Below are positions 1 to 63,675 of a DNA stretch of 63,675 nt, in pieces (positions within the stretch are counted from its first letter, which is position 1; each line of letters starts with the position of its first letter). Below the pieces are notes generated by a model. That model did not search any database. It saw only the letters and a list, made by a program, of their open reading frames with translations, and had not been told where the DNA came from. The translations under genes were made by a program, and so were the position numbers. The stretch comes from Williamsia limnetica. GTDB lineage: Bacteria > Actinomycetota > Actinomycetes > Mycobacteriales > Mycobacteriaceae. The DNA is taken from positions 1 to 63,675 of the forward strand of contig NZ_QJSP01000026.1 of assembly GCF_003217475.1 (NCBI RefSeq), read 5' to 3'.

Positions 1-66
1 CACGGACTCACCCCCGCCGAGTTCGCCCTACAGTGGACCACGACCCACCAACCCCAAGCCGCATAG
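1..66 (+). CDS. C-terminal fragment of an IS3-type transposase (cut by window start)
   Basis: An open frame runs from the first base to a TAG at 64-66 and encodes 21 residues. The fragment contains LTPAEFA followed by a short polar tail, which resembles the extreme C-terminus of the integrase-type OrfB transposases of IS3-family elements. The rest of the gene lies outside the window. It suggests that an insertion sequence borders the leading region. The family assignment rests on this short tail and is tentative. Confidence 0.45.
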   Translation, partial: HGLTPAEFALQWTTTHQPQAA

Positions 67-140
67 CGACTGGACCATAGAATGGGTCCCCCTCAGTGCC
101 ATTATGTCAGGAGCGGATCAGATCCGAAGGCGGCACCTGT

Positions 141-719
141 CTACTCGGCAGCACGAAGCCGAGAATGCCGCGTGCAGGCAATGGCTGGAAATAACTTCGA
201 CCGCGTGACGCACTCTTCGTCGCACCCGATGAGTCCGGTCCACGCGTCATCAAGCGCGCCGATCGCGGCCTGTGGTGTGCGAGCGTCGAGAAGTGGTGCG
301 CAGTGCGCCACGGTGAGTAGCACGTGGTGGGTGTCGGTAAGCGCTGTCGTCCAGGTTGCGGGGTGCTCGTCGGGAAACATCCCACGCGCGAGCGGCGTTT
401 CGACGTCGCCGGGATGCACCTGGTACATGATTGACACCGCGCGCCGGTTGCTGAGGTCCAGGGCCAGATGGCTCAACACGGGCACAGGGGCCTTCCGGCC
501 GCGCCGCCGCACACGCGCCAAACCCAGCCCCGCCAGGCTAAACGGCGTGATGGCTGAGAAGTCGACAATGAGTCCGGGCGAAGGCAGCACACCGACGTCG
601 CGAATCCACACCCCGCCCGCGCCAACGACCCCGGGGCGCTGCGTCACCCCATGAAGACCCGGCCATAGGAGGTCAACGCCGGGCCGGCTGTTGCGATCCC
701 AGTCCGTCACCAGCTCCAT
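141..719 (-). CDS. Hypothetical protein, 192 residues
   Basis: Not a family I recognise. The frame extends upstream to 836, but I chose the ATG at 719 (MELVTDWDRN) because the upstream extension is low-complexity and has no ribosome binding site. The protein is mixed polar and hydrophobic, with a basic patch (RVRRRGRKAP) near the middle and two Cys residues near the C-terminus. It has no signal peptide or membrane segment. It is convergent with the transposase remnant and divergent from the structured element that begins at 998. It could be a degraded gene; support is codon usage only. Confidence 0.45.
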   Translation of the reverse strand: MELVTDWDRNSRPGVDLLWPGLHGVTQRPGVVGAGGVWIRDVGVLPSPGLIVDFSAITPFSLAGLGLARVRRRGRKAPVPVLSHLALDLSNRRAVSIMYQVHPGDVETPLARGMFPDEHPATWTTALTDTHHVLLTVAHCAPLLDARTPQAAIGALDDAWTGLIGCDEECVTRSKLFPAIACTRHSRLRAAE

Positions 720-937
720 GATGCCCGACTTTGATGAAACGTGGACCCCCCCCATTAACGACCGACCACCCCTGGGCATGAGTAGCAGCCACCTAACGCT
801 TGACCCCCCCTCGCCCACATCCCCGACGTACGACAAACCACCTAGAGCTACCGCGGCACCAAGCCCTACCGCGACCTAGCGCAGCTCCCGCACAGCTGGC
901 TCCCAGCGTCGACGAGGGGGAGTCACACGCCAACCCG

Positions 938-972
938 AAGGCCGGCCACTCTCGCCAGGTGGCCGGCCTTTC
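938..972. terminator. Strong inverted repeat, terminator-like
   Basis: A perfect 12-bp stem, AAGGCCGGCCAC (938-949) with GTGGCCGGCCTT (959-970), has a 9-nt loop and is followed by TTTC. It lies about 30 bp before structured element A and probably insulates it from upstream transcription. Confidence 0.6.
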
Positions 973-997
973 TCGTGTCCGCTGCCGCGTCCATGAC

Positions 998-1239
998 TGC
1001 CCGCTACGCGGTCACCTACTCCGATACGCCTACGGCGCAACTGTATTCCTCCTACGGAGGTCTCATTCCCTCATAGGCCGATTCTTTCCACAGCCGGACC
1101 TGCGGACCAAGAGACTCCACCAACAAAGTCCCACGCGCTGCGCTTATTTCGCGGGCCTTTCTTGTCTCCGCTTCTTGGTCCTCCGGCCCGTCTGCGAATG
1201 CGGCCAGTTATGAGGAAATGAGGAACTTCTGGTCACCAG
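998..1239 (+). ncRNA. Structured non-coding element, copy A
   Basis: First of three homologous folded elements (also 4915-5169 and 5918-6087). The closing stem pairs 1062-1075 with 1209-1222, 13 of 14 positions, with one C-A mismatch at 1068/1216. An inner stem pairs GGACCAAGA (1104-1112) with TCTTGGTCC (1173-1181). An apical hairpin (1125-1160) has a CGCG/CGCG stem, a CA bulge and the 12-nt loop CTGCGCTTATTT. Small hairpins flank it: CCGC/GCGG near 1002, CCTCC/GGAGG at 1049-1060 and CTGG/CCAG at 1229-1239. Comparison with copies B and C shows compensatory changes, so the structure is conserved rather than just the sequence. It ends 39 bp before the next gene. It could be a transcribed leader or sRNA, or a single-stranded-DNA promoter. 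Confidence 0.75.
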
Positions 1240-1278
1240 GGCCAGAGCCTCATCCCTCACGAAGGGAGCTCTACCGCA

Positions 1279-1830
1279 ATGACTATCAACGACCTCTACA
1301 CCGAACTCGACGCCCTGACGATCGCCACCCCGAACATGGCCGCTGTCCAATTGTCGGCCACCCTGCGCGGCATCACGTTCGAAGCTGCGATGGTCGAGCA
1401 GACCTGTTCCTGGTGCACCGCCCTGGATGACGCGATCGAGCGCAGCGCCCGCGAAGCAGCTATCTACATCGGCAACGCCGAAGACATCGCGACCACCGGC
1501 ACCCAGCGCGCCGCCTGGTACCACGAAGCCCACGACCACCTCACCGAGGTCAACCGGCTGGCCCAGATCCGCACGATCGCCGCCCAGCTCCTGGCCGACA
1601 CCGGCACCGACAGAATCGGAAAGTCCGCCACGACAGTGGTTGCGGCCCAGCAGATCACAGCCGGAGCGGTATTCACCGACGGATCAGGCGAAGCCTGGAC
1701 AGTGACCGGCACCGAGTGGGGCGAGAGCGCCACCGAATACCCCGTCATCACCTTGATCGCCCGCAGCACCGCAGGACGCACCCGCACGTTCGTGGTCTAC
1801 CCCACCGACCAGATCCGCATCAACCGCTAG
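1279..1830 (+). CDS. Hypothetical leading-region protein, 183 residues
   Basis: Not a family I can name. The N-terminal two thirds look alpha-helical, with a Cys pair in QTCSWC near residues 41-46. The C-terminal third, from about residue 127, looks beta-rich (VFTDGSGEAWTV onward) and ends in a basic stretch. No signal peptide or membrane segment is seen. The ATG at 1279 follows GGGAG with suitable spacing. It is the first gene after structured element A and is followed by a strong terminator before the ParB-like gene. Its position suggests a role early after plasmid entry, but this is inferred from context only. Confidence 0.75.
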   Translation: MTINDLYTELDALTIATPNMAAVQLSATLRGITFEAAMVEQTCSWCTALDDAIERSAREAAIYIGNAEDIATTGTQRAAWYHEAHDHLTEVNRLAQIRTIAAQLLADTGTDRIGKSATTVVAAQQITAGAVFTDGSGEAWTVTGTEWGESATEYPVITLIARSTAGRTRTFVVYPTDQIRINR

Positions 1831-1880
1831 GCACTACCCCAGAACCCCGGTAGCCACTCGGTCTATCGGTCACACGAGAA

Positions 1881-1922
1881 AAAGCAGTCGGGCCGATCGG
1901 TAGTCGGCCCGCCTGCTTTCTC
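1881..1922 (+). terminator. Rho-independent-type terminator
   Basis: AAAGCAG plus CGGGCCGA pairs with TCGGCCCG plus CTGCTTT around a 7-nt loop, followed by CTC. It lies 50 bp after the stop of the 183-residue gene and 30 bp before the ParB-like gene. Confidence 0.75.
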
Positions 1923-1950
1923 AACCCACAGTAGGAGAAAGAGAACACTC

Positions 1951-3516
1951 ATGGCAAACACCACCACCGCAACAACCACTGGCGTAGGCGAATTGCGTCA
2001 CCTGGACCCGGCCACCCTGGTCATCGACACCAATATTCGCACCACCACGGCGTTGACGAAAGAGTTCATCGCTTCAGTTGGTGACGGTATCCGCCTGCCG
2101 GTGCTGGCCGTAGAGACCGGCACTGACATTCTCGTGCGAGATGGGCAGCGCCGAACACTTGCCGCGATTGAAGCAGGTTTGGCGACGATCCCGGTGTACA
2201 TCGTCCCCGCCGACGACACCAACGATGATAAGGCGGCGACAGCGGCGCGGATCATCGATCAGATGGTCGCCAACACCCACCGCACCAACCTGACACGGCG
2301 TGATGAGGTCACCGCCATCGAGCAGCTCGCGTTGGCGGGGTTGTCGGCCACGAAGATCTCGAAAAGCGTGCGCACGAGTAAAAAGCAGGTCGACCACGCG
2401 CTGGCGACGGCCAGCTCCGCGTCGGCGTTGGAGGCGTTCGAGACCCATGGTGAGTTGACGTTGGAGCAGGCGGCGACCCTGGCTCAGTATGACGACGACC
2501 CCGATGCCACCGCCCGGTTGTTGGCCGGGGCAGCGCAGGGACGGTTCGAGCACGTCGCTCAGCATTTGGCCGACACCGCCGCCGAACGTGCCCTGGTCCG
2601 TACCGCCATCGCGGAGTACGCCGAGCAGGGTATTGCCGCGACCGGCAACCGGCCCGCTTACAACGGGCAGGCTCAGCCGCTGACGCGCCTCGCTGACGCC
2701 GAGGGCAACGCGGTCGAGGACATCGAGCAGGTCAAGGCCCCTTACCGGTTGGCGTACGTCAGTGTCGAGTTCGAGGACTACTACACCGACGCGCAGGGCA
2801 ACCGGGTCGATGAAGACCTCATCGACTGGTCCCTGGACGAAGACGACCCCGACGCCACCCCGCAGGACGGGTTGCTCGATATGCGGTCGCTCACTCGCAC
2901 CGAAGACACCGCCGTGGCCACGCAGTGGTACGTCACCGATCCCGACGCGGCCGGACTACAGGCCCGGACCTACGGCCACGGGTCCGCCGGAGCCGATCCG
3001 ATGCCCACCGACGCCGAGATCGACGCGAAGAAGGAAGCCGACCGCGCCGCGCGGCGGCAGACCATCGCGCTCAACAAAAAAGCCGAGGCAGCCCTACAGG
3101 TCCGGCGGGAGAAGATCGCCGAATACCTGTCCCGTAAGACGCTGCCGAAGGGTGCGATCGGGCAGGTGGCCGAGTTCCTCGCGGCCACGATGTGGAACAA
3201 CCACGATCTGTTCGGCTACAGCCGCCAAGACGGCAACGCCCAAGCGCTCACCCGGCAGTTCCTGGGCGGCGGCGAGCCGGGGGAGGCGATGGCCGGGGCC
3301 AGCGCCGAACGCCGCCACATCGTGAACCTGGCCATCGCGATCGGCGCGCACGAGGCCGACATGCCCAAAAGCGCGTGGCGCGAGACCGATCGCAGCTACA
3401 CCGCCCACCGAGCCACCTACCTCAAGATGTTGGTCGCGGTGTTCGGGTACACCCTCTCCGACGTCGAAGAGGTGATCTGCGGCGACAGCACCGCCGATGA
3501 GGTACCGCTGGACTAA
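1951..3516 (+). CDS. ParB-like nuclease/partition-fold protein, 521 residues
   Basis: The N-terminal domain has ParB/Spo0J features. The motif VRDGQRR (about residues 62-68) corresponds to the ParB box for CTP or phosphate binding. A second conserved block, NTHRTNLTRRDEV (108-120), is followed by a helix-turn-helix (about 128-150, GLSATKISKSVRTS). The remainder is long for a ParB, with an acidic middle (about 270-330) and a charged helical C-terminus. The plasmid also has a standard ParAB pair at 53.7-55.3 kb, and this gene has no ParA neighbour, so a partition role is unlikely. ParB-fold proteins are common in leading regions of conjugative plasmids. The start follows AGGAGAAAG. A strong terminator follows. 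Confidence 0.8.
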   Translation: MANTTTATTTGVGELRHLDPATLVIDTNIRTTTALTKEFIASVGDGIRLPVLAVETGTDILVRDGQRRTLAAIEAGLATIPVYIVPADDTNDDKAATAARIIDQMVANTHRTNLTRRDEVTAIEQLALAGLSATKISKSVRTSKKQVDHALATASSASALEAFETHGELTLEQAATLAQYDDDPDATARLLAGAAQGRFEHVAQHLADTAAERALVRTAIAEYAEQGIAATGNRPAYNGQAQPLTRLADAEGNAVEDIEQVKAPYRLAYVSVEFEDYYTDAQGNRVDEDLIDWSLDEDDPDATPQDGLLDMRSLTRTEDTAVATQWYVTDPDAAGLQARTYGHGSAGADPMPTDAEIDAKKEADRAARRQTIALNKKAEAALQVRREKIAEYLSRKTLPKGAIGQVAEFLAATMWNNHDLFGYSRQDGNAQALTRQFLGGGEPGEAMAGASAERRHIVNLAIAIGAHEADMPKSAWRETDRSYTAHRATYLKMLVAVFGYTLSDVEEVICGDSTADEVPLD

Positions 3517-3530
3517 CCACCCTCAGCGAA

Positions 3531-3565
3531 GCCGGGGCAGGAACTACACCGGTTCCTGCCCCGGC
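3531..3565 (+). terminator. Terminator after the ParB-like gene
   Basis: A 14-bp perfect stem, GCCGGGGCAGGAAC with GTTCCTGCCCCGGC, has a short loop and starts 14 bp after the stop codon. Confidence 0.75.
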
Positions 3566-3592
3566 AGCGTGCGTGCCGCAGAGGCCGCACGC

Positions 3593-3671
3593 TGCTAACG
3601 TCGCGAACGAGCCTGGTCAGCCGGGACAATCCCGTCCCAAGCGTGTTCTCAGAGTGCGGCTGGCCAGGCTC
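3593..3671 (+). ncRNA. Hairpin element G1 with extended -10-like box
   Basis: TGCTAACGT (3593-3601) is followed after 3 nt by GAACGAGCCTG and a long hairpin: GAGCCTGGTCAG (3609-3620) with CTGGCCAGGCTC (3660-3671), enclosing a smaller GGGAC/GTCCC hairpin. The same arrangement, with the same 3-nt spacing, recurs at 4783-4874, where the distal stem sequence differs but still pairs. The remaining 3672-3984 is GC-rich, with the short repeated word CGCTGCGCTCG and a TTTCAT/ATGAAA hairpin near 3850-3890. I see no gene there. Confidence 0.55.
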
Positions 3672-3984
3672 CCTACTTCTCTCACCCGCCCCCAGTGTTT
3701 GTGTCGTGCCTTCGGCCCGAGCTTCGCTCCGGTGGTCACCACCGGGGGCGCGCGCCTTCTCAGTGTCGCTGACCGGGGACCCCGACCTGTCAACCCACGC
3801 CCCTGCGCTCTCGCCCGTTCTCCGCTGCGCTGCGCCCTTGCGCTCCAACGATTTTCATCCCACACTCGCTGCGCTCGCATGAAATTCATTTCCGGCCGCC
3901 GGGACTCTTCGGGGTTGACTGCCCACCCCGCCCAGCGCGAACGCAAGGCGTCAATCGCCACCCACAACGAAAGGGCCAACCATC

Positions 3985-4209
3985 ATGTCCACCTCCAGCA
4001 TCTCCCAGCTTCTCGAAGACACTCGGCAAGCCATCCACGAGGCCGTCGCCGCCGAGAACGGCACCGACCGGCAACGATCAGCTGCCCACCATGCCCAGAG
4101 CCTGGCGAACACGGTTCTGACCGACCCGACCGCCGGGCACCAGGATATGGAGAGGGCCGGCTACTACCTCGATGAAGCCCTCGGCATCCAGGCCATCGAG
4201 AGCGCCTAA
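3985..4209 (+). CDS. Small helical protein, 74 residues (paralogue at 24.6 kb)
   Basis: An all-helical, acidic small protein. It aligns with the 82-residue protein at 24630-24878. Both have LLxD(T/A)R near the N-terminus, a central A(H/A)HHA motif, an (A/P)xSTA-like or DPTAG turn, and end in RAxYYLxEAL or RAARYLHQAL. Two diverged copies on one replicon, one in the leading region and one in the transfer operon, suggest a plasmid-specific function. No domain is recognised. The start follows GAAAGG, and a terminator follows immediately. Confidence 0.7.
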   Translation: MSTSSISQLLEDTRQAIHEAVAAENGTDRQRSAAHHAQSLANTVLTDPTAGHQDMERAGYYLDEALGIQAIESA

Positions 4210-4215
4210 CAGTAA

Positions 4216-4247
4216 GGGACCCACCTTCACAGATGGAGGTGGGTCCC
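4216..4247. terminator. Terminator, probably bidirectional
   Basis: An 11-bp stem, GGGACCCACCT with AGGTGGGTCCC, lies between the convergent genes ending at 4209 (+) and 4305 (-). A CTTCT stretch follows on the + strand. Confidence 0.75.
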
Positions 4248-4304
4248 TTCTGGCGTGTCAGAGACGATCGGTGTGAGGACACTGATCCCCGGTCAGTGGT
4301 GCGG

Positions 4305-4715
4305 TTACCAGGCTTGTGCGACCCAGAGCGGCATGTCCGGGTTGTCGGGGAACACCCCAAGCACCACATACCCGCCCCGGTGGGCGGCGGCTTCGGAAAT
4401 GACTTGCTGGCCGGTGACGTTGCTCCACATGCGGGCTTTGTCGGGGCGGTAGTAGCTGCCGCCCCTGTACCTGGAATCCTCATCCAGGGTGACGCGCCAG
4501 TGATCGTTGCCCAGCACGGCGTTAATCACATGGCCCGCCCCGACCTGCGAGGCGGCAACGGTCTCCTCATGGGTAAGCGTGATCACCCATACGCCCTGTG
4601 TCTCGCGGACGTCGGCAGCGGTCGCGGGCGCAGCGCCCACCGCCAGCCCGCCACCCACCGCGACCGCCAACGCGACAGCACCACTAGCAACCAGGCGCTT
4701 GAACCGATTCCTCAT
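4305..4715 (-). CDS. Small secreted protein with Sec signal peptide, 136 residues
   Basis: The N-terminus has a basic start (MRNRFKRL), a hydrophobic core and an AxA-type cleavage region near APATAA (about residues 28-34). The mature part of about 100 residues is predicted beta-rich, with Trp, Tyr and Gly in WSNVTGQQV and GGYVVLGVF. No Cys and no lipobox are present, so it should be released to the cell envelope or exterior. It is the only minus-strand gene among the leading-region + genes. Function is unknown. Another small secreted protein lies at 24965-25207, without obvious similarity. Confidence 0.75.
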   Translation of the reverse strand: MRNRFKRLVASGAVALAVAVGGGLAVGAAPATAADVRETQGVWVITLTHEETVAASQVGAGHVINAVLGNDHWRVTLDEDSRYRGGSYYRPDKARMWSNVTGQQVISEAAAHRGGYVVLGVFPDNPDMPLWVAQAW

Positions 4716-4782
4716 AACATTCCCTCCCTAAAGTTGACCGTCACGATAACAAACCTCGTAACGCTTGGATGTCCTACCTTTC

Positions 4783-4874
4783 TGTTAGTGTCAGGAACGA
4801 GCCTGACCCGTGCGGGTCGTTGTTCCCTCCCCCGGGGAACCGTCCGACCACTCCAAGGCGCGCGGGTCAGGCTC
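4783..4874 (+). ncRNA. Hairpin element G2 with extended -10-like box
   Basis: TGTTAGTGT (4783-4791), a 3-nt spacer, then GAACGAGCCTG. The stem GAGCCTGACCC (4799-4809) pairs perfectly with GGGTCAGGCTC (4864-4874) and encloses a GTTCCC/GGGGAAC hairpin. It is a counterpart of G1 (3593-3671) and lies directly upstream of structured element B. Confidence 0.55.
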
Positions 4875-4914
4875 TTCCACACCGCTCGTGCTATACCCAC
4901 GGGCATCGCACATG

Positions 4915-5169
4915 TGCCCGCTGCGCGGTCATCTGATCGGATACGCCTGCGGCGCAACAGAACTGTCCTCCCAACAGCGGGGAGGTTCTCATTCCCTGAT
5001 AGGCCGATTCTTTCCACAGCCGGACCTGCGGACCAAGAGACTCCCCCAAACAAACCGGCACGCGCTGCGCTTATTTCGCGCCGGTTTCTTTGTGCTCCCT
5101 TCTTGGTCCTGCGGCCCGTCTGCGAATGCGGCCAGGTATCAGGAAATGAGGGGCCTCCGGTCACGGAGG
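4915..5169 (+). ncRNA. Structured non-coding element, copy B
   Basis: Homologue of 998-1239. The closing stem pairs 4988-5001 with 5137-5150, 13 of 14, with the same C-A mismatch. One pair is G-C (4998/5140) where copy A has C-G (1072/1212). The inner stem GGACCAAGA (5030-5038) pairs with TCTTGGTCC (5101-5109). The apical stem is AACCGG/CCGGTT where copy A has AAGTCC/GGCCTT-type pairing, yet the CTGCGCTTATTT loop and the CA bulge are unchanged. Flanking hairpins CCTCCC/GGGGAGG (about 4968-4985) and CCTCCG/CGGAGG (5154-5169) correspond to those of copy A but have different sequences. It ends 34 bp before the LPD29 gene. Confidence 0.78.
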
Positions 5170-5202
5170 TTCCGGCCGAATGGGTAAGGGAGAGAACCAG
5201 AG

Positions 5203-5784
5203 ATGACCAGCTACAGCACGAAAGAGACCGCCGCCGAACTGCGTAAGCACCTGCGTGCGGTGTGGCCGGACGTGAAGTTTTCGGTGCGCTGCAACCGGGG
5301 CACCGCCAGCGCGTGGATTGGGGTCGCCTGGACTGACGGACCGACCTACACCCAGGCCCAAGCTCAGTGGTCGCAGTTTCAGGGTGCGCAGTTCAACGGC
5401 ATGACTGACAGCTACGACCTGATCGACGCCAAGCTGGTCTGCACCGACCCGGCCGAGCTGCCCGAGGTCCGCGACTATCACTGCGACGGCATCAACGGCG
5501 CACGCGGATTCTCCGACGAAGCCGTGCAAGCCGCCGCCCGCCAGATGCTTAGCGAGAACCGTGAGATGGCCGCAGCGTTCGCCGTCGAGAACATCGACCC
5601 GGACACGTTGACCTACAACACGTTGCATCGGTCGGTGGCCATGCTGACCATCGATCCGGACCGGTGGCTGTCCTATCTCGGCGAACCCCTGCCCGGTCAG
5701 CCCTACGACATGGGCGCCGCTATTGGGTCGGCGCTGAACATCACCGACCTCGCCGCCCCCACCCCCGCACGCACGCGCTACTGA
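5203..5784 (+). CDS. LPD29-domain protein, 193 residues
   Basis: The N-terminal half matches the pattern of large polyvalent-protein-associated domain 29: a helix with TKETAAELRK, then VWPDVKFSVR (about 19-28), a short glycine/threonine turn, WTDGPT (about 44-49) and FNGMTDSYD (about 66-74). Such domains occur in proteins of phages and conjugative elements that are thought to act during establishment in a new host. The C-terminal half is helical with no recognised motif. The ATG at 5203 follows AGGGAGAGAACC. It is the first gene after structured element B and is followed by a hairpin terminator. The biochemical role is not known. Confidence 0.75.
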   Translation: MTSYSTKETAAELRKHLRAVWPDVKFSVRCNRGTASAWIGVAWTDGPTYTQAQAQWSQFQGAQFNGMTDSYDLIDAKLVCTDPAELPEVRDYHCDGINGARGFSDEAVQAAARQMLSENREMAAAFAVENIDPDTLTYNTLHRSVAMLTIDPDRWLSYLGEPLPGQPYDMGAAIGSALNITDLAAPTPARTRY

Positions 5785-5837
5785 AATCCCCCAGCGGGGG
5801 TCGGCCCCAGCAATGCGGCCAGGCTCACGCCGGGACT

Positions 5838-5868
5838 GGTGGAGCCGGGCATCGAGCCCGGCCCCACC
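5838..5868 (+). terminator. Terminator after the LPD29 gene
   Basis: GTGG, GCCGGGC and GCCCGGC, CCAC form a bulged stem of 11 bp around a 5-nt loop, 54 bp after the stop codon. It separates the LPD29 gene from structured element C. Confidence 0.6.
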
Positions 5869-5917
5869 ACGCTTCGCGCAGATGGCCAGGCGCACGCCGA
5901 AACTTTCACCTGATTCG

Positions 5918-6087
5918 GTGGCATTGCCTGACCCGCTGGAGTATCTCGAACAGCCCCACCGCCGGAGTCAAGTGGCTCTGGGCACCAAAGCCCCACGCGC
6001 TGCGCTTATTTCGCGGGACTTTCCTCCCCGTCACCACTGGACTCTGACACCGGGGCCACGAGAGCGGCGGATATCAGGAAATGACAC
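5918..6087 (+). ncRNA. Structured non-coding element, copy C
   Basis: The most diverged copy. The closing stem pairs 5918-5931 with 6074-6087 in the same register as copies A and B, with G-A at the mismatch position (5926/6079) and a second G-A at 5921/6084. The inner stem has no sequence similarity to the other copies, yet it pairs GAGTCAAGTGG (5965-5975) with CCACTGGACTC (6034-6044), 10 of 11. The apical hairpin (5987-6022) keeps the CGCG stem, CA bulge and CTGCGCTTATTT loop. The 3' strand AGGAAATGA is invariant in all three. A sigma-70-like promoter and the redoxin operon follow. Confidence 0.72.
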
Positions 6088-6141
6088 CCTTCCCACTGCC
6101 GCACGCTGTTCAACAAGTGACCCACTGGTTACCCAAAACGG

Positions 6142-6170
6142 TTGCAGCACAACGCATAAACCGATACAAT
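6142..6170 (+). promoter_or_regulatory. Sigma-70/SigA-type promoter
   Basis: TTGCAG (6142-6147) and TACAAT (6165-6170) are separated by exactly 17 bp. The start of transcription would be near 6177, about 45 nt before the redoxin ATG. It should drive the gene series 6223-9006. Confidence 0.7.
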
Positions 6171-6222
6171 GGACCTATTGATACCGACACCAGTCGCACG
6201 AAACCAGCGGAGGCTCTCTACC

Positions 6223-6465
6223 ATGACTGACACCACGATCACCGTCTACACCAAGCCAGCGTGCGTGCAGTGCAACGCCACCTACAAAGCCCTGGACAAG
6301 GCTGGACTGCCCTATGTCGTCGTCGACATCACCGAAGACGATCAGGCGCGGGATTACGTGATGAGCCTGGGATATTTGCAAGCCCCCGTTGTTGTTGCCG
6401 GAGAGGCACATTGGAGCGGTTTCCGGCCCGATGCAATCAAGGCGATTGCCGCGCAGGCCGCGTGA
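6223..6465 (+). CDS. nrdH: NrdH-type glutaredoxin-like protein, 80 residues
   Basis: A thioredoxin-fold redox protein with the CVQC active site at residues 14-17, a QAPVVV segment carrying the cis-proline, and the WSGFRPD signature typical of NrdH redoxins. NrdH proteins reduce class Ib ribonucleotide reductase, supplying deoxynucleotides, and are reduced by thioredoxin reductase. No ribonucleotide reductase gene is in the window, so it would work with the host enzyme, perhaps aiding second-strand synthesis after transfer. The frame extends upstream, but the ATG at 6223 has the GGAGG-like site (6208-6214) and starts exactly at the redoxin fold. Confidence 0.9.
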   Translation: MTDTTITVYTKPACVQCNATYKALDKAGLPYVVVDITEDDQARDYVMSLGYLQAPVVVAGEAHWSGFRPDAIKAIAAQAA

Positions 6466-6482
6466 AAAGACAGGAGCACATC

Positions 6483-6770
6483 ATGACTGCGAGCACCACC
6501 CGGACACCGAGTAGCTACGCCGACCGTGCCGTCCACTACCGGCGTGAAGCTGCTGCCTCGAGGCGTGCGGGCGACCTGGAGGTGGCAGCGCGCCTGGAGG
6601 AACTGGCCCAGCGAGCCGAGCACACCCACACCACCCGGTCATGGCAGGCCGCCGATGACCTTCGCTACGGGCCTGATGACTGCTGCACCGAATGCGAACA
6701 GCACCTGTCAGACCCGCACGATCCGGGATGTGTGTACGCGGACCTGGCTTATGCCCACGTCGCCGAGTGA
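6483..6770 (+). CDS. Small Cys-rich hypothetical protein, 95 residues
   Basis: The N-terminal 60 residues are helical and charged, followed by a compact Cys cluster (DDCCTECEQH, then DPGC about 10 residues later). Four Cys and nearby His could bind a zinc ion. No family is recognised. The ATG at 6483 follows ACAGGAG and lies 17 bp after the redoxin stop, so the two are co-transcribed. It is followed closely by the DnaB N-domain gene. Confidence 0.75.
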   Translation: MTASTTRTPSSYADRAVHYRREAAASRRAGDLEVAARLEELAQRAEHTHTTRSWQAADDLRYGPDDCCTECEQHLSDPHDPGCVYADLAYAHVAE

Positions 6771-6792
6771 CCGAGACGAGGGGGACGAGACG

Positions 6793-7404
6793 ATGACCAT
6801 CACCACCAGCGACCTACACGAACCCGCCGTCGTTGAGACGGGAGCAGTCGACGAATCCGCGTTGTCTGCCAGCGAGTTCCCCGGTGGGATGGGAGCCGAC
6901 CTCGATACCGAAACCGCTGTCACCTCTGGTGTCGAGGCTGCTTTTCTCACCGCGCTGATGTGGGCGCCGGCCGACATGGCCCGCCAGGTCCGGCAGATCA
7001 TGACTACTGGTGGCCGGTGGGATCCGTTCTGGAGCCGCGCGCACCGGGAGATTTTCGAGGCGATCTGTGTGGTCCTTGATAGTGGAGCACCGCCGAATCC
7101 GGCGCTGGTGCAGGCGCAGTTGTTCGAGACTGGCCGTCTGCCGGCGGTGGCGGGGCAGTTGTTGGCGATCACCTCCCCCACCCGGGGGCCGGTGGTCGGC
7201 GGGGTGGATTTGCCGCACCTGGCCGCCAAGGTCATCGACCAGTGGTACCGGCGCGGGTACGCCGGGCTGCTGGCCCGGATGGCTCAGGTCCGCGAGACGG
7301 TGAGTGTTGAGGAGCTGGCCGGGCATTGGGCGAACCTGACTGGTCATCAGCAGCGGGCCGAAGAGTTGTGGCTGACCAAACGCGACCAGTTGGCCAAGCT
7401 GTGA
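6793..7404 (+). CDS. Stand-alone DnaB N-terminal-domain protein, 203 residues
   Basis: After about 45 acidic residues, the segment EAAFLTALMWAP...FWSRAHREIFEAI...PNPALVQAQLFETG resembles the helical N-terminal domain of replicative helicase DnaB, which contacts primase and the helicase hexamer. The ATPase domain is absent. Such truncated proteins are frequent on actinobacterial plasmids and phages and may load or recruit the host helicase; that is an inference. The frame is open upstream, but the ATG at 6793 after GAGGGGGACGAG fits best. The next gene overlaps its stop by 4 bp (GTGA). Confidence 0.72.
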   Translation: MTITTSDLHEPAVVETGAVDESALSASEFPGGMGADLDTETAVTSGVEAAFLTALMWAPADMARQVRQIMTTGGRWDPFWSRAHREIFEAICVVLDSGAPPNPALVQAQLFETGRLPAVAGQLLAITSPTRGPVVGGVDLPHLAAKVIDQWYRRGYAGLLARMAQVRETVSVEELAGHWANLTGHQQRAEELWLTKRDQLAKL

Positions 7405-7634
7405 GCGTCCCGCAGCGGCCGTTGACGACGACCAGTGGCCCGGTGGGTGGTCCGGTGTTGCGGGCGCAAGACGTGCACGCGATGGCCTGGCACATGCACT
7501 ACGACGAACACCTGAGTTGGGAACAGATCGCCGTCGAGCTGGAAGAACCCTTGGCGGCAGTGGCACGGATGGCCGCCGCTTATGAGCGGTTCACTGACGA
7601 GAAGGCGGCGCAGGTTCAGGGGACCTTGTTTTGA
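7401..7634 (+). CDS. Small hypothetical protein, 77 residues
   Basis: I chose the GTG at 7401, which overlaps the previous stop as GTGA, a usual coupled start, rather than the upstream ATG at 7326 inside the previous gene. The C-terminal half contains a helix-turn-helix-like pattern (HLSWEQIAVELEEPLAAVARMAAAY), so DNA binding is possible. No named family. It lies in the middle of a tightly packed series running from the redoxin to the Fic gene. Confidence 0.65.
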   Translation: MSVPQRPLTTTSGPVGGPVLRAQDVHAMAWHMHYDEHLSWEQIAVELEEPLAAVARMAAAYERFTDEKAAQVQGTLF

Positions 7635-7933
7635 CCGCGCGAAGGGACGCAGCGATGGAGCCGGTGCCACCTGCTGATCGGCCGGTGACCGCCAGGGAGC
7701 ACCGCATCCTGGCGGGAGTGAACGCCGGTGAAGTGATGGAAGGCTCCGGGCTGACTGACGGTGACATTGCTGCGGCGTTGCGGGTTCTGCGTGGGCAGAG
7801 CACTGCGGAGGAGGAAGTTGCTCGGATGCTCGCTGAGCTCGTGGCGGCCCGATCTGGCCGCGAACCCGGTGCCCCGAGCTCGCAGCCGTTGGGCTTGGAA
7901 ACACCCGGACCGATGGAGAGGGATCTACCATGA
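7631..7933 (+). CDS. Small hypothetical protein, 100 residues
   Basis: The TTG at 7631 overlaps the previous stop. An ATG at 7655 (MEPVPPADRP) is an alternative start. The middle is helical (REHRILAGVNAGEVMEGS, then DGDIAAALRVLRGQ) and the C-terminus is Pro/Gly-rich. No family recognised. Its last 4 bp overlap the start of the antitoxin-like gene, so expression is probably coupled to the VbhA/Fic pair. Confidence 0.6.
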   Translation: MTARRDAAMEPVPPADRPVTAREHRILAGVNAGEVMEGSGLTDGDIAAALRVLRGQSTAEEEVARMLAELVAARSGREPGAPSSQPLGLETPGPMERDLP

Positions 7934-8181
7934 CTGTTATGACGACGTCTCAGGAACCGGGGTGGGCGCTGCGGTACCCGGAGCTGTTCGCTGGCTTGAG
8001 CATCGAGCAGCGGTGGTCGGTGCACAACACCATTGCCAACGGTGTGCTGGAGGGCTGGACGCCGGAGCCGGCGGATATTGCGGATCTGACCGCCCTGGTC
8101 CGCGGCGACATCGACGGCGACGAAGCTGTCCGCCGCAGTGACGCGCGGATGGCGGCCCGGTTCGGCGCACGCGCGCAGTAA
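7930..8181 (+). CDS. VbhA-like antitoxin of the Fic protein, 83 residues
   Basis: The segment VHNTIANGVLEGW followed by PEPADIADLTALVRGDIDGDEAVRR has the layout of class I Fic inhibitors (VbhA type). There, a helix ending in a Glu-Gly pair inserts its Glu into the Fic active site and blocks ATP binding, and a DxxxLxxxxxGxIxxxE helix follows. The canonical S/T four residues before the Glu is Asn here. The gene lies 21 bp before the Fic gene, the usual antitoxin-toxin order. Assignment is by motif and position. Confidence 0.7.
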   Translation: MTVMTTSQEPGWALRYPELFAGLSIEQRWSVHNTIANGVLEGWTPEPADIADLTALVRGDIDGDEAVRRSDARMAARFGARAQ

Positions 8182-8202
8182 CGCCCGCCGGGTGATGCGG
8201 GG

Positions 8203-9006
8203 TTGCGGGTGAGGGGATGGAACGACTACTTCTGGCCCGGTACCACCGTGTTGATCAACAAGCGGGGCTTGGCCGATCAAACTCAGCTCGATCAGTTTGA
8301 GTACTTCCGGGCGGCGGTGCGCGAACAAGAAATCCGTAGCGGCACAGTGCCGATCGACCGGACGTTCGACGCACGGCATCTGCAAGCGTTGCACGCGCAT
8401 CTATTTGTCGATGTGTATGAGTGGGCGGGTCAGTACCGCGAGGTGGAGATGTCCAAGGGGCGGCTGCCGTTCGCCACACCCGATCGGATCGGGTCCTACC
8501 TTGCCGACACCGCCCACATCATCGCCACCACGGCGTGGCCGGAGCTGGACCGGGCAGCGTTCGTGGAGCAGTCCGCGAAGGTCTATGCCTACGTCAATAC
8601 GGCCCATTGTTTTCGCGAAGGCAACGGTCGTGCGGGCAAGCTGTTTATCTCTCAGATGGCCGAGATGACGCGGTACGACATCGATTACGCCAAGATCGAT
8701 CGGGCGTTGTGGAATCAGCAATCGGAGTTCAGCCGCCCCGATCTGGGGCAGTACACACCGCATCACCACGAGCTGGTCCCGGTGTTCGACCGGATCACGA
8801 TCGCCCGCCCCGGCCTGCCGCCGGCGGACCCGCGGTTCGAGTCCGCACGCCAAGCCGCGAAGTTCGCGCGGCGTGATCACCCCACCCATCCCCGCGACGC
8901 GACGAGATCACGGGGCACCACCTCGCCGGGTGCGAGCGATCCCCCCGCCGCGGGCCGGCCGCCGGGTTCGCGGCCGGGCCGCGACACCGACGACTACGGC
9001 CGCTAA
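8203..9006 (+). CDS. Fic-domain protein with T4SS-like C-terminal tail, 267 residues
   Basis: Fic domains usually transfer AMP from ATP to hydroxyl groups of target proteins. The N-terminus (RGWNDYFWPGT...NKRGL) is typical of VbhT/Doc-like Fic proteins. The active-site loop HCFREGNGRAGK (135-146) keeps the catalytic His, the acidic residue and GNGR, but has Cys for the usual Pro and Lys for the final Arg. After the fold (about residue 215) comes a Pro/Arg-rich tail with RDHPTHPR and the terminus DDYGR. RDHPTHPR recurs in the protein at 19753-20691, and EDYGR ends the relaxase. The tail suggests export through the T4SS. The start may be TTG 8203 or GTG 8209. Confidence 0.85.
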   Translation: MRVRGWNDYFWPGTTVLINKRGLADQTQLDQFEYFRAAVREQEIRSGTVPIDRTFDARHLQALHAHLFVDVYEWAGQYREVEMSKGRLPFATPDRIGSYLADTAHIIATTAWPELDRAAFVEQSAKVYAYVNTAHCFREGNGRAGKLFISQMAEMTRYDIDYAKIDRALWNQQSEFSRPDLGQYTPHHHELVPVFDRITIARPGLPPADPRFESARQAAKFARRDHPTHPRDATRSRGTTSPGASDPPAAGRPPGSRPGRDTDDYGR

Positions 9007-9035
9007 CACCGGAGTGCGCGACTACAGTCGGTGCT

Positions 9036-9248
9036 CTATCCCCAGCCCGCGATGAGCTGGGTGAGCAGTCCCGCCAGGCCGACGACGACGGCGACCGCGC
9101 CGCACACGACCGTCGGCCACGGGTTCGTACCGCTGTCCCTGGACGCCTGCGTGCGCGACGGATCGGGCTCAGGCGCCATCGCCAACGCAAGGCCACCGAT
9201 GAACGCACCCACAATCACACCGGCCGCACACAGGACGGTGAACAGCAT
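9036..9248 (-). CDS. Small two-helix membrane protein, 70 residues
   Basis: Two hydrophobic segments (about residues 3-24 and 46-66) are separated by a polar Pro/Ser/Arg loop. I chose the ATG at 9248; the longer frame starting at 9830 would overlap the coiled-coil gene entirely and is low-complexity. It lies 5 bp after the stop of that gene, so the two form an operon. No family recognised; small membrane proteins of this kind are common near transfer genes. Confidence 0.65.
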   Translation of the reverse strand: MLFTVLCAAGVIVGAFIGGLALAMAPEPDPSRTQASRDSGTNPWPTVVCGAVAVVVGLAGLLTQLIAGWG

Positions 9249-9253
9249 CGCCC

Positions 9254-9637
9254 TCAGCCGCCCACCGGCGCAGCATCGGCGGCCGTCGACGTGGTGGGTG
9301 TGGTGCCCGCTGAACTGTCTGTGTCGTCGGCTGGTGCCGGGGTGGTGCGTGCACGCGGCGCGGCGGTTCGCTTGCGGGTGGCGGGGCGTTTGGCACCCAG
9401 TGGTTCGGCGTGGAACGGTGCCAAAGTTTTGCGGTCGAACCCGGCCGCGCTGGCTTCGGCCAGCAGCGCGGTCAGTCGCCGTACACGGTCGGCGTCGGCG
9501 GACAAAAGCTCCTCGCGTTCGCGGGTGAGTTCGGTGTGGGTGTCGACGATCTCGCGCAGGACGGTGACTTTGCGTTCGGCGTCGGCGCGGACCTGAGCTT
9601 CGATGGTGTCGAAATCGATCGCAGCAGTAGATGACAT
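9254..9637 (-). CDS. Coiled-coil hypothetical protein, 127 residues
   Basis: Residues about 8-65 form a long charged helix (RADAERKVTVLREIV, then heptads with Leu and Glu) that suggests a coiled coil. The rest is a basic Ala/Pro/Thr-rich tail with RKRTAAPRAR. It could bind DNA or serve as a scaffold. The ATG at 9637 is preceded by AGAAGAGAA. It is co-transcribed with the small membrane protein. Confidence 0.7.
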   Translation of the reverse strand: MSSTAAIDFDTIEAQVRADAERKVTVLREIVDTHTELTREREELLSADADRVRRLTALLAEASAAGFDRKTLAPFHAEPLGAKRPATRKRTAAPRARTTPAPADDTDSSAGTTPTTSTAADAAPVGG

Positions 9638-9954
9638 GCGGTGTTCTCTTCTCTCGTTGACGGCAAAACGGAGACGAAAGGGAAACCCTCTCGCTTACAG
9701 CAGCGCGTGAACACAGACGGCAAATATGCATCCACACACCTGACGAACCAGGTGGTCCCTCATTCTCATCGTAACGCCGGATCGAACCTGTTTGTTGCCT
9801 CGCTGCCTGGCGAGGGGGCGGCGTGTCCATTGCGTTGCGACGTACGGCAATACAATGAGACTGGTGCTGCTGACGGCGAAGTCACCATCGCCAACGCGGC
9901 GCACACCTGAGGGCCGACCGCGCAAGCCGCGGCAGAGGCATGGCCGCTGGGTTC
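9638..9954. other. Intergenic region without recognised gene
   Basis: 317 bp between the minus-strand coiled-coil gene and the end of the KAP NTPase gene. A TACAAT box at 9851-9856 has only a poorly spaced TTGCGT partner. No convincing gene, repeat or terminator was found. Confidence 0.5.
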
Positions 9955-12042
9955 TCATTTATCGTCTGGTTTCTCGATTCGGCCAGCGGCCAGTATTCGT
10001 CGGCCTGTCCAGTTGTTGGCGTCGACGGTGAACGGGTGCTCGGGCTGCGCGTACCACTTGTAGTCTTCGCGGGGAGCGATGATGTCGAAGTCATTTTGGT
10101 TTCGAGAAAATTGGTTGGCGAGATCTGTGGTGATGAAACGAGACGCGAGGTGCTCAATGCCGAACTCTCCGGCTGCGATCGCGCTTGCGATGCCGTCGCG
10201 TAGCGGGTCGAGGTCAACGCCGACGGCGTAGGCAAGGCGGAAAAACTCGATCAGATCGTCACGAATTTCGGGTGCGTGGTCCTGTTCCCGTAAGTGGTTC
10301 AGAAACTCTTCCTGTGCGTCGGGTAGCGCTGCGTCGAGCGTTGATGCCCACCACTGCGGCGTGCCCTGCATTTGCGGGGACGATTTTGCGTGATGCAGGA
10401 CTGCGATACGTGTTCGAGGTACGTGTATCAGTGTCAAAGCGGCCGCGACCTTCGCCGGGTCGCTGTCGTTGGAGATGGCTGCCAGCACTTCTCGGGCCAC
10501 CCATCGGCTGACCAAGTCTTGAAGCGTGAACAGAAACGCTCCAGGCTCGCCGAGGTCGTCGAGCGCGGGTGCCAGCAGAGTTAGCAGCGCAAGGCACTTT
10601 TGGTCTCTGCCGGCGGTCGTTGTCTCTTTTTGAAGTTCCGCCGAGAACGCTTCTTGCGCTTTGTCGAGGGCGAGGAATGCGAGAGTTTGTTTATCGGTGT
10701 GTAGCAGTTTGAGGAGTTCGGTGCCGTCGCCGCCGCCGACGGCTGCCTGTATGGCTTCGCCGACCACACTGTCTGGGAGGTCGAAGTCAGCGAGGATCGC
10801 CATCGTGAAGTAGCGGCCGAAGTAACTTTGCGTCGCGACTCCCCGCCGAGGGTTGAAGTTGTGATCGCTTTTTAACTTGGGGAACAGCATGTGCAGCATC
10901 GTGCGTGCGTGTTCTTTGACGGCGGGAGTGAGCTCGGTGAGCAGATCGTCGGGGTTGAACGGCTCGTACTCACCGGTCCCTATACTGCCTGTCGCAGCTT
11001 CGTAAGTGGGGCTTGTCACGAGCTGGTGTTGGTATTGCGGGAGTTTGGTATGAAGCTCCGGGAAGACTACGCGTAGGAGGGTAAGGCCCATGACGTCCTC
11101 GATGTCGGTCTCGCCGGGCGGATGCATGCTGAGGTCGTAGTCCAACTGCGAGATGTAGCGACCGATTGACCGAGGTGTGATCAATGTGGCGCGCATGGTC
11201 GGTACGAGATCTCGAAGTCTGTGCATATCCGTCAAGTCACTATCGGGACGTCGACGCTGCATCACATCGGCTATGCCGGCGTTGAGCAAACTGACGATCT
11301 GCGCGCCGATGAGAGCTGGGACCGGGACTGGGTACTGCACCATTTTCTCGATGTAGCGCCGGGCCTCGCTGGCCGACCCCGCTGTGCGCGCGGTTTCGAG
11401 TGTGCGCATCAGCGAGTTGTGGTCGTATGCGAGGAGGTACTGCACACCGGGGAACCGGCCGAGGAGTCGGACCACCTTGAGCACGGTCAACAACTCGTCG
11501 CCCTGAAGCCGGTCTATGTCGTCGACCACAACCAATATTTTTTTGGAACCGGTGGCTATTTGATCCGCAGCGGTCTGAAATGCTTTGTTCCACGCCGGAT
11601 GCTCTGTAAGAGAGTCCGCAGCGGCTGTCGCTGCGGCGCTCGCTGACGGGCCGGCGATCGGAATGGCGATCGCCATAGGTGCCGCGATACGCAGGAGACT
11701 GCCGAACGCCCGTCGGGCTGTGTCGAGCTTGCTTTCCGGCAGTGCGCTCAATAGTGCTGCATAGAACTCGCCGAGAAGACTACTGACGTCCTGCGCGGCC
11801 CACGGCGTGAACCGGACCACTGAATACTCGCCACCCTTGAGAGCAAGCGCGTTCTCGATAAGATTGATTAGAGACGTTTTGCCGCTGCCCCACGGCCCAG
11901 TGAGTCCGAACACTACGCTCGCCTTGTTTGAGTGCGTGGCGGCGATCTGTTCGGCGACGCGCGTGGCATAGCCGTCTCGGCCGAAGAGATCTTCTTCCTT
12001 CGTGGTGATCGGTTCGTCATCATTCCGGATCTGGGAATTCAC
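9955..12042 (-). CDS. KAP-family P-loop NTPase, 695 residues
   Basis: Walker A is GPWGSGKTS (about 49-57). A hydrophobic Ala/Ile/Pro-rich segment (about 119-145), of the kind inserted between Walker A and B in many KAP NTPases, may be a membrane hairpin. Walker B is ILVVVDDIDRL (about 169-179), followed by a sensor-like LLAYDHNSL. The C-terminal 400 residues are helical. KAP NTPases are membrane-linked and occur in several anti-phage or signalling systems; no partner gene is adjacent. Codon 1 is GTG at 12042. It has clearly lower GC than its neighbours, which suggests separate acquisition. Confidence 0.85.
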   Translation of the reverse strand: MNSQIRNDDEPITTKEEDLFGRDGYATRVAEQIAATHSNKASVVFGLTGPWGSGKTSLINLIENALALKGGEYSVVRFTPWAAQDVSSLLGEFYAALLSALPESKLDTARRAFGSLLRIAAPMAIAIPIAGPSASAAATAAADSLTEHPAWNKAFQTAADQIATGSKKILVVVDDIDRLQGDELLTVLKVVRLLGRFPGVQYLLAYDHNSLMRTLETARTAGSASEARRYIEKMVQYPVPVPALIGAQIVSLLNAGIADVMQRRRPDSDLTDMHRLRDLVPTMRATLITPRSIGRYISQLDYDLSMHPPGETDIEDVMGLTLLRVVFPELHTKLPQYQHQLVTSPTYEAATGSIGTGEYEPFNPDDLLTELTPAVKEHARTMLHMLFPKLKSDHNFNPRRGVATQSYFGRYFTMAILADFDLPDSVVGEAIQAAVGGGDGTELLKLLHTDKQTLAFLALDKAQEAFSAELQKETTTAGRDQKCLALLTLLAPALDDLGEPGAFLFTLQDLVSRWVAREVLAAISNDSDPAKVAAALTLIHVPRTRIAVLHHAKSSPQMQGTPQWWASTLDAALPDAQEEFLNHLREQDHAPEIRDDLIEFFRLAYAVGVDLDPLRDGIASAIAAGEFGIEHLASRFITTDLANQFSRNQNDFDIIAPREDYKWYAQPEHPFTVDANNWTGRRILAAGRIEKPDDK

Positions 12043-12128
12043 GGTGCAACCGTAGCGACATCGGACCCGTCGGAGCTGCCTTTTCCCGGTCGCCTTCTTT
12101 CGCGCCCCAGCGCATGTCGTCCCTGTTG

Positions 12129-12550
12129 ACGCTTACTCGCGGTCCCGTTCTCTTATAACGGCCAGCCGGGAGGCACGTCGTTCCCGTCCGCGAATCCCCC
12201 GCTGTCCTAAGCCGACGTTTCTGAGCGCTTTGCTCGGCGTCGGCCGCGCCGTGATGCGCACCCGGCAGGCCGTGCTGTGCGTGGCCCGAAGGGCGAACGG
12301 AATCGCCCGGAGGGCGATGCAGTTTTGTTGTCGCGCCGAAGGCGCGCGGGATTCCGCTCGGAACCCGCTGACGCGGCTACTCGCGGAGCAAGCTGTGTTT
12401 TAGGCATGCCTAAAAGCTTGTCACCGTCCCTGGGTCGCGGTACGGTGCATCCATCAACGGTGTTGGTGGATGGTCCTCACGGGTGTGGGTTCGCTGCGCT
12501 GAGCCGGAAGAGAGTGACAAGCCAACAAGCCGACAGGGCGGGAGATCGCG
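12129..12550 (+). other. oriT: Candidate origin of transfer (oriT)
   Basis: 422 bp of non-coding DNA directly before mobC and the relaxase gene, with several inverted repeats. These are GCCC-GAA-GGGC (12284-12294), ATCGCCC-GGA-GGGCGAT (12302-12318), GCGCC-GAA-GGCGC (12333-12345), and an outer CGGAATC/GATTCCG pair (12298-12304 with 12350-12356). There is also a perfect 18-bp palindrome TTTTAGGCATGCCTAAAA (12398-12415) and an imperfect repeat CATCCATCAAC/GTTGGTGGATG (12448-12472). Position and repeats fit oriT plus a MobC operator. The nick site cannot be placed from sequence alone. Confidence 0.55.
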
Positions 12551-12988
12551 ATGACCGACGACGACGCGCAGGGGCAGTCGTCGCGTGCCTCGCGGTCAAT
12601 TTTGCGGCGCCGCAGGGCCAATACGCCCGGGGGCCGGCAGGGCAAGATCGAGGTCAAGGTGACCACGGATGAGGAGGCGTTGCTGCGAGCGCGGGCGCAG
12701 GCAGCGGGTATGTCTGTGCAGCGGTTGATGGTGACGCGGGCCTTGAGTGAGGGCCGTGCGCCGAGTGTGGATTACCAGACCCGCCGGCAGGCGTGGGAGC
12801 AGGCGGTGGCGTTGCAGAATCTGATTGCGGCGGTGGGCAACAACATGAACCAGATCGCTCGCCAAGCCAATAGCGATGGGCAGATTCCGGCGGACTTCGA
12901 GCCGGCATTGGATGCGGTGATGCGCTCGCACCGGCGGGTGTTTGAAGCGTTCGAGGCGACGTTCGGCCTGGAGGGTCAGCGCGGGTGA
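12551..12988 (+). CDS. mobC: MobC-like relaxosome accessory protein, 145 residues
   Basis: A ribbon-helix-helix-like N-terminal segment (KIEVKVTTDEEALLRARAQAAGMSVQRLMVTRAL, about 36-70) is followed by the helical MobC motif around QNLIAAVGNNMNQIARQAN (about 94-112). MobC proteins bind oriT and help the relaxase reach the nick site. The gene overlaps the relaxase start by 4 bp (GTGA), so the two are translationally coupled. The basic N-terminus (SRSILRRRRAN) supports DNA binding. Confidence 0.85.
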   Translation: MTDDDAQGQSSRASRSILRRRRANTPGGRQGKIEVKVTTDEEALLRARAQAAGMSVQRLMVTRALSEGRAPSVDYQTRRQAWEQAVALQNLIAAVGNNMNQIARQANSDGQIPADFEPALDAVMRSHRRVFEAFEATFGLEGQRG

Positions 12989-15096
12989 TCCCGAACATCG
13001 AGAACGGCGCGAAGATGACTGGTCTTGTCATGTACTTGGCCGGGCCGGGCCGGGCGAACGAGCACGACAATCCCCATGTGGTGGCGGCCAGTAGCGGGTC
13101 GGTGAGCATGGCCGGCGGCGCGGGGATGGAGATGACGCGGGAGCAGGCGCTGGCGCTGTCGGAGCAATTGGATATGGCGCGGTTGGTGTTCGGCACTGAG
13201 GTGACCCGGCGCGACAAGGGCGCGTTGGCGGCGGCTCAGGAACGCGGCGTCAAGGGTGCGGCGGCGATCGCGCTGGCGACCCGCGATGAGAACGTGTGGC
13301 ATTGCTCGCTGTCGCTGTCGCCGGAGGAGACGGCGGCGTTGACGCCCGCCGGCGCGACGGTCCAGGGCTTGTCTGATGCGCAGTGGCAGCAGATCGCTGA
13401 GGAGTTCATGGCGGGCATGGGTTTTGACTCTGATGGTGATGCGCCGGCGCGGTGGGTCGCGATCCGTCACGGCCTGTCGAAGAGGGAAGGCGACCACATC
13501 CATATCGCCGCCTCACGCGTGCGTGATGACGGCAGTGTCGTGAAACTGTGGTTCCCCGAACCGGGCGAGGACCGGCCCAAGGGCGACAAGTGGCGCGCGC
13601 AGAATCTGTGCACGCGTTTGGAGGAGTCCCACGGCCTCAAGGTCACCCCGGGGCGGGCTAAAAGCTATCCCGGTAAGGGCTCGTCCCCTGCCCAGGAGAA
13701 CATCGCCGAACGCACGGGGCGCAGCGAGCCAGCCAAGGCGGCGTTGGCGCGGCGGGTCCGTGCGGTCGCCGGTGCTGCCGAGTCCGAAGCCGAGTTCGTG
13801 CGGCTGGCCCGCGCGCACGGACTGCTGGTGCGGCCCCGCTACAAAGCCGGGTCCAAGACGGAGGTGGTCGGGTACTCGGTGGCGCTGCCGACCGGCGACT
13901 ACGCCACCCGTGACGGGCGCCCGGTGTGGCATGGCGGCGGGAAACTCGGCAACGACTTGACCTTGCCGCGACTGCGCGAGCGGTGGGCAGCACCCGATGC
14001 GGGCGGACGCGCGGACGCGGCGAGTGCGTGGGCGCATCATCAGCGCGAGACGATCGACCCGGCTGCGACGGTCGTGCCGGCCGAGGCCGAAAGCGCACGG
14101 TCGGGGATGTCGTGGAAGCAGGCCCGCGCCGAACTCCGGGACCGGTTGATGGCAGCGGCACAAGGCAGCTCGACGGAACGCAACTTCATTCAGGCCGCCC
14201 GCGACAAAGGGGTGCTGCTGCGTCCCCGGTACGCCCCGGGCACCACCGATCGCATCACCGGGTATTCCGCAGCGCTGCCGTCGTCGATCTACAGCGACCG
14301 TGACGGGCACCCGGTGTGGCATGGCGGCGGGAAACTCGACAACACGTTGGCGTTGTCGGAGCTTCGGCGTCAGTGGCCTCCGGCTGGCCCCCAGTCGGCC
14401 ACCGGAGCGATGACGGTGAATGCGTGGGCGCGAGTGGCACCGGCGGCGGCTCAGGCCGCTCAGGTCTCCGCCGAAGCCAAAGGGTGGGCTGCTGCCGGGC
14501 GCAGTGCCCGGGCCTGGCAGGAGCGAATTGAGACACTGGCTGACCCGGCGGCTGCGACACCGCGCCCCGGGACATGGGCGCGCGCTGCCCGCGAGACCGC
14601 GGCCGCGATGTCGGCGTGGTCGGTGCACACCGAAGGCGACCAGCCGGCCGAGCTCGCGCGGATGGCTGATGCACTCTCCGCCGCGTCCGGACACCGACGC
14701 TCCCCCACCGCTGCGCCGCAGAGTCCCGGCGGCGGGTTACGTCGGGTGGCAGCGATGATGCTCGCCGCCAGTAGCGATGACCCGAAGTACTTGTGGCTGG
14801 CGGTGTTCTCGCAACTCGCCGCGACGTCCCGCGCGATCGCTGCGGCCCTGGAGGCCGAGGGGCACGCCCAGCGCGCCCGCGAGCTGACCGCGGCGACCGC
14901 AGCGGCGTCGGCGAAGTTCGACACCATCGCCTCCGGTGCCGACAGCGCCCGCGTGCGGGCGAACCTCGCGGCCGCCGGACCCGCTGCCACCCGCACACGC
15001 ACACAGCCACCGGCGGGCCGGCCCACCGACACGAACCGGCCACCGACCGCCGCGCCGCACCGCCGGGAGGCGGGGCGCGAGGACTACGGCCGGTAA
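12985..15096 (+). CDS. MOBP-type relaxase, 703 residues
   Basis: The N-terminal relaxase domain includes a candidate catalytic Tyr in LVMYLAG (Y17) and the metal-binding histidine motif HIHIAASRVRDDG (171-183), preceded by AIRHGLS. It nicks oriT and pilots the strand into the recipient. After about residue 245 the protein has two copies of an 80-residue module (VRPRY...GYSxALP...RDGxPVWHGGGKL, about 250-330 and 377-455). A helical region and a Pro/Arg-rich tail ending REDYGR follow. That tail resembles the Fic protein's end and probably carries the T4SS signal. The start is GTG. Confidence 0.88.
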   Translation: MIPNIENGAKMTGLVMYLAGPGRANEHDNPHVVAASSGSVSMAGGAGMEMTREQALALSEQLDMARLVFGTEVTRRDKGALAAAQERGVKGAAAIALATRDENVWHCSLSLSPEETAALTPAGATVQGLSDAQWQQIAEEFMAGMGFDSDGDAPARWVAIRHGLSKREGDHIHIAASRVRDDGSVVKLWFPEPGEDRPKGDKWRAQNLCTRLEESHGLKVTPGRAKSYPGKGSSPAQENIAERTGRSEPAKAALARRVRAVAGAAESEAEFVRLARAHGLLVRPRYKAGSKTEVVGYSVALPTGDYATRDGRPVWHGGGKLGNDLTLPRLRERWAAPDAGGRADAASAWAHHQRETIDPAATVVPAEAESARSGMSWKQARAELRDRLMAAAQGSSTERNFIQAARDKGVLLRPRYAPGTTDRITGYSAALPSSIYSDRDGHPVWHGGGKLDNTLALSELRRQWPPAGPQSATGAMTVNAWARVAPAAAQAAQVSAEAKGWAAAGRSARAWQERIETLADPAAATPRPGTWARAARETAAAMSAWSVHTEGDQPAELARMADALSAASGHRRSPTAAPQSPGGGLRRVAAMMLAASSDDPKYLWLAVFSQLAATSRAIAAALEAEGHAQRARELTAATAAASAKFDTIASGADSARVRANLAAAGPAATRTRTQPPAGRPTDTNRPPTAAPHRREAGREDYGR

Positions 15097-15193
15097 CGCT
15101 CGCGCCCATCGGACGGGTCCGATGGATGTGGGCGATACCGTTCTAGAAGTGAACGAGCGACACGGTCGCGGCGTGTGATGAAGGAGAGCGACC

Positions 15194-15766
15194 GTGTACT
15201 ACGCATGGCTCGATGAATCGGGGTCCAACGGCGCCCTCGATCCCGGTACCTACATTCTCAGCGCGGCCATCTGCACGGCGGAGAGCATCGATGTGACGCG
15301 CGCGGCGATGCGCGCCCTGTTGTTGGGCAAGGGGCACCGAAAGCTGCACTGGCGCGAAGAGGACGAGCACCGCCAACAACTGATCGCCGCCACGATCGCT
15401 TCCCTTGACGTCGAGCACCTGGTGGTGGTCCGGTCCGACGCGTCGACCACCGACAGACCCGAGCGGCAACGCCGTTTGTGTGTGGAACGGATGCTCCCCG
15501 AGCTGGTTGCTCTGGGTGTACGCCACGCCTACTTCGAGTCCCGCGGCCGCAAAGATGACCGCCGCGACCACGACACCCTGGACTACCTACGGCGCAAGCA
15601 TCACGTCAGGGGCCCGCTGCACATCGATCACATTGGCGGCCCGGCCGATCCCATGCTCTGGATTCCCGACGCCTGCTGCGGAGCCATCACGCAAATGCGA
15701 TGCGGCGACGACCGCTGCTATCAAACCCTGAGCTCGTCGGTCACGCTCATCGACATCGCCCTGTAG
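15194..15766 (+). CDS. DUF3800-like protein, 190 residues
   Basis: It begins WLDESGSNG, the signature of DUF3800, a family with a predicted RNase H-like fold and acidic residues. Further acidic positions are in HYFES-like AYFESRGRKDD (about 115-125) and LDYL. Its biochemical activity is not established. DUF3800 genes are often near restriction or abortive-infection genes. The GTG at 15194 follows AGGAGAG. A terminator lies 8 bp after the stop. It is the first gene of a defence-like cluster. Confidence 0.75.
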   Translation: MYYAWLDESGSNGALDPGTYILSAAICTAESIDVTRAAMRALLLGKGHRKLHWREEDEHRQQLIAATIASLDVEHLVVVRSDASTTDRPERQRRLCVERMLPELVALGVRHAYFESRGRKDDRRDHDTLDYLRRKHHVRGPLHIDHIGGPADPMLWIPDACCGAITQMRCGDDRCYQTLSSSVTLIDIAL

Positions 15767-15774
15767 ATACACGC

Positions 15775-15815
15775 GAACCCCAGGCCCTGTCTTCCGGCAG
15801 GATCTCCTGGGGTTC
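15775..15815 (+). terminator. Terminator after the DUF3800 gene
   Basis: GAACCCCAGG (15775-15784) pairs with CCTGGGGTTC (15806-15815) around a 21-nt loop that has its own CCTG/CAGG pairing. Confidence 0.7.
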
Positions 15816-15936
15816 ACTTCTGATGCTCACCGCAGTGGCACCAGCTATACCACCACTATCGCCCGACCTGTCGATACCTGTCAACATCGCCCACCCTGAC
15901 CTGGGCACCGTATGAGTACGCGGGCGGGGAAGCGCC

Positions 15937-16681
15937 ATGATCCCTCGGACGACGACGCTCGTATGTCACCATTCGCTGATGATGTCAGGTATGCCAGAAC
16001 TGCAGACCACCTCTATGACACGAGAACGCACCGAAGGCGGAAAGGTCAGCACCGCTGACATTGACGGCGTGGACCTCGGTGCTCAACACGGAATGACGTT
16101 CGCGGTGGACGCCGACGTGATTGAGGGCGACATCATCAGTTACGAGTTGCCCAATGGGCGGATCAAGCGAGTGACACTCTCCGAGGTCGAGGTATTCAAA
16201 AGTCCTTTCCCTGACGGTGGCGACCTCGACCACACATCCGGAAAGTACAGACCGGCGCCGGACCTGCCCGCCACCCAACCACCGCAGATCGATATCCCAG
16301 GACTGCATCCTGCGATCTCGGCTGCAAGCGGGACCAAGTTCGCACAACATCACTACGGAGCCGCGATCTTCGAGGCGTTCAAAGCCGTCGAGTCCCGCGT
16401 TCAGAAATTGTCCGGTAGCAGCCTTATCGGGCGCGCCCTGATGGCCAAGGTCTTCAGCGAGCAGGCCCCGCAGATAGATGTCGCGGCGAACGGCACTGAC
16501 GAAGCGCAAAAAGCCGACCAGCGAGAGGGCTACAAGTTGCTTGTTCATGGGCGCATCGCAAGGTCTGCGCAATCCGCGAGGGCACGGCCCAGATTTTCCC
16601 GTGACCTCAGAGGAGGCACTCGAGCAGCTGGCGCTCGCGAGTCTTCTCATGCGAGCACTCGATCGGTCTGCGCAGCCCTGA
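15937..16681 (+). pseudogene. Hypoth_Ymh (TIGR02391-type) gene with single-base frameshift
   Basis: The first frame encodes a polar N-terminal domain and then HPAISAASGTKFAQHHYGAA followed by IFEAFKAVESRV, the start of the Ymh domain. At QREGYKLL the frame changes. The expected continuation, FMGASQGLRNPRGHGPDF followed by a helix EEALEQLALASLLMRALD, is in frame +1. Removing the G at 16543 restores an uninterrupted domain ending at 16681. The function of Ymh proteins is unknown; they often sit in defence or restriction loci. The frameshift may be a real inactivation or a sequencing error. It lies just before the ApeA-like gene. Confidence 0.75.
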
Positions 16682-16808
16682 TTGTCCAGCGTTTCCTCGG
16701 CGTGGCGCATAGTATGCAGACGGACTGGAGGTTCCGATCGCAACCGACACAGGTACGTGGTGGCTACCCGAAGCCTCCAGCGTTGCCATTCCCGGTGAAC
16801 TCGTAACC

Positions 16809-17966
16809 ATGAACCATGAGTTTCCTCGGTTAGAACTAGACGGCCACCTTCTCGACTGGCAGGACACGGCGGCCGTGATTTGGGGTGAAACGGGGCGGGG
16901 GCGGCGAGTAACCCTGCTTGGCTGCTTCCAGACCTCGTCTGACTCAATGACATCCCACGTGCACGTGCACGTCGCCTTGATCGGCGTTCATCTCGCATCG
17001 GCAGAGGAAAGAGCCTTTCGCCGCATAGACGTGGGACTGTCAGCCCTGACTGACTACGCGACGAGAGGACAAGTCAACGCCGCTTTGCCACAGGGGATCG
17101 CAAACCCGCTGTGTCCCGGGGAGCGGCTCAGTCTGGTCAACGATGACAGTGAGGGGGTGTACCTCCGTGTCGAATCCGGTGAGTCTCGGAGTTGGTCCGG
17201 GTTTGGTGACACTGTCCAGTTCGTCCAGGACCTTTTGACCTTGGTGGGTAACGCAGACTGTCGGAAGGACTTGCCAGTTCTCACAACTGAGAGCGGTACT
17301 CGCGTTGATGTCAAGATGAAAACCGAGCCGGTGATCCGGGATCACTGGTACCCAACTTTTCTGTTGAAGTTGGACGATCTGCCGACAGTGCTCCCAACCT
17401 GGTTGTGCCTGCGGGAGAAGTTAGAGCCCTCTGCGGCAGTGCTTTTCAGCGTCGACTATGGCGGTCCCGGGTATTATCAGAATAAGCTGTTCAACGTTGC
17501 ATCGGCCGCTGAAGGCTTCAGTAATGCCCTATTTCCCGACGCCACCGGCATTGCTCCGGACTCGTACGCACAACTCAGGCAGTATCTGAAGAAGCTGCCT
17601 GACAAAGATGCGCGGGACTGGGCATTCAGCATGATCAAACGAAACAAACCTGGGTTCACTGCCCGGATGCGTATGCTCCTCACCCTTCCAGACCCCGCGG
17701 CGGTCCGGGAGGTGATGGCGGACAAGGAGGATTTGTGGGCCAAATGGATAACGCAGGCACGCAACGCAATCAGTCACTCAAACTACGACGATATGAAGGA
17801 GATTCCCCCGGAAATCGGGCAAGCGCTGCTCTACGTCACGAAAACGTTGCTGCATCTCGTCATGCTTGCTGAACTCGACTATCTCTCCCCAAAACAGCAA
17901 CAAGGCGTTGCCGCGCTCACTCACACTGTGCGCCGAACTCCGTTCACCGAGTACCTACCCCCCTAG
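16809..17966 (+). CDS. ApeA-type HEPN protein, at least 385 residues
   Basis: The N-terminal region resembles the ApeA N-terminal domain (a FPRLELDGHL-like strand, then VTLLGCF). The C-terminal 90 residues form a HEPN domain with the RNase motif RNAISH (Rx4H, about residue 318). ApeA is an anti-phage protein; HEPN domains cut RNA. The homology extends upstream of the first ATG in the same frame: 16737-16808 encode TGTWWLPEASSVAIPGELV, the usual family beginning. There is no ATG, GTG or TTG after the stop at 16710-16712, but GGAGG lies 5 nt before an ATC at 16737. The real start is therefore uncertain. Confidence 0.75.
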   Translation: MNHEFPRLELDGHLLDWQDTAAVIWGETGRGRRVTLLGCFQTSSDSMTSHVHVHVALIGVHLASAEERAFRRIDVGLSALTDYATRGQVNAALPQGIANPLCPGERLSLVNDDSEGVYLRVESGESRSWSGFGDTVQFVQDLLTLVGNADCRKDLPVLTTESGTRVDVKMKTEPVIRDHWYPTFLLKLDDLPTVLPTWLCLREKLEPSAAVLFSVDYGGPGYYQNKLFNVASAAEGFSNALFPDATGIAPDSYAQLRQYLKKLPDKDARDWAFSMIKRNKPGFTARMRMLLTLPDPAAVREVMADKEDLWAKWITQARNAISHSNYDDMKEIPPEIGQALLYVTKTLLHLVMLAELDYLSPKQQQGVAALTHTVRRTPFTEYLPP

Positions 17967-18169
17967 CTACGGCACACGACGGTCACCGACACCCGCCTTT
18001 GTGCAGCTATCGGCGACCGACTCACCTCAACGGGCCTGCTTCGGACCGGTCACCTGAACCAAGTCAAGTCCTCACCCGGTCTTGGTTTGAGTTCGCACAG
18101 GCACAGTGCCCGGCGCGCGGTCATGTCAGGAATATGCGAACTTTACCGGCGGGTTCGTATCATCGATGT

Positions 18170-18967
18170 ATGAGTTCCGGGTACAGCAGCATCGGTGTCA
18201 GCGCAGACATGCGCATGGCCGCTGATCTGGCTGCCCGGGTCACCAATACGCCGGGCTTTCGGGCCGCGCAGCGCATGGTCGCTCAGACTGTGGCACCTCA
18301 GATGGCAGGAGTGGCCGCGCAGATCTCGCGGTCGATGTCCCCGAACATCACTGGCGTGATCGACACCACCCAGGGCCTCGGAAACGCGCACCGGATCCTC
18401 GCGCGGTCCTTCGAACCGATGAGACAGATGGAAAAGATTGCCGCGCGCTTTTCCCAGTCTGTCTCCCCGGACATACACGCTGGGATCATCCGGGCCCCGC
18501 GCCTGCTCGCCGCCCAGCGCACGATCGAGCTTGCGGTTGCGCCGAAAATGGCGCACGTGGCGGCGCGGCTCTCGCAGGCGATGCCCCCGACGGTGAGTCG
18601 GCTCTGGAAAACGATCGAACCGCACCGATCCTGGATTCCTGGCACCAGTGTCGGATTCGGCACGGTCCTTGACAAGGCCTCGCGCGCGGGTGCCTCGATA
18701 TCGCGGTGGCTCCAGCGCCTACGGGGCCGCCCAAAACCATCGATGAACGGTCCGCCACAACTAGCCGATGGTGTCCGCAGGTTCGCGGACCGCGTCCGGC
18801 GGCTCAAAGAGGCTGTGGGCATCCGACATCGGGTTTCCCGACGGGAGAGGGCGTGTTCCCCTCCTGGGCACAGTGTTGCCGCCCGTCCTCAGCTGACCCG
18901 TGGCCCCAACCGCAGGTTGATCACCTACTTCGATCAACCTGCGGGAACATCTCTGCGCGCCGCCTAG
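18170..18967 (+). CDS. Hypothetical repeat-containing protein, 265 residues
   Basis: I chose the ATG at 18170 (MSSGYSSIGV); upstream in-frame codons look non-coding. Residues about 20-150 contain three loose repeats with the pattern (A)PxMAxVAA(Q/R)(I/L)S(R/Q)xMxP, one from VAPQMAGVAA and one from VAPKMAHVAA. The remainder is basic (WLQRLRGRPK, VRRFADRVRRLKEA). No known family. A 13-bp inverted repeat falls inside the last 20 codons. It appears to head a three-gene group with the small membrane protein and the helix-turn-helix protein that follow. Confidence 0.6.
   Translation: MSSGYSSIGVSADMRMAADLAARVTNTPGFRAAQRMVAQTVAPQMAGVAAQISRSMSPNITGVIDTTQGLGNAHRILARSFEPMRQMEKIAARFSQSVSPDIHAGIIRAPRLLAAQRTIELAVAPKMAHVAARLSQAMPPTVSRLWKTIEPHRSWIPGTSVGFGTVLDKASRAGASISRWLQRLRGRPKPSMNGPPQLADGVRRFADRVRRLKEAVGIRHRVSRRERACSPPGHSVAARPQLTRGPNRRLITYFDQPAGTSLRAA
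18910..18944. repeat. 13-bp inverted repeat within a gene end
   Basis: CCGCAGGTTGATC (18910-18922) pairs with GATCAACCTGCGG (18932-18944) with a 9-nt loop. It may be an attenuator before the small genes, or a sign that the true end of the upstream gene is earlier. Confidence 0.55.
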
Positions 18968-19009
18968 ACCGCGCTCGCTCGGTGTCCCGCCCTACGCGAG
19001 GACATCCTT

Positions 19010-19186
19010 GTGGATACCTTGCTTCTACTGGCATTTATCGTGCCAATCACTCTGTCGCTCTTGACCGTGCTCGTCGTGTTCGTCTCCCTGTGGGGAGCTC
19101 CTGAGCGCAGTCGCACGGCGCGGTCGATGTTCAGCGAGTTACTCGATGCCCTGTGCCGGATTGTCAACGGTCGGGGTGGACAGTGA
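19010..19186 (+). CDS. Small single-span membrane protein, 58 residues
   Basis: GTG start at 19010. The first 28 residues are strongly hydrophobic (LLLLAFIVPITLSLLTVLVV) and should span the membrane, followed by a basic cytoplasmic tail with RSRTARS. The stop overlaps the next GTG start as GTGA, which supports it as a real, coupled gene despite its small size. Function unknown. It may act with the 265-residue repeat protein upstream. Confidence 0.6.
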   Translation: MDTLLLLAFIVPITLSLLTVLVVFVSLWGAPERSRTARSMFSELLDALCRIVNGRGGQ

Positions 19187-19392
19187 GCGGGAGTCGGCCG
19201 GTCGGCCGTCCCCCGCTGTGCCCGCCGGACACCGCACGACTCGTCTCGCGGCTCATCGCAGACGGACACTCCAACCGGGAGATCAGCGACTACCTGAACA
19301 CGCATGGCATTCCAACCCCGGAGCAACGGGGCGCGTGGAAGCCGATCAACGTGTGGCACCTTCGCGCGCGAAAGCACCTGCAGACGGTGTAG
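19183..19392 (+). CDS. Helix-turn-helix protein, recombinase-tail-like, 69 residues
   Basis: Residues from about 17 read TARLVSRLIADGHSNREISDYLN then THGIPTPEQRGAWKPINVWHL. This is the pattern of the recombinase/resolvase C-terminal HTH, in which an ISxxLNxxGIPTPxG segment is followed by WxxxxVxxIL. No catalytic domain is present, so it probably binds DNA as a regulator. GTG 19183 is the coupled start. It ends 56 bp before the convergent end of the transfer operon. Confidence 0.6.
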   Translation: MSGSRPVGRPPLCPPDTARLVSRLIADGHSNREISDYLNTHGIPTPEQRGAWKPINVWHLRARKHLQTV

Positions 19393-19447
19393 TCGTTACG
19401 ACGTTGCTTCACTGGTGTATTCGGCGTGCGGGGTGGGCACCACGTCT

Positions 19448-19756
19448 TCAGCCGGCGAGGTGATGTTCAACGGTGGCGCGGATGAGACCGTGATACTCGG
19501 GCGCGGCCATCAGGGCTGCTACTGCCGCCTCGACGTCGGGACCGCCGATCACTACGAACACGTGCCGGGATCTGCCGATGGTTCCAATGGCAACCTCGAC
19601 GGTGACGTCGACGACGCCTTCGATGAGCAGGCCGGTCGTGATGGCCTCAGAAAGATCTTTGGATCTCGGTATGGGGCCCGGGATCGGGATGCCGCGCACG
19701 ATCGCCACCGCCAGTTCTTGGCGGCGGCGATCGTGGTTGGTCATGGTGATGGTCAC
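19448..19756 (-). CDS. Small hypothetical protein at end of transfer operon, 102 residues
   Basis: A mixed alpha/beta protein with a basic N-terminus (TNHDRRRQELAVAIV) and a beta-rich middle (VVDVTVEVAIGTIGRSRHVFVVI). An internal ATG at codon 6 is an alternative start. It overlaps the stop of the 312-residue gene by 4 bp. No family recognised. It is the last gene of the long minus-strand conjugation operon. Confidence 0.65.
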   Translation of the reverse strand: MTITMTNHDRRRQELAVAIVRGIPIPGPIPRSKDLSEAITTGLLIEGVVDVTVEVAIGTIGRSRHVFVVIGGPDVEAAVAALMAAPEYHGLIRATVEHHLAG

Positions 19757-20691
19757 CTGCCGTGGCCGCGTTCGCGGGCCGGTGCGGTCCGTGACGGTGC
19801 GGCTTTGGCTGATTTGGACGCCGGAGTGGCGGCCGCTTGGCGGGGGTGAGTGGGATGGTCACGCGCGGCCATCGCGGCCGCTTTGCCGGCGCCGGTGTGC
19901 CCGCGTGCGTCGGCGGCCTGGGTGGAACGCGAGGCGGTGGTGTCGACGACCGTCCCGTCGACGACGATCGTGCTTGCCCGATGCTGGGCGGCGAGGTGGT
20001 CCCCGCGTGCCCCGAGATCTCGTGCCTGCGCGGCGCTGCGGTCGGCGTCGCGGTCGGCCGCCCCCGCTTGTCCGAGGAGCTGCTGCACCTGCCGGCCGTC
20101 GCGGTCGGCTGCGGTGCGTTCTGCTGGGGTGCCCGTGGGGTCGTGGCCACGCTGTGCCCAGTGCGCGGCGCGGGCGGTCTCGATCATCTCCGCGCCGGCC
20201 TCAGGTGGTGCCGACAGAAGCTCGTTCAGGTCGATGCCGTACTCCTGCAACTGCTCAGCGATATTGGCACGCACTGCCTCCGCCGTCTCCGAGCGGCCCG
20301 CCCACTTGTCGGCCGCGGCGTACACGTCGAGGACCTCGGCGCCGGTCGCGCGGGTGACCCATTCCTTATCGGCGGTGGGCTCCCCGATCCGGCGCGGATC
20401 AATGCCCTGCTCACGCAGGATCTGATCATTGATCACCTCATAGTCGGCGCTGCGCCACATTTCCCCGTCGTCGCGATAGAGCGCGAGCTCCTTACGCACC
20501 TCGCGGTCGACCTCCTGGTGTTCATCGGCGCTGCGCTCATCGCTGCTCTTCTCGGCAGGAGTGCGTCCGGCCTGGCGGGCCCGGCGCCGGAAGTACGCTT
20601 CGAGCAGCGAGGCACTGGCACCGATCGCGGCCGCCAACGACCGCTCCATCGCCCCAACCAGTTCCCGTTCTTCCTGTTCGTGCTCTTCCAT
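19753..20691 (-). CDS. Putative T4SS substrate or adaptor with shared C-terminal tail, 312 residues
   Basis: Not a named family. Residues 1-110 are helical and highly charged, with YFRRRARQAGR and a long Glu-rich stretch. The middle has two further helical blocks. The C-terminus carries AARDHPTHPRQAA and a basic Ala/Ser/Pro tail ending RERGHGR. RDHPTHPR occurs identically in the Fic protein's tail, encoded with different codons, so the identity is at protein level. The gene lies beside the DUF4913 and coupling-protein genes. The likeliest reading is a protein recognised by the coupling protein, either exported or acting as a substrate adaptor. Confidence 0.7.
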   Translation of the reverse strand: MEEHEQEERELVGAMERSLAAAIGASASLLEAYFRRRARQAGRTPAEKSSDERSADEHQEVDREVRKELALYRDDGEMWRSADYEVINDQILREQGIDPRRIGEPTADKEWVTRATGAEVLDVYAAADKWAGRSETAEAVRANIAEQLQEYGIDLNELLSAPPEAGAEMIETARAAHWAQRGHDPTGTPAERTAADRDGRQVQQLLGQAGAADRDADRSAAQARDLGARGDHLAAQHRASTIVVDGTVVDTTASRSTQAADARGHTGAGKAAAMAARDHPTHPRQAAATPASKSAKAAPSRTAPARERGHGR

Positions 20692-21212
20692 CAGTTATTC
20701 CCTTCTTGGAGTTGACCACTCATGATCTGCCGGAGCAACGCGTCGTCCATCGGCTCGACGGGCAGCATCTGGCACACCGGCTCGTGGCGGCCGAGTTCGG
20801 CCGAGCAGCCGTCGAACGGGCCGTCCGGGTCGAACAGCGCGGCCATCGCCGGGCCGGCGTGATCGCGCCACCACACACTCATCCCGGTCCCGGGATCGAG
20901 GCGCAGTTGCTCATAGGCCCGCCACAACGCCTCGAAGCGGCTGACCGCTTCGCCGTGCAGCCACCATTTCGCGCACCATCGGAACTGCGGTTTGGAGGTG
21001 TCGCGGGCGAAGATGAAGATCAGATGGGTGTCGACGAAGTCGTACACCGAGGAGAACTCGGGAACCGGAGGATCATCAGACCCTTCCGCGCCGCTCTCTG
21101 TCTCGGCACCACGTTCTTGCCGACCAGTGGGCGGCGGTGGTGCATCGGCAGCGGGTCGCGGCTCTGCGGGCAGCTCGTCCATCTCATCGAACAGGTCATC
21201 GGGAGTGCTCAT
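20691..21212 (-). CDS. DUF4913 protein, 173 residues
   Basis: After an acidic, Pro-rich N-terminal 55 residues, the C-terminal part matches DUF4913: FRWCAKWWLHGEAVSRFEAL (a Trp-rich helix), LRLDPGTGMSVWWRDHAGPA and a final DGPFDGC. DUF4913 proteins are typical of actinobacterial conjugative plasmids and are regularly found near the coupling protein; their role is unknown. ATG 21212 was chosen because it overlaps the coupling-protein stop; the longer frame from 21461 is a shadow inside that gene. Confidence 0.82.
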   Translation of the reverse strand: MSTPDDLFDEMDELPAEPRPAADAPPPPTGRQERGAETESGAEGSDDPPVPEFSSVYDFVDTHLIFIFARDTSKPQFRWCAKWWLHGEAVSRFEALWRAYEQLRLDPGTGMSVWWRDHAGPAMAALFDPDGPFDGCSAELGRHEPVCQMLPVEPMDDALLRQIMSGQLQEGNN

Positions 21213-23098
21213 CGCGGGAGTGTTCCTTTCGTCAGCGTGGGCGCAGCTGCGGACGGCTGGGCGATGTCGCCGCTGCTGTGGGTCAGCAGTCCCCTGAACC
21301 GGCCGCCGCCCAGGACATCGGGCTTTGCGGTGCGCGGCGGGGCGTAGCGGGCCAGGGACTCTTTGATGAGCCCGGCGTAGGGGGTGTCCATCCAGGGAAT
21401 GGTTTTGGCGATGGTGGCCGGGTTGCCGGCGGAGAACACCAGCGCCCGACCGCGTGGCCACGACGCCAAGTCGGAGATGTTGAACAGCCGTTCTCGGCTG
21501 ATCTGGGTGCTGGTGGAGTTGCTGCCTTTGGACCGCGACACGCTGGTTGATTCGCGGTCGTAGTCCCCCACCAGCTTGGACAGGAACTCCAGGAAGCTGT
21601 CGTCGCTGACGTTGCCGCCATAGACGCGGACGTTCGCAGCGCTCCAGAGCATGCTCATCCCGTCTTTGCCCCAGACCTCAACCCCCTGGGCCCAGCTCTG
21701 CAGCACCGTCATGATGTTGATGCCGCGAGAGCCGTAGTGCGAGTACAGAGCTGGCAGTCGTTGCCAGCGGACCACGTTGGCGGCCTCGTCGAGGGCGCAG
21801 AGCATCGGGGTCGGCAAACGCCCGCCAGGGGATGCGGTGGCGATCTCTTCGGCGGCCTCACACGCAGCAACAGTCAGTGCAGCAATCAAGGGACCGGTCG
21901 ACCCGACCCCCTCCTTGGACAGGCAGTACAGGGTCTCGCTGCCCCGGACGAACTGGTGCAGATCCAAGTGCGGGCGGGTATCGCCGGGGCTGGTGGTGAT
22001 CCACTGCTTGACACGGCTCGAGCGCAGACACGCCGCCATCTTCAAGGCGGTGCCGAAAATGCCGTCCTGCTGTTTGGCGGCCAGGCGCAATCGGGCCTGC
22101 AACGACCCAGCTACATACGGGTACGTCGGCCGCAGAATCTGTACGGCTTCCTCGCAGCGATCGCGGCGAGTCAACCGCTCATAAACTACGGTGATCTGCT
22201 CCCCCGCCAGTGCCGAGGCCAACAGCAGGTTGGCCAGTAGATCCTGGCCTTCGGGATCGAAGTACGGATCCTTCTTCACAGCCTGCCCGTCGCCGCCGCT
22301 GGCGAACTGTTCGGCCAGGGAGGCTGCGCGCTCTTCAGCGTCGGGACCATCGGTGGCCGCCGGGTCATGCCGCGATCGGGGGTCAAGGATGTACGACAAA
22401 GGATTCCAGTAGAAGGTTGCTGGTTGCTGCGCGACCTGTTGGGGGTCGAACACCCACACCGCTCGGCCCATGTGCTCGCGGACATAGCGGGTGTGATCGA
22501 GGTTGCCGCGCTTGTTCTCTGTTGCCAGCACCGCCCCGGGGGCTTCGCAGATCGCGCGAATGATCCGCGACGTCGATTTGCCCATGCGGGGGCCCCAGAT
22601 GTCGACGTGCATGTCCTCGAACGAGCCGAACAGCCGTACCGACCCCCGCAGGGTCCCCCCGATCGGCACACCCGGTGAGCAGTGGGAGTTCTCCGGTCCG
22701 GTCGGCATGATCACGCCCAGCTCGTCGGCCTTGATCTGCACGGCCCGCCCGGTGAGGGTCTCGATGTCTTTACCCCGCCCCAAATATTGTGCGGCGGCGT
22801 CGACCCGTTTGAATTGACCGCGCCGCACATACCACCAGCGGGTCATCGCGACCGCTACGGCCGCGATGACGAGGGCGATCGCCACGGCCCACACGGTCGC
22901 TGTGGTCGACCAGAGGACCTGACCGCGGGCGAGCTCCCCTGCGGCGGTGATCGGGTTGGCCGGTACCGTCTGTCCGCCGGCCAGGTGCAGCGCCGCCCAG
23001 CCGGTTCCCACGATCGTGGCCCCGATCCCCAGGCAACCGAAGATCCATGGTGCCTCAGAGGATTTCGGAGTCCGGATCTGTCCGGGAGTTGTAGGCAT
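21209..23098 (-). CDS. VirD4/TraG-type coupling ATPase, 629 residues
   Basis: The type IV coupling protein links the relaxosome to the secretion channel and drives DNA export. Two N-terminal membrane helices (about 18-40 and 67-86) are followed by a FGSFEDMHVDIWGP strand and the Walker A GPRMGKST (169-176). Walker B is PMLCALDEAANV (about 430-442), and a SWAQGVEVWG motif follows. Length and order are typical of actinobacterial TraG-like proteins. It overlaps the DUF4913 gene by 4 bp and is preceded by a 55-residue ORF that mimics its Walker A region. Confidence 0.92.
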   Translation of the reverse strand: MPTTPGQIRTPKSSEAPWIFGCLGIGATIVGTGWAALHLAGGQTVPANPITAAGELARGQVLWSTTATVWAVAIALVIAAVAVAMTRWWYVRRGQFKRVDAAAQYLGRGKDIETLTGRAVQIKADELGVIMPTGPENSHCSPGVPIGGTLRGSVRLFGSFEDMHVDIWGPRMGKSTSRIIRAICEAPGAVLATENKRGNLDHTRYVREHMGRAVWVFDPQQVAQQPATFYWNPLSYILDPRSRHDPAATDGPDAEERAASLAEQFASGGDGQAVKKDPYFDPEGQDLLANLLLASALAGEQITVVYERLTRRDRCEEAVQILRPTYPYVAGSLQARLRLAAKQQDGIFGTALKMAACLRSSRVKQWITTSPGDTRPHLDLHQFVRGSETLYCLSKEGVGSTGPLIAALTVAACEAAEEIATASPGGRLPTPMLCALDEAANVVRWQRLPALYSHYGSRGINIMTVLQSWAQGVEVWGKDGMSMLWSAANVRVYGGNVSDDSFLEFLSKLVGDYDRESTSVSRSKGSNSTSTQISRERLFNISDLASWPRGRALVFSAGNPATIAKTIPWMDTPYAGLIKESLARYAPPRTAKPDVLGGGRFRGLLTHSSGDIAQPSAAAPTLTKGTLPR

Positions 23099-23101
23099 CT
23101 G

Positions 23102-23269
23102 CTACCCCTTCCAGCCAGCGGGCCGGGGCTTGCACCGGCGAGGCCCCCAGATATCGACGGTCGTGTCCTGCGACGAACCGAACACGGCGCGGCCATCGGG
23201 CGTAGACCCGAACCGCGCGGAATCGGGCGCAGGGCCGTCGTCGTCTGGGGCTGTGGGGTGATCATTCAT
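23102..23269 (-). CDS. 55-residue ORF resembling the coupling-protein Walker A region
   Basis: ATG 23269 to TAG 23102, too short for usual gene callers. The C-terminal half FGSSQDTTVDIWGPRRCK aligns with FGSFEDMHVDIWGPRMGK of the adjacent coupling protein, but the Walker GKST is lost. It is probably a relic of partial duplication, or a small regulatory mimic. It ends 3 bp before the coupling-protein start, so it would be translated from the same message. Confidence 0.45.
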   Translation of the reverse strand: MNDHPTAPDDDGPAPDSARFGSTPDGRAVFGSSQDTTVDIWGPRRCKPRPAGWKG

Positions 23270-23342
23270 CGGGTGCGTCCTTCGTTAGGGTCGTGCGAAA
23301 TAGCTGATGAGCAAACTTGATTGCGGGCTGTGCTTGCGGGGG

Positions 23343-24122
23343 TCAGTTGTTGAGATGCCATATGCGGCCCACATCCTCGACACAGTGGTGCAGGTAGGCC
23401 GGTTCCACCAGCACAGTGCTGTCGGTATCGACCCACAAGCACACGTCCAGGGCGGCCTGGGGGTCGGTGCTGCGGGCGAGGGCGAACGCTTCGACAATCG
23501 ATGTCCACGAGGCGCCGTGGAGGTCATCGGTGACGCCGGGGTCGACGTCGAGGCCGTCAGGGTGCGCCGCGATCAGCGCGGGCCAGTCAATGGGGGCGTC
23601 GGTGCGCCCCCAGTTGGGCCACGGACCTTCGGGGGCCGAGAAAACGACACCGGCGAGCGCGGTGTGCATCCACTGCGGCACAGGGGCGTCGGCGGCCAGG
23701 GTGTAGGTGTCGCCGTGGCCACATCCGCGCCCTGCCGAGGACAGCACGGCCAGGCCGTTCTCACGCAGAGCGTCCGCGCGGGCCAGCCCGTTGTCGTTGA
23801 ATAGCGACCGTTGTTCCTGGTACTCGTAGGTGTCAGCGCGTTGGCGCGCCGCGGCGCACTGGTCGCAGGCATCGCACCCGGTGGCATGAAGGACGTTCCC
23901 GATCGATGTCTGGTAGACATCGCCGCCGGCAACGTGTGCACCGCGCAACGCAATACACCCGGTGTCGGTCGCCACGCCGGACACCACGATCGACGTCTGG
24001 GTGTCGGCGGTATGGGACACCGAGTCGTGGCCGAACACCACACGGTCGCCGGCAGCGAAATGGCCGGGGTCGACGATTCCGGGGTGAGGTGGGTTGAGCG
24101 TAGGCGCGCTGTCGTTAGTCAT
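23343..24122 (-). CDS. Hypothetical protein, 259 residues
   Basis: The N-terminal half is beta-rich (GDRVVFGHDSVSHTADTQTSIVV) with a Cys cluster TGCDACDQC (about residues 80-88) that could bind a metal. The C-terminal half contains FSAPEGPWPNWGRTDAPIDW and a run of helices. No membrane segment. The start at 24122 overlaps the end of the next upstream gene. It is unlike any family I know and is conserved by position only within the transfer operon. Confidence 0.7.
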   Translation of the reverse strand: MTNDSAPTLNPPHPGIVDPGHFAAGDRVVFGHDSVSHTADTQTSIVVSGVATDTGCIALRGAHVAGGDVYQTSIGNVLHATGCDACDQCAAARQRADTYEYQEQRSLFNDNGLARADALRENGLAVLSSAGRGCGHGDTYTLAADAPVPQWMHTALAGVVFSAPEGPWPNWGRTDAPIDWPALIAAHPDGLDVDPGVTDDLHGASWTSIVEAFALARSTDPQAALDVCLWVDTDSTVLVEPAYLHHCVEDVGRIWHLNN

Positions 24123-24633
24123 GTGATGGGCTCCTGTCGTTGTGGTCGAGAAGTGTTGTCGGAGAACCGCTGAACGCATCTGGTCCGGGGTGGGGTGTGT
24201 CGCCGGGGGCGGCGGGGGTGTCTCCCATGCCGCAGGTGAGGGGTGGTGTGTACCAGCGCTTGCGCACGAACACGACCGCGTCGGCGGCGAGACCGACCAG
24301 CGCTATCGCGGCCAGGACGTAGAGCGCGTGCACCGCCTGCGGTGTCGCCGGGCCGCTGCGATCCACGGTCGGCCGGCACCCGAACTCATCGAAGTCGCAG
24401 ATCGTGGGCCGGTCGGGGCCGCCGATCAGCTCGGTACCCAGCCCCACGCATACCAGGCTTGTGATCACCACACTGGCCGCGAGTACCGCGAACCCGACCA
24501 GCGGCCACAGAGCCCGGCGACGCTGGCCCACCCGTTCGGCCGCCAGGTTCAGCACCCGCAGTACCGGGGCCCAGGTCGCCATGATGGCGAGTCCTGCGGT
24601 GCAGGTAAGAAGGAGGGTCGTGCTGGCGCTCAC
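24115..24633 (-). CDS. Membrane protein with three predicted helices, 172 residues
   Basis: Hydrophobic segments at about 4-24, 45-68 and 103-123, with a periplasmic-type loop containing two Cys (TICDFDEFGC) between the second and third that may form a disulfide. The C-terminus is Pro-rich and cytoplasmic. It overlaps both neighbours by a few bases. Probably an envelope component of the transfer apparatus, inferred from its position. Confidence 0.7.
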   Translation of the reverse strand: MSASTTLLLTCTAGLAIMATWAPVLRVLNLAAERVGQRRRALWPLVGFAVLAASVVITSLVCVGLGTELIGGPDRPTICDFDEFGCRPTVDRSGPATPQAVHALYVLAAIALVGLAADAVVFVRKRWYTPPLTCGMGDTPAAPGDTPHPGPDAFSGSPTTLLDHNDRSPSHD

Positions 24634-24878
24634 CTGGGGTCACCACCGGCCGCTTCGTCCTGCTCTGGACCGGTCGCTAGCGCTTGGTGCAGGTAGCGCG
24701 CAGCCTGATCGCGTTGGTCGGCAGTGGATTCGGGCCGGGCGAGCACGTCGCTGGCCTGGGTGGCGGCGTGGTGGTGAGCGCAGCGGCGGCGGATACTGCC
24801 GTAGGGGTGCTCTGCGGCCTCGAGTAGGGATAGGCGGGCGTCGTCGAGCAGTGCGGCGGGGTCATCGGGAATGCCCAT
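24630..24878 (-). CDS. Small helical protein, 82 residues (paralogue of 3985-4209)
   Basis: It shares the pattern LLDDARLSLLEAA, AHHHAA, and a C-terminal AARYLHQAL with the 74-residue leading-region protein. It is predicted wholly helical. ATG 24878 was chosen over the frame opening at 25103, which reads through a terminator. Unknown function; the pair may be a small family specific to this plasmid type. Confidence 0.7.
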   Translation of the reverse strand: MGIPDDPAALLDDARLSLLEAAEHPYGSIRRRCAHHHAATQASDVLARPESTADQRDQAARYLHQALATGPEQDEAAGGDPR

Positions 24879-24925
24879 AGTGGGTTCCTTGGTGGGTGGT
24901 GGGTGTGTTGGACTCGCAGGTGGGC

Positions 24926-24959
24926 AGAGCCGCTGACACCGAGAGGTGTCAGCGGCTCT
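24926..24959 (-). terminator. Strong terminator inside the transfer region
   Basis: A 15-bp perfect stem, AGAGCCGCTGACACC with GGTGTCAGCGGCTCT, has a 4-nt loop, 6 bp beyond the stop of the small secreted protein (minus strand). It should limit read-through from the T4SS genes into the coupling-protein genes, so those need their own promoter or anti-termination. Confidence 0.8.
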
Positions 24960-24964
24960 GGCGC

Positions 24965-25207
24965 TCAGATGGTTTCGCCCCAGAAGTACCAGGCGTTGAC
25001 CGGGGTGGGGACCCAGAAGCACGGTGAGACCTGGATGTACGGGCTCGGCGCGTTCTCGCATTCGTACTGGGAGCTGTACGGGCCGACCTTGTAGTTGGGC
25101 CATGCCGGATCATCGGCGTTGGCTGCTCCCGCCCCGGTAAGTACGGCTGCGGTGGCTGCACCGGCGACGGCGATAGACGCGATTTTCGTGCGCAGTGTGT
25201 TTTTCAT
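24965..25207 (-). CDS. Small secreted protein, 80 residues
   Basis: A Sec signal peptide (MKNTLRTKIASIAVAGA onward) ends at a GAANA-type cleavage site near residue 30. The mature peptide of about 50 residues is aromatic-rich, with YKVGPYSSQYECENA and FWVPTPVNAWYFWG and two Cys that could form a disulfide. It resembles small secreted proteins of mycobacteria and relatives, but no family name is certain. It is followed by a strong terminator, so it may be highly expressed relative to its neighbours. Confidence 0.75.
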   Translation of the reverse strand: MKNTLRTKIASIAVAGAATAAVLTGAGAANADDPAWPNYKVGPYSSQYECENAPSPYIQVSPCFWVPTPVNAWYFWGETI

Positions 25208-25324
25208 GATGGATCTCCTTTGTGTGTAGTGCTTGAGCTGATGCGGGCGTTGACGGAACGTGGGTGCGTTTGGGAGGCAGCTCCTTTCAGTCACGGACAG
25301 GTCACCGCGTGGTTGCGGTGAGGG

Positions 25325-25759
25325 TCACGTCATGACAAGGCCGTTGACGATGACGCCGGTGGTGGTCATTGAGGACACCGCCCACAGAGCCCCGGTGATT
25401 AGTGCCCACCCGGCGGCAGCGGGAACGCGCCGCCACTGAGCAGCTGGTGTCCGGAGCTGACTGAACACACGGGTCGCGACGAGCCCAATGGCGACTGCGG
25501 CGGCAACGGCCGCCCCGATGGTGGCGGTCCATAGCGCCCACGACAGAACCTGGTCGATGTTCGGGGGCAGCTCGCGGACCTGCTCACCGGCACCTGTTCG
25601 CCACTGATACCCGGCGAGGTGCAGGTACAGCGGCACCGCGGCCGCAAGCCCGGCGAGCACCAGACCTTCGGCGGCGATCAGCGCCCGCCGATGGTGGCGA
25701 CTGAACCGTTGCCAGCCGTCGTTCCAGGACACCGGGCCGGTGGAGTCGGCGGCCGTCAT
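25325..25759 (-). CDS. Membrane protein with three to four helices, 144 residues
   Basis: Hydrophobic segments near 28-48, 75-97 and 115-143, with a basic cytoplasmic N-terminus (RFSRHHRRAL). The start at ATG 25759 overlaps the upstream stop as ATGA. No family recognised; likely a structural component of the transfer channel or an accessory protein in the membrane. Confidence 0.7.
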   Translation of the reverse strand: MTAADSTGPVSWNDGWQRFSRHHRRALIAAEGLVLAGLAAAVPLYLHLAGYQWRTGAGEQVRELPPNIDQVLSWALWTATIGAAVAAAVAIGLVATRVFSQLRTPAAQWRRVPAAAGWALITGALWAVSSMTTTGVIVNGLVMT

Positions 25760-26406
25760 GATGCTGCCGGTGTAAACAGGGCATCGAGCCGGATCTCGCG
25801 CCAGGTGCGATAGCCCGGGGCCCGGCATAGGGCGATGGCCGGGTTCTGGTCGGTCAGTTCGAGGCTGACTGCTACCCGGTGCCGTGAGGCGGTGGCGGAG
25901 AGATCTTCCACGGTCAGGTCGTGGTGGCTGGTGTGCACGATCAGCCGCACGGTATCGAGGCCGGCCTTTTCGCGGGCTTTGCCGGCGAGGTAGATGGCTT
26001 TGTCGGCGGCTGAGCGCTCAGCGGACAGTTCGTCGCCTGCTCGGTAGATGACGTCTTTGCTGTGGAACTCGCCGTACCACGATTCATGATCGTCAGCGAC
26101 CGCGCAGACCGCATACGAGGCGACTTCATCGTCACCGGCACAGAACAATTCGATGACCGGCGCGTCCTTGGCCGCTGCTTCCACGGCGGCCGCTTCGGCG
26201 GCGATCGCGTCGGCGCGGATCTGGTCGTAGTCGATGTCGAGTTGTTTGCGGAGCTCGGTCTTCACTTTGGGCCACAGCGCTTTGGTGGCCACCCCCGCCT
26301 CGGCCGCCCATGCCCGGATCTGTCGATGATCTGCGGCGGCTTTGAGCTGCTCGGCACCATCGGTGACGGCTCGTTCTGCGGTGTCCCAATCCTGGGTTTG
26401 TGTCAT
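25756..26406 (-). CDS. Soluble hypothetical protein, 216 residues
   Basis: The N-terminal 80 residues are helical (a DYDQIRADAIAAEAAAVEAA helix). The C-terminal 130 residues alternate beta strands and helices in an order reminiscent of an RNase H-like fold: a strand IELFCAG, a strand ESWYGEF, a helix with ERSAADKAIYLAGKA, a strand TVRLIVHT. The acidic catalytic set is not evident, so this is only a structural guess. No signal peptide. Coupled by 4-bp overlap to the membrane protein that follows. Confidence 0.65.
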   Translation of the reverse strand: MTQTQDWDTAERAVTDGAEQLKAAADHRQIRAWAAEAGVATKALWPKVKTELRKQLDIDYDQIRADAIAAEAAAVEAAAKDAPVIELFCAGDDEVASYAVCAVADDHESWYGEFHSKDVIYRAGDELSAERSAADKAIYLAGKAREKAGLDTVRLIVHTSHHDLTVEDLSATASRHRVAVSLELTDQNPAIALCRAPGYRTWREIRLDALFTPAAS

Positions 26407-26463
26407 GTCGGTCTCTCCTTCATCGGTGCTGCGTTCTTTTTGTTGTGTCCGTGCGTTGCGGAT

Positions 26464-26982
26464 TCAGTCGGCGTGCGGTTCTCGTTGCCGCCGCGATGCC
26501 CAGGCGCACATCGCGGCGATCGCCGCGCACACCTCTGCACCGGCTGCGGCCGGGATGGATGGTGCTGTCATGGTGGAGATGACTGCGGTGTAGAGGAATA
26601 CGGCGGCGAAGACACCGGCCGCACCGGCAGCGCCGGCGGCGATCGCTGCCAGGCCGGGCCGGTCGCCCGCACCGGGCCACGCCCCAAGAACCAACCGGCA
26701 GGACAGGATCGGACCCACCACGGCGACCGCCGCGCCCACCACTGCCAGCAGTGTCATGACCACTGGCCCGGTGGACGCGTGAGCGGCCGTGGTGAGCGAG
26801 TCCTGGAGCCTGCTCAACGCGAGAGCCGCCGCACCGTCACTGGTGCGGGCGGCGAGGTCGATGCAGCGCACCAGCACCGCGACGACAAAGCCCATCGCGG
26901 CGACGGTCATCGCTGCTTCCCACGGCAGCGGTAGCGGGGCGTGGCTCTGCTCAGATCCGGTGGTGCTCTCTGCGGTGCTCAT
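26464..26982 (-). CDS. Four-helix membrane protein, 172 residues
   Basis: Hydrophobic segments at about 22-42, 72-95, 105-130 and 140-160 (Ala/Val-rich), with a polar N-terminus and a basic C-terminus. I used ATG 26982; the frame opening at 27246 is a shadow of the lipoprotein gene. No family is recognised. It sits between the VirB8-like lipoprotein and the soluble protein at 25756, in the same operon. Confidence 0.7.
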   Translation of the reverse strand: MSTAESTTGSEQSHAPLPLPWEAAMTVAAMGFVVAVLVRCIDLAARTSDGAAALALSRLQDSLTTAAHASTGPVVMTLLAVVGAAVAVVGPILSCRLVLGAWPGAGDRPGLAAIAAGAAGAAGVFAAVFLYTAVISTMTAPSIPAAAGAEVCAAIAAMCAWASRRQREPHAD

Positions 26983-27017
26983 GTCTGGTGGTCCTTCTCT
27001 GGTGGTCGCTGGTGGGG

Positions 27018-27587
27018 TTATCCGGCGGTGACGGTGAATGCGGTCAGCCGCCACCCGCTGTCGGTGCGAGAGAGGGTGGCGTCGATCCGCATGGGCGACA
27101 GCGGTGTGGTGTCGCCGTCGGCGTGCAGGGTGCGTTGGCGAACGGTGACCAGCCGCACGGCGGTGGTCGGGGTGTCGGGGATGTGCCCGGCGTCGACGTC
27201 GGCGGTCGCGGTCACCACATCGCCGCTGCGTCGCCACGCTGCCCACCGCGGATCGGGCCGCTCAAGTGCGGCGGGCTGGGTGGAGGATGCGGCGGCCGCG
27301 AGATCCCCGCCGAGCCACGGCGCTGCCCGTCGCAGGGCTTCGCCTGAACTGGGGTCGGTGACCGGTTGCCAGGTGAACATCATCGACAACGCCTGGGCCG
27401 CGACCACATCAGGTCCGGCCGTGGCCGGGTCCGGCGCACCGGGCAGCTCGTGGCCGTGATCGTGTCCGGCCGAGGGCGGCGGCGTGTGTTCGTCCGGGCC
27501 TGAGCTGGCGCTACAGCCGGCCAGGACCACCACCAGCGCGGCCAGGGCCGCGAGGACCGCCGCCACATGCCTGCGGCGCTCAGACAT
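27018..27587 (-). CDS. Lipoprotein, possibly NTF2/VirB8-like, 189 residues
   Basis: The signal peptide ends in the lipobox VLAGC (Cys about residue 25). A His-rich linker (HDHGHEL) is followed by a domain that ends in beta strands (TTAVRLVTVRQRTL, MRIDATLSRTDSGWRLTAFTV). This profile resembles the NTF2-like fold of VirB8/TcpC-type subunits. It should be anchored on the outer face of the membrane. It overlaps the start-stop region of the preceding lipoprotein gene. Confidence 0.7.
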   Translation of the reverse strand: MSERRRHVAAVLAALAALVVVLAGCSASSGPDEHTPPPSAGHDHGHELPGAPDPATAGPDVVAAQALSMMFTWQPVTDPSSGEALRRAAPWLGGDLAAAASSTQPAALERPDPRWAAWRRSGDVVTATADVDAGHIPDTPTTAVRLVTVRQRTLHADGDTTPLSPMRIDATLSRTDSGWRLTAFTVTAG

Positions 27588-28083
27588 CGCCGCCGCCGGC
27601 AGGGTGGACGGTGATATGCAGGTGATCGAGGTGGTTCTGGGTGGGCGATCCCCGGTCCTCCATCATCGCGCCCTGGTACTTCGTCGCCGGGAACGGCTGG
27701 TAGTGCTGGCGCCACAGGGTGTAGCTGACCCGGTAGTCCCCTGCGTGCTCGGCGATCCACGCGGCGATCCGGTCCCCCCGCTGTTGTCCGGCGGGGGTGT
27801 CCCAGCCCGGGATCATCACGTCCAGGGCCAGGCCCTGGCGGTGCTCGGGGATCGTGTCTTTGGGGCGCAGGCTGCTGAACTCGAGCGGACCGAATGCGGC
27901 GGTCAGGTTCTGGGCCAGCTCGACCACGGCGCGGTCGCCGGTGATGATCTGCTCGGCGCTCGTGGAGACTGGCGGTTCGCTGACCGAGTCGGTACTAGTG
28001 CAGCCACCGAGGAGCACCGCGGCCGCGAGCACCGCCGAGACGGCCGCGCCAGCAATGGGGCGGCGGGTGATGGTGTGGGACAT
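27580..28083 (-). CDS. Lipoprotein with ARB_07466-like C-terminal domain, 167 residues
   Basis: Signal peptide with lipobox VLLGGC (Cys about residue 28). The rest, from FGPLEFSSLRPKDTI, contains HRQGLALDVMIPGW, YTLWRQHYQPF and MMEDRGSPTQNHLDHLHI. This arrangement of His and Asp is typical of the ARB_07466-like, D-Ala-D-Ala-carboxypeptidase-related domain. The same domain is present in the middle of the adjacent 684-residue hydrolase. It may trim the peptidoglycan around the secretion channel. Confidence 0.8.
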   Translation of the reverse strand: MSHTITRRPIAGAAVSAVLAAAVLLGGCTSTDSVSEPPVSTSAEQIITGDRAVVELAQNLTAAFGPLEFSSLRPKDTIPEHRQGLALDVMIPGWDTPAGQQRGDRIAAWIAEHAGDYRVSYTLWRQHYQPFPATKYQGAMMEDRGSPTQNHLDHLHITVHPAGGGDV

Positions 28084-28096
28084 GGGGTGTTCTCCT

Positions 28097-30151
28097 TTAT
28101 CGGGCCGGAGCCGGGGGCGGGGTGGCCGGAGCCGAACTCGACGCGGGTGCGGCGGCGAGCTGCGCTTCGTATTTCGGTTTGTTGGCCAGGATGATGTCGG
28201 CGTAGGGGCGGGTCTGGGTGATGTAATCGGCTCCGTCAGTGGGGAATCCGTGGTTGCGCTGGACTGCGCCTTCGCCGGCGTTGTAGGCCGCGAGGTAGAG
28301 CGCTTCGCGCCCGCCTGGGGTGTCGTCGCTGACCGATCCGTCCGCGATCCAGCCATCGATGGTGGCCGCGATCGCGCACATGTACCGGCCTTGGGCCATC
28401 ACTCCGTCGCCGATGTCGTACGGGTCGACCTTGCCGTTGCCGTCGTCGTCTTTGCCGTAGGCAGGCCAGGTCCCGGGCATGAACTGTCCCGGGCCCATCG
28501 CGCCGTCCGGCGACGTCGCTTGGGGGTTGAACCCCGACTCCTGATGGCCTTGGGAGGCCAGGAACGCCGACGAGATCGGCCGGCACAAGGCGCCGGCCTT
28601 GCGGTACCACGGCTCGAACTCCGGTGGCACGGTCCCGGCCGCGAGGTTGTCTTCTCCGCCGTGGGTGTCTTCGGGCTGCTTGCAGTCGTCGCTGCTGCCG
28701 CCAGCGGCGCCACCACCTGCGGGCGCTTTGCCGAAATCTGTTCCCGGCGCGGGGAACCCGTGGCCGATGGTGGTGACGTGGACGTGGTCGAAGTGGTTTT
28801 GGGTGGGGTCGCCGCGGTCCTCCATCTGGTTGCCCTCGCCCTGTGCGGGGGTGTAGTGCTGGCGCCAGATGGTGTACTCGACCGCGAAGAAATCCTTGTT
28901 GTCGAGGATGTACTTGTTGATCGCGTCCCCGAGCGCTTTGCCTTCGGCGCTCTCGAAATTGGGGATCATGATGTCGGCGGCACGGCCCGACGGGTGATCG
29001 GGATAGGAGTCGACCGGTCGCCACCCACCGATGGTCTGTACCTGCGGGAACTTCAGTGCGACAGCCCGCGCCAGACGGATCGTGTCGGTCTGCCAGTGCT
29101 CCTCGGAGCCCTTGGCCGCATCCATCGGCTTGTTGAGGTCGCCGCCGGCAGTGTCGGGGGCACCGGCGACTGGCGGTGCACGCGGCTGTGCCGGTGCGGG
29201 GGCCGCCAGCTGCTTCGGCGCTGCCGGATCGGCGGCGGCGGCGAATGTGCCAGCGGGAGCGGGCTTTTTATCGCGCACACCGGCCTGCACGGAGGTGGTG
29301 GGCCAGGCGTCCCACCCTTGACCGGCGAGAACAGAGTTCGCGACCTCCATCTGCTGGCCCTTGGTAGCCTTGTCGGCGGTCGGTGCGTACTTGCCGCCGC
29401 CGAACCCATTCCAGGTCTGCTCGGTGAACTGCAACCCGCCGTAGAACCCGTTGCCGGTGTTGATCGCCCAGTTCCCGCCCGCTTCGTGTTCGGCGATCTT
29501 GTCCCAGTCCGCGACCGACACCACACCCGGTGCTGCCGGGGCGCCGCCGCCGGCGGGGGGTGCGGGCTGGCCCGGCTCGACCGCGCCGACCAGCCACGGC
29601 ATCGGGTCGATCGCGGTCTTTCCCCAGCCGCCGTCCCACACCTCGAAGTGCAGATGCGCCCCACCCGGCCCGGCCGGGTCGACCTCCCCGTTGTAGCCGA
29701 CATTGGCGATGTGCTGACCGGCGGTGACCTTGTCGCCTACTTTGACCAGCACACCGTTGGGGAACATATGCCCGTAGACCGTGGAGTACACATGCCCGTC
29801 GACGTTGTGGTCGAGGACGATCCACTGCCCGAATCCCGTGGCTTCACCGGCTTGGGCGACGGTCCCGTCAGCGGCGGCGTAGATCGGCTGATCAGGGGTC
29901 GATCCGTAGTCCTGCCCCTGGTGCATGGTGCCCGCGCGTGGCCCGAACGGGGAGGTGAGCTGGTAGGTACCCGTTTTCATCGGTGACACCTTGGAGCCGG
30001 GTGCCAGCGTGCTCCCGCCGGGTGCGGCGGTGGGGACAGCGCAGTCCGACCCGCTGCCGCTGAAAGCCAGGGCGATGACCATGGGAATGGCCACTACCAA
30101 CGCGATCGCGGCTGCGATCAGCTTCCCGGCGCCTCCGGACTGCTCATCCAT
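28097..30151 (-). CDS. Four-domain murein hydrolase of the T4SS, 684 residues
   Basis: One N-terminal membrane helix (about 9-30). Domain 1 (about 60-180) is an M23/LytM endopeptidase with HQGQDYGS and HLHFEVWDGG. Domain 2 (about 208-285) is an Rpf-like transglycosylase (WDKIAEHEAGGNWAINT, GGLQFTEQTW). Domain 3 (about 335-460) is an ARB_07466-like domain (HPSGRAADIMIP, NHFDHVHVT). Domain 4 (about 500-655) is an SLT-type lytic transglycosylase (HQESGFNP, GAMGPGQFMPGTWPAYG). Together these could cut both glycan strands and peptide bridges to open the wall for the channel. It lies just downstream of virB4 and the HTH protein. Confidence 0.88.
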   Translation of the reverse strand: MDEQSGGAGKLIAAAIALVVAIPMVIALAFSGSGSDCAVPTAAPGGSTLAPGSKVSPMKTGTYQLTSPFGPRAGTMHQGQDYGSTPDQPIYAAADGTVAQAGEATGFGQWIVLDHNVDGHVYSTVYGHMFPNGVLVKVGDKVTAGQHIANVGYNGEVDPAGPGGAHLHFEVWDGGWGKTAIDPMPWLVGAVEPGQPAPPAGGGAPAAPGVVSVADWDKIAEHEAGGNWAINTGNGFYGGLQFTEQTWNGFGGGKYAPTADKATKGQQMEVANSVLAGQGWDAWPTTSVQAGVRDKKPAPAGTFAAAADPAAPKQLAAPAPAQPRAPPVAGAPDTAGGDLNKPMDAAKGSEEHWQTDTIRLARAVALKFPQVQTIGGWRPVDSYPDHPSGRAADIMIPNFESAEGKALGDAINKYILDNKDFFAVEYTIWRQHYTPAQGEGNQMEDRGDPTQNHFDHVHVTTIGHGFPAPGTDFGKAPAGGGAAGGSSDDCKQPEDTHGGEDNLAAGTVPPEFEPWYRKAGALCRPISSAFLASQGHQESGFNPQATSPDGAMGPGQFMPGTWPAYGKDDDGNGKVDPYDIGDGVMAQGRYMCAIAATIDGWIADGSVSDDTPGGREALYLAAYNAGEGAVQRNHGFPTDGADYITQTRPYADIILANKPKYEAQLAAAPASSSAPATPPPAPAR

Positions 30152-30154
30152 CGG

Positions 30155-30448
30155 TTACTCAGACCCTGCGGTGGGTGGGCGACCTGCGGCGAGGGCTTCA
30201 TTGAGTTCGGTGAGCCGCGCGATCTGCGCCTGCGCCTGGGCTAGGCGCTGCTCGGCCAGGGTCTGGGTGGGGTCGATGCCGGCGTTGGCCATCCAGTTGC
30301 GGATCGAGTTGGGTGATACCGAAAAGCGCTCCGCCACAACCCGTACCGCCTGAGCGACGGAGGTGGTGTGCGGCAGTAACTCGGTGACCTGTTTGACGGC
30401 CCGTTGGCGGGTCTCGTCGGTGATGGAACGGTAGCGCTGCGAGCTCAT
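30155..30448 (-). CDS. Helix-turn-helix protein of IS3 OrfA type, 97 residues
   Basis: RQRAVKQVTELLPHTTSVAQ then VRVVAERFSVSPNSIRNWM (about 13-53) is the transposase_8-like HTH, followed by a leucine-zipper-like helix (EQRLAQAQAQIARLTELNEAL). There is no OrfB or IS end nearby, and the gene is coupled to virB4 by a TGATG overlap. It is therefore probably a domesticated regulator of the transfer operon and not part of an insertion sequence. Start ATG 30448 is preferred over GTG 30451. Confidence 0.72.
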   Translation of the reverse strand: MSSQRYRSITDETRQRAVKQVTELLPHTTSVAQAVRVVAERFSVSPNSIRNWMANAGIDPTQTLAEQRLAQAQAQIARLTELNEALAAGRPPTAGSE

Positions 30449-32382
30449 CACGGCCGGTGCCCCTGTCCTGCTGACGCGTTGGTTTTCTGGCCGCCTTGGG
30501 CTCCGCTGCTCCAGCGGGTGTTGGTGTTGTGCACACCACGGCGCTCTTCGGTGGGGGTGAAGGTGGTCCGGAACGGCATCCCGATCTGTTCATCGGAGGT
30601 GCCGTACTTGAGCAGGAAACAGCCCAGCCCGGTGGGCTTTTGCCGCTGCCCTTGTTTGATTTTTCGGATCGTGGCCGGCGAAGGCGGCGGTGTGGACGCC
30701 AGCGACGTCAGCCACCGCTCTTCGGTGGCGGTGAACTTGGTGACCGCTTTGAGACGGCGGATCTCATCGGGCCCGACCGGGCCGATGATCTTCGCCGGGG
30801 CGCGTTCGATGAACCCCTGGGCGTTGTTGACGTCGGCGGCCGAGTCGAACGCCCCGAGGTCTTTCATGGTGTGGGTGATCATGATCAGTGCGGTGCCGAT
30901 GGTCCGGTTTAGTCGGGTCAGTGCGTTGACCCGGTCGACCATCCCGGCCCCGGCGCCGAGCACGCGCCACAGCTCGTCCATCACAATCAAAAAGTTGCGT
31001 TTGGGGGCCAGGTCGGCGTCGGCGAGGGTGTGCGCGGCCTCGACCGCCCCGAACCCATCGGACCAGCACACCATCAACACCGCGGCCAGGAGTTTGCCGT
31101 CGGACTCGTCGATACCCGAGACATCGACACAGATCGCCGGGGCGTCGATATCGATGGGGTGAGAGGTGTGGGCGTTGAAGACCCGCCCAAAGTTGCCGTC
31201 GATCAACGAGTTCAACGACTGACGCAGTTTGCGGGTGATGAGCCGGTATTGCTCGCGGTCATCGGCTCCGACTTTGGGCCACAGCCGCTCATCGCTACCA
31301 TCGATCGCCGCGTACAGGTCCGACAGGATCGGCGGGTGGTCGTAGGTGAAACCGCCGACTGCGGGATCGTAGAGCTGGTCGAGGGCGACCCGGATCAGCG
31401 TTTCCTCGAAGTCCTCGATGGGGCTCGAGCGCACCAGCTGCAGCAGTCCGTTGATCATCTGCACCTGGCGGGCGCGGACCTGTTCCCCGACGCCCACGAT
31501 CAAGGCCTGCAGTTCAGCGCGGCGGTTCGGATCCCAGGCCAACGGTGGGTCGACGTCGTCGGCGGTGCGGGCCGCCGCCTGGAGCCTCCCGATCACCGAT
31601 CCCAGCCCGCCAGCTGCGAGTGGGTTGACCGTCCCACGGCTGTAGGACAGGCCAATGTGCTGGCCGTCGACGAACCCGGTCAGGTCGGCGTATTCGCTTT
31701 TGGTGTCGCCCATGAACAGGCACGTGTGGTTCTGGGCCATGATCCCGGTCGCCATCCGGCGTACCAGCGAGGACTTGCCGAATCCGTTGAGCGCCAACAC
31801 AAAGGTGATGGGTGCGTTGATCAGGCCGCCGGCATCGAACCAGACAATCGGGTCGAACCCGCAGTCGGCGCCGGTGATGGCGTGCGAGCCGAGCGGGGTG
31901 CCGAGCATCGGTGCCGACGCGCCGATGGAGAACGGCCAGAATCCGCCGCCGGCCTGAGTGGTGGTGGCCCGCCATTCGGGTATCCGTGCCACCGACCGCA
32001 TCCGGCCCCCGCCTCGGCCGGAGAACCCTCTGCTCCCCGACATCGGGATCGGGCGGTCGAATCCGCCGTAGTCGACGACCCGCTCGATCGAGGCCTTGCG
32101 CAGTCGCTGTTCGCGGCGCAACAACCTGCGGGCGCGTCGACCTTGCCACCCCGTTGCCTGCGCTGCGGCGTTGAGCTCACGCCAGGCGCGGGCGGTGCGG
32201 ATCTTGATGCCCCCGATCCGCACGAACTCCACCCCGTCATCGACGCCGTCGTCGAGGAGGGCGGCAACATCGGTGTCGGTGAGGACCTGCGGGTCGGGAT
32301 CGTGTTCAGTGGCCGAGGCAATCCCCGGCCCGGCTTGAGCCGGTGGGGTGTCGGTGGCGGCGTGGCGGCCCAGAATGGTCAC
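30448..32382 (-). CDS. virB4: VirB4-type T4SS ATPase, 644 residues
   Basis: An AAA+-like conjugation ATPase that powers pilus assembly and substrate transfer. Walker A is LNGFGKSSL (about 198-206), and Walker B is FLIVMDELWRVLG (about 470-482), with the TRLNRTIG and DLGAFDSAADV motifs that follow in VirB4/TraC proteins. The N-terminal 190 residues are reduced compared with proteobacterial VirB4, as in other actinobacterial homologues. I used GTG 32382 after AGGAACTG; the ORF opens further upstream at 32490 inside the neighbouring gene. Confidence 0.9.
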   Translation of the reverse strand: MTILGRHAATDTPPAQAGPGIASATEHDPDPQVLTDTDVAALLDDGVDDGVEFVRIGGIKIRTARAWRELNAAAQATGWQGRRARRLLRREQRLRKASIERVVDYGGFDRPIPMSGSRGFSGRGGGRMRSVARIPEWRATTTQAGGGFWPFSIGASAPMLGTPLGSHAITGADCGFDPIVWFDAGGLINAPITFVLALNGFGKSSLVRRMATGIMAQNHTCLFMGDTKSEYADLTGFVDGQHIGLSYSRGTVNPLAAGGLGSVIGRLQAAARTADDVDPPLAWDPNRRAELQALIVGVGEQVRARQVQMINGLLQLVRSSPIEDFEETLIRVALDQLYDPAVGGFTYDHPPILSDLYAAIDGSDERLWPKVGADDREQYRLITRKLRQSLNSLIDGNFGRVFNAHTSHPIDIDAPAICVDVSGIDESDGKLLAAVLMVCWSDGFGAVEAAHTLADADLAPKRNFLIVMDELWRVLGAGAGMVDRVNALTRLNRTIGTALIMITHTMKDLGAFDSAADVNNAQGFIERAPAKIIGPVGPDEIRRLKAVTKFTATEERWLTSLASTPPPSPATIRKIKQGQRQKPTGLGCFLLKYGTSDEQIGMPFRTTFTPTEERRGVHNTNTRWSSGAQGGQKTNASAGQGHRP

Positions 32383-32411
32383 AGCACAGTTCCTTTCATC
32401 GTCATGAGCGT

Positions 32412-33602
32412 TTAGAGGCCGTGGGCCGAGACCGGATGCGCCAGGCCTAGGGCGGCGGTGAACGCGTGCTCTTGCTGGCCGTACCAGCACCGCAGCGCTC
32501 GCCCACCTGTCTCGGGCAGCGGCTGGTCGGCCGGTGCGGTCACGGTCAGAAGGGTTCGGATCTGGGCCACCGCTGCTCCCCGGGCCACCGCAGTCCGTGC
32601 GGCGACGGCGGCGGCGATTAGGGCCTCGTCAGAGGTGCCGGGGACACCGCGCGATAAGGCAAAGCGGTAGTTCTCATCGACGATCCGCTGTGCGGGCCCG
32701 TCGAAGCGGTAGAGCAGCGCAACTCGGGCCTGCTCCCACCCGGCGCGCAGGTGCGGCAGCACGTCGGGAAAATGGCCCACCCCGCGGCCTAACGATTCGC
32801 AGGTGATCGAACGGTGCCCGTTGTGCGCCACATGATCCCAATGGGGCTCGGCCAGTTCAGCGGCGAGGTGTTCCCCGCTACCGCTGTGCGGCGGTGTGCG
32901 GAGGGCAGCGCCGATGGTCGCGCTGTTCTGCTCTGCGGTCAGCACGGTCAGGTCCAGCCCGGCGCTAGCGGCGCCGGCGATGATCGCCGGCAGGCGGCGC
33001 TCAACCTCCCCGGCCTGTCTGTCCAGGCCCCCGAGCACCGCAGCGCCGCGCCGCGCGAAGGCGTAGGTCACCCGGACCTGCTGCTCCGAGTGGGAGGAGC
33101 TGCCGGGGTCGATGACGACGGTCGCAGTCGCCGCTCCGCACGTCGCGCCTGCGTGTGCGAGCACATCGCAGTGCCGCCGGGTCAGCCACCGCGAACCCGG
33201 CTGCGCCCCGAGCGGCGACTGCACGCTCAGGCATACCGTGAGTCGGCCACCGGCGGCGATCAGCCCGAAGGGTTCGCCGGTGCGCCGCTCCCACTCCGAC
33301 ACCGCGACATCCCACGCGGCACCCTCGCCGCGGCGGCGCCACCACGAGTACCGCAGCTCGGCCCACGCCCACAGGGTCCGGCCCTGGATCGGAATCAGGG
33401 TGACCCCTACCAGCACCAGGGCGGCCAGTGCGAGTGCCGCTGCCGCAGGGGACGGCGCCACCGCGAATGATGCGACCACAGCCAGCACAGCGGCCAGCAG
33501 TGCGACGGTCTGCCCGATGGTCAGGCCACGGTCGAGGCCGGATCTGTGGGGTCGGTACACGATCGGGGCCGCTGGTCCGTCGGTGTGGGGGATCATCATC
33601 AA
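32412..33602 (-). CDS. SCO6880-type transfer protein, 396 residues
   Basis: Two N-terminal membrane helices (about 27-48 and 51-70) and a large cytoplasmic domain that starts at GRTLWAWAELRYSWWRRRG. It aligns over its length with the next protein (33639-35132): WDHVAHNGHRSITCE against WDHWEHNGYRSITWE, VALLYRFDGPA against VAIIYRVHNTA, and RCWYGQQEHAFTAALGL against RCYGYQDAAFAGALGI. SCO6880-type proteins occur in actinobacterial T4SS operons and are thought to replace or extend the VirB3/VirB4 N-terminal module. This copy is about 100 residues shorter. Confidence 0.8.
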   Translation of the reverse strand: MMMIPHTDGPAAPIVYRPHRSGLDRGLTIGQTVALLAAVLAVVASFAVAPSPAAAALALAALVLVGVTLIPIQGRTLWAWAELRYSWWRRRGEGAAWDVAVSEWERRTGEPFGLIAAGGRLTVCLSVQSPLGAQPGSRWLTRRHCDVLAHAGATCGAATATVVIDPGSSSHSEQQVRVTYAFARRGAAVLGGLDRQAGEVERRLPAIIAGAASAGLDLTVLTAEQNSATIGAALRTPPHSGSGEHLAAELAEPHWDHVAHNGHRSITCESLGRGVGHFPDVLPHLRAGWEQARVALLYRFDGPAQRIVDENYRFALSRGVPGTSDEALIAAAVAARTAVARGAAVAQIRTLLTVTAPADQPLPETGGRALRCWYGQQEHAFTAALGLAHPVSAHGL

Positions 33603-33638
33603 GGACTCCTGAGGGCTGTGAATGCGATGTGCGGGGGG

Positions 33639-35132
33639 TCAGGCGGAGAGTTTGGAGCTGGTGGAGGCGTATTCGGGCAGGATGATCCCGATGCCCAGGG
33701 CGCCGGCGAAGGCGGCGTCTTGGTAGCCGTAGCAGCGGCGCAGTCCGATGTGGGCGCCGTCGGCCATGCCTTCGATTTCGGCGCGGATCGAGGGCAGGTC
33801 TTCGCCTGGTGCGACGGTCGCGGTCACGAGCATCCCGAACCGGGTCAGCCCGGCGCCGGTGGCCTGTTCGCGGCGGGCGGCGTTGGTGTTTTCCACCCGC
33901 ACGGTCGCCGCGGCCGAGACAACACCCTTTTTCGACTGTTCGGCGGCGAGGGCCTCGCGGTAGTCGGAGTCGACGAGTTTGACCGCTTCGGCGGTGTTGT
34001 GGACGCGGTAGATGATGGCGACCCGTTTGCGGCGCACGTCGGCCCGGGGAATCAGCAGCGGCCGCAGCACGTGCGCGGGCACCTGCCCCGCCGGTGCGGT
34101 GGCCATTTCCCAGGTGATCGACCGGTACCCGTTGTGCTCCCAGTGATCCCACTTGTTGACCGCCGTCACCGGGCCAGCGGCGTCCCAATGTAGCTGGTCT
34201 TCGTTGCCGTTGCCGGCGATCGCTTCGAGGTCTTCGGTCAGTTGCGGGTTGTAGGCGCGGGTCGGGGCCACGCACCACTCCCCCGCGCTCATAGGAGTTG
34301 CTTCCACACCGGCCTGGGCGGCCGCGCCCATCAGCGTGGACATCCGCCGGCCGATCTCGGCAGCCTGATCGGCGACCTCTTTGCCCGCGGCTTCGCGCAA
34401 CCTGCCGAAGGTCAGGGTCAGTCGGACCTCCGAGCGGACGATCGCCGCCGCCGACGAGAGTGCCGTTTCAGCCATGACCTGTTTGGCGTAGGCGGGGGCG
34501 TCGGGGTGGGTGATCCGTTTGACCTCCGCCGAAATGCGGGTCCGGTTGTCGGGGACCGATTCGATGACCACGGCGGCTCCGACCGCGCCGCGGGCGGATC
34601 CGAGTTGGGCGAGGAAGTCGCCCCAGCCGCGGACCCAGTCGTTGATCTGCCACTGATCAACGCGCTCCTGTCCTCGGGGCTGGACCGAGAATGACACCGC
34701 GAAATGGTTTTTGGACCGCAGGTGCACCAGCCCGAACCGTTCGCCGCCGCGTAGTTCGTATTCGTAGAGACGAGTGTCTCCGGCAATACCGGGCATGCGC
34801 CCGATACCGGGGACGGTCCCGAACGCGCCACCACGAAAGAGGGTCTCTCCCCGCCATTTCGACCACTGGAACTGGGTACGCAAAATCATCAACTCCCACC
34901 CTGTGCGGCCACCAAAGGTGATGACCATCGGACCGACCAGCAGTGCTGAGACGGCGAGAAGAATGCCGGTCGCGGGCAGCGACCGGGTAAACCAGAACAC
35001 CCCGATGTTGAGGATGACGAGGATCCCGGCGAAAACGGTGACACCCCAGGTCATTCCGTACAGACCCGTGGTGCGGGGCTTTTCCCACCGCCCGTAGAGG
35101 ATCAGCGAATTATCGTGCCCACCGTCAGTCAT
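33639..35132 (-). CDS. SCO6880-family transfer protein, 497 residues
   Basis: Two membrane helices (about 25-45 and 52-72), then GWELMILRTQFQWSKWRGE and a large soluble domain ending in GALGIGIILPEYAS. It is the full-length paralogue of the preceding downstream gene. The family is regularly found next to VirB4 in Actinobacteria, and its members lack a Walker motif. The 4-bp overlap with the VirB6-like gene upstream shows a common transcript. A role in the inner-membrane complex is inferred from the family. Confidence 0.85.
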   Translation of the reverse strand: MTDGGHDNSLILYGRWEKPRTTGLYGMTWGVTVFAGILVILNIGVFWFTRSLPATGILLAVSALLVGPMVITFGGRTGWELMILRTQFQWSKWRGETLFRGGAFGTVPGIGRMPGIAGDTRLYEYELRGGERFGLVHLRSKNHFAVSFSVQPRGQERVDQWQINDWVRGWGDFLAQLGSARGAVGAAVVIESVPDNRTRISAEVKRITHPDAPAYAKQVMAETALSSAAAIVRSEVRLTLTFGRLREAAGKEVADQAAEIGRRMSTLMGAAAQAGVEATPMSAGEWCVAPTRAYNPQLTEDLEAIAGNGNEDQLHWDAAGPVTAVNKWDHWEHNGYRSITWEMATAPAGQVPAHVLRPLLIPRADVRRKRVAIIYRVHNTAEAVKLVDSDYREALAAEQSKKGVVSAAATVRVENTNAARREQATGAGLTRFGMLVTATVAPGEDLPSIRAEIEGMADGAHIGLRRCYGYQDAAFAGALGIGIILPEYASTSSKLSA

Positions 35133-36742
35133 CGGGGTTCTCCACTCATTGCGGGGGCGTCGTCGTTGAAAAAGTTTTCGGCTGCTTGCGACATCTGCAT
35201 GGAGGAGGAGACGGTGTTCATCGCTTCGGACACCGTCGACCCGCCACCACCTGAACCGCCGCCCGAGGACGATCCGCCGCCACTGGTCGGGGCACTGCCC
35301 GATGCGCCGGCCGGTGCAGCTTCTGCGCCACTGCCCGAGGGCGGCGGGGGTGGGGTGCTGCGTCCACCCGAGCCCGGCCCGGATCCGCCACCGGAATCTC
35401 CGCTGCCGCGCCCACCTCCACCGCCGCCGGTGGGGGCACCGCCGCCACCGCCACCGCCGCCGCCGCCACCACCGCCACCTCCGCCGCCGGTCATACCGCC
35501 CCCGGCGCCGGCCTGCCCGGCGGTCGCGCCTCCCGCACCGGACCCGGCTGCTCCGGCCCCGGCACTGGCGCCGCCGGTGGCAGCCATACCGCCCACCGCA
35601 GCGACTACGCCCATGGTCATCGCGGCCGCTTGCAGCCCTGATCCGCCGGACATCGCCATGCCGCCCGAGACCAGTTTGGTCATCATCGGCAAGACGGCTG
35701 CCGCCAGCGAGAGCAGCAGCACGCCGTACAAGATCTGGGTGCCGTCGTCAGAATCGGTGCCGGCGAGCATGAACGCCACCGCGTACGTCAACGCCGCCAC
35801 GGGTTTCCACAACAGCAACGAGATGGTCCAGGCAATGGTCTTGGAGAAGGCGTTCTTGCCCATCTTGGTACCCGAGGCCGCGCCGATGATAGGCAAGATC
35901 GAGACCACCACGATCAGCATCGATTGGCGGGCAACAAGAATGATCGCCTGCAACACCGCGCCGAGAATGCCGATGATCGCGATCACGAACATCAAACCGA
36001 CGCCGAGCTGCCCGAGCATCGGTCCGACTTGGAACATGTTTTTGGCCATGTTGACGGGCGTGTCTCCGGCGGCCCCCAACTCCAGGAGTTTGGTCGAGAT
36101 CCGATCGGAACCAGCGGTGAGGCCGATCATCATGGCCCCGAACATCCACGCCCCGAACACCGCCCGCATCAGCGAATGAAACAGTTCTTCGCCTTCGGAG
36201 TAGAGGGCCTGTTTGCGGGCCAGTTGCAACCGGATACCGCCGGCGATGATCGAGACCATCAACCCCAAAATCTGGATTTGCAACGTCCATTCCTGGATCT
36301 TTTGCACTGGCCCCCACTGCTGCGCCTTCGGCGTGGGTAACTCGATAAACCACGTCAGCGACTTCTGGACCATCGTGGAAAACCCGGTGAGCAACGATTC
36401 GGTCATCGACTTGAACCCGTCGTTCGCGGCGTCTTTGATCGTCCCGCCCGGATCAGTCACCGCCCCGGCAACATCTCCCGCCGAATCGCAGGTCTTGTCA
36501 TCGACTCCAGGAATAACCGAACCGACCACAGCTCCGACCACATCGCACGTGTCGACGGCCCGGGCAATGCCCGGGGAGGTGAGCGGCGTCGGCAGTGAGG
36601 GGGCGAGCACGGCGAGGGTGAGAGCTGCGATCGCAGCCAGCGCGATCCGCCGTAGCCAAGACATGGTTGTGCGGAGTTGAGGTGTGGCGGCGGCGATTCC
36701 TGCGTCGGGTGCGAGCTGCGGGGTGGCTACCATTGGGTCCAC
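35129..36742 (-). CDS. VirB6/TrbL-like polytopic membrane protein, 537 residues
   Basis: After a signal-like segment (about 28-58), hydrophobic helices lie at about 155-175, 195-215, 240-270, 275-300, 305-330 and 345-370, a typical TrbL/VirB6 layout. The last 150 residues are a low-complexity Gly/Ser/Pro tail with a run of more than ten glycines around residue 430, presumably cytoplasmic and flexible. VirB6 proteins form the inner-membrane channel. The start may be ATG 36742 or the third codon Met. Confidence 0.82.
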   Translation of the reverse strand: MDPMVATPQLAPDAGIAAATPQLRTTMSWLRRIALAAIAALTLAVLAPSLPTPLTSPGIARAVDTCDVVGAVVGSVIPGVDDKTCDSAGDVAGAVTDPGGTIKDAANDGFKSMTESLLTGFSTMVQKSLTWFIELPTPKAQQWGPVQKIQEWTLQIQILGLMVSIIAGGIRLQLARKQALYSEGEELFHSLMRAVFGAWMFGAMMIGLTAGSDRISTKLLELGAAGDTPVNMAKNMFQVGPMLGQLGVGLMFVIAIIGILGAVLQAIILVARQSMLIVVVSILPIIGAASGTKMGKNAFSKTIAWTISLLLWKPVAALTYAVAFMLAGTDSDDGTQILYGVLLLSLAAAVLPMMTKLVSGGMAMSGGSGLQAAAMTMGVVAAVGGMAATGGASAGAGAAGSGAGGATAGQAGAGGGMTGGGGGGGGGGGGGGGGGAPTGGGGGGRGSGDSGGGSGPGSGGRSTPPPPPSGSGAEAAPAGASGSAPTSGGGSSSGGGSGGGGSTVSEAMNTVSSSMQMSQAAENFFNDDAPAMSGEPR

Positions 36743-37566
36743 CCCGCTACTGACTCGATAGGGGTGTTGCGGGTGGTTTCAGAAAAGCCGTCGTCAGGGA
36801 TGCGCCACTTCCATTGACCCTGATCCCACACCATCGTCATGGTGGTGATGACGTAGTACTGCCCTGAGGGATACTGCGAGCTGGCCTTGGGGCCACTGGC
36901 CAGCATCACCCGGGAAAAGGTGTCGCTGTACTGCGGATCGACCCTGATGAACCGGTCCGCCGGGTACTGATTGGCCGGCAGCTGGAGCTCAGCGAGCGCC
37001 GTCATGGCCGAGGGTGGGCCGATTACCTGCTCGTCCATCACGGCGCGACGGACTTGTGGTGGCCCGTAGAAAATTCGGGACAGGATCTGGCTCGCTGCGA
37101 TCACTGACCCCTGCGGGGTGTGCGCAATTCCCTGAGCCAGGCCAGTTGCGGTGATAGTGCTGGGACCGTCCGACGTCGAATAGACGGCTACGCCGTAGTC
37201 GTAGACCTGTTGCCACTGGACGCCCGACGCAGCGTCATCGCGGCTTCTCGGAGAGCTGGGCGGGCGTTGCGGCAATGCCAGGCCAGCCGGGTCGCGAGGT
37301 ACCCGAATCTGTTGACCGAAGCGGTCCACGGTGTCGGGCAGGTAGCCGTCTTGCCCATTGCTGACCGGTGGGGTCGAGGTTGGGGTGGACACCGGTGGCT
37401 GCGCGTCGTCGTCGCTGCCGCCCGTGGTCTGTGCGACGGCAACAATGAGCGCCGCGATCACCACGACCGCAAGAACGATCAGCCACAGCGGCCGGCGGTA
37501 CCAGCGCCGCGTGCCGGCGAATTCGTCGTCAGGTGGCATGGCGGCCAACGGTGTTCCCATCATCAC
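36727..37566 (-). CDS. VirB8/TcpC-like single-span protein, 279 residues
   Basis: A short cytoplasmic N-terminus, one membrane helix (WLIVLAVVVIAALIVAVAQ, about 28-46), a Pro/Thr linker and a C-terminal domain of alternating helices and strands ending TMTMVWDQGQWKWRIP. This fits the NTF2-like periplasmic domain of VirB8/TcpC scaffolds. It overlaps the VirB6-like gene by 16 bp. Assignment rests on architecture and position. Confidence 0.75.
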   Translation of the reverse strand: MMMGTPLAAMPPDDEFAGTRRWYRRPLWLIVLAVVVIAALIVAVAQTTGGSDDDAQPPVSTPTSTPPVSNGQDGYLPDTVDRFGQQIRVPRDPAGLALPQRPPSSPRSRDDAASGVQWQQVYDYGVAVYSTSDGPSTITATGLAQGIAHTPQGSVIAASQILSRIFYGPPQVRRAVMDEQVIGPPSAMTALAELQLPANQYPADRFIRVDPQYSDTFSRVMLASGPKASSQYPSGQYYVITTMTMVWDQGQWKWRIPDDGFSETTRNTPIESVAGWTQW

Positions 37567-37600
37567 GGGTGTCTCCTTGTATCGGCGTTTGGTGTAGTGA

Positions 37601-38194
37601 TCAGGGGTGCGGTAGCGGAATCATCTGTGCTGGAACCGCATCGAGAACCTGGACCGGGTTGACCGGGTTAGCCTCGGCCGGGTCGGGTAGCACTCGTCGC
37701 CAGTCCCCGGGCGGTGACCACGCCATGGTTGTGGTCGTCGCTGTCAGCGACCCGTCCGGTTGGGAGGTGATGATTGAGATGACGGCCCGCTCTGGGGTGT
37801 AGTCGTCGACGAGGTAGCCGAGCACCTGGGGTGCTTGCCCATCGGGGACGGCGCTGGTGATGGAGATTTGCGTTCGCTCCAGAGACCAGCTGTCGCGGCC
37901 GGGTCCGGGGGCAGCGAGTGCACCAGCGATTTGGGCCCACTCTTGATCGGGCGCCACTGACATGCGGATGGTCGCCGAGATCGCGGCCAGACCCGCCCCG
38001 GGGCCGTTGTGCTGGTAGCCGGTCGGTGACACGGTCTGCTGGCTCGCCTGGGGTCCTTGATCTGCCTGCGGAATGGACATGCCCGCGTAGGTGGTCCACT
38101 GCACGTTTGTCGGCGGCGTACTCGGATCGACGTGCTTTGCCGACGTGCTGGGCGCCGCGTCGTCGGTGGCCTCGCCGCAGCCGGTAGCGAGCAC
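37601..38194 (-). CDS. Putative lipoprotein with VirB8-like domain; start unclear, about 197-220 residues
   Basis: The C-terminal domain ends in TATTTTMAWSPPGDWRRVLP, which resembles the end of the neighbouring VirB8-like protein. Upstream of the GTG at 38194 the same frame encodes RGRYRHRVAVVVGLAVAA followed by LVLATGC, a clear basic-hydrophobic-lipobox signal. No ATG, GTG or TTG precedes it before the next gene (only a CTG at 38266). Translation may start at a non-standard codon or be coupled to the 81-residue gene ending at 38218. The coordinates given use the only standard start. Confidence 0.7.
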   Translation of the reverse strand: MLATGCGEATDDAAPSTSAKHVDPSTPPTNVQWTTYAGMSIPQADQGPQASQQTVSPTGYQHNGPGAGLAAISATIRMSVAPDQEWAQIAGALAAPGPGRDSWSLERTQISITSAVPDGQAPQVLGYLVDDYTPERAVISIITSQPDGSLTATTTTMAWSPPGDWRRVLPDPAEANPVNPVQVLDAVPAQMIPLPHP

Positions 38195-38217
38195 CAGTGC
38201 TGCGACGGCAAGACCGA

Positions 38218-38463
38218 CTACGACAGCAACGCGGTGGCGATACCGGCCGCGCTGGACATGATGCAGAGCGCGATCAGTTGGGCGACGATCCCTTCGATGC
38301 CATCGGAGTTGCCGCTCTTGCGGGCTTCGTACAGCAGTCCGCCGAGCCAGACGATCCGCAGGATCGCGATCAGGCACCCGAACCAGATCAGCCAGGACGC
38401 GGCGGTCCAGAACTCGGCGAGATCGGCCACGGTGATGCCCTCGGCCACAACGCTTGTCGTCAT
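38218..38463 (-). CDS. Small two-helix membrane protein, 81 residues
   Basis: Two hydrophobic segments (about 20-44 and 58-80) separated by a polar loop with YEARKSGNSDG. The size and layout are those of VirB3-like or pilin-like T4SS subunits, but no motif is decisive. It lies between the pilin-like gene and the lipoprotein gene. The ATG at 38463 follows AAGGGAAGGGG. Confidence 0.7.
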   Translation of the reverse strand: MTTSVVAEGITVADLAEFWTAASWLIWFGCLIAILRIVWLGGLLYEARKSGNSDGIEGIVAQLIALCIMSSAAGIATALLS

Positions 38464-38498
38464 CCATTGCCCCTTCCCTTCTGTTGATGGTGGTGGGG

Positions 38499-38798
38499 TT
38501 ATCCGACGAGGGCGCCGACGAGGGACCCGGCGATGGCGATGAGCACACAGCCGACCAGGGTCCAGCCGACCTTGCCGGCTTCTTCATTCGTGGCTCCGCC
38601 GTGGTTCTTTTGGAATCCGAACTTTGCCCCGGCGATGACCAGGGCGACGATCGCGGCGAGCATCGCGCCCCACCCGGCCCACGACACGATTGTGAGGAAC
38701 TTGTCCGACCCGGGCGGCGGCGCTGGCTTGGGCTGGTCGGGGCCATCGGCGAGGATGATCATCAGGTGGGTATTGGCCTGGGCGACAATGGTGTTCAT
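38499..38798 (-). CDS. VirB2-like pilin candidate 1, 99 residues
   Basis: A short polar N-terminus, a Pro-rich linker, then two hydrophobic helices (about 36-58 and 78-97) separated by FGFQKNHGGATNEEAGKVGW. The segment SDKFLTIVSWAGW and the C-terminal AIAGSLVGALVG recur in the next protein (38847-39122). Two-helix small proteins at this place in T4SS operons are usually pilins (VirB2/TrbC). The absence of an obvious signal peptide is typical of actinobacterial forms. Confidence 0.72.
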   Translation of the reverse strand: MNTIVAQANTHLMIILADGPDQPKPAPPPGSDKFLTIVSWAGWGAMLAAIVALVIAGAKFGFQKNHGGATNEEAGKVGWTLVGCVLIAIAGSLVGALVG

Positions 38799-38846
38799 TC
38801 ATTTCTCCTCTTTGTGGGGTGGAACAATCGGGGGTTCAGTGGGCAG

Positions 38847-39122
38847 TTAGTGGGGACCAAAGGCTCCGACCAGGGACCCGGCGATGGCGACGAGCACGCA
38901 GATCAGCAGAGTCCCCGTGATCCGGCCACTGGTGGGGTCGTCGCCGCAGTCGGTACCCCCGGACATATGACGGAGAAGACGAACGTGGGCCACGATCATG
39001 ACGAGAATCGCGGCGAGTGCGAGGGCCCACCCCGTCCACGACACGATCGACAGAAAATTGTCCGACGCCAGCGGTGGGCAGACGCAGGGCATCCGGTCCG
39101 CGCGGTGCTCGATGCCGCTCAT
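38847..39122 (-). CDS. VirB2-like pilin candidate 2, 91 residues
   Basis: Paralogue of the preceding gene: SDNFLSIVSWTGW, then a hydrophobic helix, a polar loop with RHMSGGTDCGDDPTSGR, and AIAGSLVGAFG. It has three Cys where the first copy has one, so it could be disulfide-linked. ATG 39122 overlaps the upstream stop by 4 bp. The longer frame that opens at 39563 is a shadow. Confidence 0.72.
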   Translation of the reverse strand: MSGIEHRADRMPCVCPPLASDNFLSIVSWTGWALALAAILVMIVAHVRLLRHMSGGTDCGDDPTSGRITGTLLICVLVAIAGSLVGAFGPH

Positions 39123-39715
39123 GACCGATCGCCTCCGCTGGGGTGGTGGTCGGCGCGCAGATCGGCACAGATCTGCTGCCCTACGGTCGCGATCTGTTCG
39201 GGAACGATCTGGGGCCAGGAGGTCTTCTTCCCTGGCGGCGGGTCGCCGGGAGTCCACAGCGGCAGCCGAGCAGGGTCGGCGTGGGTCATGAGCGGTTCGA
39301 TCCAGTCCAGGTCGTAGCGATGCGGAACGAGCTCGGCGACCGTCCCGGCGTAGCGGGCGATGTCTTTGGGTATCCTGCCGGGCCGGGCGGCGATCAGGAT
39401 CAGCCCGCACACAGTCACACCGGGCGGTACCTGATCGGCAGCTCGCAGCACCGTGGCGGCGCGACGCAGACCGGTGATCGTTGCTCGCGCGCACACCAGC
39501 ACCAGTTGAGTAGTCCCGTGGTGGGCGGGCCAGCACAGTCCGGTATCGGCGGCCGGTGCCCACATCTGGGCCACGGTGGTGGTGCCAGCGAAACCGTGCG
39601 CACCCATCACCGCAAACAACGGCGGGTACGGCCCGGTCACCGGCAATGGCTCACGCCGCCAGCGAGTTTCGCCGCTGGCAGGCTGCTCAGGGTAGTGGTC
39701 GTAGGCGGCACTCAT
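39119..39715 (-). CDS. Degenerate P-loop protein, DUF6668-like, 198 residues
   Basis: The fold resembles a ParA/MinD-type NTPase: a first strand FAVMGAHGFAGTTTVAQMW with the P-loop position GAHGFAGTT lacking the Lys, a strand TQLVLVCARAT, and VTVCGLILIAARPG. It is a paralogue of the next gene. Loss of the Walker Lys suggests nucleotide sensing or a structural role without hydrolysis. It overlaps both neighbours by 4 bp. Confidence 0.68.
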   Translation of the reverse strand: MSAAYDHYPEQPASGETRWRREPLPVTGPYPPLFAVMGAHGFAGTTTVAQMWAPAADTGLCWPAHHGTTQLVLVCARATITGLRRAATVLRAADQVPPGVTVCGLILIAARPGRIPKDIARYAGTVAELVPHRYDLDWIEPLMTHADPARLPLWTPGDPPPGKKTSWPQIVPEQIATVGQQICADLRADHHPSGGDRS

Positions 39716-40467
39716 GACTGCTCCCCCGCGACGGACCCAGCATCGCCGTCGAGATGGGGTTGCTCCAGCCGTGAGAGCAACAGAGTTGTCGAAGACGCCA
39801 GCTGGGCCGGATCGATCGGGCCTCCCGATCCCAGGTGTGGGTCGTAGTCCCACAGCAGGACCCGTCCAGCTCGCCGGGACAGCGCTTCAGTGAGCCGGTG
39901 GCCCACCAGATGCGCTGCCCACGGGTCCAGGCACGACACCACTACGGTGGCGTGCTCGAGGAGACCGGCGACATCGAGCGCGGCCAGAGCAGCCTTGGAC
40001 CGGTTGGCGGTGTCTGGGCGGGCAGCGATGACCAGCAGCACCGATACCTCGCCCGGCCACCGCGCCGGGTCGTCGAGAACGCCGGCGTCGAGGACGACCG
40101 AGGCGCCTGCTGGTGCGGTCTCGACGACCTCTGAGAGCGAGCCGCGCTCACCAGTGAGCAACTGTGCGCCAGAGACGCTACGCACCAGAGCGTCTGCAGC
40201 ATCGGAGCCGCTGGGTGTAGTGATCCGGTTGGCCGCGTCACCGGTAGCTGAGCGATCAATCCAGACCGCGTGCTGGCCTGCGGCTGCTCGGGCATCGGCG
40301 GCCAGGACCGAGAGGACACTGGTACCCGCGCCGCCCGCTGCGCCGACCACCACCACTGTGCGAGCCGGCCGGCGCCGAGGCGGCAGCGCCACCACCGGTG
40401 CCGGAGGCCGATCATCGGTGGATGCGTCGAGCCAGCCCCATCCGTTCGATGCTGCTGGTGTACTCAT
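39712..40467 (-). CDS. Degenerate P-loop protein, DUF6668-like, 251 residues
   Basis: An N-terminal Pro/Arg-rich stretch, then TVVVVGAAGGAGTSVLSVLAA (about 37-57), which has the shape of a deviant Walker A but no Lys. Strands SVVLDAGVL, VSVLLVIAARPDTANRSK and TVVVSCLDPW follow as in SIMIBI-class NTPases. It may be a cytoplasmic partner of its paralogue at 39119-39715. No catalytic Lys elsewhere in the loop is seen. Confidence 0.7.
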   Translation of the reverse strand: MSTPAASNGWGWLDASTDDRPPAPVVALPPRRRPARTVVVVGAAGGAGTSVLSVLAADARAAAGQHAVWIDRSATGDAANRITTPSGSDAADALVRSVSGAQLLTGERGSLSEVVETAPAGASVVLDAGVLDDPARWPGEVSVLLVIAARPDTANRSKAALAALDVAGLLEHATVVVSCLDPWAAHLVGHRLTEALSRRAGRVLLWDYDPHLGSGGPIDPAQLASSTTLLLSRLEQPHLDGDAGSVAGEQS

Positions 40468-40512
40468 CAGGTCCTCCCCTGGTTGTCTGGAATTGCCGCA
40501 GTCGCCAGCGGG

Positions 40513-41784
40513 TTACGGCGCAGGCACCGTCTGCGGATAGGCGATGTGCAGCCCGTCGACCACGGAGGTGAGGCCGTCGCTGACCTGCTTGGTCACCGAG
40601 GCCACTGCCTGTTTCGTGGGCTCGGCCCACTGGCCCAACACCTCGTAGGGCTGCGCGGCCTGCTCAGCGGTCCACCCGGCCTCGACAGGCGGAATACCGG
40701 CGATATTGGCCGAGAAGTTCACGTCCCCATCGGTGTTGACCGTGTACTCCACGGCCGGGAGCCCGGCGTCCGAGGCGGTCGGGGCGTCGAGCACCAGCTC
40801 GTATTGATTGGCGCCGGGGTTCGGCAGCGGAGCCGGGGCAGGTGCGGGTGCTGGTGCGGGCGGCGGGGTTTCCCACGGTGCGGCTGGGTTGGCGTTGGGA
40901 TCACCAGCGCCCAGGGCGTATCCGAGCGCGGCGCCGATGATCGCGCCCGTGGTGCCTCCGATGACTGCGGCGACTGCGCCGGCTCCCCCGGCCACGGCTG
41001 CTCCGGCGCCGAGACCGATCAGTGCGCCCGTGCCGATGTTGAACGGTTGCGGCGGAACGGCGGAGCCGATAGCCGCGCCGATCGCGGCACCCGCAGGCAG
41101 AGTGAACAATCCGACGGCGATGGTGACCGGGACCCCGGCAGCGGTCGCGCCGGCGACACCACCGATCACGCCGCCGAGAACGGCGGCCGCCGCACGGCGG
41201 TCGGCTTCCTCGTCGGAGAACCCGACCGATCGGAACGCTTGGGCGATCTTCGCCTCGGCGTACGCCGAGTACTCGTTGATCGACACGGCGTAGTCGCGCG
41301 GGATCTCGGCAGGCCGATCGGTCACGAAGTTGCCGATACGGATCTTCGCGGCCGGGTCCTCGACGATCTTCGGTGCGACCGGTGCGGTCGGCACGGGTGC
41401 GTGGATCGGGCCCGACGGCGCCGGGTCGTAGCTGGTGGCCGGTGGACCGGATGGTGCCTCCCAGATCACTGGGGCCACTTCCTGCGGCGGCGAGGGCAGC
41501 ACACCCTGCGGGTAGTCCGGAACCGGCGCGGGTTCGGGTGCAGGCTCGGGGGCGGGCTGGGGGTTGGTGACGCCCGGCTGCTCGGGTGCGGCGGGGGCGG
41601 TGTCGGTGACGCCGGGCTGCTCGGGATCAGCCAGGGCGGGGCCGGCCAGGACCGCGCCCATGCCCACCGACGCCACCACAGCGGCAGCGACCACCCGCAC
41701 ACGGATAGGCAGGTGATGATGGTGAGCTGAGACCGGGGCGCACGGCGAACGATGGGAGGTAGGGGACGTTCGTGGTGATTGCAT
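40513..41784 (-). CDS. Secreted Ala/Gly/Pro-rich surface protein, 423 residues
   Basis: A His-containing N-terminus and a signal peptide (about 28-52, VAAAVVASVGMGAVLAGPALA). A Pro/Glu-rich linker is followed by a helical acidic segment (INEYSAYAEAKIAQAFRSVG) and a long hydrophobic Gly/Ala-rich region (about 195-300, GGVIGGVAGATAAGVP) like glycine-zipper domains. The last 100 residues form a soluble domain (YELVLDAPTASDAGL). Glycine-zipper regions can insert into membranes; it could form an outer-envelope part of the channel in mycolate bacteria. Function is not proven. Confidence 0.7.
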   Translation of the reverse strand: MQSPRTSPTSHRSPCAPVSAHHHHLPIRVRVVAAAVVASVGMGAVLAGPALADPEQPGVTDTAPAAPEQPGVTNPQPAPEPAPEPAPVPDYPQGVLPSPPQEVAPVIWEAPSGPPATSYDPAPSGPIHAPVPTAPVAPKIVEDPAAKIRIGNFVTDRPAEIPRDYAVSINEYSAYAEAKIAQAFRSVGFSDEEADRRAAAAVLGGVIGGVAGATAAGVPVTIAVGLFTLPAGAAIGAAIGSAVPPQPFNIGTGALIGLGAGAAVAGGAGAVAAVIGGTTGAIIGAALGYALGAGDPNANPAAPWETPPPAPAPAPAPAPLPNPGANQYELVLDAPTASDAGLPAVEYTVNTDGDVNFSANIAGIPPVEAGWTAEQAAQPYEVLGQWAEPTKQAVASVTKQVSDGLTSVVDGLHIAYPQTVPAP

Positions 41785-41825
41785 GTGAGGCAGTGCCTTT
41801 CAGATAGGAGAGTGCAAAGATCGAG

Positions 41826-41990
41826 CTAGGAAACAGTGGACGGGCAGACCGCGATCGGCCCCGCCGCGAAGTGCTGGTCGGCCCAGGTCGCGTAGGCGTT
41901 GCGCGAACGGGCCTCATCGATGTCTCGGGCGTCGGTCGTGACGCGCACGCTCGTGGGCACCGGTGTTCGGATGGCAGGTGGAGTGGGCAT
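41826..41990 (-). CDS. Small hypothetical protein, 54 residues
   Basis: ATG 41990 to the stop at 41826, too short for many gene callers and part of a longer open frame. It contains IRTPVPTSVRVTTDARDIDEA and ends with GPIAVCPSTVS. No family recognised. It fits neatly in the gap between its neighbours and follows the strand of the operon. Confidence 0.45.
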   Translation of the reverse strand: MPTPPAIRTPVPTSVRVTTDARDIDEARSRNAYATWADQHFAAGPIAVCPSTVS

Positions 41991-42031
41991 GGTGGCGTGC
42001 CCTTCTGGATGAATGCTTCTGTGGTGGTGGG

Positions 42032-43027
42032 CTATTGGGCGGTGTCTTTGGTGATGGCAGTGATGAGAGTTCGGCCGTCGACGACGGCGGTGGAGATGAG
42101 TTGCCGCAGAACTTGCGGTTCGGCCCCGGCTGGGGGCAGGACCGTCAACTCGACTCCCCATAGCCCGCCCGTGCGGTCGGTGATGGTGAGGCAGTACCCG
42201 GTCCCGGGGGCGACTCCGGTGTCGAGGCCGCCTTGGATCTCTTGGGCCGACGGGACTCGTGCCAGCGGCGCTACGACCTGGCGGGCTTTCTCCCCGGACC
42301 GGTCCACGAAGTACGCGTATTCGAAGGCCTTGATCGCCGCAGGTCCGGAAGTGGTGCCACCGGGATCGCGGCCGGTGGTGACCGGACCATCGGTGCGATT
42401 GGGACAGTCCGGATCAGCAGGTGCGGTCGTTGCGGGCGGCGACGGGGTGTCGGGTGTGCTCTGAGCTGCGACTGGGGTATCGGAACTACTGCCGCCGGAA
42501 AACACAACGATTGCACCAACTCCCGCCACTACCGCTACCACCGCCAACAGTGCGGTGGCGATGACGTAGCCGCGCAGGGAGCGGCGGCGGCGTCTGGGCC
42601 GGGGCGGCGGTCCGCCCACCGACAGTGGAAAGACATCGGTGACGGAGGTTTCTTCCGGCCCTGCTGCACTGCTCTGATCAGTGTGGTCGGTGTGCCAGTC
42701 GGTTTCGGGGTTAGCTGGCTGCTCGGCCCCGATCCACTCCCAGCCCGTCGCGTCGGGTGCAAGCGCGGCGAAGGTGTCGGTATCGGCTTCCCCCGGGCCC
42801 GCCGCAGGTGCAGTGGGTGCACTGGAGGAGACCGCGGAGAGGGTGTCGGTCTCCTCCAGTGCGTCGCCCGATGCCGGGTCGGGGGTGCCGGCATCGTCTG
42901 TGGTGTCCCCGGCGGCGCTACCGCTGGCCTGCTCGGAGTCGGGGTGGTTCGTCAGCGGGGCGAAGTCGTCGAACCACCCTCCCCCATCGCTAGCGGTGGG
43001 GCCTGTGGGGTTGTTGGTGTTCACCAA
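42032..43027 (-). CDS. Single-span envelope protein with acidic cytoplasmic N-terminus, 331 residues
   Basis: The first 145 residues are acidic and disordered (many Asp, Glu, Ser, Thr). A basic RRRRRS stop-transfer motif and one membrane helix (about 153-175) follow. The outer domain of about 130 residues contains IKAFEYAYFVDRSGEKARQVV, a Cys pair and VVDGRTLITAITK, which looks like the DUF8176-type domain that accompanies actinobacterial T4SS. Possibly a regulator or anchor of the channel. ATG 43027 was chosen. Confidence 0.7.
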   Translation of the reverse strand: MVNTNNPTGPTASDGGGWFDDFAPLTNHPDSEQASGSAAGDTTDDAGTPDPASGDALEETDTLSAVSSSAPTAPAAGPGEADTDTFAALAPDATGWEWIGAEQPANPETDWHTDHTDQSSAAGPEETSVTDVFPLSVGGPPPRPRRRRRSLRGYVIATALLAVVAVVAGVGAIVVFSGGSSSDTPVAAQSTPDTPSPPATTAPADPDCPNRTDGPVTTGRDPGGTTSGPAAIKAFEYAYFVDRSGEKARQVVAPLARVPSAQEIQGGLDTGVAPGTGYCLTITDRTGGLWGVELTVLPPAGAEPQVLRQLISTAVVDGRTLITAITKDTAQ

Positions 43028-43092
43028 GAGCTGGTTCCTCCTTCCGGGAGAAGAACATTGAGTACGAGGTGGGTAAGAAAGACGGCGCAGGT

Positions 43093-44751
43093 TCAGGAGT
43101 CGCCGTTGGTGTTTAGCGGCGGCCGGCTCCAGGTCGTGGTCGGCACGTCGTCGGCGGAGGGAACGGTTGACGCCGGGGTGGACTCAGCACCCGGCTCCGT
43201 CGACGTCGAAGACGGAGTGGTCGGTGCGCTGGAGCTGGTGGCGTCCGCGACGGTCGGGGTGGGAACGCCGGAGATGGCGGTGCCGGAGTCGTAGCGCAGC
43301 AGGCCGTCATCGGTGTAGGGAGCCACGGTGTCGCCGGCCAGGTCGTGTGCGAGTGCGGCGAACCACTGAGCGACAAAGAGAGTGGAGCTCGCGCCGGAGG
43401 AAGTGCTGGCGTCGTTGGTGTACGAGCCATGCGCAGCGGCGGTCTTCCAGTAGTTGACCATCGTGGAGACCTCGAACAGTTCCTTGTTGTCGGTGAGGTT
43501 CTGCTCCACAGCGGTAAATGCCTCATTGGCCCACCGATTGACGGTCACCGGAGGCACCAGATCGACGATCGCCGCGCCGAGTTTCGCGCCGAGAATGCCC
43601 AGTGCTGCTGGCGGGTTCGCCAGGCCGACGGTCGCCAGAGCTCCGATCGTGTCCGGAGTGAATGTCTTGCGCAGGACTGTAGTCACAGCGTTGAAGCCGA
43701 TGGTCCCCACCTTCACGACCGCATTGATCGCCTCGGGAACGGTCGGCATCGGAGTCCGCGGATCCGATGCGGTCGCCAGACGCTGCGAGATCGACTCGGT
43801 CGGTGTGTACGACAGCTCCTCGAGCGTGGTGCCTTGCACATCTTCGTTGACCACCTCGACACCTGCTTTGATCGAGGTCACCGCCAACGCCTGCCCGATG
43901 GAGGTCAGCGCGGCGACAGGGTCGGAACTGTCGAGGCTGGACTGGCCGGCGATGTTGGCCACCAGGTGGGCCACGGGAGCATCAGCCGGGGCGGCGCACG
44001 CCAAATCGCCTGGAGCGCATCGGTCCATCACCCGACCCGATAGGGCGCCGTATCCGGACTGCTGATCGCCGGTAGGACCGATACCGCCACCGGCAACTGC
44101 AACCGCCTCCGGTGCGGGGACCTGCGCCAACGACTTACCCGACGTTCCGGGGGCTGGGTCGGGGGTGGATTTGCCCGGGGCACCGGGAAACATCGGTGAA
44201 TCCGTCGGGCGCGCCGGATTGCCGAACAAGGCGACCCCGGCAACACGATCCGCCGCGATTGGTCCTTTGCCCGCACCGATCTGCTTGGCAACGTTCGCTG
44301 CCGCGTGCGCGCCCTGCGAGAAACCAGTGAGCGCGAACTCGGTATCAGCACACTTGTCAGCGATCTGGGTGATCATCGACGACAACCGGTCCATTGCCGT
44401 GGTCACCGACACCGCATACGACTCCTTGCCACCGGCGACCACGCCACCGAAACCAGCAGGATAAGGGACATACGCCCGGGCAACTTTCGACCCGGCCAGC
44501 GACAACATCGGCCGCATGACCGATCCGAGCATCCCCGAATCGGTATCTACTGCGGCGTCCTCCGACGACTCGCCCGTCCCCTGAACTCCCAGCACGTACA
44601 GCGTCGGGCACCCGCCGGTGGGTGTTTGATCGGCGAGCGCAGGTCCGACGCCGGCTACCTGTGCAGTCGTGGCAATGACAGACACGGCGACAAACCCTGC
44701 GAGCGTGGTGGTCAGGCGTGAAGTTGTTGAACGCCAGCAGAATACAGACAT
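43093..44751 (-). CDS. Secreted cutinase-family serine hydrolase, 552 residues
   Basis: A signal peptide (about 1-41, ending GPALA). Then a cutinase-like alpha/beta hydrolase: CPTLYVLGVQGTGES at the first strand, the nucleophile elbow GFSQG with Ser145, and the Asp-His region MDRCAPGDLAC...APVAHLV about 115-130 residues later. Usual cutinases are about 220 residues; this one has a 250-residue C-terminal extension ending in a Ser/Thr/Pro-rich tail. In mycolate actinobacteria such enzymes hydrolyse esters of envelope lipids. As the first gene of the transfer operon it may modify the mycomembrane for mating. Confidence 0.87.
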   Translation of the reverse strand: MSVFCWRSTTSRLTTTLAGFVAVSVIATTAQVAGVGPALADQTPTGGCPTLYVLGVQGTGESSEDAAVDTDSGMLGSVMRPMLSLAGSKVARAYVPYPAGFGGVVAGGKESYAVSVTTAMDRLSSMITQIADKCADTEFALTGFSQGAHAAANVAKQIGAGKGPIAADRVAGVALFGNPARPTDSPMFPGAPGKSTPDPAPGTSGKSLAQVPAPEAVAVAGGGIGPTGDQQSGYGALSGRVMDRCAPGDLACAAPADAPVAHLVANIAGQSSLDSSDPVAALTSIGQALAVTSIKAGVEVVNEDVQGTTLEELSYTPTESISQRLATASDPRTPMPTVPEAINAVVKVGTIGFNAVTTVLRKTFTPDTIGALATVGLANPPAALGILGAKLGAAIVDLVPPVTVNRWANEAFTAVEQNLTDNKELFEVSTMVNYWKTAAAHGSYTNDASTSSGASSTLFVAQWFAALAHDLAGDTVAPYTDDGLLRYDSGTAISGVPTPTVADATSSSAPTTPSSTSTEPGAESTPASTVPSADDVPTTTWSRPPLNTNGDS

Positions 44752-45016
44752 AGAGGTGCCTTCCAGGGCAGGTGTTAAGAGGCGGTGCGTCAGAGCGTCG
44801 AAGACGGGGTGCGTACTGCGCTGACGTGAGCGCGGTACATCGTGTGACCCAACGGACACGTCGGGCCAAGCCCGAGCTGATGGGTGACGCAGATGAACCC
44901 GACCGGTTGGGCCGGGCAACTAACACGCGGTCTTGAGGCACGAGGGAACTGCACAACACCTAAACTGGAAGAGTTCGGCGCTGCACCTACACGGTCAGAG
45001 GTTGAACAACTGGTGC

Positions 45017-45105
45017 CAAGTGAGTGGTTAGACGGCAAATCTCGATCACTTGCTCGGTGCTTTCCGCCCTGGGAGAGACCAGACGGCAAATCTCCTCTCC
45101 CAGGG
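45017..45105 (+). ncRNA. Tandem hairpins with identical CGGCAAA loops
   Basis: Two consecutive hairpins present the same 14-nt sequence AGACGGCAAATCTC, in which AGA pairs with TCT around a 7-nt CGGCAAA loop. Hairpin 1 is closed by CAAGTGA (45017-45023) with TCACTTG (45046-45052). Hairpin 2 is closed by CCCTGGGAGAG (45067-45077) with CTCTCCCAGGG (45095-45105). The stems differ but the loops are identical, typical of an RNA that binds a protein dimer or another RNA. The strand is not certain; on the minus strand it would lie in the long leader of the cutinase gene. The region 44752-45550 has no convincing protein gene. Confidence 0.6.
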
Positions 45106-45389
45106 CACCCCGGTCTATCCGGCGGCCGCCCGTACTGAGTCATGGTGGTTACCTGGCTCTCCGACAGTGCTTCACGCAGTTCGCGCCCACGGGCGGATTG
45201 AGAGCGTGGCGCGACAGGTCCTGACAGTGTCACGCGAGTAAGAGTCCAACTGCCTGAGCTTGAGGGCGGGCCGGTGCACAGAGTGGGTGCGACAGGATCA
45301 GCCATTTTGACCTTCAATACGTTGTGTACGGGTCAAACCACCTACCCTTGAAGGGTCGGCGGTCCGATTGGTGGACTACTGGCATTTCT

Positions 45390-45437
45390 CCGGTCCGAGC
45401 GTGTCCAGGACGCCAATCTCAAACGCGCTCGGACCGG
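45390..45437 (+). terminator. Terminator-like 12-bp hairpin
   Basis: CCGGTCCGAGCG (45390-45401) pairs with CGCTCGGACCGG (45426-45437), followed by TTATTACT. It may end a transcript carrying the tandem hairpins, or insulate the XRE regulator. Confidence 0.55.
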
Positions 45438-45493
45438 TTATTACTGTTCCTATTTTGGTGCGCATCTCTTAGCTTGAAACGCACGAAGAGTCA

Positions 45494-45526
45494 CACAGTG
45501 TGCGCACAGTATGCCCGCACACTGTG
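45494..45526. promoter_or_regulatory. Operator-like inverted repeat before the XRE gene
   Basis: CACAGTGTGC (45494-45503) and GCACACTGTG (45517-45526) form a perfect 10-bp inverted repeat with a 13-bp spacer, about 25 bp before the XRE start. Probably an autoregulatory site. Confidence 0.55.
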
Positions 45527-45550
45527 ACTGTTCGCAAGTACCTTAGAAAG

Positions 45551-46021
45551 ATGCGTAATCGTGTACGGGGCGAAAGTGTGACGAAGCGCAGCATGCGCGG
45601 TTTCGACCGCGAAGCCCTTACGGCTGCCCGCGAGCGCAAGCAATGGAGCCCTGCTCGACTCGCTCGCGAAGCTCAGATTGGTCTGAGCACCATCCGGTCC
45701 TGGGAGGCCGGTACTAGGGCGCCCGAGCCTGACAATCTGGCCAAGGTTGCGGGTGTGCTCGGTGTGTCGATGGACGCTTTGATAAGTCCTCGCCCTGGTG
45801 GTCCCACTCTGGCCGATCGGCGGATCCTGGTGGGTTTGACCCAGCCGCAGTTGGGTCTGCGCACCGGTCTGAGTACGACAAGTATTGGCGCCCTGGAGCG
45901 GGCTGAGATCAGACTGACCGAAGAAAGGGCGCGGCGCATTGCGGAAGCCCTTCAGCTCACGGTGGCAGAAGTTAACGACGCCTACCGGGCTGCACGCCAA
46001 CGGGCCGACGACGTTCCGTAG
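45551..46021 (+). CDS. XRE-family regulator with two HTH domains, 156 residues
   Basis: Two consecutive XRE/Cro-type helix-turn-helix units: one around LTAARERKQWSPARLAREAQ then IGLSTIRSWEAGTRAPEPDN, and a second around RRILVGLTQPQLGLRTGLST then TSIGALERAEIRLTEERARR. The first has the classic RxWExGxRxP motif. Alternative starts are GTG 45578 with a GGGG site 7 bp upstream, or the longer frame. It precedes the STAND/WD40 gene in the same direction (216 bp gap) and may control it. Confidence 0.85.
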   Translation: MRNRVRGESVTKRSMRGFDREALTAARERKQWSPARLAREAQIGLSTIRSWEAGTRAPEPDNLAKVAGVLGVSMDALISPRPGGPTLADRRILVGLTQPQLGLRTGLSTTSIGALERAEIRLTEERARRIAEALQLTVAEVNDAYRAARQRADDVP

Positions 46022-46185
46022 CTGAGGGCGACGATCCAGCCTGCTTGTACTGCGAGATACCAACGGGTTGTTCTCTCTCTCTCCTGCGCGTATGGCTTGC
46101 GATTACTAGGAGGTTCTCAGCTATGTGGGGAACGCCTCAACCGATAGGGCCGTTCCATATGGGATACGCGCTGCTCAGAGTGAGT

Positions 46186-46201
46186 AACGTAGATCTACGT
46201 T
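46186..46201. promoter_or_regulatory. Perfect 16-bp palindrome upstream of the STAND gene
   Basis: AACGTAGATCTACGTT lies 36 bp before the start codon, a likely repressor site overlapping the promoter. The XRE regulator upstream is a candidate ligand; this is inferred. Confidence 0.55.
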
Positions 46202-46236
46202 CCGTAGCCCCACGGGGTGTTTGAAGGGGGCAAGCA

Positions 46237-49200
46237 ATGCCGATTCCGCAATTTTCCGCCGACCTCGAGCGGCTATACGAAGCTGCCGGCAGCCCGCCGG
46301 TCGCGAGCCTTGTGAAGCGCCTCCGAGAACGACTCAAACTCACCGGAAGTACCGAGAAAGTCCCATCAGGGCTGGCGGCGCGAATCGCCGAATGGAAGAC
46401 GGCGACCACTCCGCGCAAGTACACGGCCATCCATCAGCATCTGATTCAGATTTTGCTCAGCGATGCTCGTGAACTCGGCAACGAGGGCACCGTAGCGGTG
46501 CGGGAGAGTGACTACCGTAGGAGTTGGGAGCGGACGTTCCATGAGGGGGCCACGGTGGAGGGCACCGTCGATCGTTGCCCCTATCGGGGACTGCAGTCCT
46601 ACACCCCGGAAGACGTCTCTCTGTTCTTTGGGCGCAAAGGTCCGGTAGAGGAACTAGTCACCAAAGCACGGCACGCTGCCGTCCACGGTGGCGTAGTGAT
46701 GGTGGTTGGGGCATCCGGTGCTGGCAAATCATCACTATTGGGCGCCGGCCTGGTGCCAGCGCTAGGCCATCCGTGGCTTCATTTGACGCCGGGAACCGAC
46801 CCGGTCAAATCGCTGCAGATCCAGTTGGGATCTCCCCTGACTGCATTGACGGCGAAACAAGTGCTCCAGACCTGGGCCGCCGACCATCGGACTGATGCCG
46901 TCACGATCGTCATTGACCAGGCCGAAGAACTCTTCACAATATGCACCGACAAAGACGGCCGCGACGAGTTCATGGAGATCTTGTCCACCCTCAAAACTGC
47001 CGATCGCGACGGCCCACAGCTAGTGGTGGCGATGGGCATTCGTGCTGACTTCGTTGGGGCATTTTTAGACTACCCAACAGGCGAAGCAGCCCTGCGGGAT
47101 CATGCTCTGATGCTCGGACCGATGCGCCGTGCCGATCTGAGTGAGGCCATCACCGCACCTGCCCGACAAGTGGGGCTACGGCTCGAATCCGGGCTCGAAG
47201 AGTTGATGGTCAATGAGCTCTGCGGGCCTGGTAACGACAGCTATGACGCTGGTGCGCTACCCATGCTCTCGTATGCGCTGGCAGAAACCTGGGGCGAGCG
47301 CGAAGGAACAAAGCTGACCCTGGCTGGCTATCACCGGATCGGTGGAGTGCCAGGCGCCCTGGCGGCTACCGCCGAGCGCACCTGGGCTGACCTTAACGAA
47401 CCTCAGCAAGAGGCTGCCCGGCGGCTGTTGTTACGCCTGGTCAACGTCGGAAATGGCCGCGTACGCGACACCCGTCGCATCCGGGAGCGAGCCGAGCTGG
47501 TCGACCAGGACGTCAAACGCGACGACGAACAGTCGGCGCTCGACGCCCTCGCAGACGCTCGACTAATCAGCATCGACGCCTCCACAGTCGCCCTTACTCA
47601 CGAGATTTTACTAACCGGCTGGCCCCGACTGCGACAGTGGATCGAAGACGACCGCACTGGTCTTCTAGCTCGACAACGTCTTGAACGCGATGCAGCGGAG
47701 TGGGCAGGCCACGCCGACGAACTGTATAGCGGCGAACGTCTCGAAGCGGCCGAGCACAGCACCGCAGCTCACACCGATGAGTTGTCAGGACAGGCAAAAG
47801 AATTTCTCGAGCTATCCCGACGACATCAACGTCGCAAACGTTGGCGGCAGCTGGCTCTGCGCGCGGCTGCGGTCGCAGCGGTGGTCGCCATCGTTGTCGC
47901 TGCGTTCAGCTACCGGGTCCAAGCCAACAACGCCGACACAGCGCGAGCGAATGCCGAGCTGGGGCAAATACTGGCCGCCGCCGATCGCTACCAGCTCAGC
48001 GACCCCACCCTGTCTGCCCACCTCCTACTCGCTGCACACAAACGAGATCCCGACAGCGAGTCCATTTACACCCGACTATTGGCAACACAGAACGCGCCGC
48101 TGGCATCGGAACTGCACGGGGCCAAGGGCGAGCTCTACTCCATCGCCATCAGCCCGGATGGACGAACGCTGAGCGCAGCGAGCAAGAGCAGTAGCGTTCA
48201 CATGTGGGATATCAGCGACCCTCTGCAACCGCGAGAACTGCCACCCCTGCTGGGACACCAATCTTTCGTCACCTCGGTTGCGTACTCCCCCGATGGTCGG
48301 CTTCTCGCAACCACCAGTGATGACAAAACCACGCGGCTCTGGCATTTGAGAAGTGGGGACCCTAAGCTCCTCACAATCTTGCGCGGGCATGAAAAAACTG
48401 TTTTCTACAGCGGATTCGCGCCCGACGGAAAGACTCTCGCGACAGTCTCCTACGACAGCACTGTCCGCATCTGGGATATCAGCACACCCTCCCGCGTTCA
48501 AGAGCGGGGGGTACTCACGGGATCCGAAGGCCCTGTCCGCACCCTCGCGTGGTCACCCGACGGCCGCACACTCGCAACCGGGGGTGACGACATGAAAATC
48601 CGACTATGGGATGTGCCGAACCTCCAAGAGCTGGGTCCGCCGCTAACCAGACAAACAAACACCATCCACGCTCTCGCGTGGTCGAAGGACGGCAAGAACC
48701 TTCTCTCCGGTAGCGACGACACCACTGCTCAAATGTGGGATGTCACGGACCGAGGCGCCCCCAAACCCGTGGGACTCCCTTTTGGTGGGCACACTGGCGC
48801 ACTGTGGTCGGTGACCTTCTCCCCTGACGGGACGAAAGCCAGCACCGCGAGCGTCGACGGCACGGCCAAGACCTGGTCTCTCGCCGATCCGTCCCGCCCA
48901 ACACAAGTGGGGGAAACCCTCGACGGAGCGTCCGGCCAGCTCTTCGCAGCCGCTTGGACGCCAGACGGCCAGTATCTCGCGACGGGAGCCGTTGACGGTG
49001 TTGTCCGGCTATGGAGTCTGCCGGCCACGACTCTCACGGGCCATGGGGGTCTTACGATTCCCGCTGTCAGTGGAGACAACCGGATGATGATCTCTGGGTC
49101 CTACGACGGGGTCGTACAGATGTGGGACATCAGCGACCCAACGAAACCCAAAGAGCTTGACCGCGTGGTGGAATCGGCAAAGGTTCTGAGTACCACGATG

Positions 49201-50064
49201 AGCGCCGATGGTACGAGGACTGTTACCGCTCTCGACAATGGTGACGTCGTAGTTCGCGAACTCGAAGACTCCAGACTGGTCACTCGTGCAAAGCTCAATG
49301 CGCCAACACAATTCGTCGCCGGAGTGGTGATTTCACCGGACGGCCGATGGCTGGCTGCAACCAGCACGGACCACTCAGTGGCCCTCTGGGATCTCAGCGA
49401 CCCCGCTCGGCCCGCGCAGAAGGTCTCTTTTGAGCCCAGCGGAAACTACTGGGTGACGCAGCTGGTCATCTCCCCCGATGGCCACCAGCTCGCAGTGGCT
49501 CAAGCCAACGGCGAGGTGACACTGTGGAAGATCGATGATTTGGTGTCGCCGACACTAGTGGCGGGAGGCACCCTGAGTCAGACATCGGTTAACTCCCTAG
49601 CTATCTCCAACACAGGCGAATTGGCCACAGCCGACGATAACAACGTTCGCCTGTGGAAAGTTGACGGTGACGATCTCAAACAAACCGCCATTGCTACCGG
49701 ACATGCACGTACTGTTCGCAGTGTCTACTTCGACGGCGACGGCAAGAGAATGATCTCCGGAGGCGACGGCCAAGAGGTCCTTCTTTGGGACACCTCGAAT
49801 CCTACCGAGCTAAAACAGATCGGGACGAATCTGACCGTCCCCGGCCCTGGCCATCGAATCGCTGGCTTAACTAACAACGGCAACACCATCATTGTCGGAG
49901 GCGACAACGGGTTTCTGCAGGCGACCACCACAGACGCGGATTCGGCTGCTCGCCGTATCTGCACGTACAGCAGGGATTATCTGACGCCAGAGCGATGGTC
50001 AGGGCTCGGTCTAGACTCACTCCCCTACTCGCGCCTATGCACTCCGGAGGGGGAACCATCTTAG
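46237..50064 (+). CDS. STAND NTPase with WD40 propellers, 1275 residues
   Basis: Residues 1-110 form a helical N-terminal domain. The nSTAND1 NTPase has CPYRGLQSYTPEDVSLFFGR (about 114-133), Walker A GASGAGKSS (158-166) and Walker B TIVIDQAEELF (about 223-233). Winged-helix and helical regions follow, then a membrane-like helix (about 544-564) and a SIYTRLLATQ helix. The C-terminus has 14 WD40 repeats (each with SPDGxxLAT...xLWD), enough for two seven-bladed propellers. STAND proteins act as switches that oligomerise on ligand binding and are widespread in signalling and anti-phage immunity. No catalytic effector domain is evident. Start ATG with AAGGGGG. Confidence 0.88.
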   Translation: MPIPQFSADLERLYEAAGSPPVASLVKRLRERLKLTGSTEKVPSGLAARIAEWKTATTPRKYTAIHQHLIQILLSDARELGNEGTVAVRESDYRRSWERTFHEGATVEGTVDRCPYRGLQSYTPEDVSLFFGRKGPVEELVTKARHAAVHGGVVMVVGASGAGKSSLLGAGLVPALGHPWLHLTPGTDPVKSLQIQLGSPLTALTAKQVLQTWAADHRTDAVTIVIDQAEELFTICTDKDGRDEFMEILSTLKTADRDGPQLVVAMGIRADFVGAFLDYPTGEAALRDHALMLGPMRRADLSEAITAPARQVGLRLESGLEELMVNELCGPGNDSYDAGALPMLSYALAETWGEREGTKLTLAGYHRIGGVPGALAATAERTWADLNEPQQEAARRLLLRLVNVGNGRVRDTRRIRERAELVDQDVKRDDEQSALDALADARLISIDASTVALTHEILLTGWPRLRQWIEDDRTGLLARQRLERDAAEWAGHADELYSGERLEAAEHSTAAHTDELSGQAKEFLELSRRHQRRKRWRQLALRAAAVAAVVAIVVAAFSYRVQANNADTARANAELGQILAAADRYQLSDPTLSAHLLLAAHKRDPDSESIYTRLLATQNAPLASELHGAKGELYSIAISPDGRTLSAASKSSSVHMWDISDPLQPRELPPLLGHQSFVTSVAYSPDGRLLATTSDDKTTRLWHLRSGDPKLLTILRGHEKTVFYSGFAPDGKTLATVSYDSTVRIWDISTPSRVQERGVLTGSEGPVRTLAWSPDGRTLATGGDDMKIRLWDVPNLQELGPPLTRQTNTIHALAWSKDGKNLLSGSDDTTAQMWDVTDRGAPKPVGLPFGGHTGALWSVTFSPDGTKASTASVDGTAKTWSLADPSRPTQVGETLDGASGQLFAAAWTPDGQYLATGAVDGVVRLWSLPATTLTGHGGLTIPAVSGDNRMMISGSYDGVVQMWDISDPTKPKELDRVVESAKVLSTTMSADGTRTVTALDNGDVVVRELEDSRLVTRAKLNAPTQFVAGVVISPDGRWLAATSTDHSVALWDLSDPARPAQKVSFEPSGNYWVTQLVISPDGHQLAVAQANGEVTLWKIDDLVSPTLVAGGTLSQTSVNSLAISNTGELATADDNNVRLWKVDGDDLKQTAIATGHARTVRSVYFDGDGKRMISGGDGQEVLLWDTSNPTELKQIGTNLTVPGPGHRIAGLTNNGNTIIVGGDNGFLQATTTDADSAARRICTYSRDYLTPERWSGLGLDSLPYSRLCTPEGEPS

Positions 50065-50255
50065 CCGCCGACAATATCCGAGGGACTGAAGTCCTGGCCC
50101 GGCAGCGGCGGATTCCATATCAGGGTTCGTCGCGCGATCTCTGCGCGAGCTGCAGTCCTATGCATCATGCAGTTCTTGCAGTCGCACGTGGATTGCTCAC
50201 GCTCAGCGAGCTCATCGTCGGACAACTTGAGGTATTCCAAGCTTCGCTCGTGCAT
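50061..50255 (-). CDS. Possible small protein, 64 residues
   Basis: It overlaps the end of the STAND gene by 4 bp on the opposite strand. It contains a CDCKNC motif and basic helices (HRTAARAEIARRTL), so a zinc-binding peptide is conceivable. No ribosome binding site is obvious. Listed with low confidence. Confidence 0.35.
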   Translation of the reverse strand: MHERSLEYLKLSDDELAEREQSTCDCKNCMMHRTAARAEIARRTLIWNPPLPGQDFSPSDIVGG

Positions 50256-50326
50256 GCCGGCAAGTATGCATTGTTAGCTGGCGACTACCCCCGACGCGGT
50301 ATGGACCGTCGCTGTACCGTTCGCTC

Positions 50327-50641
50327 GTGAAGACCTCTATGCAGCGGGACTTGCTAGTCAAGTTCGCACATGCATTGTCTGACCCAACGCGTACAGAGAT
50401 TCTGATGCACTTGCGATCTCGGCCTGGGTACCCGTCTGAGCTTGCCGAGTCGTTCGGCGTACCGCGGCAGTCCATTTCAAACCACCTCGCGGAACTGCGT
50501 ACCAGCGGGCTAGTTGACGTCATCCGGGAAGGGCGACGCAGTAGATACGAGCTGGCAGACAAGCGGCTCGGTCCGCTTCTCGACAACATCACCGGCCTGA
50601 TGTTGACCGTGGGACCGCTGGCTGCCGGCAAGAACCGCTAG
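50327..50641 (+). CDS. ArsR/SmtB-family (CmtR-like) regulator, 104 residues
   Basis: A winged-helix protein: ALSDPTRTEILMHL, YPSELAESFGVPRQSISNHLAEL (recognition helix) and GRRSRYELAD (wing). The overall pattern is that of CmtR-type cadmium/lead sensors, but the Cys residues that bind metal in the recognition helix are replaced (NHLAELRTSG). It is therefore probably not a metal sensor, or it uses other residues. Starts GTG 50327 or ATG 50339. No metal gene is adjacent; it lies before the small gene and Rep. Confidence 0.8.
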   Translation: MKTSMQRDLLVKFAHALSDPTRTEILMHLRSRPGYPSELAESFGVPRQSISNHLAELRTSGLVDVIREGRRSRYELADKRLGPLLDNITGLMLTVGPLAAGKNR

Positions 50642-50774
50642 TCCACCGGGTCGCGAATCTGATCCTGATCCAGTTTGCACGGTGTGTCGCGCTCTCATTG
50701 GGAGAGGTTTCGGGCAACATGAGCCTCGGCGTCCTGGGAGTTTCAGCTCCTGCGGCAATGAAAGGGGTCAGCTC

Positions 50775-51065
50775 ATGCCACAGCGCAGCAAGGGCGATCG
50801 CGATCACGTTACTGTCCGGCCACCCAAAGTTCTTGGTGTGAAAGAGATTGCGGAGAAAGCGGGGTACACCACGAGCCAGTTGGTTTCCGACTTCCTCGCG
50901 CTGGCTCTCGGTCATCCAGAGCTGGTGGAGGGTCCTAACCGAGTAAAGGGCCAGGCCACGTCACTCCCTGGCATGCCGACTGAGCAAGAACTACGAGCGG
51001 CACTGGCCGATATTCTGGCGCGCCAGCAGCAGGTCGACGAGAGGCAGGTAGCACCAGCAGCCTAG
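50775..51065 (+). CDS. Small plasmid protein upstream of Rep, 96 residues
   Basis: A basic N-terminus (MPQRSKGDRDHVTVRPPK) leads to a helical segment KEIAEKAGYTTSQLVSDFLALALGHPELV that resembles a ribbon-helix-helix or HTH DNA-binding unit. The rest is a polar linker and a Gln-rich helix. Position between a regulator and the replication gene suggests copy-number or replication control. ATG 50775 follows AAAGGGG. A terminator follows. Confidence 0.65.
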   Translation: MPQRSKGDRDHVTVRPPKVLGVKEIAEKAGYTTSQLVSDFLALALGHPELVEGPNRVKGQATSLPGMPTEQELRAALADILARQQQVDERQVAPAA

Positions 51066-51097
51066 CTAGGGCAACGAGCCCTCCATAACTGCACAGA

Positions 51098-51130
51098 AAA
51101 AGCTCCTCGGCGGCAACCGAAGAGCTTTTT
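51098..51130 (+). terminator. Terminator with T-run
   Basis: AAAAGCTCCTCGG pairs with CCGAAGAGCTTTT with one internal mismatch and a short loop, 33 bp after the stop at 51065. Confidence 0.8.
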
Positions 51131-51212
51131 CGAAGTATTGAGCGACGAGTTAGAGCTCGCCACTCGAGATCCCCGAAGGGACTGTCTTGCGTGACAGGTC
51201 TCAGGGTAGCGC

Positions 51213-51227
51213 GCACCCTAAAGGGTG
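51213..51227. promoter_or_regulatory. Palindrome before rep, second copy at 51900-51915
   Basis: GCACCCTAAAGGGTG lies just before the probable rep start. Its inverse, GCACCCTTTAGGGTGC, lies inside the rep gene at 51900-51915. Two copies of a rare palindrome bracketing the first half of rep suggest Rep-binding or repressor sites. Confidence 0.5.
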
Positions 51228-51246
51228 TGCAATCCCTGCACATCAC

Positions 51247-52446
51247 GTGTCGGATACAGATTCCGTCCGAGCGTTCATACCCCGTCGATACTGCGGGTCC
51301 ACTCCCCTGCGCCCGCGCCGTGGCCATGCCACGACAGCCCGCGGGCGTCTGTTCGCGATCGTCGCTCACGCCAACCCCGGCAAAGACGCCGACGCGATCC
51401 TGGCCAAGATGGGCGTGCGCGACAACATCGCTCTCGACCTGGGCCGCGACGCCTACGCCGGTATCCCCTGCTGGAATACCGATGAGCATTGGATCACCTG
51501 GGCAGTGCCGGTCGCCTACGCGCAGTACTACACGCGGATTCTGCCGCAGCTAGGCGGCTCAAAGTCTGGTATCTCACTGGCCGTGCTCACCAAGATCGCA
51601 GCAGCGCACGCCGTGCACGCCGACTACCGCACCGGCCGCAACTGCCGGCCGAGCCTGGACCGGCTCATCGAAATCACCGGCTACGGCGAACGCACCATCC
51701 AACGAGCCCGTCAGGTCCTCCGGCTCATCGGCGTGGCCACCGAAGTCTTCCGCGGCCGCCCACGCAGCCTCGTCGAGCGACTCGCCTCCTGGCGAGTCCA
51801 ATGCCGTGCCATGGGATGGACGTCGGTCTACGTCCTCCACAGCCCACAGCTTGTGGATAAAACCGCAGGTAACACAGTTGCGGCACCCCACCCTGGAACG
51901 CACCCTTTAGGGTGCAACCCTCGTCTTGGTAACTCCTCACTAACCCCCACCAGCGAAGCTGGAGAGCTCAAAGGCCGCGCTGCGCGCGACCGAGCTACCT
52001 ACAAGAGGGGATGGACCGGCCCCGAACCCGACCAGAAAGGCACGCTGCTGGCCTCCAGATGGCGCCAGGACCCACGAACACCGACGTGGGCCCGCCGATA
52101 CACCCCAGCCGCATGGTCACACGTTCTGGCCAAACCAGCCGCCCACGGCTGGACCTGCCGCGACCTCAACGCACTCCTCCGCGACTACACACTCGCCGGC
52201 AACGGCAACTGGATTGCCCACGACCCCCGCAAACCCATCGCACTCCTCGCCGGCATCCTCAAACACCACGGCGACCTGGCCAACCGCCCCGCCGCCATCG
52301 ACGACGCCCGCGAAGCCGAAGCTCACGAACAGCGCGTCGCCGTCGCCGCCTGCGATCGCTGCGATGAGAAAGGATGGGCACTCCCTTACTCCGACACCGG
52401 GGTGCGTTGCAATCATGCGCCACCAGTACAGGGAGGGCGGTCTTGA
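51247..52446 (+). CDS. rep: Plasmid replication initiator (Rep), about 399 residues
   Basis: The central part, LAVLTKIAAAHAVHADYRTG followed by RNCRPSLDRLIEITGYGERTIQRARQVLRLIGVATEVFRGRPRS, is a winged-helix DNA-binding domain typical of Rep proteins of Rhodococcus/Gordonia/Mycobacterium plasmids. The C-terminal 150 residues include RYTPAAWSHVLAKPAAHGWTCRDLNALL. A CxRC-like CDRCDEKGW near the end could bind zinc. The start is uncertain (GTG 51247 or upstream); I preferred the GTG after the palindrome. No iteron array is recognised nearby. Confidence 0.75.
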   Translation: MSDTDSVRAFIPRRYCGSTPLRPRRGHATTARGRLFAIVAHANPGKDADAILAKMGVRDNIALDLGRDAYAGIPCWNTDEHWITWAVPVAYAQYYTRILPQLGGSKSGISLAVLTKIAAAHAVHADYRTGRNCRPSLDRLIEITGYGERTIQRARQVLRLIGVATEVFRGRPRSLVERLASWRVQCRAMGWTSVYVLHSPQLVDKTAGNTVAAPHPGTHPLGCNPRLGNSSLTPTSEAGELKGRAARDRATYKRGWTGPEPDQKGTLLASRWRQDPRTPTWARRYTPAAWSHVLAKPAAHGWTCRDLNALLRDYTLAGNGNWIAHDPRKPIALLAGILKHHGDLANRPAAIDDAREAEAHEQRVAVAACDRCDEKGWALPYSDTGVRCNHAPPVQGGRS

Positions 52447-52571
52447 GCGGACCAGGCGAAGATCCTCTAAACCGGTTTAGACAAACGTATTTCGCGAAGA
52501 TGACGGATCACTCACGTTCGCCTCCGCGCTTTCACCGTGCACAAAAGGTAGGTACTCTTCGCGCAATCTAA
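52443..52571 (+). CDS. Possible small ORF overlapping rep stop, 42 residues
   Basis: TTG 52443 overlaps the rep stop as TTGA. The basic peptide contains NRFRQTYFAKMTDHSR. Coupled translation is plausible, but there is no further support. Confidence 0.25.
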   Translation: MSGPGEDPLNRFRQTYFAKMTDHSRSPPRFHRAQKVGTLRAI

Positions 52572-52602
52572 GCTAGCGCCGCTACCCAAGGGAGAGCACT
52601 CG

Positions 52603-53595
52603 ATGCCCCGCACCACTTTGATTTTCCGCGTTCTCGGTGCGTTGAGTACTTGCGTCGCCATGGTGGCCTCAACCGCAACGGTGGCCTCTGCCGACCCCAC
52701 CGTGTCAGCGGCGACCATCGAAAAGGTCGTCAAGGTTGGGCAACAACGTCAAGACCTGACAATCGCGTCGCCAGCCATGGGCGGCTTGGTCAACGTGACT
52801 GTGCTACTGCCCCGGGATCAGTCCTCAACACGCGGAAATCTGTATCTACTAGACGGTGCGGGCGATAAGTCGTCCACTGTCAGTGATTGGATCAAAAAGG
52901 GCGGTGCGGCTGAATATTTCGCAGACAAAGACGCCAACGTGGTACTCCCCGCCGGCAGAGGCGCGTTCTACACCGACTGGGAACAACGAGATCCTGAGAT
53001 TGGCAAGCCTCAGTGGGAAACCTTCCTCACAAAGGAACTTCCGCCACTCATCGACGAAACCTACGATGGCAGCGGAAACAACGCTGTTGCTGGACTGTCC
53101 ATGGGAGGGCAATCCGCTTTCGCGCTCGCGACCCGGCATCCGTCGCTCTACACCGGTGTGGGCTCGATGAGCGGTTGCCCGCCGGTGAGCGGCCCTGTCA
53201 ACGAAAGCTATGTGCGCGCTACCGTGGCGAAGGACGGCGGCGACGCTACAAACATGTGGGGGCCATGGGGCTCGCCGGGGTGGGCAGACCATGACCCCAC
53301 CACCCGCCTAGATGCGTTACGAGGCAAGCAGATCTACCTTTCTGCGGGCTCTGGTGTACCCGGCCCACTCGACCAACGCACCGTGCCCGACTCAGGATTC
53401 ACCAAGGACCAAGCCATCGCCGCAGGTGGTTACCTCGAGATCGGTGCATATCGTTGCTCCCTCGAGTTTGCTCTTTTGATGCGTGCCGCCGGCATTCCTG
53501 CCACCGAGCACTTCCGAACGGTCGGTACCCACGCCTGGGTCTATTGGGCCGAAGACCTCAAGGCAATGTGGCCGGTACTGGCCCCTGCGCTTTGA
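52603..53595 (+). CDS. Secreted antigen-85-like mycolyltransferase/esterase, 330 residues
   Basis: A signal peptide (about 1-30, ending VASA). The mature protein has the antigen-85 pattern: SPAMGGLVNVTVLLP, LYLLDGAGD, VVLPAGRGAFYTDW, PQWETFLTKELPPLI, nucleophile motif GLSMGG (Ser166) and GTHAWVYW with the catalytic His near residue 315. Such enzymes transfer mycolic acids to trehalose or arabinogalactan. Its place between rep and par is unusual; it might help the plasmid's host remodel the mycomembrane. ATG 52603 follows GGGAGAG. Confidence 0.87.
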   Translation: MPRTTLIFRVLGALSTCVAMVASTATVASADPTVSAATIEKVVKVGQQRQDLTIASPAMGGLVNVTVLLPRDQSSTRGNLYLLDGAGDKSSTVSDWIKKGGAAEYFADKDANVVLPAGRGAFYTDWEQRDPEIGKPQWETFLTKELPPLIDETYDGSGNNAVAGLSMGGQSAFALATRHPSLYTGVGSMSGCPPVSGPVNESYVRATVAKDGGDATNMWGPWGSPGWADHDPTTRLDALRGKQIYLSAGSGVPGPLDQRTVPDSGFTKDQAIAAGGYLEIGAYRCSLEFALLMRAAGIPATEHFRTVGTHAWVYWAEDLKAMWPVLAPAL

Positions 53596-53671
53596 GTTGG
53601 CGCGTTGGTAGTTATGACCTAATCTGCCGCTAGCACGGTCCGTGTGCTGAGCTGGGGACCATTGAACACCT

Positions 53672-53717
53672 GGGACTAGGCGCTGTGTTTACCGCGGTAA
53701 ACACAGCGCCCAGTCCC
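53672..53717. promoter_or_regulatory. parS: parS-like site 1 inside a long inverted repeat
   Basis: The palindrome GTGTTTACCGCGGTAAACAC (53685-53704) forms the apex of a larger inverted repeat GGGACT-GGCGCT / AGCGCC-AGTCCC. The site ends 17 bp beyond the parB stop, so it also serves as a possible terminator. Confidence 0.75.
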
Positions 53718-53721
53718 CCGG

Positions 53722-54609
53722 CTAACTCCCCGCAGACTTCAAGCGATCTTCGAGGGCATCGATTAGCTCGCGCGTCTCATCAGGGGTGAACGATTCCACT
53801 ACTGCTGCGGCGACGGAGCCGGGTTTGGCTTGGAAGCGTCGAAGGGCGCGCGACAGTGCAACAGCTGTCTTTGCCGCATCGAGACGCGGTGGCGGCGCGT
53901 CATTAGGCTCGCGTCCCCGCGTGGGTTCGCTCTCCTTCTCACGGGCCGCTTGCCACGCCTTGAGCTGCTCAGCAAACGGAACTTGAGCCAGTGCTCTGGC
54001 TTCACGCACCGCCAGATCGCCAGCACGAAGCTTCTCCTGAAGCTCAGGCGCGAGGTTGAGCAAAGCGCGCCGTTGGGATACCCAGCCCTTCGACTTGCCC
54101 AGGCGCGTGGCGGCTTCGGTGGCATTGCCGATTTCTTCGACCATCAGTTCCACAGCCCGAGCTTCCTCGATGATGTCGAAGTCGCGTCGATCTATGTTCT
54201 CGACAATGGCGGCCCAGAGCACCGATTGACGGTCGTTCGCGATACTGTCTCGAATCACGGCGTCTAGGCCCGGTCGTCCAAATTCCCGGGCAGCCGCCAG
54301 GCGGCGGCAGCCGTTGACGACTACCCATTTAGCGTCGCCTAGCTCGCTAGTGTCTCCTGGCCAGAGGTTGAGCCATGCAGCTCGGCTGACAACGGTGGCC
54401 GGCTGAAGTTGGCGGTCCGCAATCGACGCCAAGTCACTGAGATCGCCGACAGTGTCTCGGGGATTTCGCGGGTTGGCCACAAGCTGGTCGATCGGGATGT
54501 TGCCTCGGAAGACGCCGTCGGCAGTTCCGCTGCCCTGATCGACAATTGACCGGTCACCCACTGACCCAACGAGTTCTGCAAGATTGACCTTGCCGCCCTT
54601 GGGCGCCAT
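53722..54609 (-). CDS. parB: ParB partition protein, 295 residues
   Basis: The N-terminal ParB domain has NPRNPRDTVGDLSDL, then VVNGCRRLAAAREFG (ParB box) and an ENIDRRDFDIIEEARAVE block, followed by the HTH EIGNATEAATRLGKSKGWVSQR (about 138-160). The C-terminal half is charged and helical. The overlap with parA (ATGGC, 1 bp) shows an operon. ParB binds parS and spreads, acting as a CTP-dependent clamp. Three parS-like sites flank the operon. Confidence 0.92.
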   Translation of the reverse strand: MAPKGGKVNLAELVGSVGDRSIVDQGSGTADGVFRGNIPIDQLVANPRNPRDTVGDLSDLASIADRQLQPATVVSRAAWLNLWPGDTSELGDAKWVVVNGCRRLAAAREFGRPGLDAVIRDSIANDRQSVLWAAIVENIDRRDFDIIEEARAVELMVEEIGNATEAATRLGKSKGWVSQRRALLNLAPELQEKLRAGDLAVREARALAQVPFAEQLKAWQAAREKESEPTRGREPNDAPPPRLDAAKTAVALSRALRRFQAKPGSVAAAVVESFTPDETRELIDALEDRLKSAGS

Positions 54610-55304
54610 TACTTGCCACCCACTTCAAGCTCTAGGCACAGCCGTTGAATGTCCTCGCGGGCTTGAAGGCCTACACGGTTGGCCGCGTACTCGGTGACGA
54701 GTAGCCCTTCGGCCGCCGCCCGCGCGTGAACCTTGTAGTGACGTATGACAGTGTTCGCCAGCGGCCAGCCCTGGGCCTTTACGAACTCCTGGGTTTGTTG
54801 CAGGTCGACCTTGCCGTCTCGAGCATCCCAGTTGTTGATGACCACCTTGAAGCGGATGCCGCGTGGTTCTAGGACTTTGCGGATCGTACGGGCCGTGGGA
54901 TCGAACGATAGTGGTTCGGGAACGATGGGCACGATGACCAGGTCTGCGGCCGCCATGACTTCCTCTAGTGCCGATCCGGCAGGCCCGTTGTCGCTGCTCC
55001 CAGGGGTGTCGCCGATCCATCCAGGTGTATCGACGATGACGTGTTTGATTCCCGGGAGGCTTCCTAGGCTTCTGAGAAGCTCAGGATTGTCGTGCGACTG
55101 CGCTATGCGGAAGGGAAGCTCCCTGACGCGCTCAGCCCACCACAGCGCCGATCCTTGCGGATCAATCGAAACAGCCAGGACAGGGGAGTCGCTCTCGCTA
55201 TCCCCGGGAGCGGTGAGGACATCCGCCTTCACTGCCGCAAGATTCATGGCGAGCGTCGATTTGCCGACACCGCCCTTTTGATTCATTAGAACGTGTACAG
55301 CCAT
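54609..55304 (-). CDS. parA: ParA partition ATPase, 231 residues
   Basis: Deviant Walker A KGGVGKST (residues 10-17), Walker A' SIDPQGSALWW, and a Walker B strand HVIVDTPGW. It matches plasmid ParA of the small (type Ib-like) kind without an N-terminal HTH. ATG 55304 is preferred to TTG 55310 because the GGAGG site is properly spaced. ParA forms the nucleoid gradient that moves ParB-parS complexes. Confidence 0.93.
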   Translation of the reverse strand: MAVHVLMNQKGGVGKSTLAMNLAAVKADVLTAPGDSESDSPVLAVSIDPQGSALWWAERVRELPFRIAQSHDNPELLRSLGSLPGIKHVIVDTPGWIGDTPGSSDNGPAGSALEEVMAAADLVIVPIVPEPLSFDPTARTIRKVLEPRGIRFKVVINNWDARDGKVDLQQTQEFVKAQGWPLANTVIRHYKVHARAAAEGLLVTEYAANRVGLQAREDIQRLCLELEVGGK

Positions 55305-55391
55305 CTTCAAAAACCTCCGTGTGCTTCACCCAGCGGGCTACTTCGGACTTGTTTCGAACGATGCCTCCGGGCACCAACCCGGCGGCTCGCG

Positions 55392-55411
55392 GTGTTTACC
55401 GCGGTAAGCAC
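55392..55411. promoter_or_regulatory. parS: parS-like site 2 (one mismatch)
   Basis: GTGTTTACCGCGGTAAGCAC, 88 bp upstream of parA and exactly 70 bp from site 3. Confidence 0.72.
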
Positions 55412-55461
55412 AATGTACCGAATAGACCGAGTTGGGCCTACCTCAACACGCGCGTGTCGCA

Positions 55462-55481
55462 GTGTTTACCGCGGTAAACAC
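55462..55481. promoter_or_regulatory. parS: parS-like site 3
   Basis: GTGTTTACCGCGGTAAACAC, a perfect 20-bp palindrome identical to site 1, between parA and the small HTH gene. The 70-bp spacing to site 2 is close to seven helical turns. Confidence 0.75.
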
Positions 55482-55492
55482 CCGTGAGTGCT

Positions 55493-55672
55493 TTACGGCC
55501 AGGGTCGACGGGCCGAGACCCACTGGTCCACTGTCTCATCGAGCCATCCGTCTGACTTTCCCACTCTGGCGTCGGGCCTTGGTAGTAGGCCCTTTTTCTT
55601 GTACCCCTTCATGGTGTTCACCGACAGCTCTGCGCGCGTAGCGAACTCGCCAATAGATAAGTACCTAACCAC
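55493..55672 (-). CDS. Small MerR/excisionase-like HTH protein, 59 residues
   Basis: GTG 55672 to TAA 55493. The sequence RYLSIGEFATRAELSVNTMK followed by GYKKKGLLPRPDARVG has the MerR/AlpA-type winged helix, with the diagnostic step from SxNTxKxYxxxGLLPRP. It is too short to be reported by many gene finders. It is the first gene of the par operon, followed by two parS sites and parAB, so it may repress parAB. Alternatively it is a recombination directionality factor. Confidence 0.7.
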   Translation of the reverse strand: MVRYLSIGEFATRAELSVNTMKGYKKKGLLPRPDARVGKSDGWLDETVDQWVSARRPWP

Positions 55673-55779
55673 AGTGAGTCACGCTAGCCGCGTGACGTGG
55701 ATATGGGGCTCGCAGTGGACGCGTGTCGGCAGGCTGCCATCGGATCCCGCCCCGAGTCTCCGCAGAAACAGTTCGGTAT

Positions 55780-56247
55780 TTAGTTGGCTTCCGCGATGTC
55801 ACGGAGGATCGCTTGCCGAAGTTTGGTGTATTCCGTGATCTGCACGGCGGCTTCGAGGAGGTCTTCGGGAGCGGCGGCCTGGAGGAGTTCGTCGGTGTGA
55901 GCGATCTGGGGGAGTAGGGCCTTGGTGTCGCTAGCGTCGCGGAGCGAGTGCAGTGCCCGGATGGTGTTCGGAAGCCACACCATGGGGTTGCGCACGGTGG
56001 TTCCGTCGAGGCGGGCGGTGGTGCGTATGCACCAGTGCAGCAGCTCGTCGTATCGTTCCTCGGCCACGCCGCGCAGTTCAGAGTCAATGGTGTCGAGTGT
56101 CGCATCGATACCGAGCGTGGCTTTCAAATCGATCAGGGACGCCGTGTTTTGACGCGTCCACAAGAAGCTGGCCGCGAACATCAGTAGCGTCGGTCTACGG
56201 GTGGTCTGCAACTGCTGCAGGGTTTTCAAGCTCGACTCGACCGTCAT
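55780..56247 (-). CDS. Helical hypothetical protein, 155 residues
   Basis: Predicted all-helical with a hydrophobic stretch PTLLMFAASFLWTRQ (about 19-33) and a series of amphipathic helices. No family recognised. ATG 56247 lacks a strong ribosome binding site. It lies between the par operon and the IS110-type element, so it may be a passenger gene. Confidence 0.6.
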   Translation of the reverse strand: MTVESSLKTLQQLQTTRRPTLLMFAASFLWTRQNTASLIDLKATLGIDATLDTIDSELRGVAEERYDELLHWCIRTTARLDGTTVRNPMVWLPNTIRALHSLRDASDTKALLPQIAHTDELLQAAAPEDLLEAAVQITEYTKLRQAILRDIAEAN

Positions 56248-56259
56248 GGCTGCAATAGT

Positions 56260-56785
56260 GTCTCAGAATCGCCGTCGCCGCCCCAGCTTCGGTCTACTGT
56301 TGCATGGACCCGCCCCAACCATGGTCATCAACGAGTACCGAACGGGTTGCCGATCACCAGTGCTGCCAAGAGTCGAACATAGTTTCGATATACTAGCTTG
56401 GTGCGGGCCGGTGGGACAGGAATGTCCGGGTGCCTAATTGCTTCGTAACTCAGCGTCCTTTCGTTGAGCTACCCACATCGGCTGGCCATACGCCAACGAG
56501 CTGACGCCTGAGGGTGCCTGACACTGCACACGCGGACTGTCTCCACAGAGCGCGGCGCGGTTGACCGGCTGGGGCCAGTCGATGTGGTCAGTTTGAAGTG
56601 CGAACCGCCGCCGGGTCTGACCTCCTTTTGTGTGTGCCCGAACCTCGAGTTCCAACAGTGTGCGAGGGCCCAGCGGGTTGGCGTCAGAAATGACTACTGA
56701 GATGACGGACCTTCGAGTCCTGCAATTAGGTCGTCGATTGACTCCGACTGGCTCGTGGACCGTGACGCCGGACGAGGAGAGGTAC
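56260..56785 (+). other. Left non-coding end of the IS110-type element, possible bridge-RNA region
   Basis: About 520 bp without a convincing gene before the transposase. IS110-group elements usually encode a structured bridge RNA here, and the region contains several complementary segments such as GGCTGGGGCCAG near 56565. No terminal repeat or target duplication could be identified by eye, so the left boundary is not fixed. Confidence 0.4.
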
Positions 56786-58018
56786 GTGGAAGCATTCTGT
56801 GGAATCGATTGGGCCAGCGACCATCACGACATCGCGATCGTCGATGATAAAGGAGCTGTGCTAGCCAAGGAGCGCGTAGCAAACGACGCCGTTGGCTTTG
56901 CGCGTCTCCTGGAACTGTTCGCCGACGCTGGCGATACAGCAGACAATTTGATCCCGGTGGCGATCGAGACCGACCACGGCCTGTGGGTCGCGAGCCTGGT
57001 CGAGACCGGGCGACAGGTGTACGCCATCAACCCGCTGGCGGCAGCGCGGTACCGGACCAGGCACTCGGTATCGAGAGCGAAAGCGGACATCACCGACGCG
57101 ATCGCGCTGGCCAACATAGTGCGCACCGACCGCCACGCCCACCGTCCGATCCCGGTCGACACAGAGCTGGCCAAGGCTGTCAGAGTCTTAGCGCGAGCCC
57201 AGCAGGACGCGGTGTGGGAACGCTCGGCCATCGGCAACCGCATCGCAGCCCTGCTGGGGGAGTTCTACCCAGCCGCGCTCCAGATGCTGGCGCTACTCAT
57301 AGGCGGCCTCACTCGGGCCGATGTACGCACTATCTTGCGCCGAGCGTCAACACCTGCGGTAGCGCTGACGTTGACTCCAGTGAAGTTGCGCGGCTTGCTG
57401 GTTCGCGCTGGACGTGAGCGCTATATCGCCGAGCATGCCACTGCGTTGCGAGCAATCTTCGCCACGGCGCAGCTACGGCAACCGGAACTCGTTGAAGAAG
57501 CGATGGGTATTCATCTGATCGCTTTGCTCGACCAGTACGAAGCAGTCGACCAGGCAGCACGGCGGTTGGCGGAGGCGACGAGTGAACGGTTCGCCGAGCA
57601 TCCGGACGCCGCAGTCATCGTCAGCTTCCCCGGGTTGTCCGCGGTTTCCGGCGCCCGGCTGCTGGGCGAACTCGGAGACGACCGAAACCGGTTCACTGAC
57701 GCGCGTGGCCTCAAAGCCTATGCCGGCGCCGCCCCGGTGACCCGTGCCAGCGGCCGCAAGACCGTGGTGACACACCGCCGGATCAAGAACAGGAGACTCG
57801 AATCGATCGGATCGAGTTGGACGCTGGCATCGCTGCGGGCCTCGCCCGGTGCCCGCGCCCACTATGACCGACGACGAAGCGTGGGCGACTGGAACCGGGC
57901 GGCGCAGCGGAACCTGTACAACAAGTTCCTCGGCCAGCTGTACACCTGCCTTCACACGGGCCAGCTGTATGACGAGGGGCGAGCATTCCCTTCCGAATTG
58001 TTGGAGCCGGCCGCCTGA
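56786..58018 (+). mobile_element. IS110-family transposase, 410 residues
   Basis: The N-terminal DEDD domain starts with FCGIDWASDHHDIAIVD (first Asp at residue 8), then VAIETDHGLW and RAKADITDAIALANIV. The C-terminal Transposase_20 region has VIVSFPGLSAVSGARLLGELGDD, and the Ser-containing KAYAGAAPVTRASGRK follows. Length is normal for an intact enzyme. GTG 56786 follows GAGGAGAGG. The enzyme recombines using a bridge RNA. The frame is uninterrupted, so the element may be active. Confidence 0.88.
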
Positions 58019-58033
58019 TTTCGCCGGGCGGCC
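58009..58033 (+). terminator. Hairpin after the transposase
   Basis: GGCCGCC (58009-58015) pairs with GGCGGCC (58027-58033), overlapping the stop codon. Confidence 0.45.
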
Positions 58034-58061
58034 TCGTCCCGTGGGTTGGGCCTGACCGAGG

Positions 58062-58541
58062 CTACGGGCTGGGATGGCACATGGGGCTGCTGGTGACGAG
58101 TAGCGGACAGATGGCGGCTTTGCCGATCTTCCAGCTACCTTCGTCGTAGATGAGTGGGATTTCGGCGCGGTAGACGGCTGCGCTTGTCCTGTGGACTTCT
58201 ACGTTCGCGCGTGCAGACTCGTTCGGTTCGGCCAACGTCGTTGGTGCAATGAACCGGTAGGTTGCTGTTCCCTGGTCTGCGATCTTGGTGAAAACGTCTC
58301 GGTCGGCATCGGAGTCCTCCACCAGCGCAATCTTCTCGGCGGCAGACACTTTCGGGGCAACGATGATCTCCATCACCCGGTTCAACGCTGAAGCAGGAGG
58401 TGCGGCGGACCCGTTCGCTAACGCATCCTGGTGGTCGGGGCTGAGCAGAGGATCATTCGCTGGCTCATCCGCGCCGCACGCGGCGACGAGAAACGTCGCC
58501 GCGATCGATACCCGCCATCCGTATCGCGTTCGACCAGCCAT
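58062..58541 (-). CDS. Lipoprotein, MTB12-like, 159 residues
   Basis: The signal peptide ends in the lipobox LVAAC (Cys22). The mature domain resembles the mycobacterial low-molecular-weight antigen MTB12 family: a helical first half and strands ending RAEIPLIYDEGSWKIGKAAIC. It is anchored at the outer face of the plasma membrane; function unknown. It is followed by the IS110 element. Confidence 0.75.
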   Translation of the reverse strand: MAGRTRYGWRVSIAATFLVAACGADEPANDPLLSPDHQDALANGSAAPPASALNRVMEIIVAPKVSAAEKIALVEDSDADRDVFTKIADQGTATYRFIAPTTLAEPNESARANVEVHRTSAAVYRAEIPLIYDEGSWKIGKAAICPLLVTSSPMCHPSP

Positions 58542-58678
58542 ATCGCAACATTCTCACATCTGACGGCACGTGAGGCGGCAAGAGCGATCTCGCCCGAGAT
58601 TGGGTAGGCAACCAGTGCGTAGACAAGAACTCAACGGCCTCGTCGTCTGAGGATTGAGAGACAACCGGATAAGGCGGT

Positions 58679-59396
58679 CTATGAAGTCGGTTGCGGTGGT
58701 GAGTATGGAGGTGGGTACTCGTCGCCCGGTTGCGGGATCGGGAAGGTCAAAGATGGGGTCTCAGTAGGCGCGGCGCTGGATCTCGGTGCGCCTTGGAGGT
58801 TGTCGTTGTGTGCTGCAGAGGCGGCGGCCAGTGGCGGTGAGGAGGGGTCGCGTCCTTGTTGTTCGGTTATTTTGACGTCGCCGTAAATCGGGATGAGGGT
58901 GTACCAACCTTCTGACGGCGATGCGTTGGTGGCGAACAGGTACCACTGGCCGCTGTTGAGCGGGCGGTCGCCGCCTAGGGACATGTAAGCGCCGCTGCGG
59001 GTTCCGCCTTGTTGGTTGACGATCACGGTGGCCGATACCTCGCCCTTGAGCTGTACCCCCGGTGGTCACGGTGAACTGGGTTTCGGGGAAGCTGCTGCGA
59101 GATTTCGAACCAGCGATGTCGTCGACGCGTCCGGTGAACACGTGGGTCGTCTCCGCCATCAGATTTCGTATGTCACTGAAATCCGTGGTGGCGTCGAAGG
59201 GTGAGATCAGGGTTGTTGTCGCCGACTCGGTGGGTGCATTGCCCATGTTGACTGTCTTTTTTCCGCAGCCGGATAGGGCCGCGGCTGCGGAGAGCGTCAC
59301 TACAAGAAGTGCGAGTCCGCGCCGGCCGCCGCAGGACGAAGGGTGGGTGCAGGCACTTGTGCCTGGACTGGGCTGTTTCACGGTCTCGTCAGGCAT
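58679..59396 (-). pseudogene. Frameshifted lipoprotein gene, about 238 residues
   Basis: The N-terminal frame (ATG 59396) has a lipobox ALSGC and continues to TQFTVTTGG. The C-terminal frame continues with VQLKGEVSATVIVNQQGG, GQWYLFATNA, YTLIPIYGDVKI and a Pro-rich end. The two join if one base of the five-base C run at 59056-59060 is removed. This may be a sequencing error in a homopolymer, phase-variable expression, or a true mutation. Confidence 0.75.
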
Positions 59397-59578
59397 CACG
59401 AGGATCGCGCGTTGAGGCGTGTGCCGACCGTTCGTGAATCGGGTCTGGATGCGCTCATGGCACCACCGTCTCACACCGGCACGACCGCAGGAAGTGGCCT
59501 TTGACTACTCCCGGATAGTTTCCGGATTTGACGACTTAGCAACCTGAGATGTCTCTGTGTCTGTCAAGGGCGAGAATG

Positions 59579-59605
59579 TTCGAACCTGCCCCTGTCAGGT
59601 TCGAC
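59579..59605. repeat. Inverted repeat upstream of PadR gene
   Basis: TTCGAACCTG and CAGGTTCGA form a perfect 9-bp stem around a 7-nt loop. It may be an operator, or the terminator of a transcript from the left. Confidence 0.5.
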
Positions 59606-59669
59606 GGTGGGTGGATGAGACCCGTATGAACAGAGGCCAGCCGGCCGATGCGCATATTAGACTCGGTGG

Positions 59670-59679
59670 CCGATATCGG
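59670..59679. promoter_or_regulatory. CCGATATCGG palindrome shared with 61355-61364
   Basis: The 10-bp palindrome lies 38 bp before the PadR gene. The same sequence lies 48 bp upstream of the APC permease gene (61355-61364). In both it is followed by GGT and a TCGTC. Probably the PadR operator controlling both genes. Confidence 0.6.
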
Positions 59680-59716
59680 TTTCGTCATTAGCTAGTGTGC
59701 GGGGAGTGGTCGTTGA

Positions 59717-60022
59717 ATGCGGGAGTTTCAGCGCAGTGCGGTGCGGCTGCATATTCTGCATCACGCTGCTGAGGGGGAGATTCACGGCGCGTGGATGACC
59801 GAGGAGCTCGCCAGTCACGGATATGAGATCAGCCCGGGCACGTTGTATCCGACGCTGCATCGGTTGGAAGCTGACGGGCTGCTGACGTCAGTGCAGCGGG
59901 TGGTCGATGGCCGGACCAGGCGGGTGTATCGGGCCACTCTGGCAGGAGAAGCCGCGTTGGCGGAGGACAAGAAGTCGCTGGCAGAACTGGCTCGTGAGGT
60001 ACTCGGCACCGAACGTAGTTGA
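59717..60022 (+). CDS. PadR-family regulator, 101 residues
   Basis: The winged-helix sequence AEGEIHGAWMTEELASHGYE then ISPGTLYPTLHRLEADGLLT is the PadR signature, followed by the wing DGRTRRVYRAT and a short C-terminal helix. It is a small, subfamily-2-like PadR. It is convergent with the APC permease gene, separated by 7 bp, and probably represses that gene through the shared palindrome. Confidence 0.88.
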   Translation: MREFQRSAVRLHILHHAAEGEIHGAWMTEELASHGYEISPGTLYPTLHRLEADGLLTSVQRVVDGRTRRVYRATLAGEAALAEDKKSLAELAREVLGTERS

Positions 60023-60029
60023 CATGCCA

Positions 60030-61307
60030 TCAGTGTCCGAGGCGGCGGGCGAGAATGTTGTGTGCTGCGTATGCGAGTGCGCCGAACGCGAGGACGACAG
60101 TACCTGCGAGAACAGATGATGCCGGGAGTGAGAAGGCGAGCACCACGCAGCCAGCCGCGCCGGCGATCGGAATGATGCGCACCGGTCGGCCTTCGGTCTC
60201 GGTCAATGTCCACGCTGCGGCATTGGCAATCAGGTAGTAGACGAGGACAGCGAACGAGGAGAAGCCGATGACCTGGCGGACGTCTGTGGTTGCGGCCAAG
60301 GTTGCCACGACGACTCCGACGGCGAGTTCAGCACGATGAGGGACTTTAAACTTCGGATGTACAGCGGCTAGGCCATGAGGCAGGTGCCGGTCTTTGGCCA
60401 TGGCGAAGGTAGTTCTGGAGACCCCGAGCAGCAGAGCCAGCATCGAACCGAGGGCGGCGACGACGGCACCGATTTGTACGACTGGTTCCAGTCCGCTGGC
60501 GCCCGCGGCGACGACGGCGTCGGTCAGCGGTGCCTCTGAGGCACCCAGGCCGATGCTGCCCAGAACACTCAACGCCGCGACCGCGACCGCGGCGTAGACG
60601 AACAACGTGATCCCCAGGGCGATCGGAATGGCCCGAGGGATCGTTTTTGCCGGATCGCGGACTTCTTCACCGAGGGTGGCGATGCGTGCGTACCCGGCAA
60701 AGGCAAAGAACAGCAACCCCGCGGCCTGCAGGACTCCACTCACCGATCCATCGGTGCCACCTAGAACTCTGTCGGCCTGTGCCGCATCGGAGGTGATCGT
60801 GGCTACGCCCACCGCTGCCAGCACGGCCAGCACGACTGTCACAATTGCTCGGGTCGCCCACGCGGACTTTTGCACTCCGAAGTAGTTGACGACTGTCAGT
60901 GCGACGACTGCTCCGGCGGCGACCGCGTGCGCGTGCTGAGGCCATGCGTAGAAACCGACCGTCAGCGCCATCGCCGAGCAGGACGCAATTTTGCCGACAA
61001 CAAATCCCCATCCCGCCAGGTAGCCCCAAAATTCACCGAGACGTTCGCGACCGTAGATGTAGGTCCCCCCGGAGACCGGATACCGGGCCGCGAGCCGTGC
61101 TGAGGAGGTCGCGTTGCAATAGGCAACAAGGGCCGCAACCGCTAAGCCCACTAACAACCCAGTTCCCGACCCGGCCGCTTCCGCGGCAGGCGCCAGAGCG
61201 ATGAAGATTCCCGCTCCGATCATCGATCCCAAACCGATTGACACTGCGTCGAATACACCGATACGACGGCTCAGCGACCTTTCGGGCACGGCCGAGTTGG
61301 TACTCAC
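60030..61307 (-). CDS. APC-family amino acid or amine permease, 425 residues
   Basis: About 12 transmembrane helices. The N-terminal GVFDAVSIGLGSMIGAGIFI contains the APC glycine-rich substrate loop, and AGYARIATLGEEVRDPAKTIPRAI is the conserved loop of APC transporters. The substrate cannot be told. It is close in type to permeases exported with PadR control. ATG 61307 follows AGAGGTT. Confidence 0.9.
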   Translation of the reverse strand: MSTNSAVPERSLSRRIGVFDAVSIGLGSMIGAGIFIALAPAAEAAGSGTGLLVGLAVAALVAYCNATSSARLAARYPVSGGTYIYGRERLGEFWGYLAGWGFVVGKIASCSAMALTVGFYAWPQHAHAVAAGAVVALTVVNYFGVQKSAWATRAIVTVVLAVLAAVGVATITSDAAQADRVLGGTDGSVSGVLQAAGLLFFAFAGYARIATLGEEVRDPAKTIPRAIPIALGITLFVYAAVAVAALSVLGSIGLGASEAPLTDAVVAAGASGLEPVVQIGAVVAALGSMLALLLGVSRTTFAMAKDRHLPHGLAAVHPKFKVPHRAELAVGVVVATLAATTDVRQVIGFSSFAVLVYYLIANAAAWTLTETEGRPVRIIPIAGAAGCVVLAFSLPASSVLAGTVVLAFGALAYAAHNILARRLGH

Positions 61308-61722
61308 CGATGGAACCTCTCAGGGACTTGGCAACGTCAGAGTGCTAACGGTATCCGATATCGGTCGTCGATATCAATGCGCGCTTTGTGTTCCGAGCGC
61401 ACTGAGCATCACTTGGCATCGTGGGGGGGCGAAGATTTGGTATGACCGCCAGGGCGTGGGCAGGAGTCGTCTCGAAACAGGACGCGCCCGACCGTTTCTC
61501 GCTACTTCGTTGGCGTCCGCCCAGGCGATCTTCAACGGGTACGTTCCGAGACGGACGAGATGCCGGTGTCGGCGATAGGCCGCAGCCGAAGATTGTTCGT
61601 CAACGTAGAACCGTAGTCAGCCAGCGCGATGTCAGTGCGATGCGGCTGATGGTCTCGACCGGCTGGCGCGCCGCGCGGCGATGGGTTCAGTTGTAGGCCG
61701 TCGACTGGAGCCTGGGCGCTGA
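61308..61722. other. Intergenic region with operator only
   Basis: Holds the permease promoter and the second CCGATATCGG site (61355-61364). From about 61400 to 61722 open frames exist, but none has a plausible start, ribosome site or recognisable product. It may be a decayed gene. Confidence 0.5.
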
Positions 61723-61965
61723 CTAATCGTCCAGGGAGGTCGGCAGCGATGTGGCCAATCCGCCCAATTGTTCTTGGGCGCGACGCTCGACGAGAAGGGG
61801 TACGAAGTCTCGGATTGGCTGCCCATCGAATCGTCGGTAAGCGTCGTCGACGACACTGGCCACGGTGTCGGCAGGTTTGTCTGCGTGCCGCACGGCCAAA
61901 GCTTCGGCAACCATCGCGATATTCTGCTGCTCGTCTTGCTGCTGCTTATCGGTGTGGGTGCTCAT
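61723..61965 (-). CDS. DUF3562-like three-helix-bundle protein, 80 residues
   Basis: After a polar Gln-rich start, residues about 15-65 (NIAMVAEALAVRHADKPADT then VASVVDDAYRRFDGQPIRDF and VPLLVERRAQEQL) match the three-helix-bundle dimerisation domain common in actinobacteria. It is often found near metal-resistance or stress genes, as here. Role unknown. ATG 61965. Confidence 0.72.
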   Translation of the reverse strand: MSTHTDKQQQDEQQNIAMVAEALAVRHADKPADTVASVVDDAYRRFDGQPIRDFVPLLVERRAQEQLGGLATSLPTSLDD

Positions 61966-62083
61966 TCGTCGACGGTACGCACAGATTGGGCGCTCCTCGG
62001 GGTTGTTCACGTTCTGTATGGTTTCCGTTGTCCCGCCGTTCATCTAGAGGACAGCGATGGGTATCAAGACTTAGGGTGATGCC

Positions 62084-62293
62084 ATGGCATCCTCTCGCCC
62101 CGACGTCGCCGACGTGGAGCAGGCCCGCTATCTGGCGGCAGAGTTGGAGCGTTGGGTCGACCGACTCGCCGAAGATGTGGAGCGAGAGTCGGCGACCAGC
62201 GTGATCGCGGCCAAGAGGGCCGAACTCTACGATGTTCAGCGTCAGCTCAAAGCGCTGCGCGAGACCTTCCCGCAAGCGTTTCGGACGCGGTGA
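62084..62293 (+). CDS. Small helical protein, 69 residues
   Basis: Two amphipathic helices (a YLAAELERWVDRLAEDVERE helix and AAKRAELYDVQRQLKALRE) suggest a helical hairpin or coiled coil. No family recognised. The start codon is ATG 62084, 15 bp after a GGG stretch. It is divergent from the DUF3562-like gene. Confidence 0.6.
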   Translation: MASSRPDVADVEQARYLAAELERWVDRLAEDVERESATSVIAAKRAELYDVQRQLKALRETFPQAFRTR

Positions 62294-62319
62294 CCACCCA
62301 ACGGCCCCACCCGACTCGT

Positions 62320-62613
62320 TCAACGTGGAGCGTAGGCGCTGGCTAACCGGTGCTGACAGGTTGCTCGCAGCGCCGCCAGCGTCGCCTCATCAAGTCCGGT
62401 TGCTAGCGACCGAGTGGTCAACAGGGTTGACAAACGGGTGAAGTAGTCCTGGTCGGTAAGGCCGAACTCGACCAGAATATCTCCTGGCTCACCGCCACCG
62501 TAGGGGCACCAGCGCACCGCGAACTCAAGCATGCTCGTCTGCTCGCTTGTTAGGCCCTGAACGGTCACGGTAGTCAATTGTGCACTGCACCAGCGATGTC
62601 GGGAAGCCATCAT
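62320..62613 (-). CDS. DUF3263-like protein, 97 residues
   Basis: The segment SMLEFAVRWCPYGGGEPGDI followed by LVEFGLTDQDYFTRLSTLLTT corresponds to the DUF3263 pattern, in which a WW-containing helix precedes an FGLSxxxYYxxLNxLL helix-turn-helix. It may bind DNA. It is convergent with the small helical protein and lies before the ArsR gene. Confidence 0.68.
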   Translation of the reverse strand: MMASRHRWCSAQLTTVTVQGLTSEQTSMLEFAVRWCPYGGGEPGDILVEFGLTDQDYFTRLSTLLTTRSLATGLDEATLAALRATCQHRLASAYAPR

Positions 62614-62663
62614 GCTTGCGGGTGTGTCCTTCGCGCGAGGGCGTCGCGAGCCAGGGGCAAGGG

Positions 62664-63023
62664 TTAGCGGCAGCAGGTTGGGTCGAGGACCTGGCGCAAC
62701 GCTTGCAGGGCGTCGGTGTGGGCGCGGTAGAAGACGTTCATGCCTCGGCGCTCGGGGTGGACCATGCCTGCCTTCTTGAGCTGGCCGAGGTGGTGACTGA
62801 CGGTCGGTTCAGAGAGCCCGACGGCGGCCGCCAGGTCGCAAGTGCAGACTTCGCCGGCGTCGTCGGTGAGCAGGATCGACATCAACTTGATTCGAACCGG
62901 ATCGGCCAGTGCCTTGAGTCGCAGCGCCACCTGCAGGGCCGCGTCGTCGTCCATCGGGGAGGCCGAGACCGGTGCGCAGCAGATGGGTGCGGTCATGTCG
63001 ATCACCGGCAACGTCTTGGGCAT
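62664..63023 (-). CDS. arsR: ArsR-family metalloregulator, 119 residues
   Basis: Winged-helix repressor: LKALADPVRIKLMSILL, then EVCTCDLAAAVGLSEPTVSHHLGQLKKAGMV. The ECVC-like EVCTC pair, with the N-terminal CCAP and the C-terminal TCC, provides thiols for As(III) binding. It is divergent from the ArsI/CadI gene, with an operator-like palindrome between. The start is ATG 63023. Confidence 0.9.
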   Translation of the reverse strand: MPKTLPVIDMTAPICCAPVSASPMDDDAALQVALRLKALADPVRIKLMSILLTDDAGEVCTCDLAAAVGLSEPTVSHHLGQLKKAGMVHPERRGMNVFYRAHTDALQALRQVLDPTCCR

Positions 63024-63047
63024 GACTCGAATCTTACTCACGGTATT

Positions 63048-63057
63048 GACATATGTC
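63048..63057. promoter_or_regulatory. Putative ArsR operator
   Basis: GACATATGTC within TTGACATATGTCGA overlaps a TTGACA-like -35 element between the divergent arsR and arsI/cadI genes. Confidence 0.6.
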
Positions 63058-63120
63058 GAAGAGGTCGGCACTCTGGGTGCTGACGGTAGTTCGATGTATG
63101 TCTCACAGGTGGAGGTAGTT

Positions 63121-63603
63121 GTGTCCCGTATGCAGTTGGCGCTCAATGTCGACGATCTTGATCAGGCGGTCGAGTTCTATTCGAAGTTGTTCAATGTTGC
63201 TCCGGCTAAACGCAAGCCGGGCTATGCGAACTTTGCCGTGGCCGAGCCGCCCCTGAAACTGGTGTTGTTGGAGAACCCGGGCCAGGGCGGCACCATCAAC
63301 CATCTCGGGGTTGAAGTGGAGTCCAGCGACACCGTGCATTCGGAGATCGCCCGGCTCAGCGGCGAGGGGCTGTTCACCGAAGAAGAGATCAACGCGACGT
63401 GTTGCTTCGCCACCCAGGACAAAGTGTGGGTGACCGGACCGGCCGGGGAAAAGTGGGAGGTTTACACCGTGCTCGCTGATTCCGAGACGTTCGGCACCAC
63501 CCCGAAGTTGTTGGAAAACAATCATTCTCCGGCCGAGGAGTCGGCGTCCGCGTGCTGCGGGACCGCAGAATCTGCGCCGTCGGTCGACGCTGCTGCCCGC
63601 TAG
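63121..63603 (+). CDS. ArsI/CadI-type glyoxalase-fold lyase, 160 residues
   Basis: A VOC-superfamily domain: LALNVDDLDQAVEFYSKLF, GYANFAVAEPPLKLVLLEN, INHLGVEV and the thiol pair NATCCFATQDKVWV with GEKWEVY. ArsI enzymes split the carbon-arsenic bond of trivalent organoarsenicals, and the related CadI is cadmium-inducible. The C-terminus adds SACCG. GTG 63121 is preferred; ATG 63130 is possible. Further ars genes probably lie beyond the window. Confidence 0.88.
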   Translation: MSRMQLALNVDDLDQAVEFYSKLFNVAPAKRKPGYANFAVAEPPLKLVLLENPGQGGTINHLGVEVESSDTVHSEIARLSGEGLFTEEEINATCCFATQDKVWVTGPAGEKWEVYTVLADSETFGTTPKLLENNHSPAEESASACCGTAESAPSVDAAAR

Positions 63604-63623
63604 GGGCACTGGTACGAGAGCAA

Positions 63624-63657
63624 CTGTGGCGGGCACCTGTGGGGGTGCCCGCCACAG
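63624..63657 (+). terminator. Strong terminator after the lyase gene
   Basis: CTGTGGCGGGCACC pairs with GGTGCCCGCCACAG (14 bp) around a 6-nt loop, 21 bp after the stop. Confidence 0.8.
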
Positions 63658-63675
63658 GTATGTGTCCTGGCGGTT

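Follow-up and report, generated by a model that had tools for sequence, protein, structure and literature searches.

Hairpin elements in the Williamsia limnetica window

The 63,675-nt stretch of Williamsia limnetica DNA analyzed here (the window) carries long structured repeats upstream of genes. The initial annotation proposed an RNA family of three copies, at 998-1239, 4915-5169 and 5918-6087. Our analysis of fold strand, covariation, promoter motif, orientation and gene neighborhood, all obtained by computation, suggests instead that the elements are very probably Frpo-like single-strand DNA promoters that serve early expression in the recipient and sit in the leading region of plasmids able to conjugate or be mobilized.

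The three copies are real. Each is a long imperfect hairpin with compensatory changes, and the covarying pair originally quoted (1072/1212, C-G, versus 4998/5140, G-C) reads as such from the sequence. A fourth element, D, was missing from that list.

998..1239, minus strand: element A, class 1; hairpin core 1064-1224, upstream box ~998-1041; putative minus-strand promoter boxes -35 TTGGTC (1105-1110) and -10 AAGAAT (1081-1086), spacer 18
~3737-3969, minus strand: element D, class 4; weak fold (z -1.43); putative minus-strand promoter boxes -35 TTGACA (3788-3793) and -10 GACACT (3762-3767), spacer 20
4915..5169, minus strand: element B, class 1; hairpin core 4990-5152, upstream box ~4915-4958; putative minus-strand promoter boxes -35 TTGGTC (5031-5036) and -10 AAGAAT (5007-5012), spacer 18
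5918..6087, minus strand: element C, class 3; hairpin core 5922-6087, without an upstream box; putative minus-strand promoter boxes -35 TTGACT (5966-5971) and -10 GATACT (5940-5945), spacer 20

The 16-mer CTGCGCTTATTTCGCG has an exact match in each of elements A, B and C. With up to three mismatches, 0.52 chance matches are expected, and three were reached in 1 of 100 shuffles.

Distribution and covariation

Further homologues exist: covariance models matched 81 of 401 genomes of the host's family (a union that includes four weak R1 matches, G079, G117, G208 and G225), and the elements fall into at least four sequence classes. R1, the first of the models, uses the sense strand; for the stronger copies it reports both strands, and the better one was counted. 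R2, the class 2 model, was run within the host's family, and R3, run across the host's order, matched 5 of 397 genomes, all of family f1. Rfam returned no match at the gathering score, in agreement with the original remark that its author knew of no named RNA family with these features. Exact 16-mer searches of genome contigs gave 100 stretches, just five of which were matched by R1 (L042, L053, L055 and L063 at full length, L114 in part); most of the other stretches are therefore presumably chance occurrences. An exact 20-mer was absent from viral contigs, element A had no nucleotide match in plasmid records and element B none in phage records. Neither R1 nor R2 matched pKB1, pREC1 or pMYCCH.01, three of eight named plasmid stretches examined.

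The 33 class 1/3 elements analyzed are 51 match rows less 18 (13 opposite-strand echoes, the duplicates L138 and L194, and L197 1816, L198 and L200); their alignment, A5, also leaves out Ws2 and G141 and includes two plasmid copies. In this minus-strand alignment of 33 sequences, pairing holds in 91.6% of cells, compared with 77.1% in shuffles, and both sides have changed in 122 cells, compared with 36.7, a count reached in 0 of 500 shuffles. Sliding the partners along the alignment lowers pairing to 37–46%. The covariation excess thus upholds a genuine family with covarying stems, although counts over copies are not independent because the copies are related. Neither outcome that the initial annotation named as a refutation, a lack of homologues or a lack of excess covariation, occurred.

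Genes behind the elements

A mechanically called ORF follows 78 of 81 elements, at a median gap of 49.5 nt. The encoded proteins include ArdC, DUF4192, LPD29 and NrdH; an ArdC N-terminal domain was found in 8 of 70 proteins scanned (68 of the 78 downstream ORFs plus two further ORFs of the window).

1279..1830, plus strand: 183-aa ORF, first after element A, without a Pfam or NCBIfam family
1951..3516, plus strand: 521-aa ORF, second behind element A, similar to ParB by NCBIfam TIGR00180 (E 8e-10, short of the curated cut-off; no Pfam match at E 0.1)
3985..4209, plus strand: 74-aa ORF after element D
5203..5784, plus strand: LPD29-domain protein, starting 51 nt past the core of element B
6142..6170, plus strand: ordinary double-strand-type promoter TTGCAG-N17-TACAAT, identified by eye between element C and nrdH
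6223..6465, plus strand: glutaredoxin protein of the NrdH kind, after element C

The steady distance to the ORF and the covarying stems are both what would be seen with a cis-acting structured RNA leader of the downstream genes (a riboswitch or protein-binding 5′ UTR), as the initial annotation implied, and the sense RNA folds of the three copies do beat shuffles (z -3.04, -3.93 and -2.58). The class 3 element, however, lies upstream of the ordinary nrdH promoter noted by eye, so the nrdH transcript would not contain it.

Strand of the fold

Under DNA parameters, the better fold was that of the minus strand, which is antisense to the genes behind the elements, in 49 of 49 elements by energy and in 46 of 49 by shuffle z (mean z -4.24 vs -2.66 for the sense strand). 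The same held for a further 57 class 2 homologues, in 57 by energy and in 54 by z (mean z -4.88 vs -2.84). This class 2 set comprises 61 rows less four identical ones, with two L238 rows and opposite-strand echoes omitted; from a second group of rows, just L206 and one L209 row were used. Pooled as distinct elements, the two sets favor the minus strand by energy in all 106 and by z in 100. In class 4, copy L032 goes the other way by z (-2.94 for the sense strand vs -2.17). Cobalamin-riboswitch loci, a weak positive control, showed that the strand test does not inherently favor the antisense strand: among 22 of the 30 loci fetched, the RNA strand was better in 12 (energy) or 13 (z). Under the same test, the Frpo2 region of the F plasmid was nearly symmetric (z -5.63 vs -5.73).

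Two details of the original description do not survive this change of strand. In the consensus minus-strand fold, the A of its "CA bulge" corresponds to a T paired with G in 32 of 33 copies and to part of an A-T pair in the other, and its "fixed mismatch" is, copy by copy, T.G, C-G, G-C, T-A or a true mismatch; both were misdescribed because the sense strand had been read. Also in favor of the minus strand, the 1x1 mismatches of Watson-Crick-only folds were, in sense letters, A.C 18 and G.T 1 when the sense strand was folded and A.C 16 and G.T 2 when the other strand was folded.

The unpaired sense-strand bases of the elements are C/T-rich. Taken with the better minus-strand fold and with -35/-10 boxes that are mostly in the 3′ arm of the minus strand, this suggests hairpins of single-stranded plasmid DNA and not of a transcript. 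Rfam's structured RNA families likewise have covarying stems upstream of genes, but they are structures of the sense transcript that match a curated model, and here the other strand folds better. The sense-strand RNA reading was rejected on this strand asymmetry, and an RNA leader is very unlikely given the asymmetry, the C/T-rich unpaired bases, the nrdH promoter and the empty Rfam search.

Promoter pattern in the hairpin

The pattern TTGNNN-N15-21-NANNNT occurs in the minus-strand 3′ arm of 55 of 57 class 2 homologues, compared with 3% of shuffles and with 4–7% in the other arm or direction. In class 3, TTGAC(A/G)-N18-21-NANNNT is present in 20 of 25 copies; among individual copies, G355b lacks the -11 A, and for Ws3 a score of 11 is also reached in the 3′ arm of the sense strand. 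Because the pattern used to find class 4 copies contained TTGAC, only their -10 counts as a test; it is present in 18 of 19 copies, where by our estimate about one-third would pass by chance. Classes 2 and 3 carry putative -35/-10 boxes in the hairpin. Class 1 does not score above shuffles (p 0.15–0.42), and reading its arm in reverse gives an equal or almost equal score (9 vs 9 in six copies, 10 vs 9 in G8a, 8 vs 9 in Wster1). For the Williamsia class 2 copies, the promoter score gave p 0.06–0.71 against shuffles.

The predicted minus-strand fold places the -35 in paired sequence (mean unpaired probability of the region 0.16 in class 1/3 and 0.17 in class 2) and the -10 within or adjoining an internal loop (0.58 over 31 of the 33 class 1/3 elements, 0.40 over the 57 of class 2). 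The usual spacer between the two boxes is 17; those of classes 1, 3 and 4 are 17–21 and mostly longer than this.

The minus-strand fold and its G.T wobbles could also be features of a structured antisense RNA made from that strand to regulate the genes. In duplex DNA, though, transcription from the conserved minus-strand -35/-10 would begin at the hairpin's outer edge and head away from it, so the antisense RNA would not contain the hairpin, and we regard this explanation as extremely improbable.

Orientation and the expected transferred strand

12551..12988, plus strand: NikA-like/MobC relaxosome protein, with oriT expected directly upstream
12985..15096, plus strand: MobA/VirD2-type (MOBP) relaxase, whose direction sets the expected transferred strand (T-strand) as minus
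21209..23098, minus strand: TraG/VirD4-type coupling protein

Among the matches listed, all 45 contigs with at least two copies have them co-oriented (134 elements). Where a relaxase is on the same contig, again among the matches listed, it shares the strand of the genes in 62 of 63 pairs, lies downstream of the elements in 60 of 63 and is at most 30 kb away in 56 of 63; this set omits ten relaxase rows that were weak, partial or fragmentary, and the opposite-strand R1 rows. Because the relaxase shares its direction with the genes, the minus strand should be both T-strand and template. With polarity taken from the relaxase in this way, the elements occupy a leading region before T-strand-templated genes, and the strand expected to be transferred forms the long stem-loop, though class 4 folds are weak.

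Strand and place are also as expected for an sso/ssi site, at which a T-strand hairpin primes the complementary strand and gene expression is secondary. Plasmids carry several copies, and Frpo has reportedly been described as a priming site too (in the title of Masai and Arai, 1997). Nearly all copies examined, however, precede a gene at near-constant distance and co-oriented, and priming alone needs neither. As the primary function, priming is unlikely, but it is compatible with single-strand promoters and does not exclude them.

Proposed mechanism

We infer T-strand polarity, RNA polymerase binding, transcription and timing as follows. On transfer, the minus strand would enter the recipient as single-stranded DNA, ahead of second-strand synthesis, and each element in it would form a long imperfect hairpin. 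The 3′ arm would provide both boxes: the non-template -35, held in duplex, and a -10 (NANNNT) within or next to an internal loop. Once bound to the hairpin, sigma-A RNA polymerase could melt the closing stem and transcribe the 5′ arm, followed by the gene on the same strand. Anti-restriction and other settling-in genes would in this way be switched on before a complementary strand exists, and RNA from the element could also prime second-strand synthesis. Once the complementary strand is synthesized, the hairpin would be lost; since an equivalent motif is rare in the duplex sense strand, expression should be transient.

Comparison with known systems

Promoters of this single-strand kind have been described on E. 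coli plasmids. Frpo1/Frpo2 of F and the ssi3-type promoters of ColIb-P9 resemble the present elements in lying in the leading region in several copies and in rebuilding -35/-10 boxes in a long transferred-strand hairpin. PMC9849209 reports that deletion of Frpo1 or Frpo2 abolishes early expression. The F leading region has ssb, ParB, psiB, DUF932, traM and traJ on one strand, a layout as found here. The present elements differ in their -10 within or beside an internal loop, their Mycobacteriales hosts, their at least four sequence classes and the ArdC, DUF4192, LPD29 and NrdH genes behind them, and their promoter activity is predicted. Our models gave no significant match in the F leading region (best E 0.063 for R2 and 0.24 for R3, neither at Frpo); inside the Frpo2 region the best model E was 0.7, and the elements accordingly do not join Frpo as a sequence family.

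Samuel et al. 2024 (PMC11541004) describe candidates named Frpo′ and Frpo*, which are likewise predicted single-strand DNA promoters before anti-defence genes. They were identified by fold and consensus boxes, the search combining BLAST from five known sequences with candidates of four islands; its main text has no mention of actinobacteria, actinomycetes or mycobacteria.

EGeRS1/2 of pLS20-family plasmids are also repeated upstream of establishment operons (PMC8708921), and the present repeats might by analogy be protein-binding establishment sequences active as double-stranded DNA. The authors judged EGeRS1 unlikely to be single-strand promoters, with no promoter visible in the fold, and the transferred strand of pLS20 is the non-template strand (PMC8708921). 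The polarity inferred here is the opposite, with the T-strand as template, and the hairpin does contain a promoter motif, which leaves this analogy with next to no probability.

Implications

Single-strand promoters remain our preferred explanation. Mycobacteriales plasmids and ICE-like elements probably carry their own set of them, unrelated to Frpo in sequence, with at least four classes of one design (-35 in duplex, -10 within or beside an internal loop) and a recipient-only establishment programme (ArdC anti-restriction, DUF4192, LPD29, NrdH and others), on both MOBP and MOBF plasmids, including Mycolicibacterium pMSPYR101. This set appears to differ from the E. coli promoters and to be widespread on plasmids of Williamsia, Gordonia and relatives. 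If so, single-strand promoters also exist in a further large lineage of bacteria, where they apparently arose by convergence, and the elements mark leading regions on many poorly annotated actinobacterial plasmids. The genes behind them (DUF4192, LPD29, NrdH and others) would be predicted to be active in the first minutes after plasmid entry and would be candidate anti-defence and establishment genes.

Separately, inspection by eye showed a sequence resembling the TTGCAG-N17-TACAAT promoter at several further class 3 loci.

Distribution and sequence classes of the structured elements

The three homologous copies described in the initial annotation were found in the window with a structure common to them. 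Its view that they belong to no named RNA family also held: Rfam gave no match at the gathering score and, at a relaxed score, low-scoring matches elsewhere only. Four sequence classes were recognised on reading the copies, the fourth represented in the window by a copy that had been missed. Class 2 has the closing stem CTTCTGGC/GCCAGAAG, and class 3 lies mostly before nrdH.

Elements in the window (genes behind them on the plus strand)
998-1239: element A, class 1
~3737-3969: element D, class 4
4915-5169: element B, class 1
5918-6087: element C, class 3

As a nucleotide query, element A matched in eight of nine genomes of the genus, its own included. A covariance model of classes 1 and 3 (R1) had a match in 29 of 401 family genomes (6 of 31 genera) and a class 2 model (R2) in 66 (13 of 31 genera); either model matched 81/401, four weak matches counted in. 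The copies are related in sequence, and counts of them do not stand as independent observations. Over the wider order, model R3 matched 5 of 397 genomes, every one from the same family. Eight stretches of named plasmids were compared with R1 and R2. Full-length R1 matches were found on Gordonia sp. KTR9 pGKT1, G. rubripertincta pGCWB2 and one G. polyisoprenivorans plasmid, which also had one full R2 match; Dietzia pDK313-83 had a partial R1 match and Mycolicibacterium gilvum pMSPYR101 four R2 matches, and neither model matched pKB1, pREC1 or pMYCCH.01 in the stretches examined. A class 4 DNA query matched 45 plasmid records among those listed, pREC1 being one of the 45 and 26 coming from Prescottella; no match covered over 80% of the query. 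Class 2 elements also occur on the large contigs G109:C1, G129:C1, G292:C1, G303:C36, G313:C11 and G318:C1 (length or position at least 0.77 Mb), with a TrwC relaxase near some of them, which suggests integrated conjugative elements.

Two further loci gave matches. Locus L042 (2507-2667) carries the record label Kitasatospora arboriphila, which is doubtful, since its match lies at the same place as in G005:C12, a contig from the genus of the window. In locus L114, which comes from an actinomycete assembly of no stated class, two stretches matched in part (731-795 and 2529-2592).

The minus strand is the folding strand

Both strands were folded with DNA energy parameters and compared with dinucleotide shuffles. 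By energy, the minus strand, antisense to the genes behind the elements, gave the better fold in 49/49 elements, and by z it did so in 46/49. For further class 2 homologues, which come from other loci and are neither identical to nor contained in the first set, the corresponding counts were 57/57 and 54/57. With Watson-Crick-only folds, helix mismatches in sense letters were 18 A.C and 1 G.T (16 and 2 in folds of the opposite strand), where composition alone would favour A.C by an estimated ~2:1. The CA bulge of the initial annotation comes from a sense-strand reading; in the minus-strand alignment its A corresponds to a T that pairs with G in 32 of 33 rows and with A in one. The compensatory changes were borne out, with covariation in the minus-strand alignment far above both controls. 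Cobalamin riboswitches, as a control, favoured the RNA strand in 12/22 and 13/22 cases, with no antisense bias. The F-plasmid Frpo2 region showed almost no asymmetry in either direction; fold asymmetry thus tells the strand here, yet is no hallmark of Frpo, the single-strand DNA promoter of F.

A promoter-like motif in the minus-strand 3' arm

The motifs on the minus-strand 3' arm are, for class 3, TTGAC(A/G)-N18-21-NANNNT (20 of 25 copies); for elements A and B, TTGGTC-N18-AAGAAT; for class 2, TTG(C/T)GC-N16-(C/G)ANNNT (37 of 57 homologues); and for class 4, TTGAC(A/C/T)-N19-20-(G/C/T)ANNNT (18 of 19 copies), where the search pattern already included TTGAC and the -10 alone is the test. A looser TTGNNN-N15-21-NANNNT was present in 55/57 class 2 homologues, as compared to 4-7% for other arms or directions and 3% for shuffles. 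Within the -10 the A and T are kept and the three interior bases vary. The -35 is paired, and the mean unpaired probability of the -10 is 0.58 (classes 1/3) and 0.40 (class 2). By total consensus score class 3 is mostly above shuffles, class 1 and Williamsia class 2 copies are not, and in 6/8 class 1 copies the same arm scores equally high in the opposite reading. Long spacers, the weak class 4 fold and the weak class 1 score count against the promoter reading, and the bias in the search for class 4 and the tied scores in class 1 lower our confidence slightly.

In duplex DNA such a motif is rare in the 3' arm when read on the sense strand (5% of class 2; three class 3 copies score 10-11), so an ordinary promoter is seldom aimed at the gene from there. 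By eye, nrdH has an ordinary promoter of its own further downstream in several loci.

Orientation, genes and relation to Frpo

All copies were co-oriented on each of the 45 contigs with at least two (134 elements). Where a contig also bore a MOBP (PF03432) or MOBF (PF08751) relaxase, this lay on the strand of the genes behind the elements in 62/63 pairs; the one discordant pair involves a second relaxase, at a distance of 91 kb on a megabase contig, where the nearer one (9.8 kb) agrees. With contigs treated as linear, the relaxase was downstream of the nearest element in 60/63 pairs and at most 30 kb downstream in 56. The region entering last typically holds relaxase genes, according to PMC11541004; the minus strand is therefore expected to enter first and to template the genes behind the elements.

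A mechanically called ORF follows 78 of 81 elements (median gap 49.5 nt; a few calls are doubtful). Among 70 scanned proteins were DUF4192 (12), the ArdC N-terminal domain (8), LPD29 (4), glutaredoxin (NrdH; 4), DUF932 (1) and ParB_N (1), and three, the product of window 1951-3516 among them, were ParB-like by NCBIfam, below its cut-off. The F leading region similarly holds ssb, ParB, psiB and DUF932 genes, all four co-directional.

The strand of the fold, the motif, the orientation and the genes all fit single-strand promoters of the Frpo kind, and this is very likely what the elements are. In F, the genes behind Frpo1 or Frpo2 lose their early expression when that promoter is deleted (PMC9849209). 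Covariance models of the elements gave no significant match to Frpo in the F leading region, so that on this evidence the elements would act like Frpo, and membership of its sequence family is not claimed for them. Mycobacteriales plasmids and ICE-like elements would then quite probably carry their own set of ssDNA promoters, unrelated to Frpo in sequence and of at least four classes, for recipient-only establishment. No paper on ssDNA promoters or Frpo in Actinobacteria or Actinomycetota was found among the open-access papers searched, and words for these bacteria occur 0 times in the main texts of two surveys (PMC11541004 included).

Other genes of the window and variant copies

The window is a complete contig of 63,675 bases. 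Besides mobC/nikA it has genes for a relaxase of the MOBP type and for a coupling protein, and for this reason it resembles a plasmid that is mobilizable or conjugative. An antitoxin and Fic pair of the kind found here is annotated on pGKT1 too, and the ApeA-like and nSTAND1-WD40 proteins are of kinds known from defence loci.

Other window genes
1951-3516: ParB-like protein (NCBIfam, below cut-off), second gene after A
7930-9006: VbhA-type antitoxin, then Fic protein, located after the elements and before the relaxase
16809-17966: ApeA-like HEPN protein
43093-44919: protein with a cutinase domain, part of the minus-strand block after the coupling protein
46237-50064: nSTAND1-WD40 protein

A ~42-nt box (TGCCCGCTGCGCGGTCACC...) with a small hairpin of its own, often preceded by a terminator-like repeat, lies ahead of Williamsia class 1 and class 2 elements (window ~998-1041 and ~4915-4958; loci L032 884-924, L138, L140, L143 and others) and was not seen ahead of class 3 elements. 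In L134 (4836-5053), L135 (7359-7540) and L144 (620-804), the hairpin tip is enlarged by added hairpin sequence with both arms kept. Shortened copies occur in L145 (~8494-8600) and L147 (~8290-8330); one is the 5' half only, and one is on a 5.25 Mb contig, presumably a chromosome.
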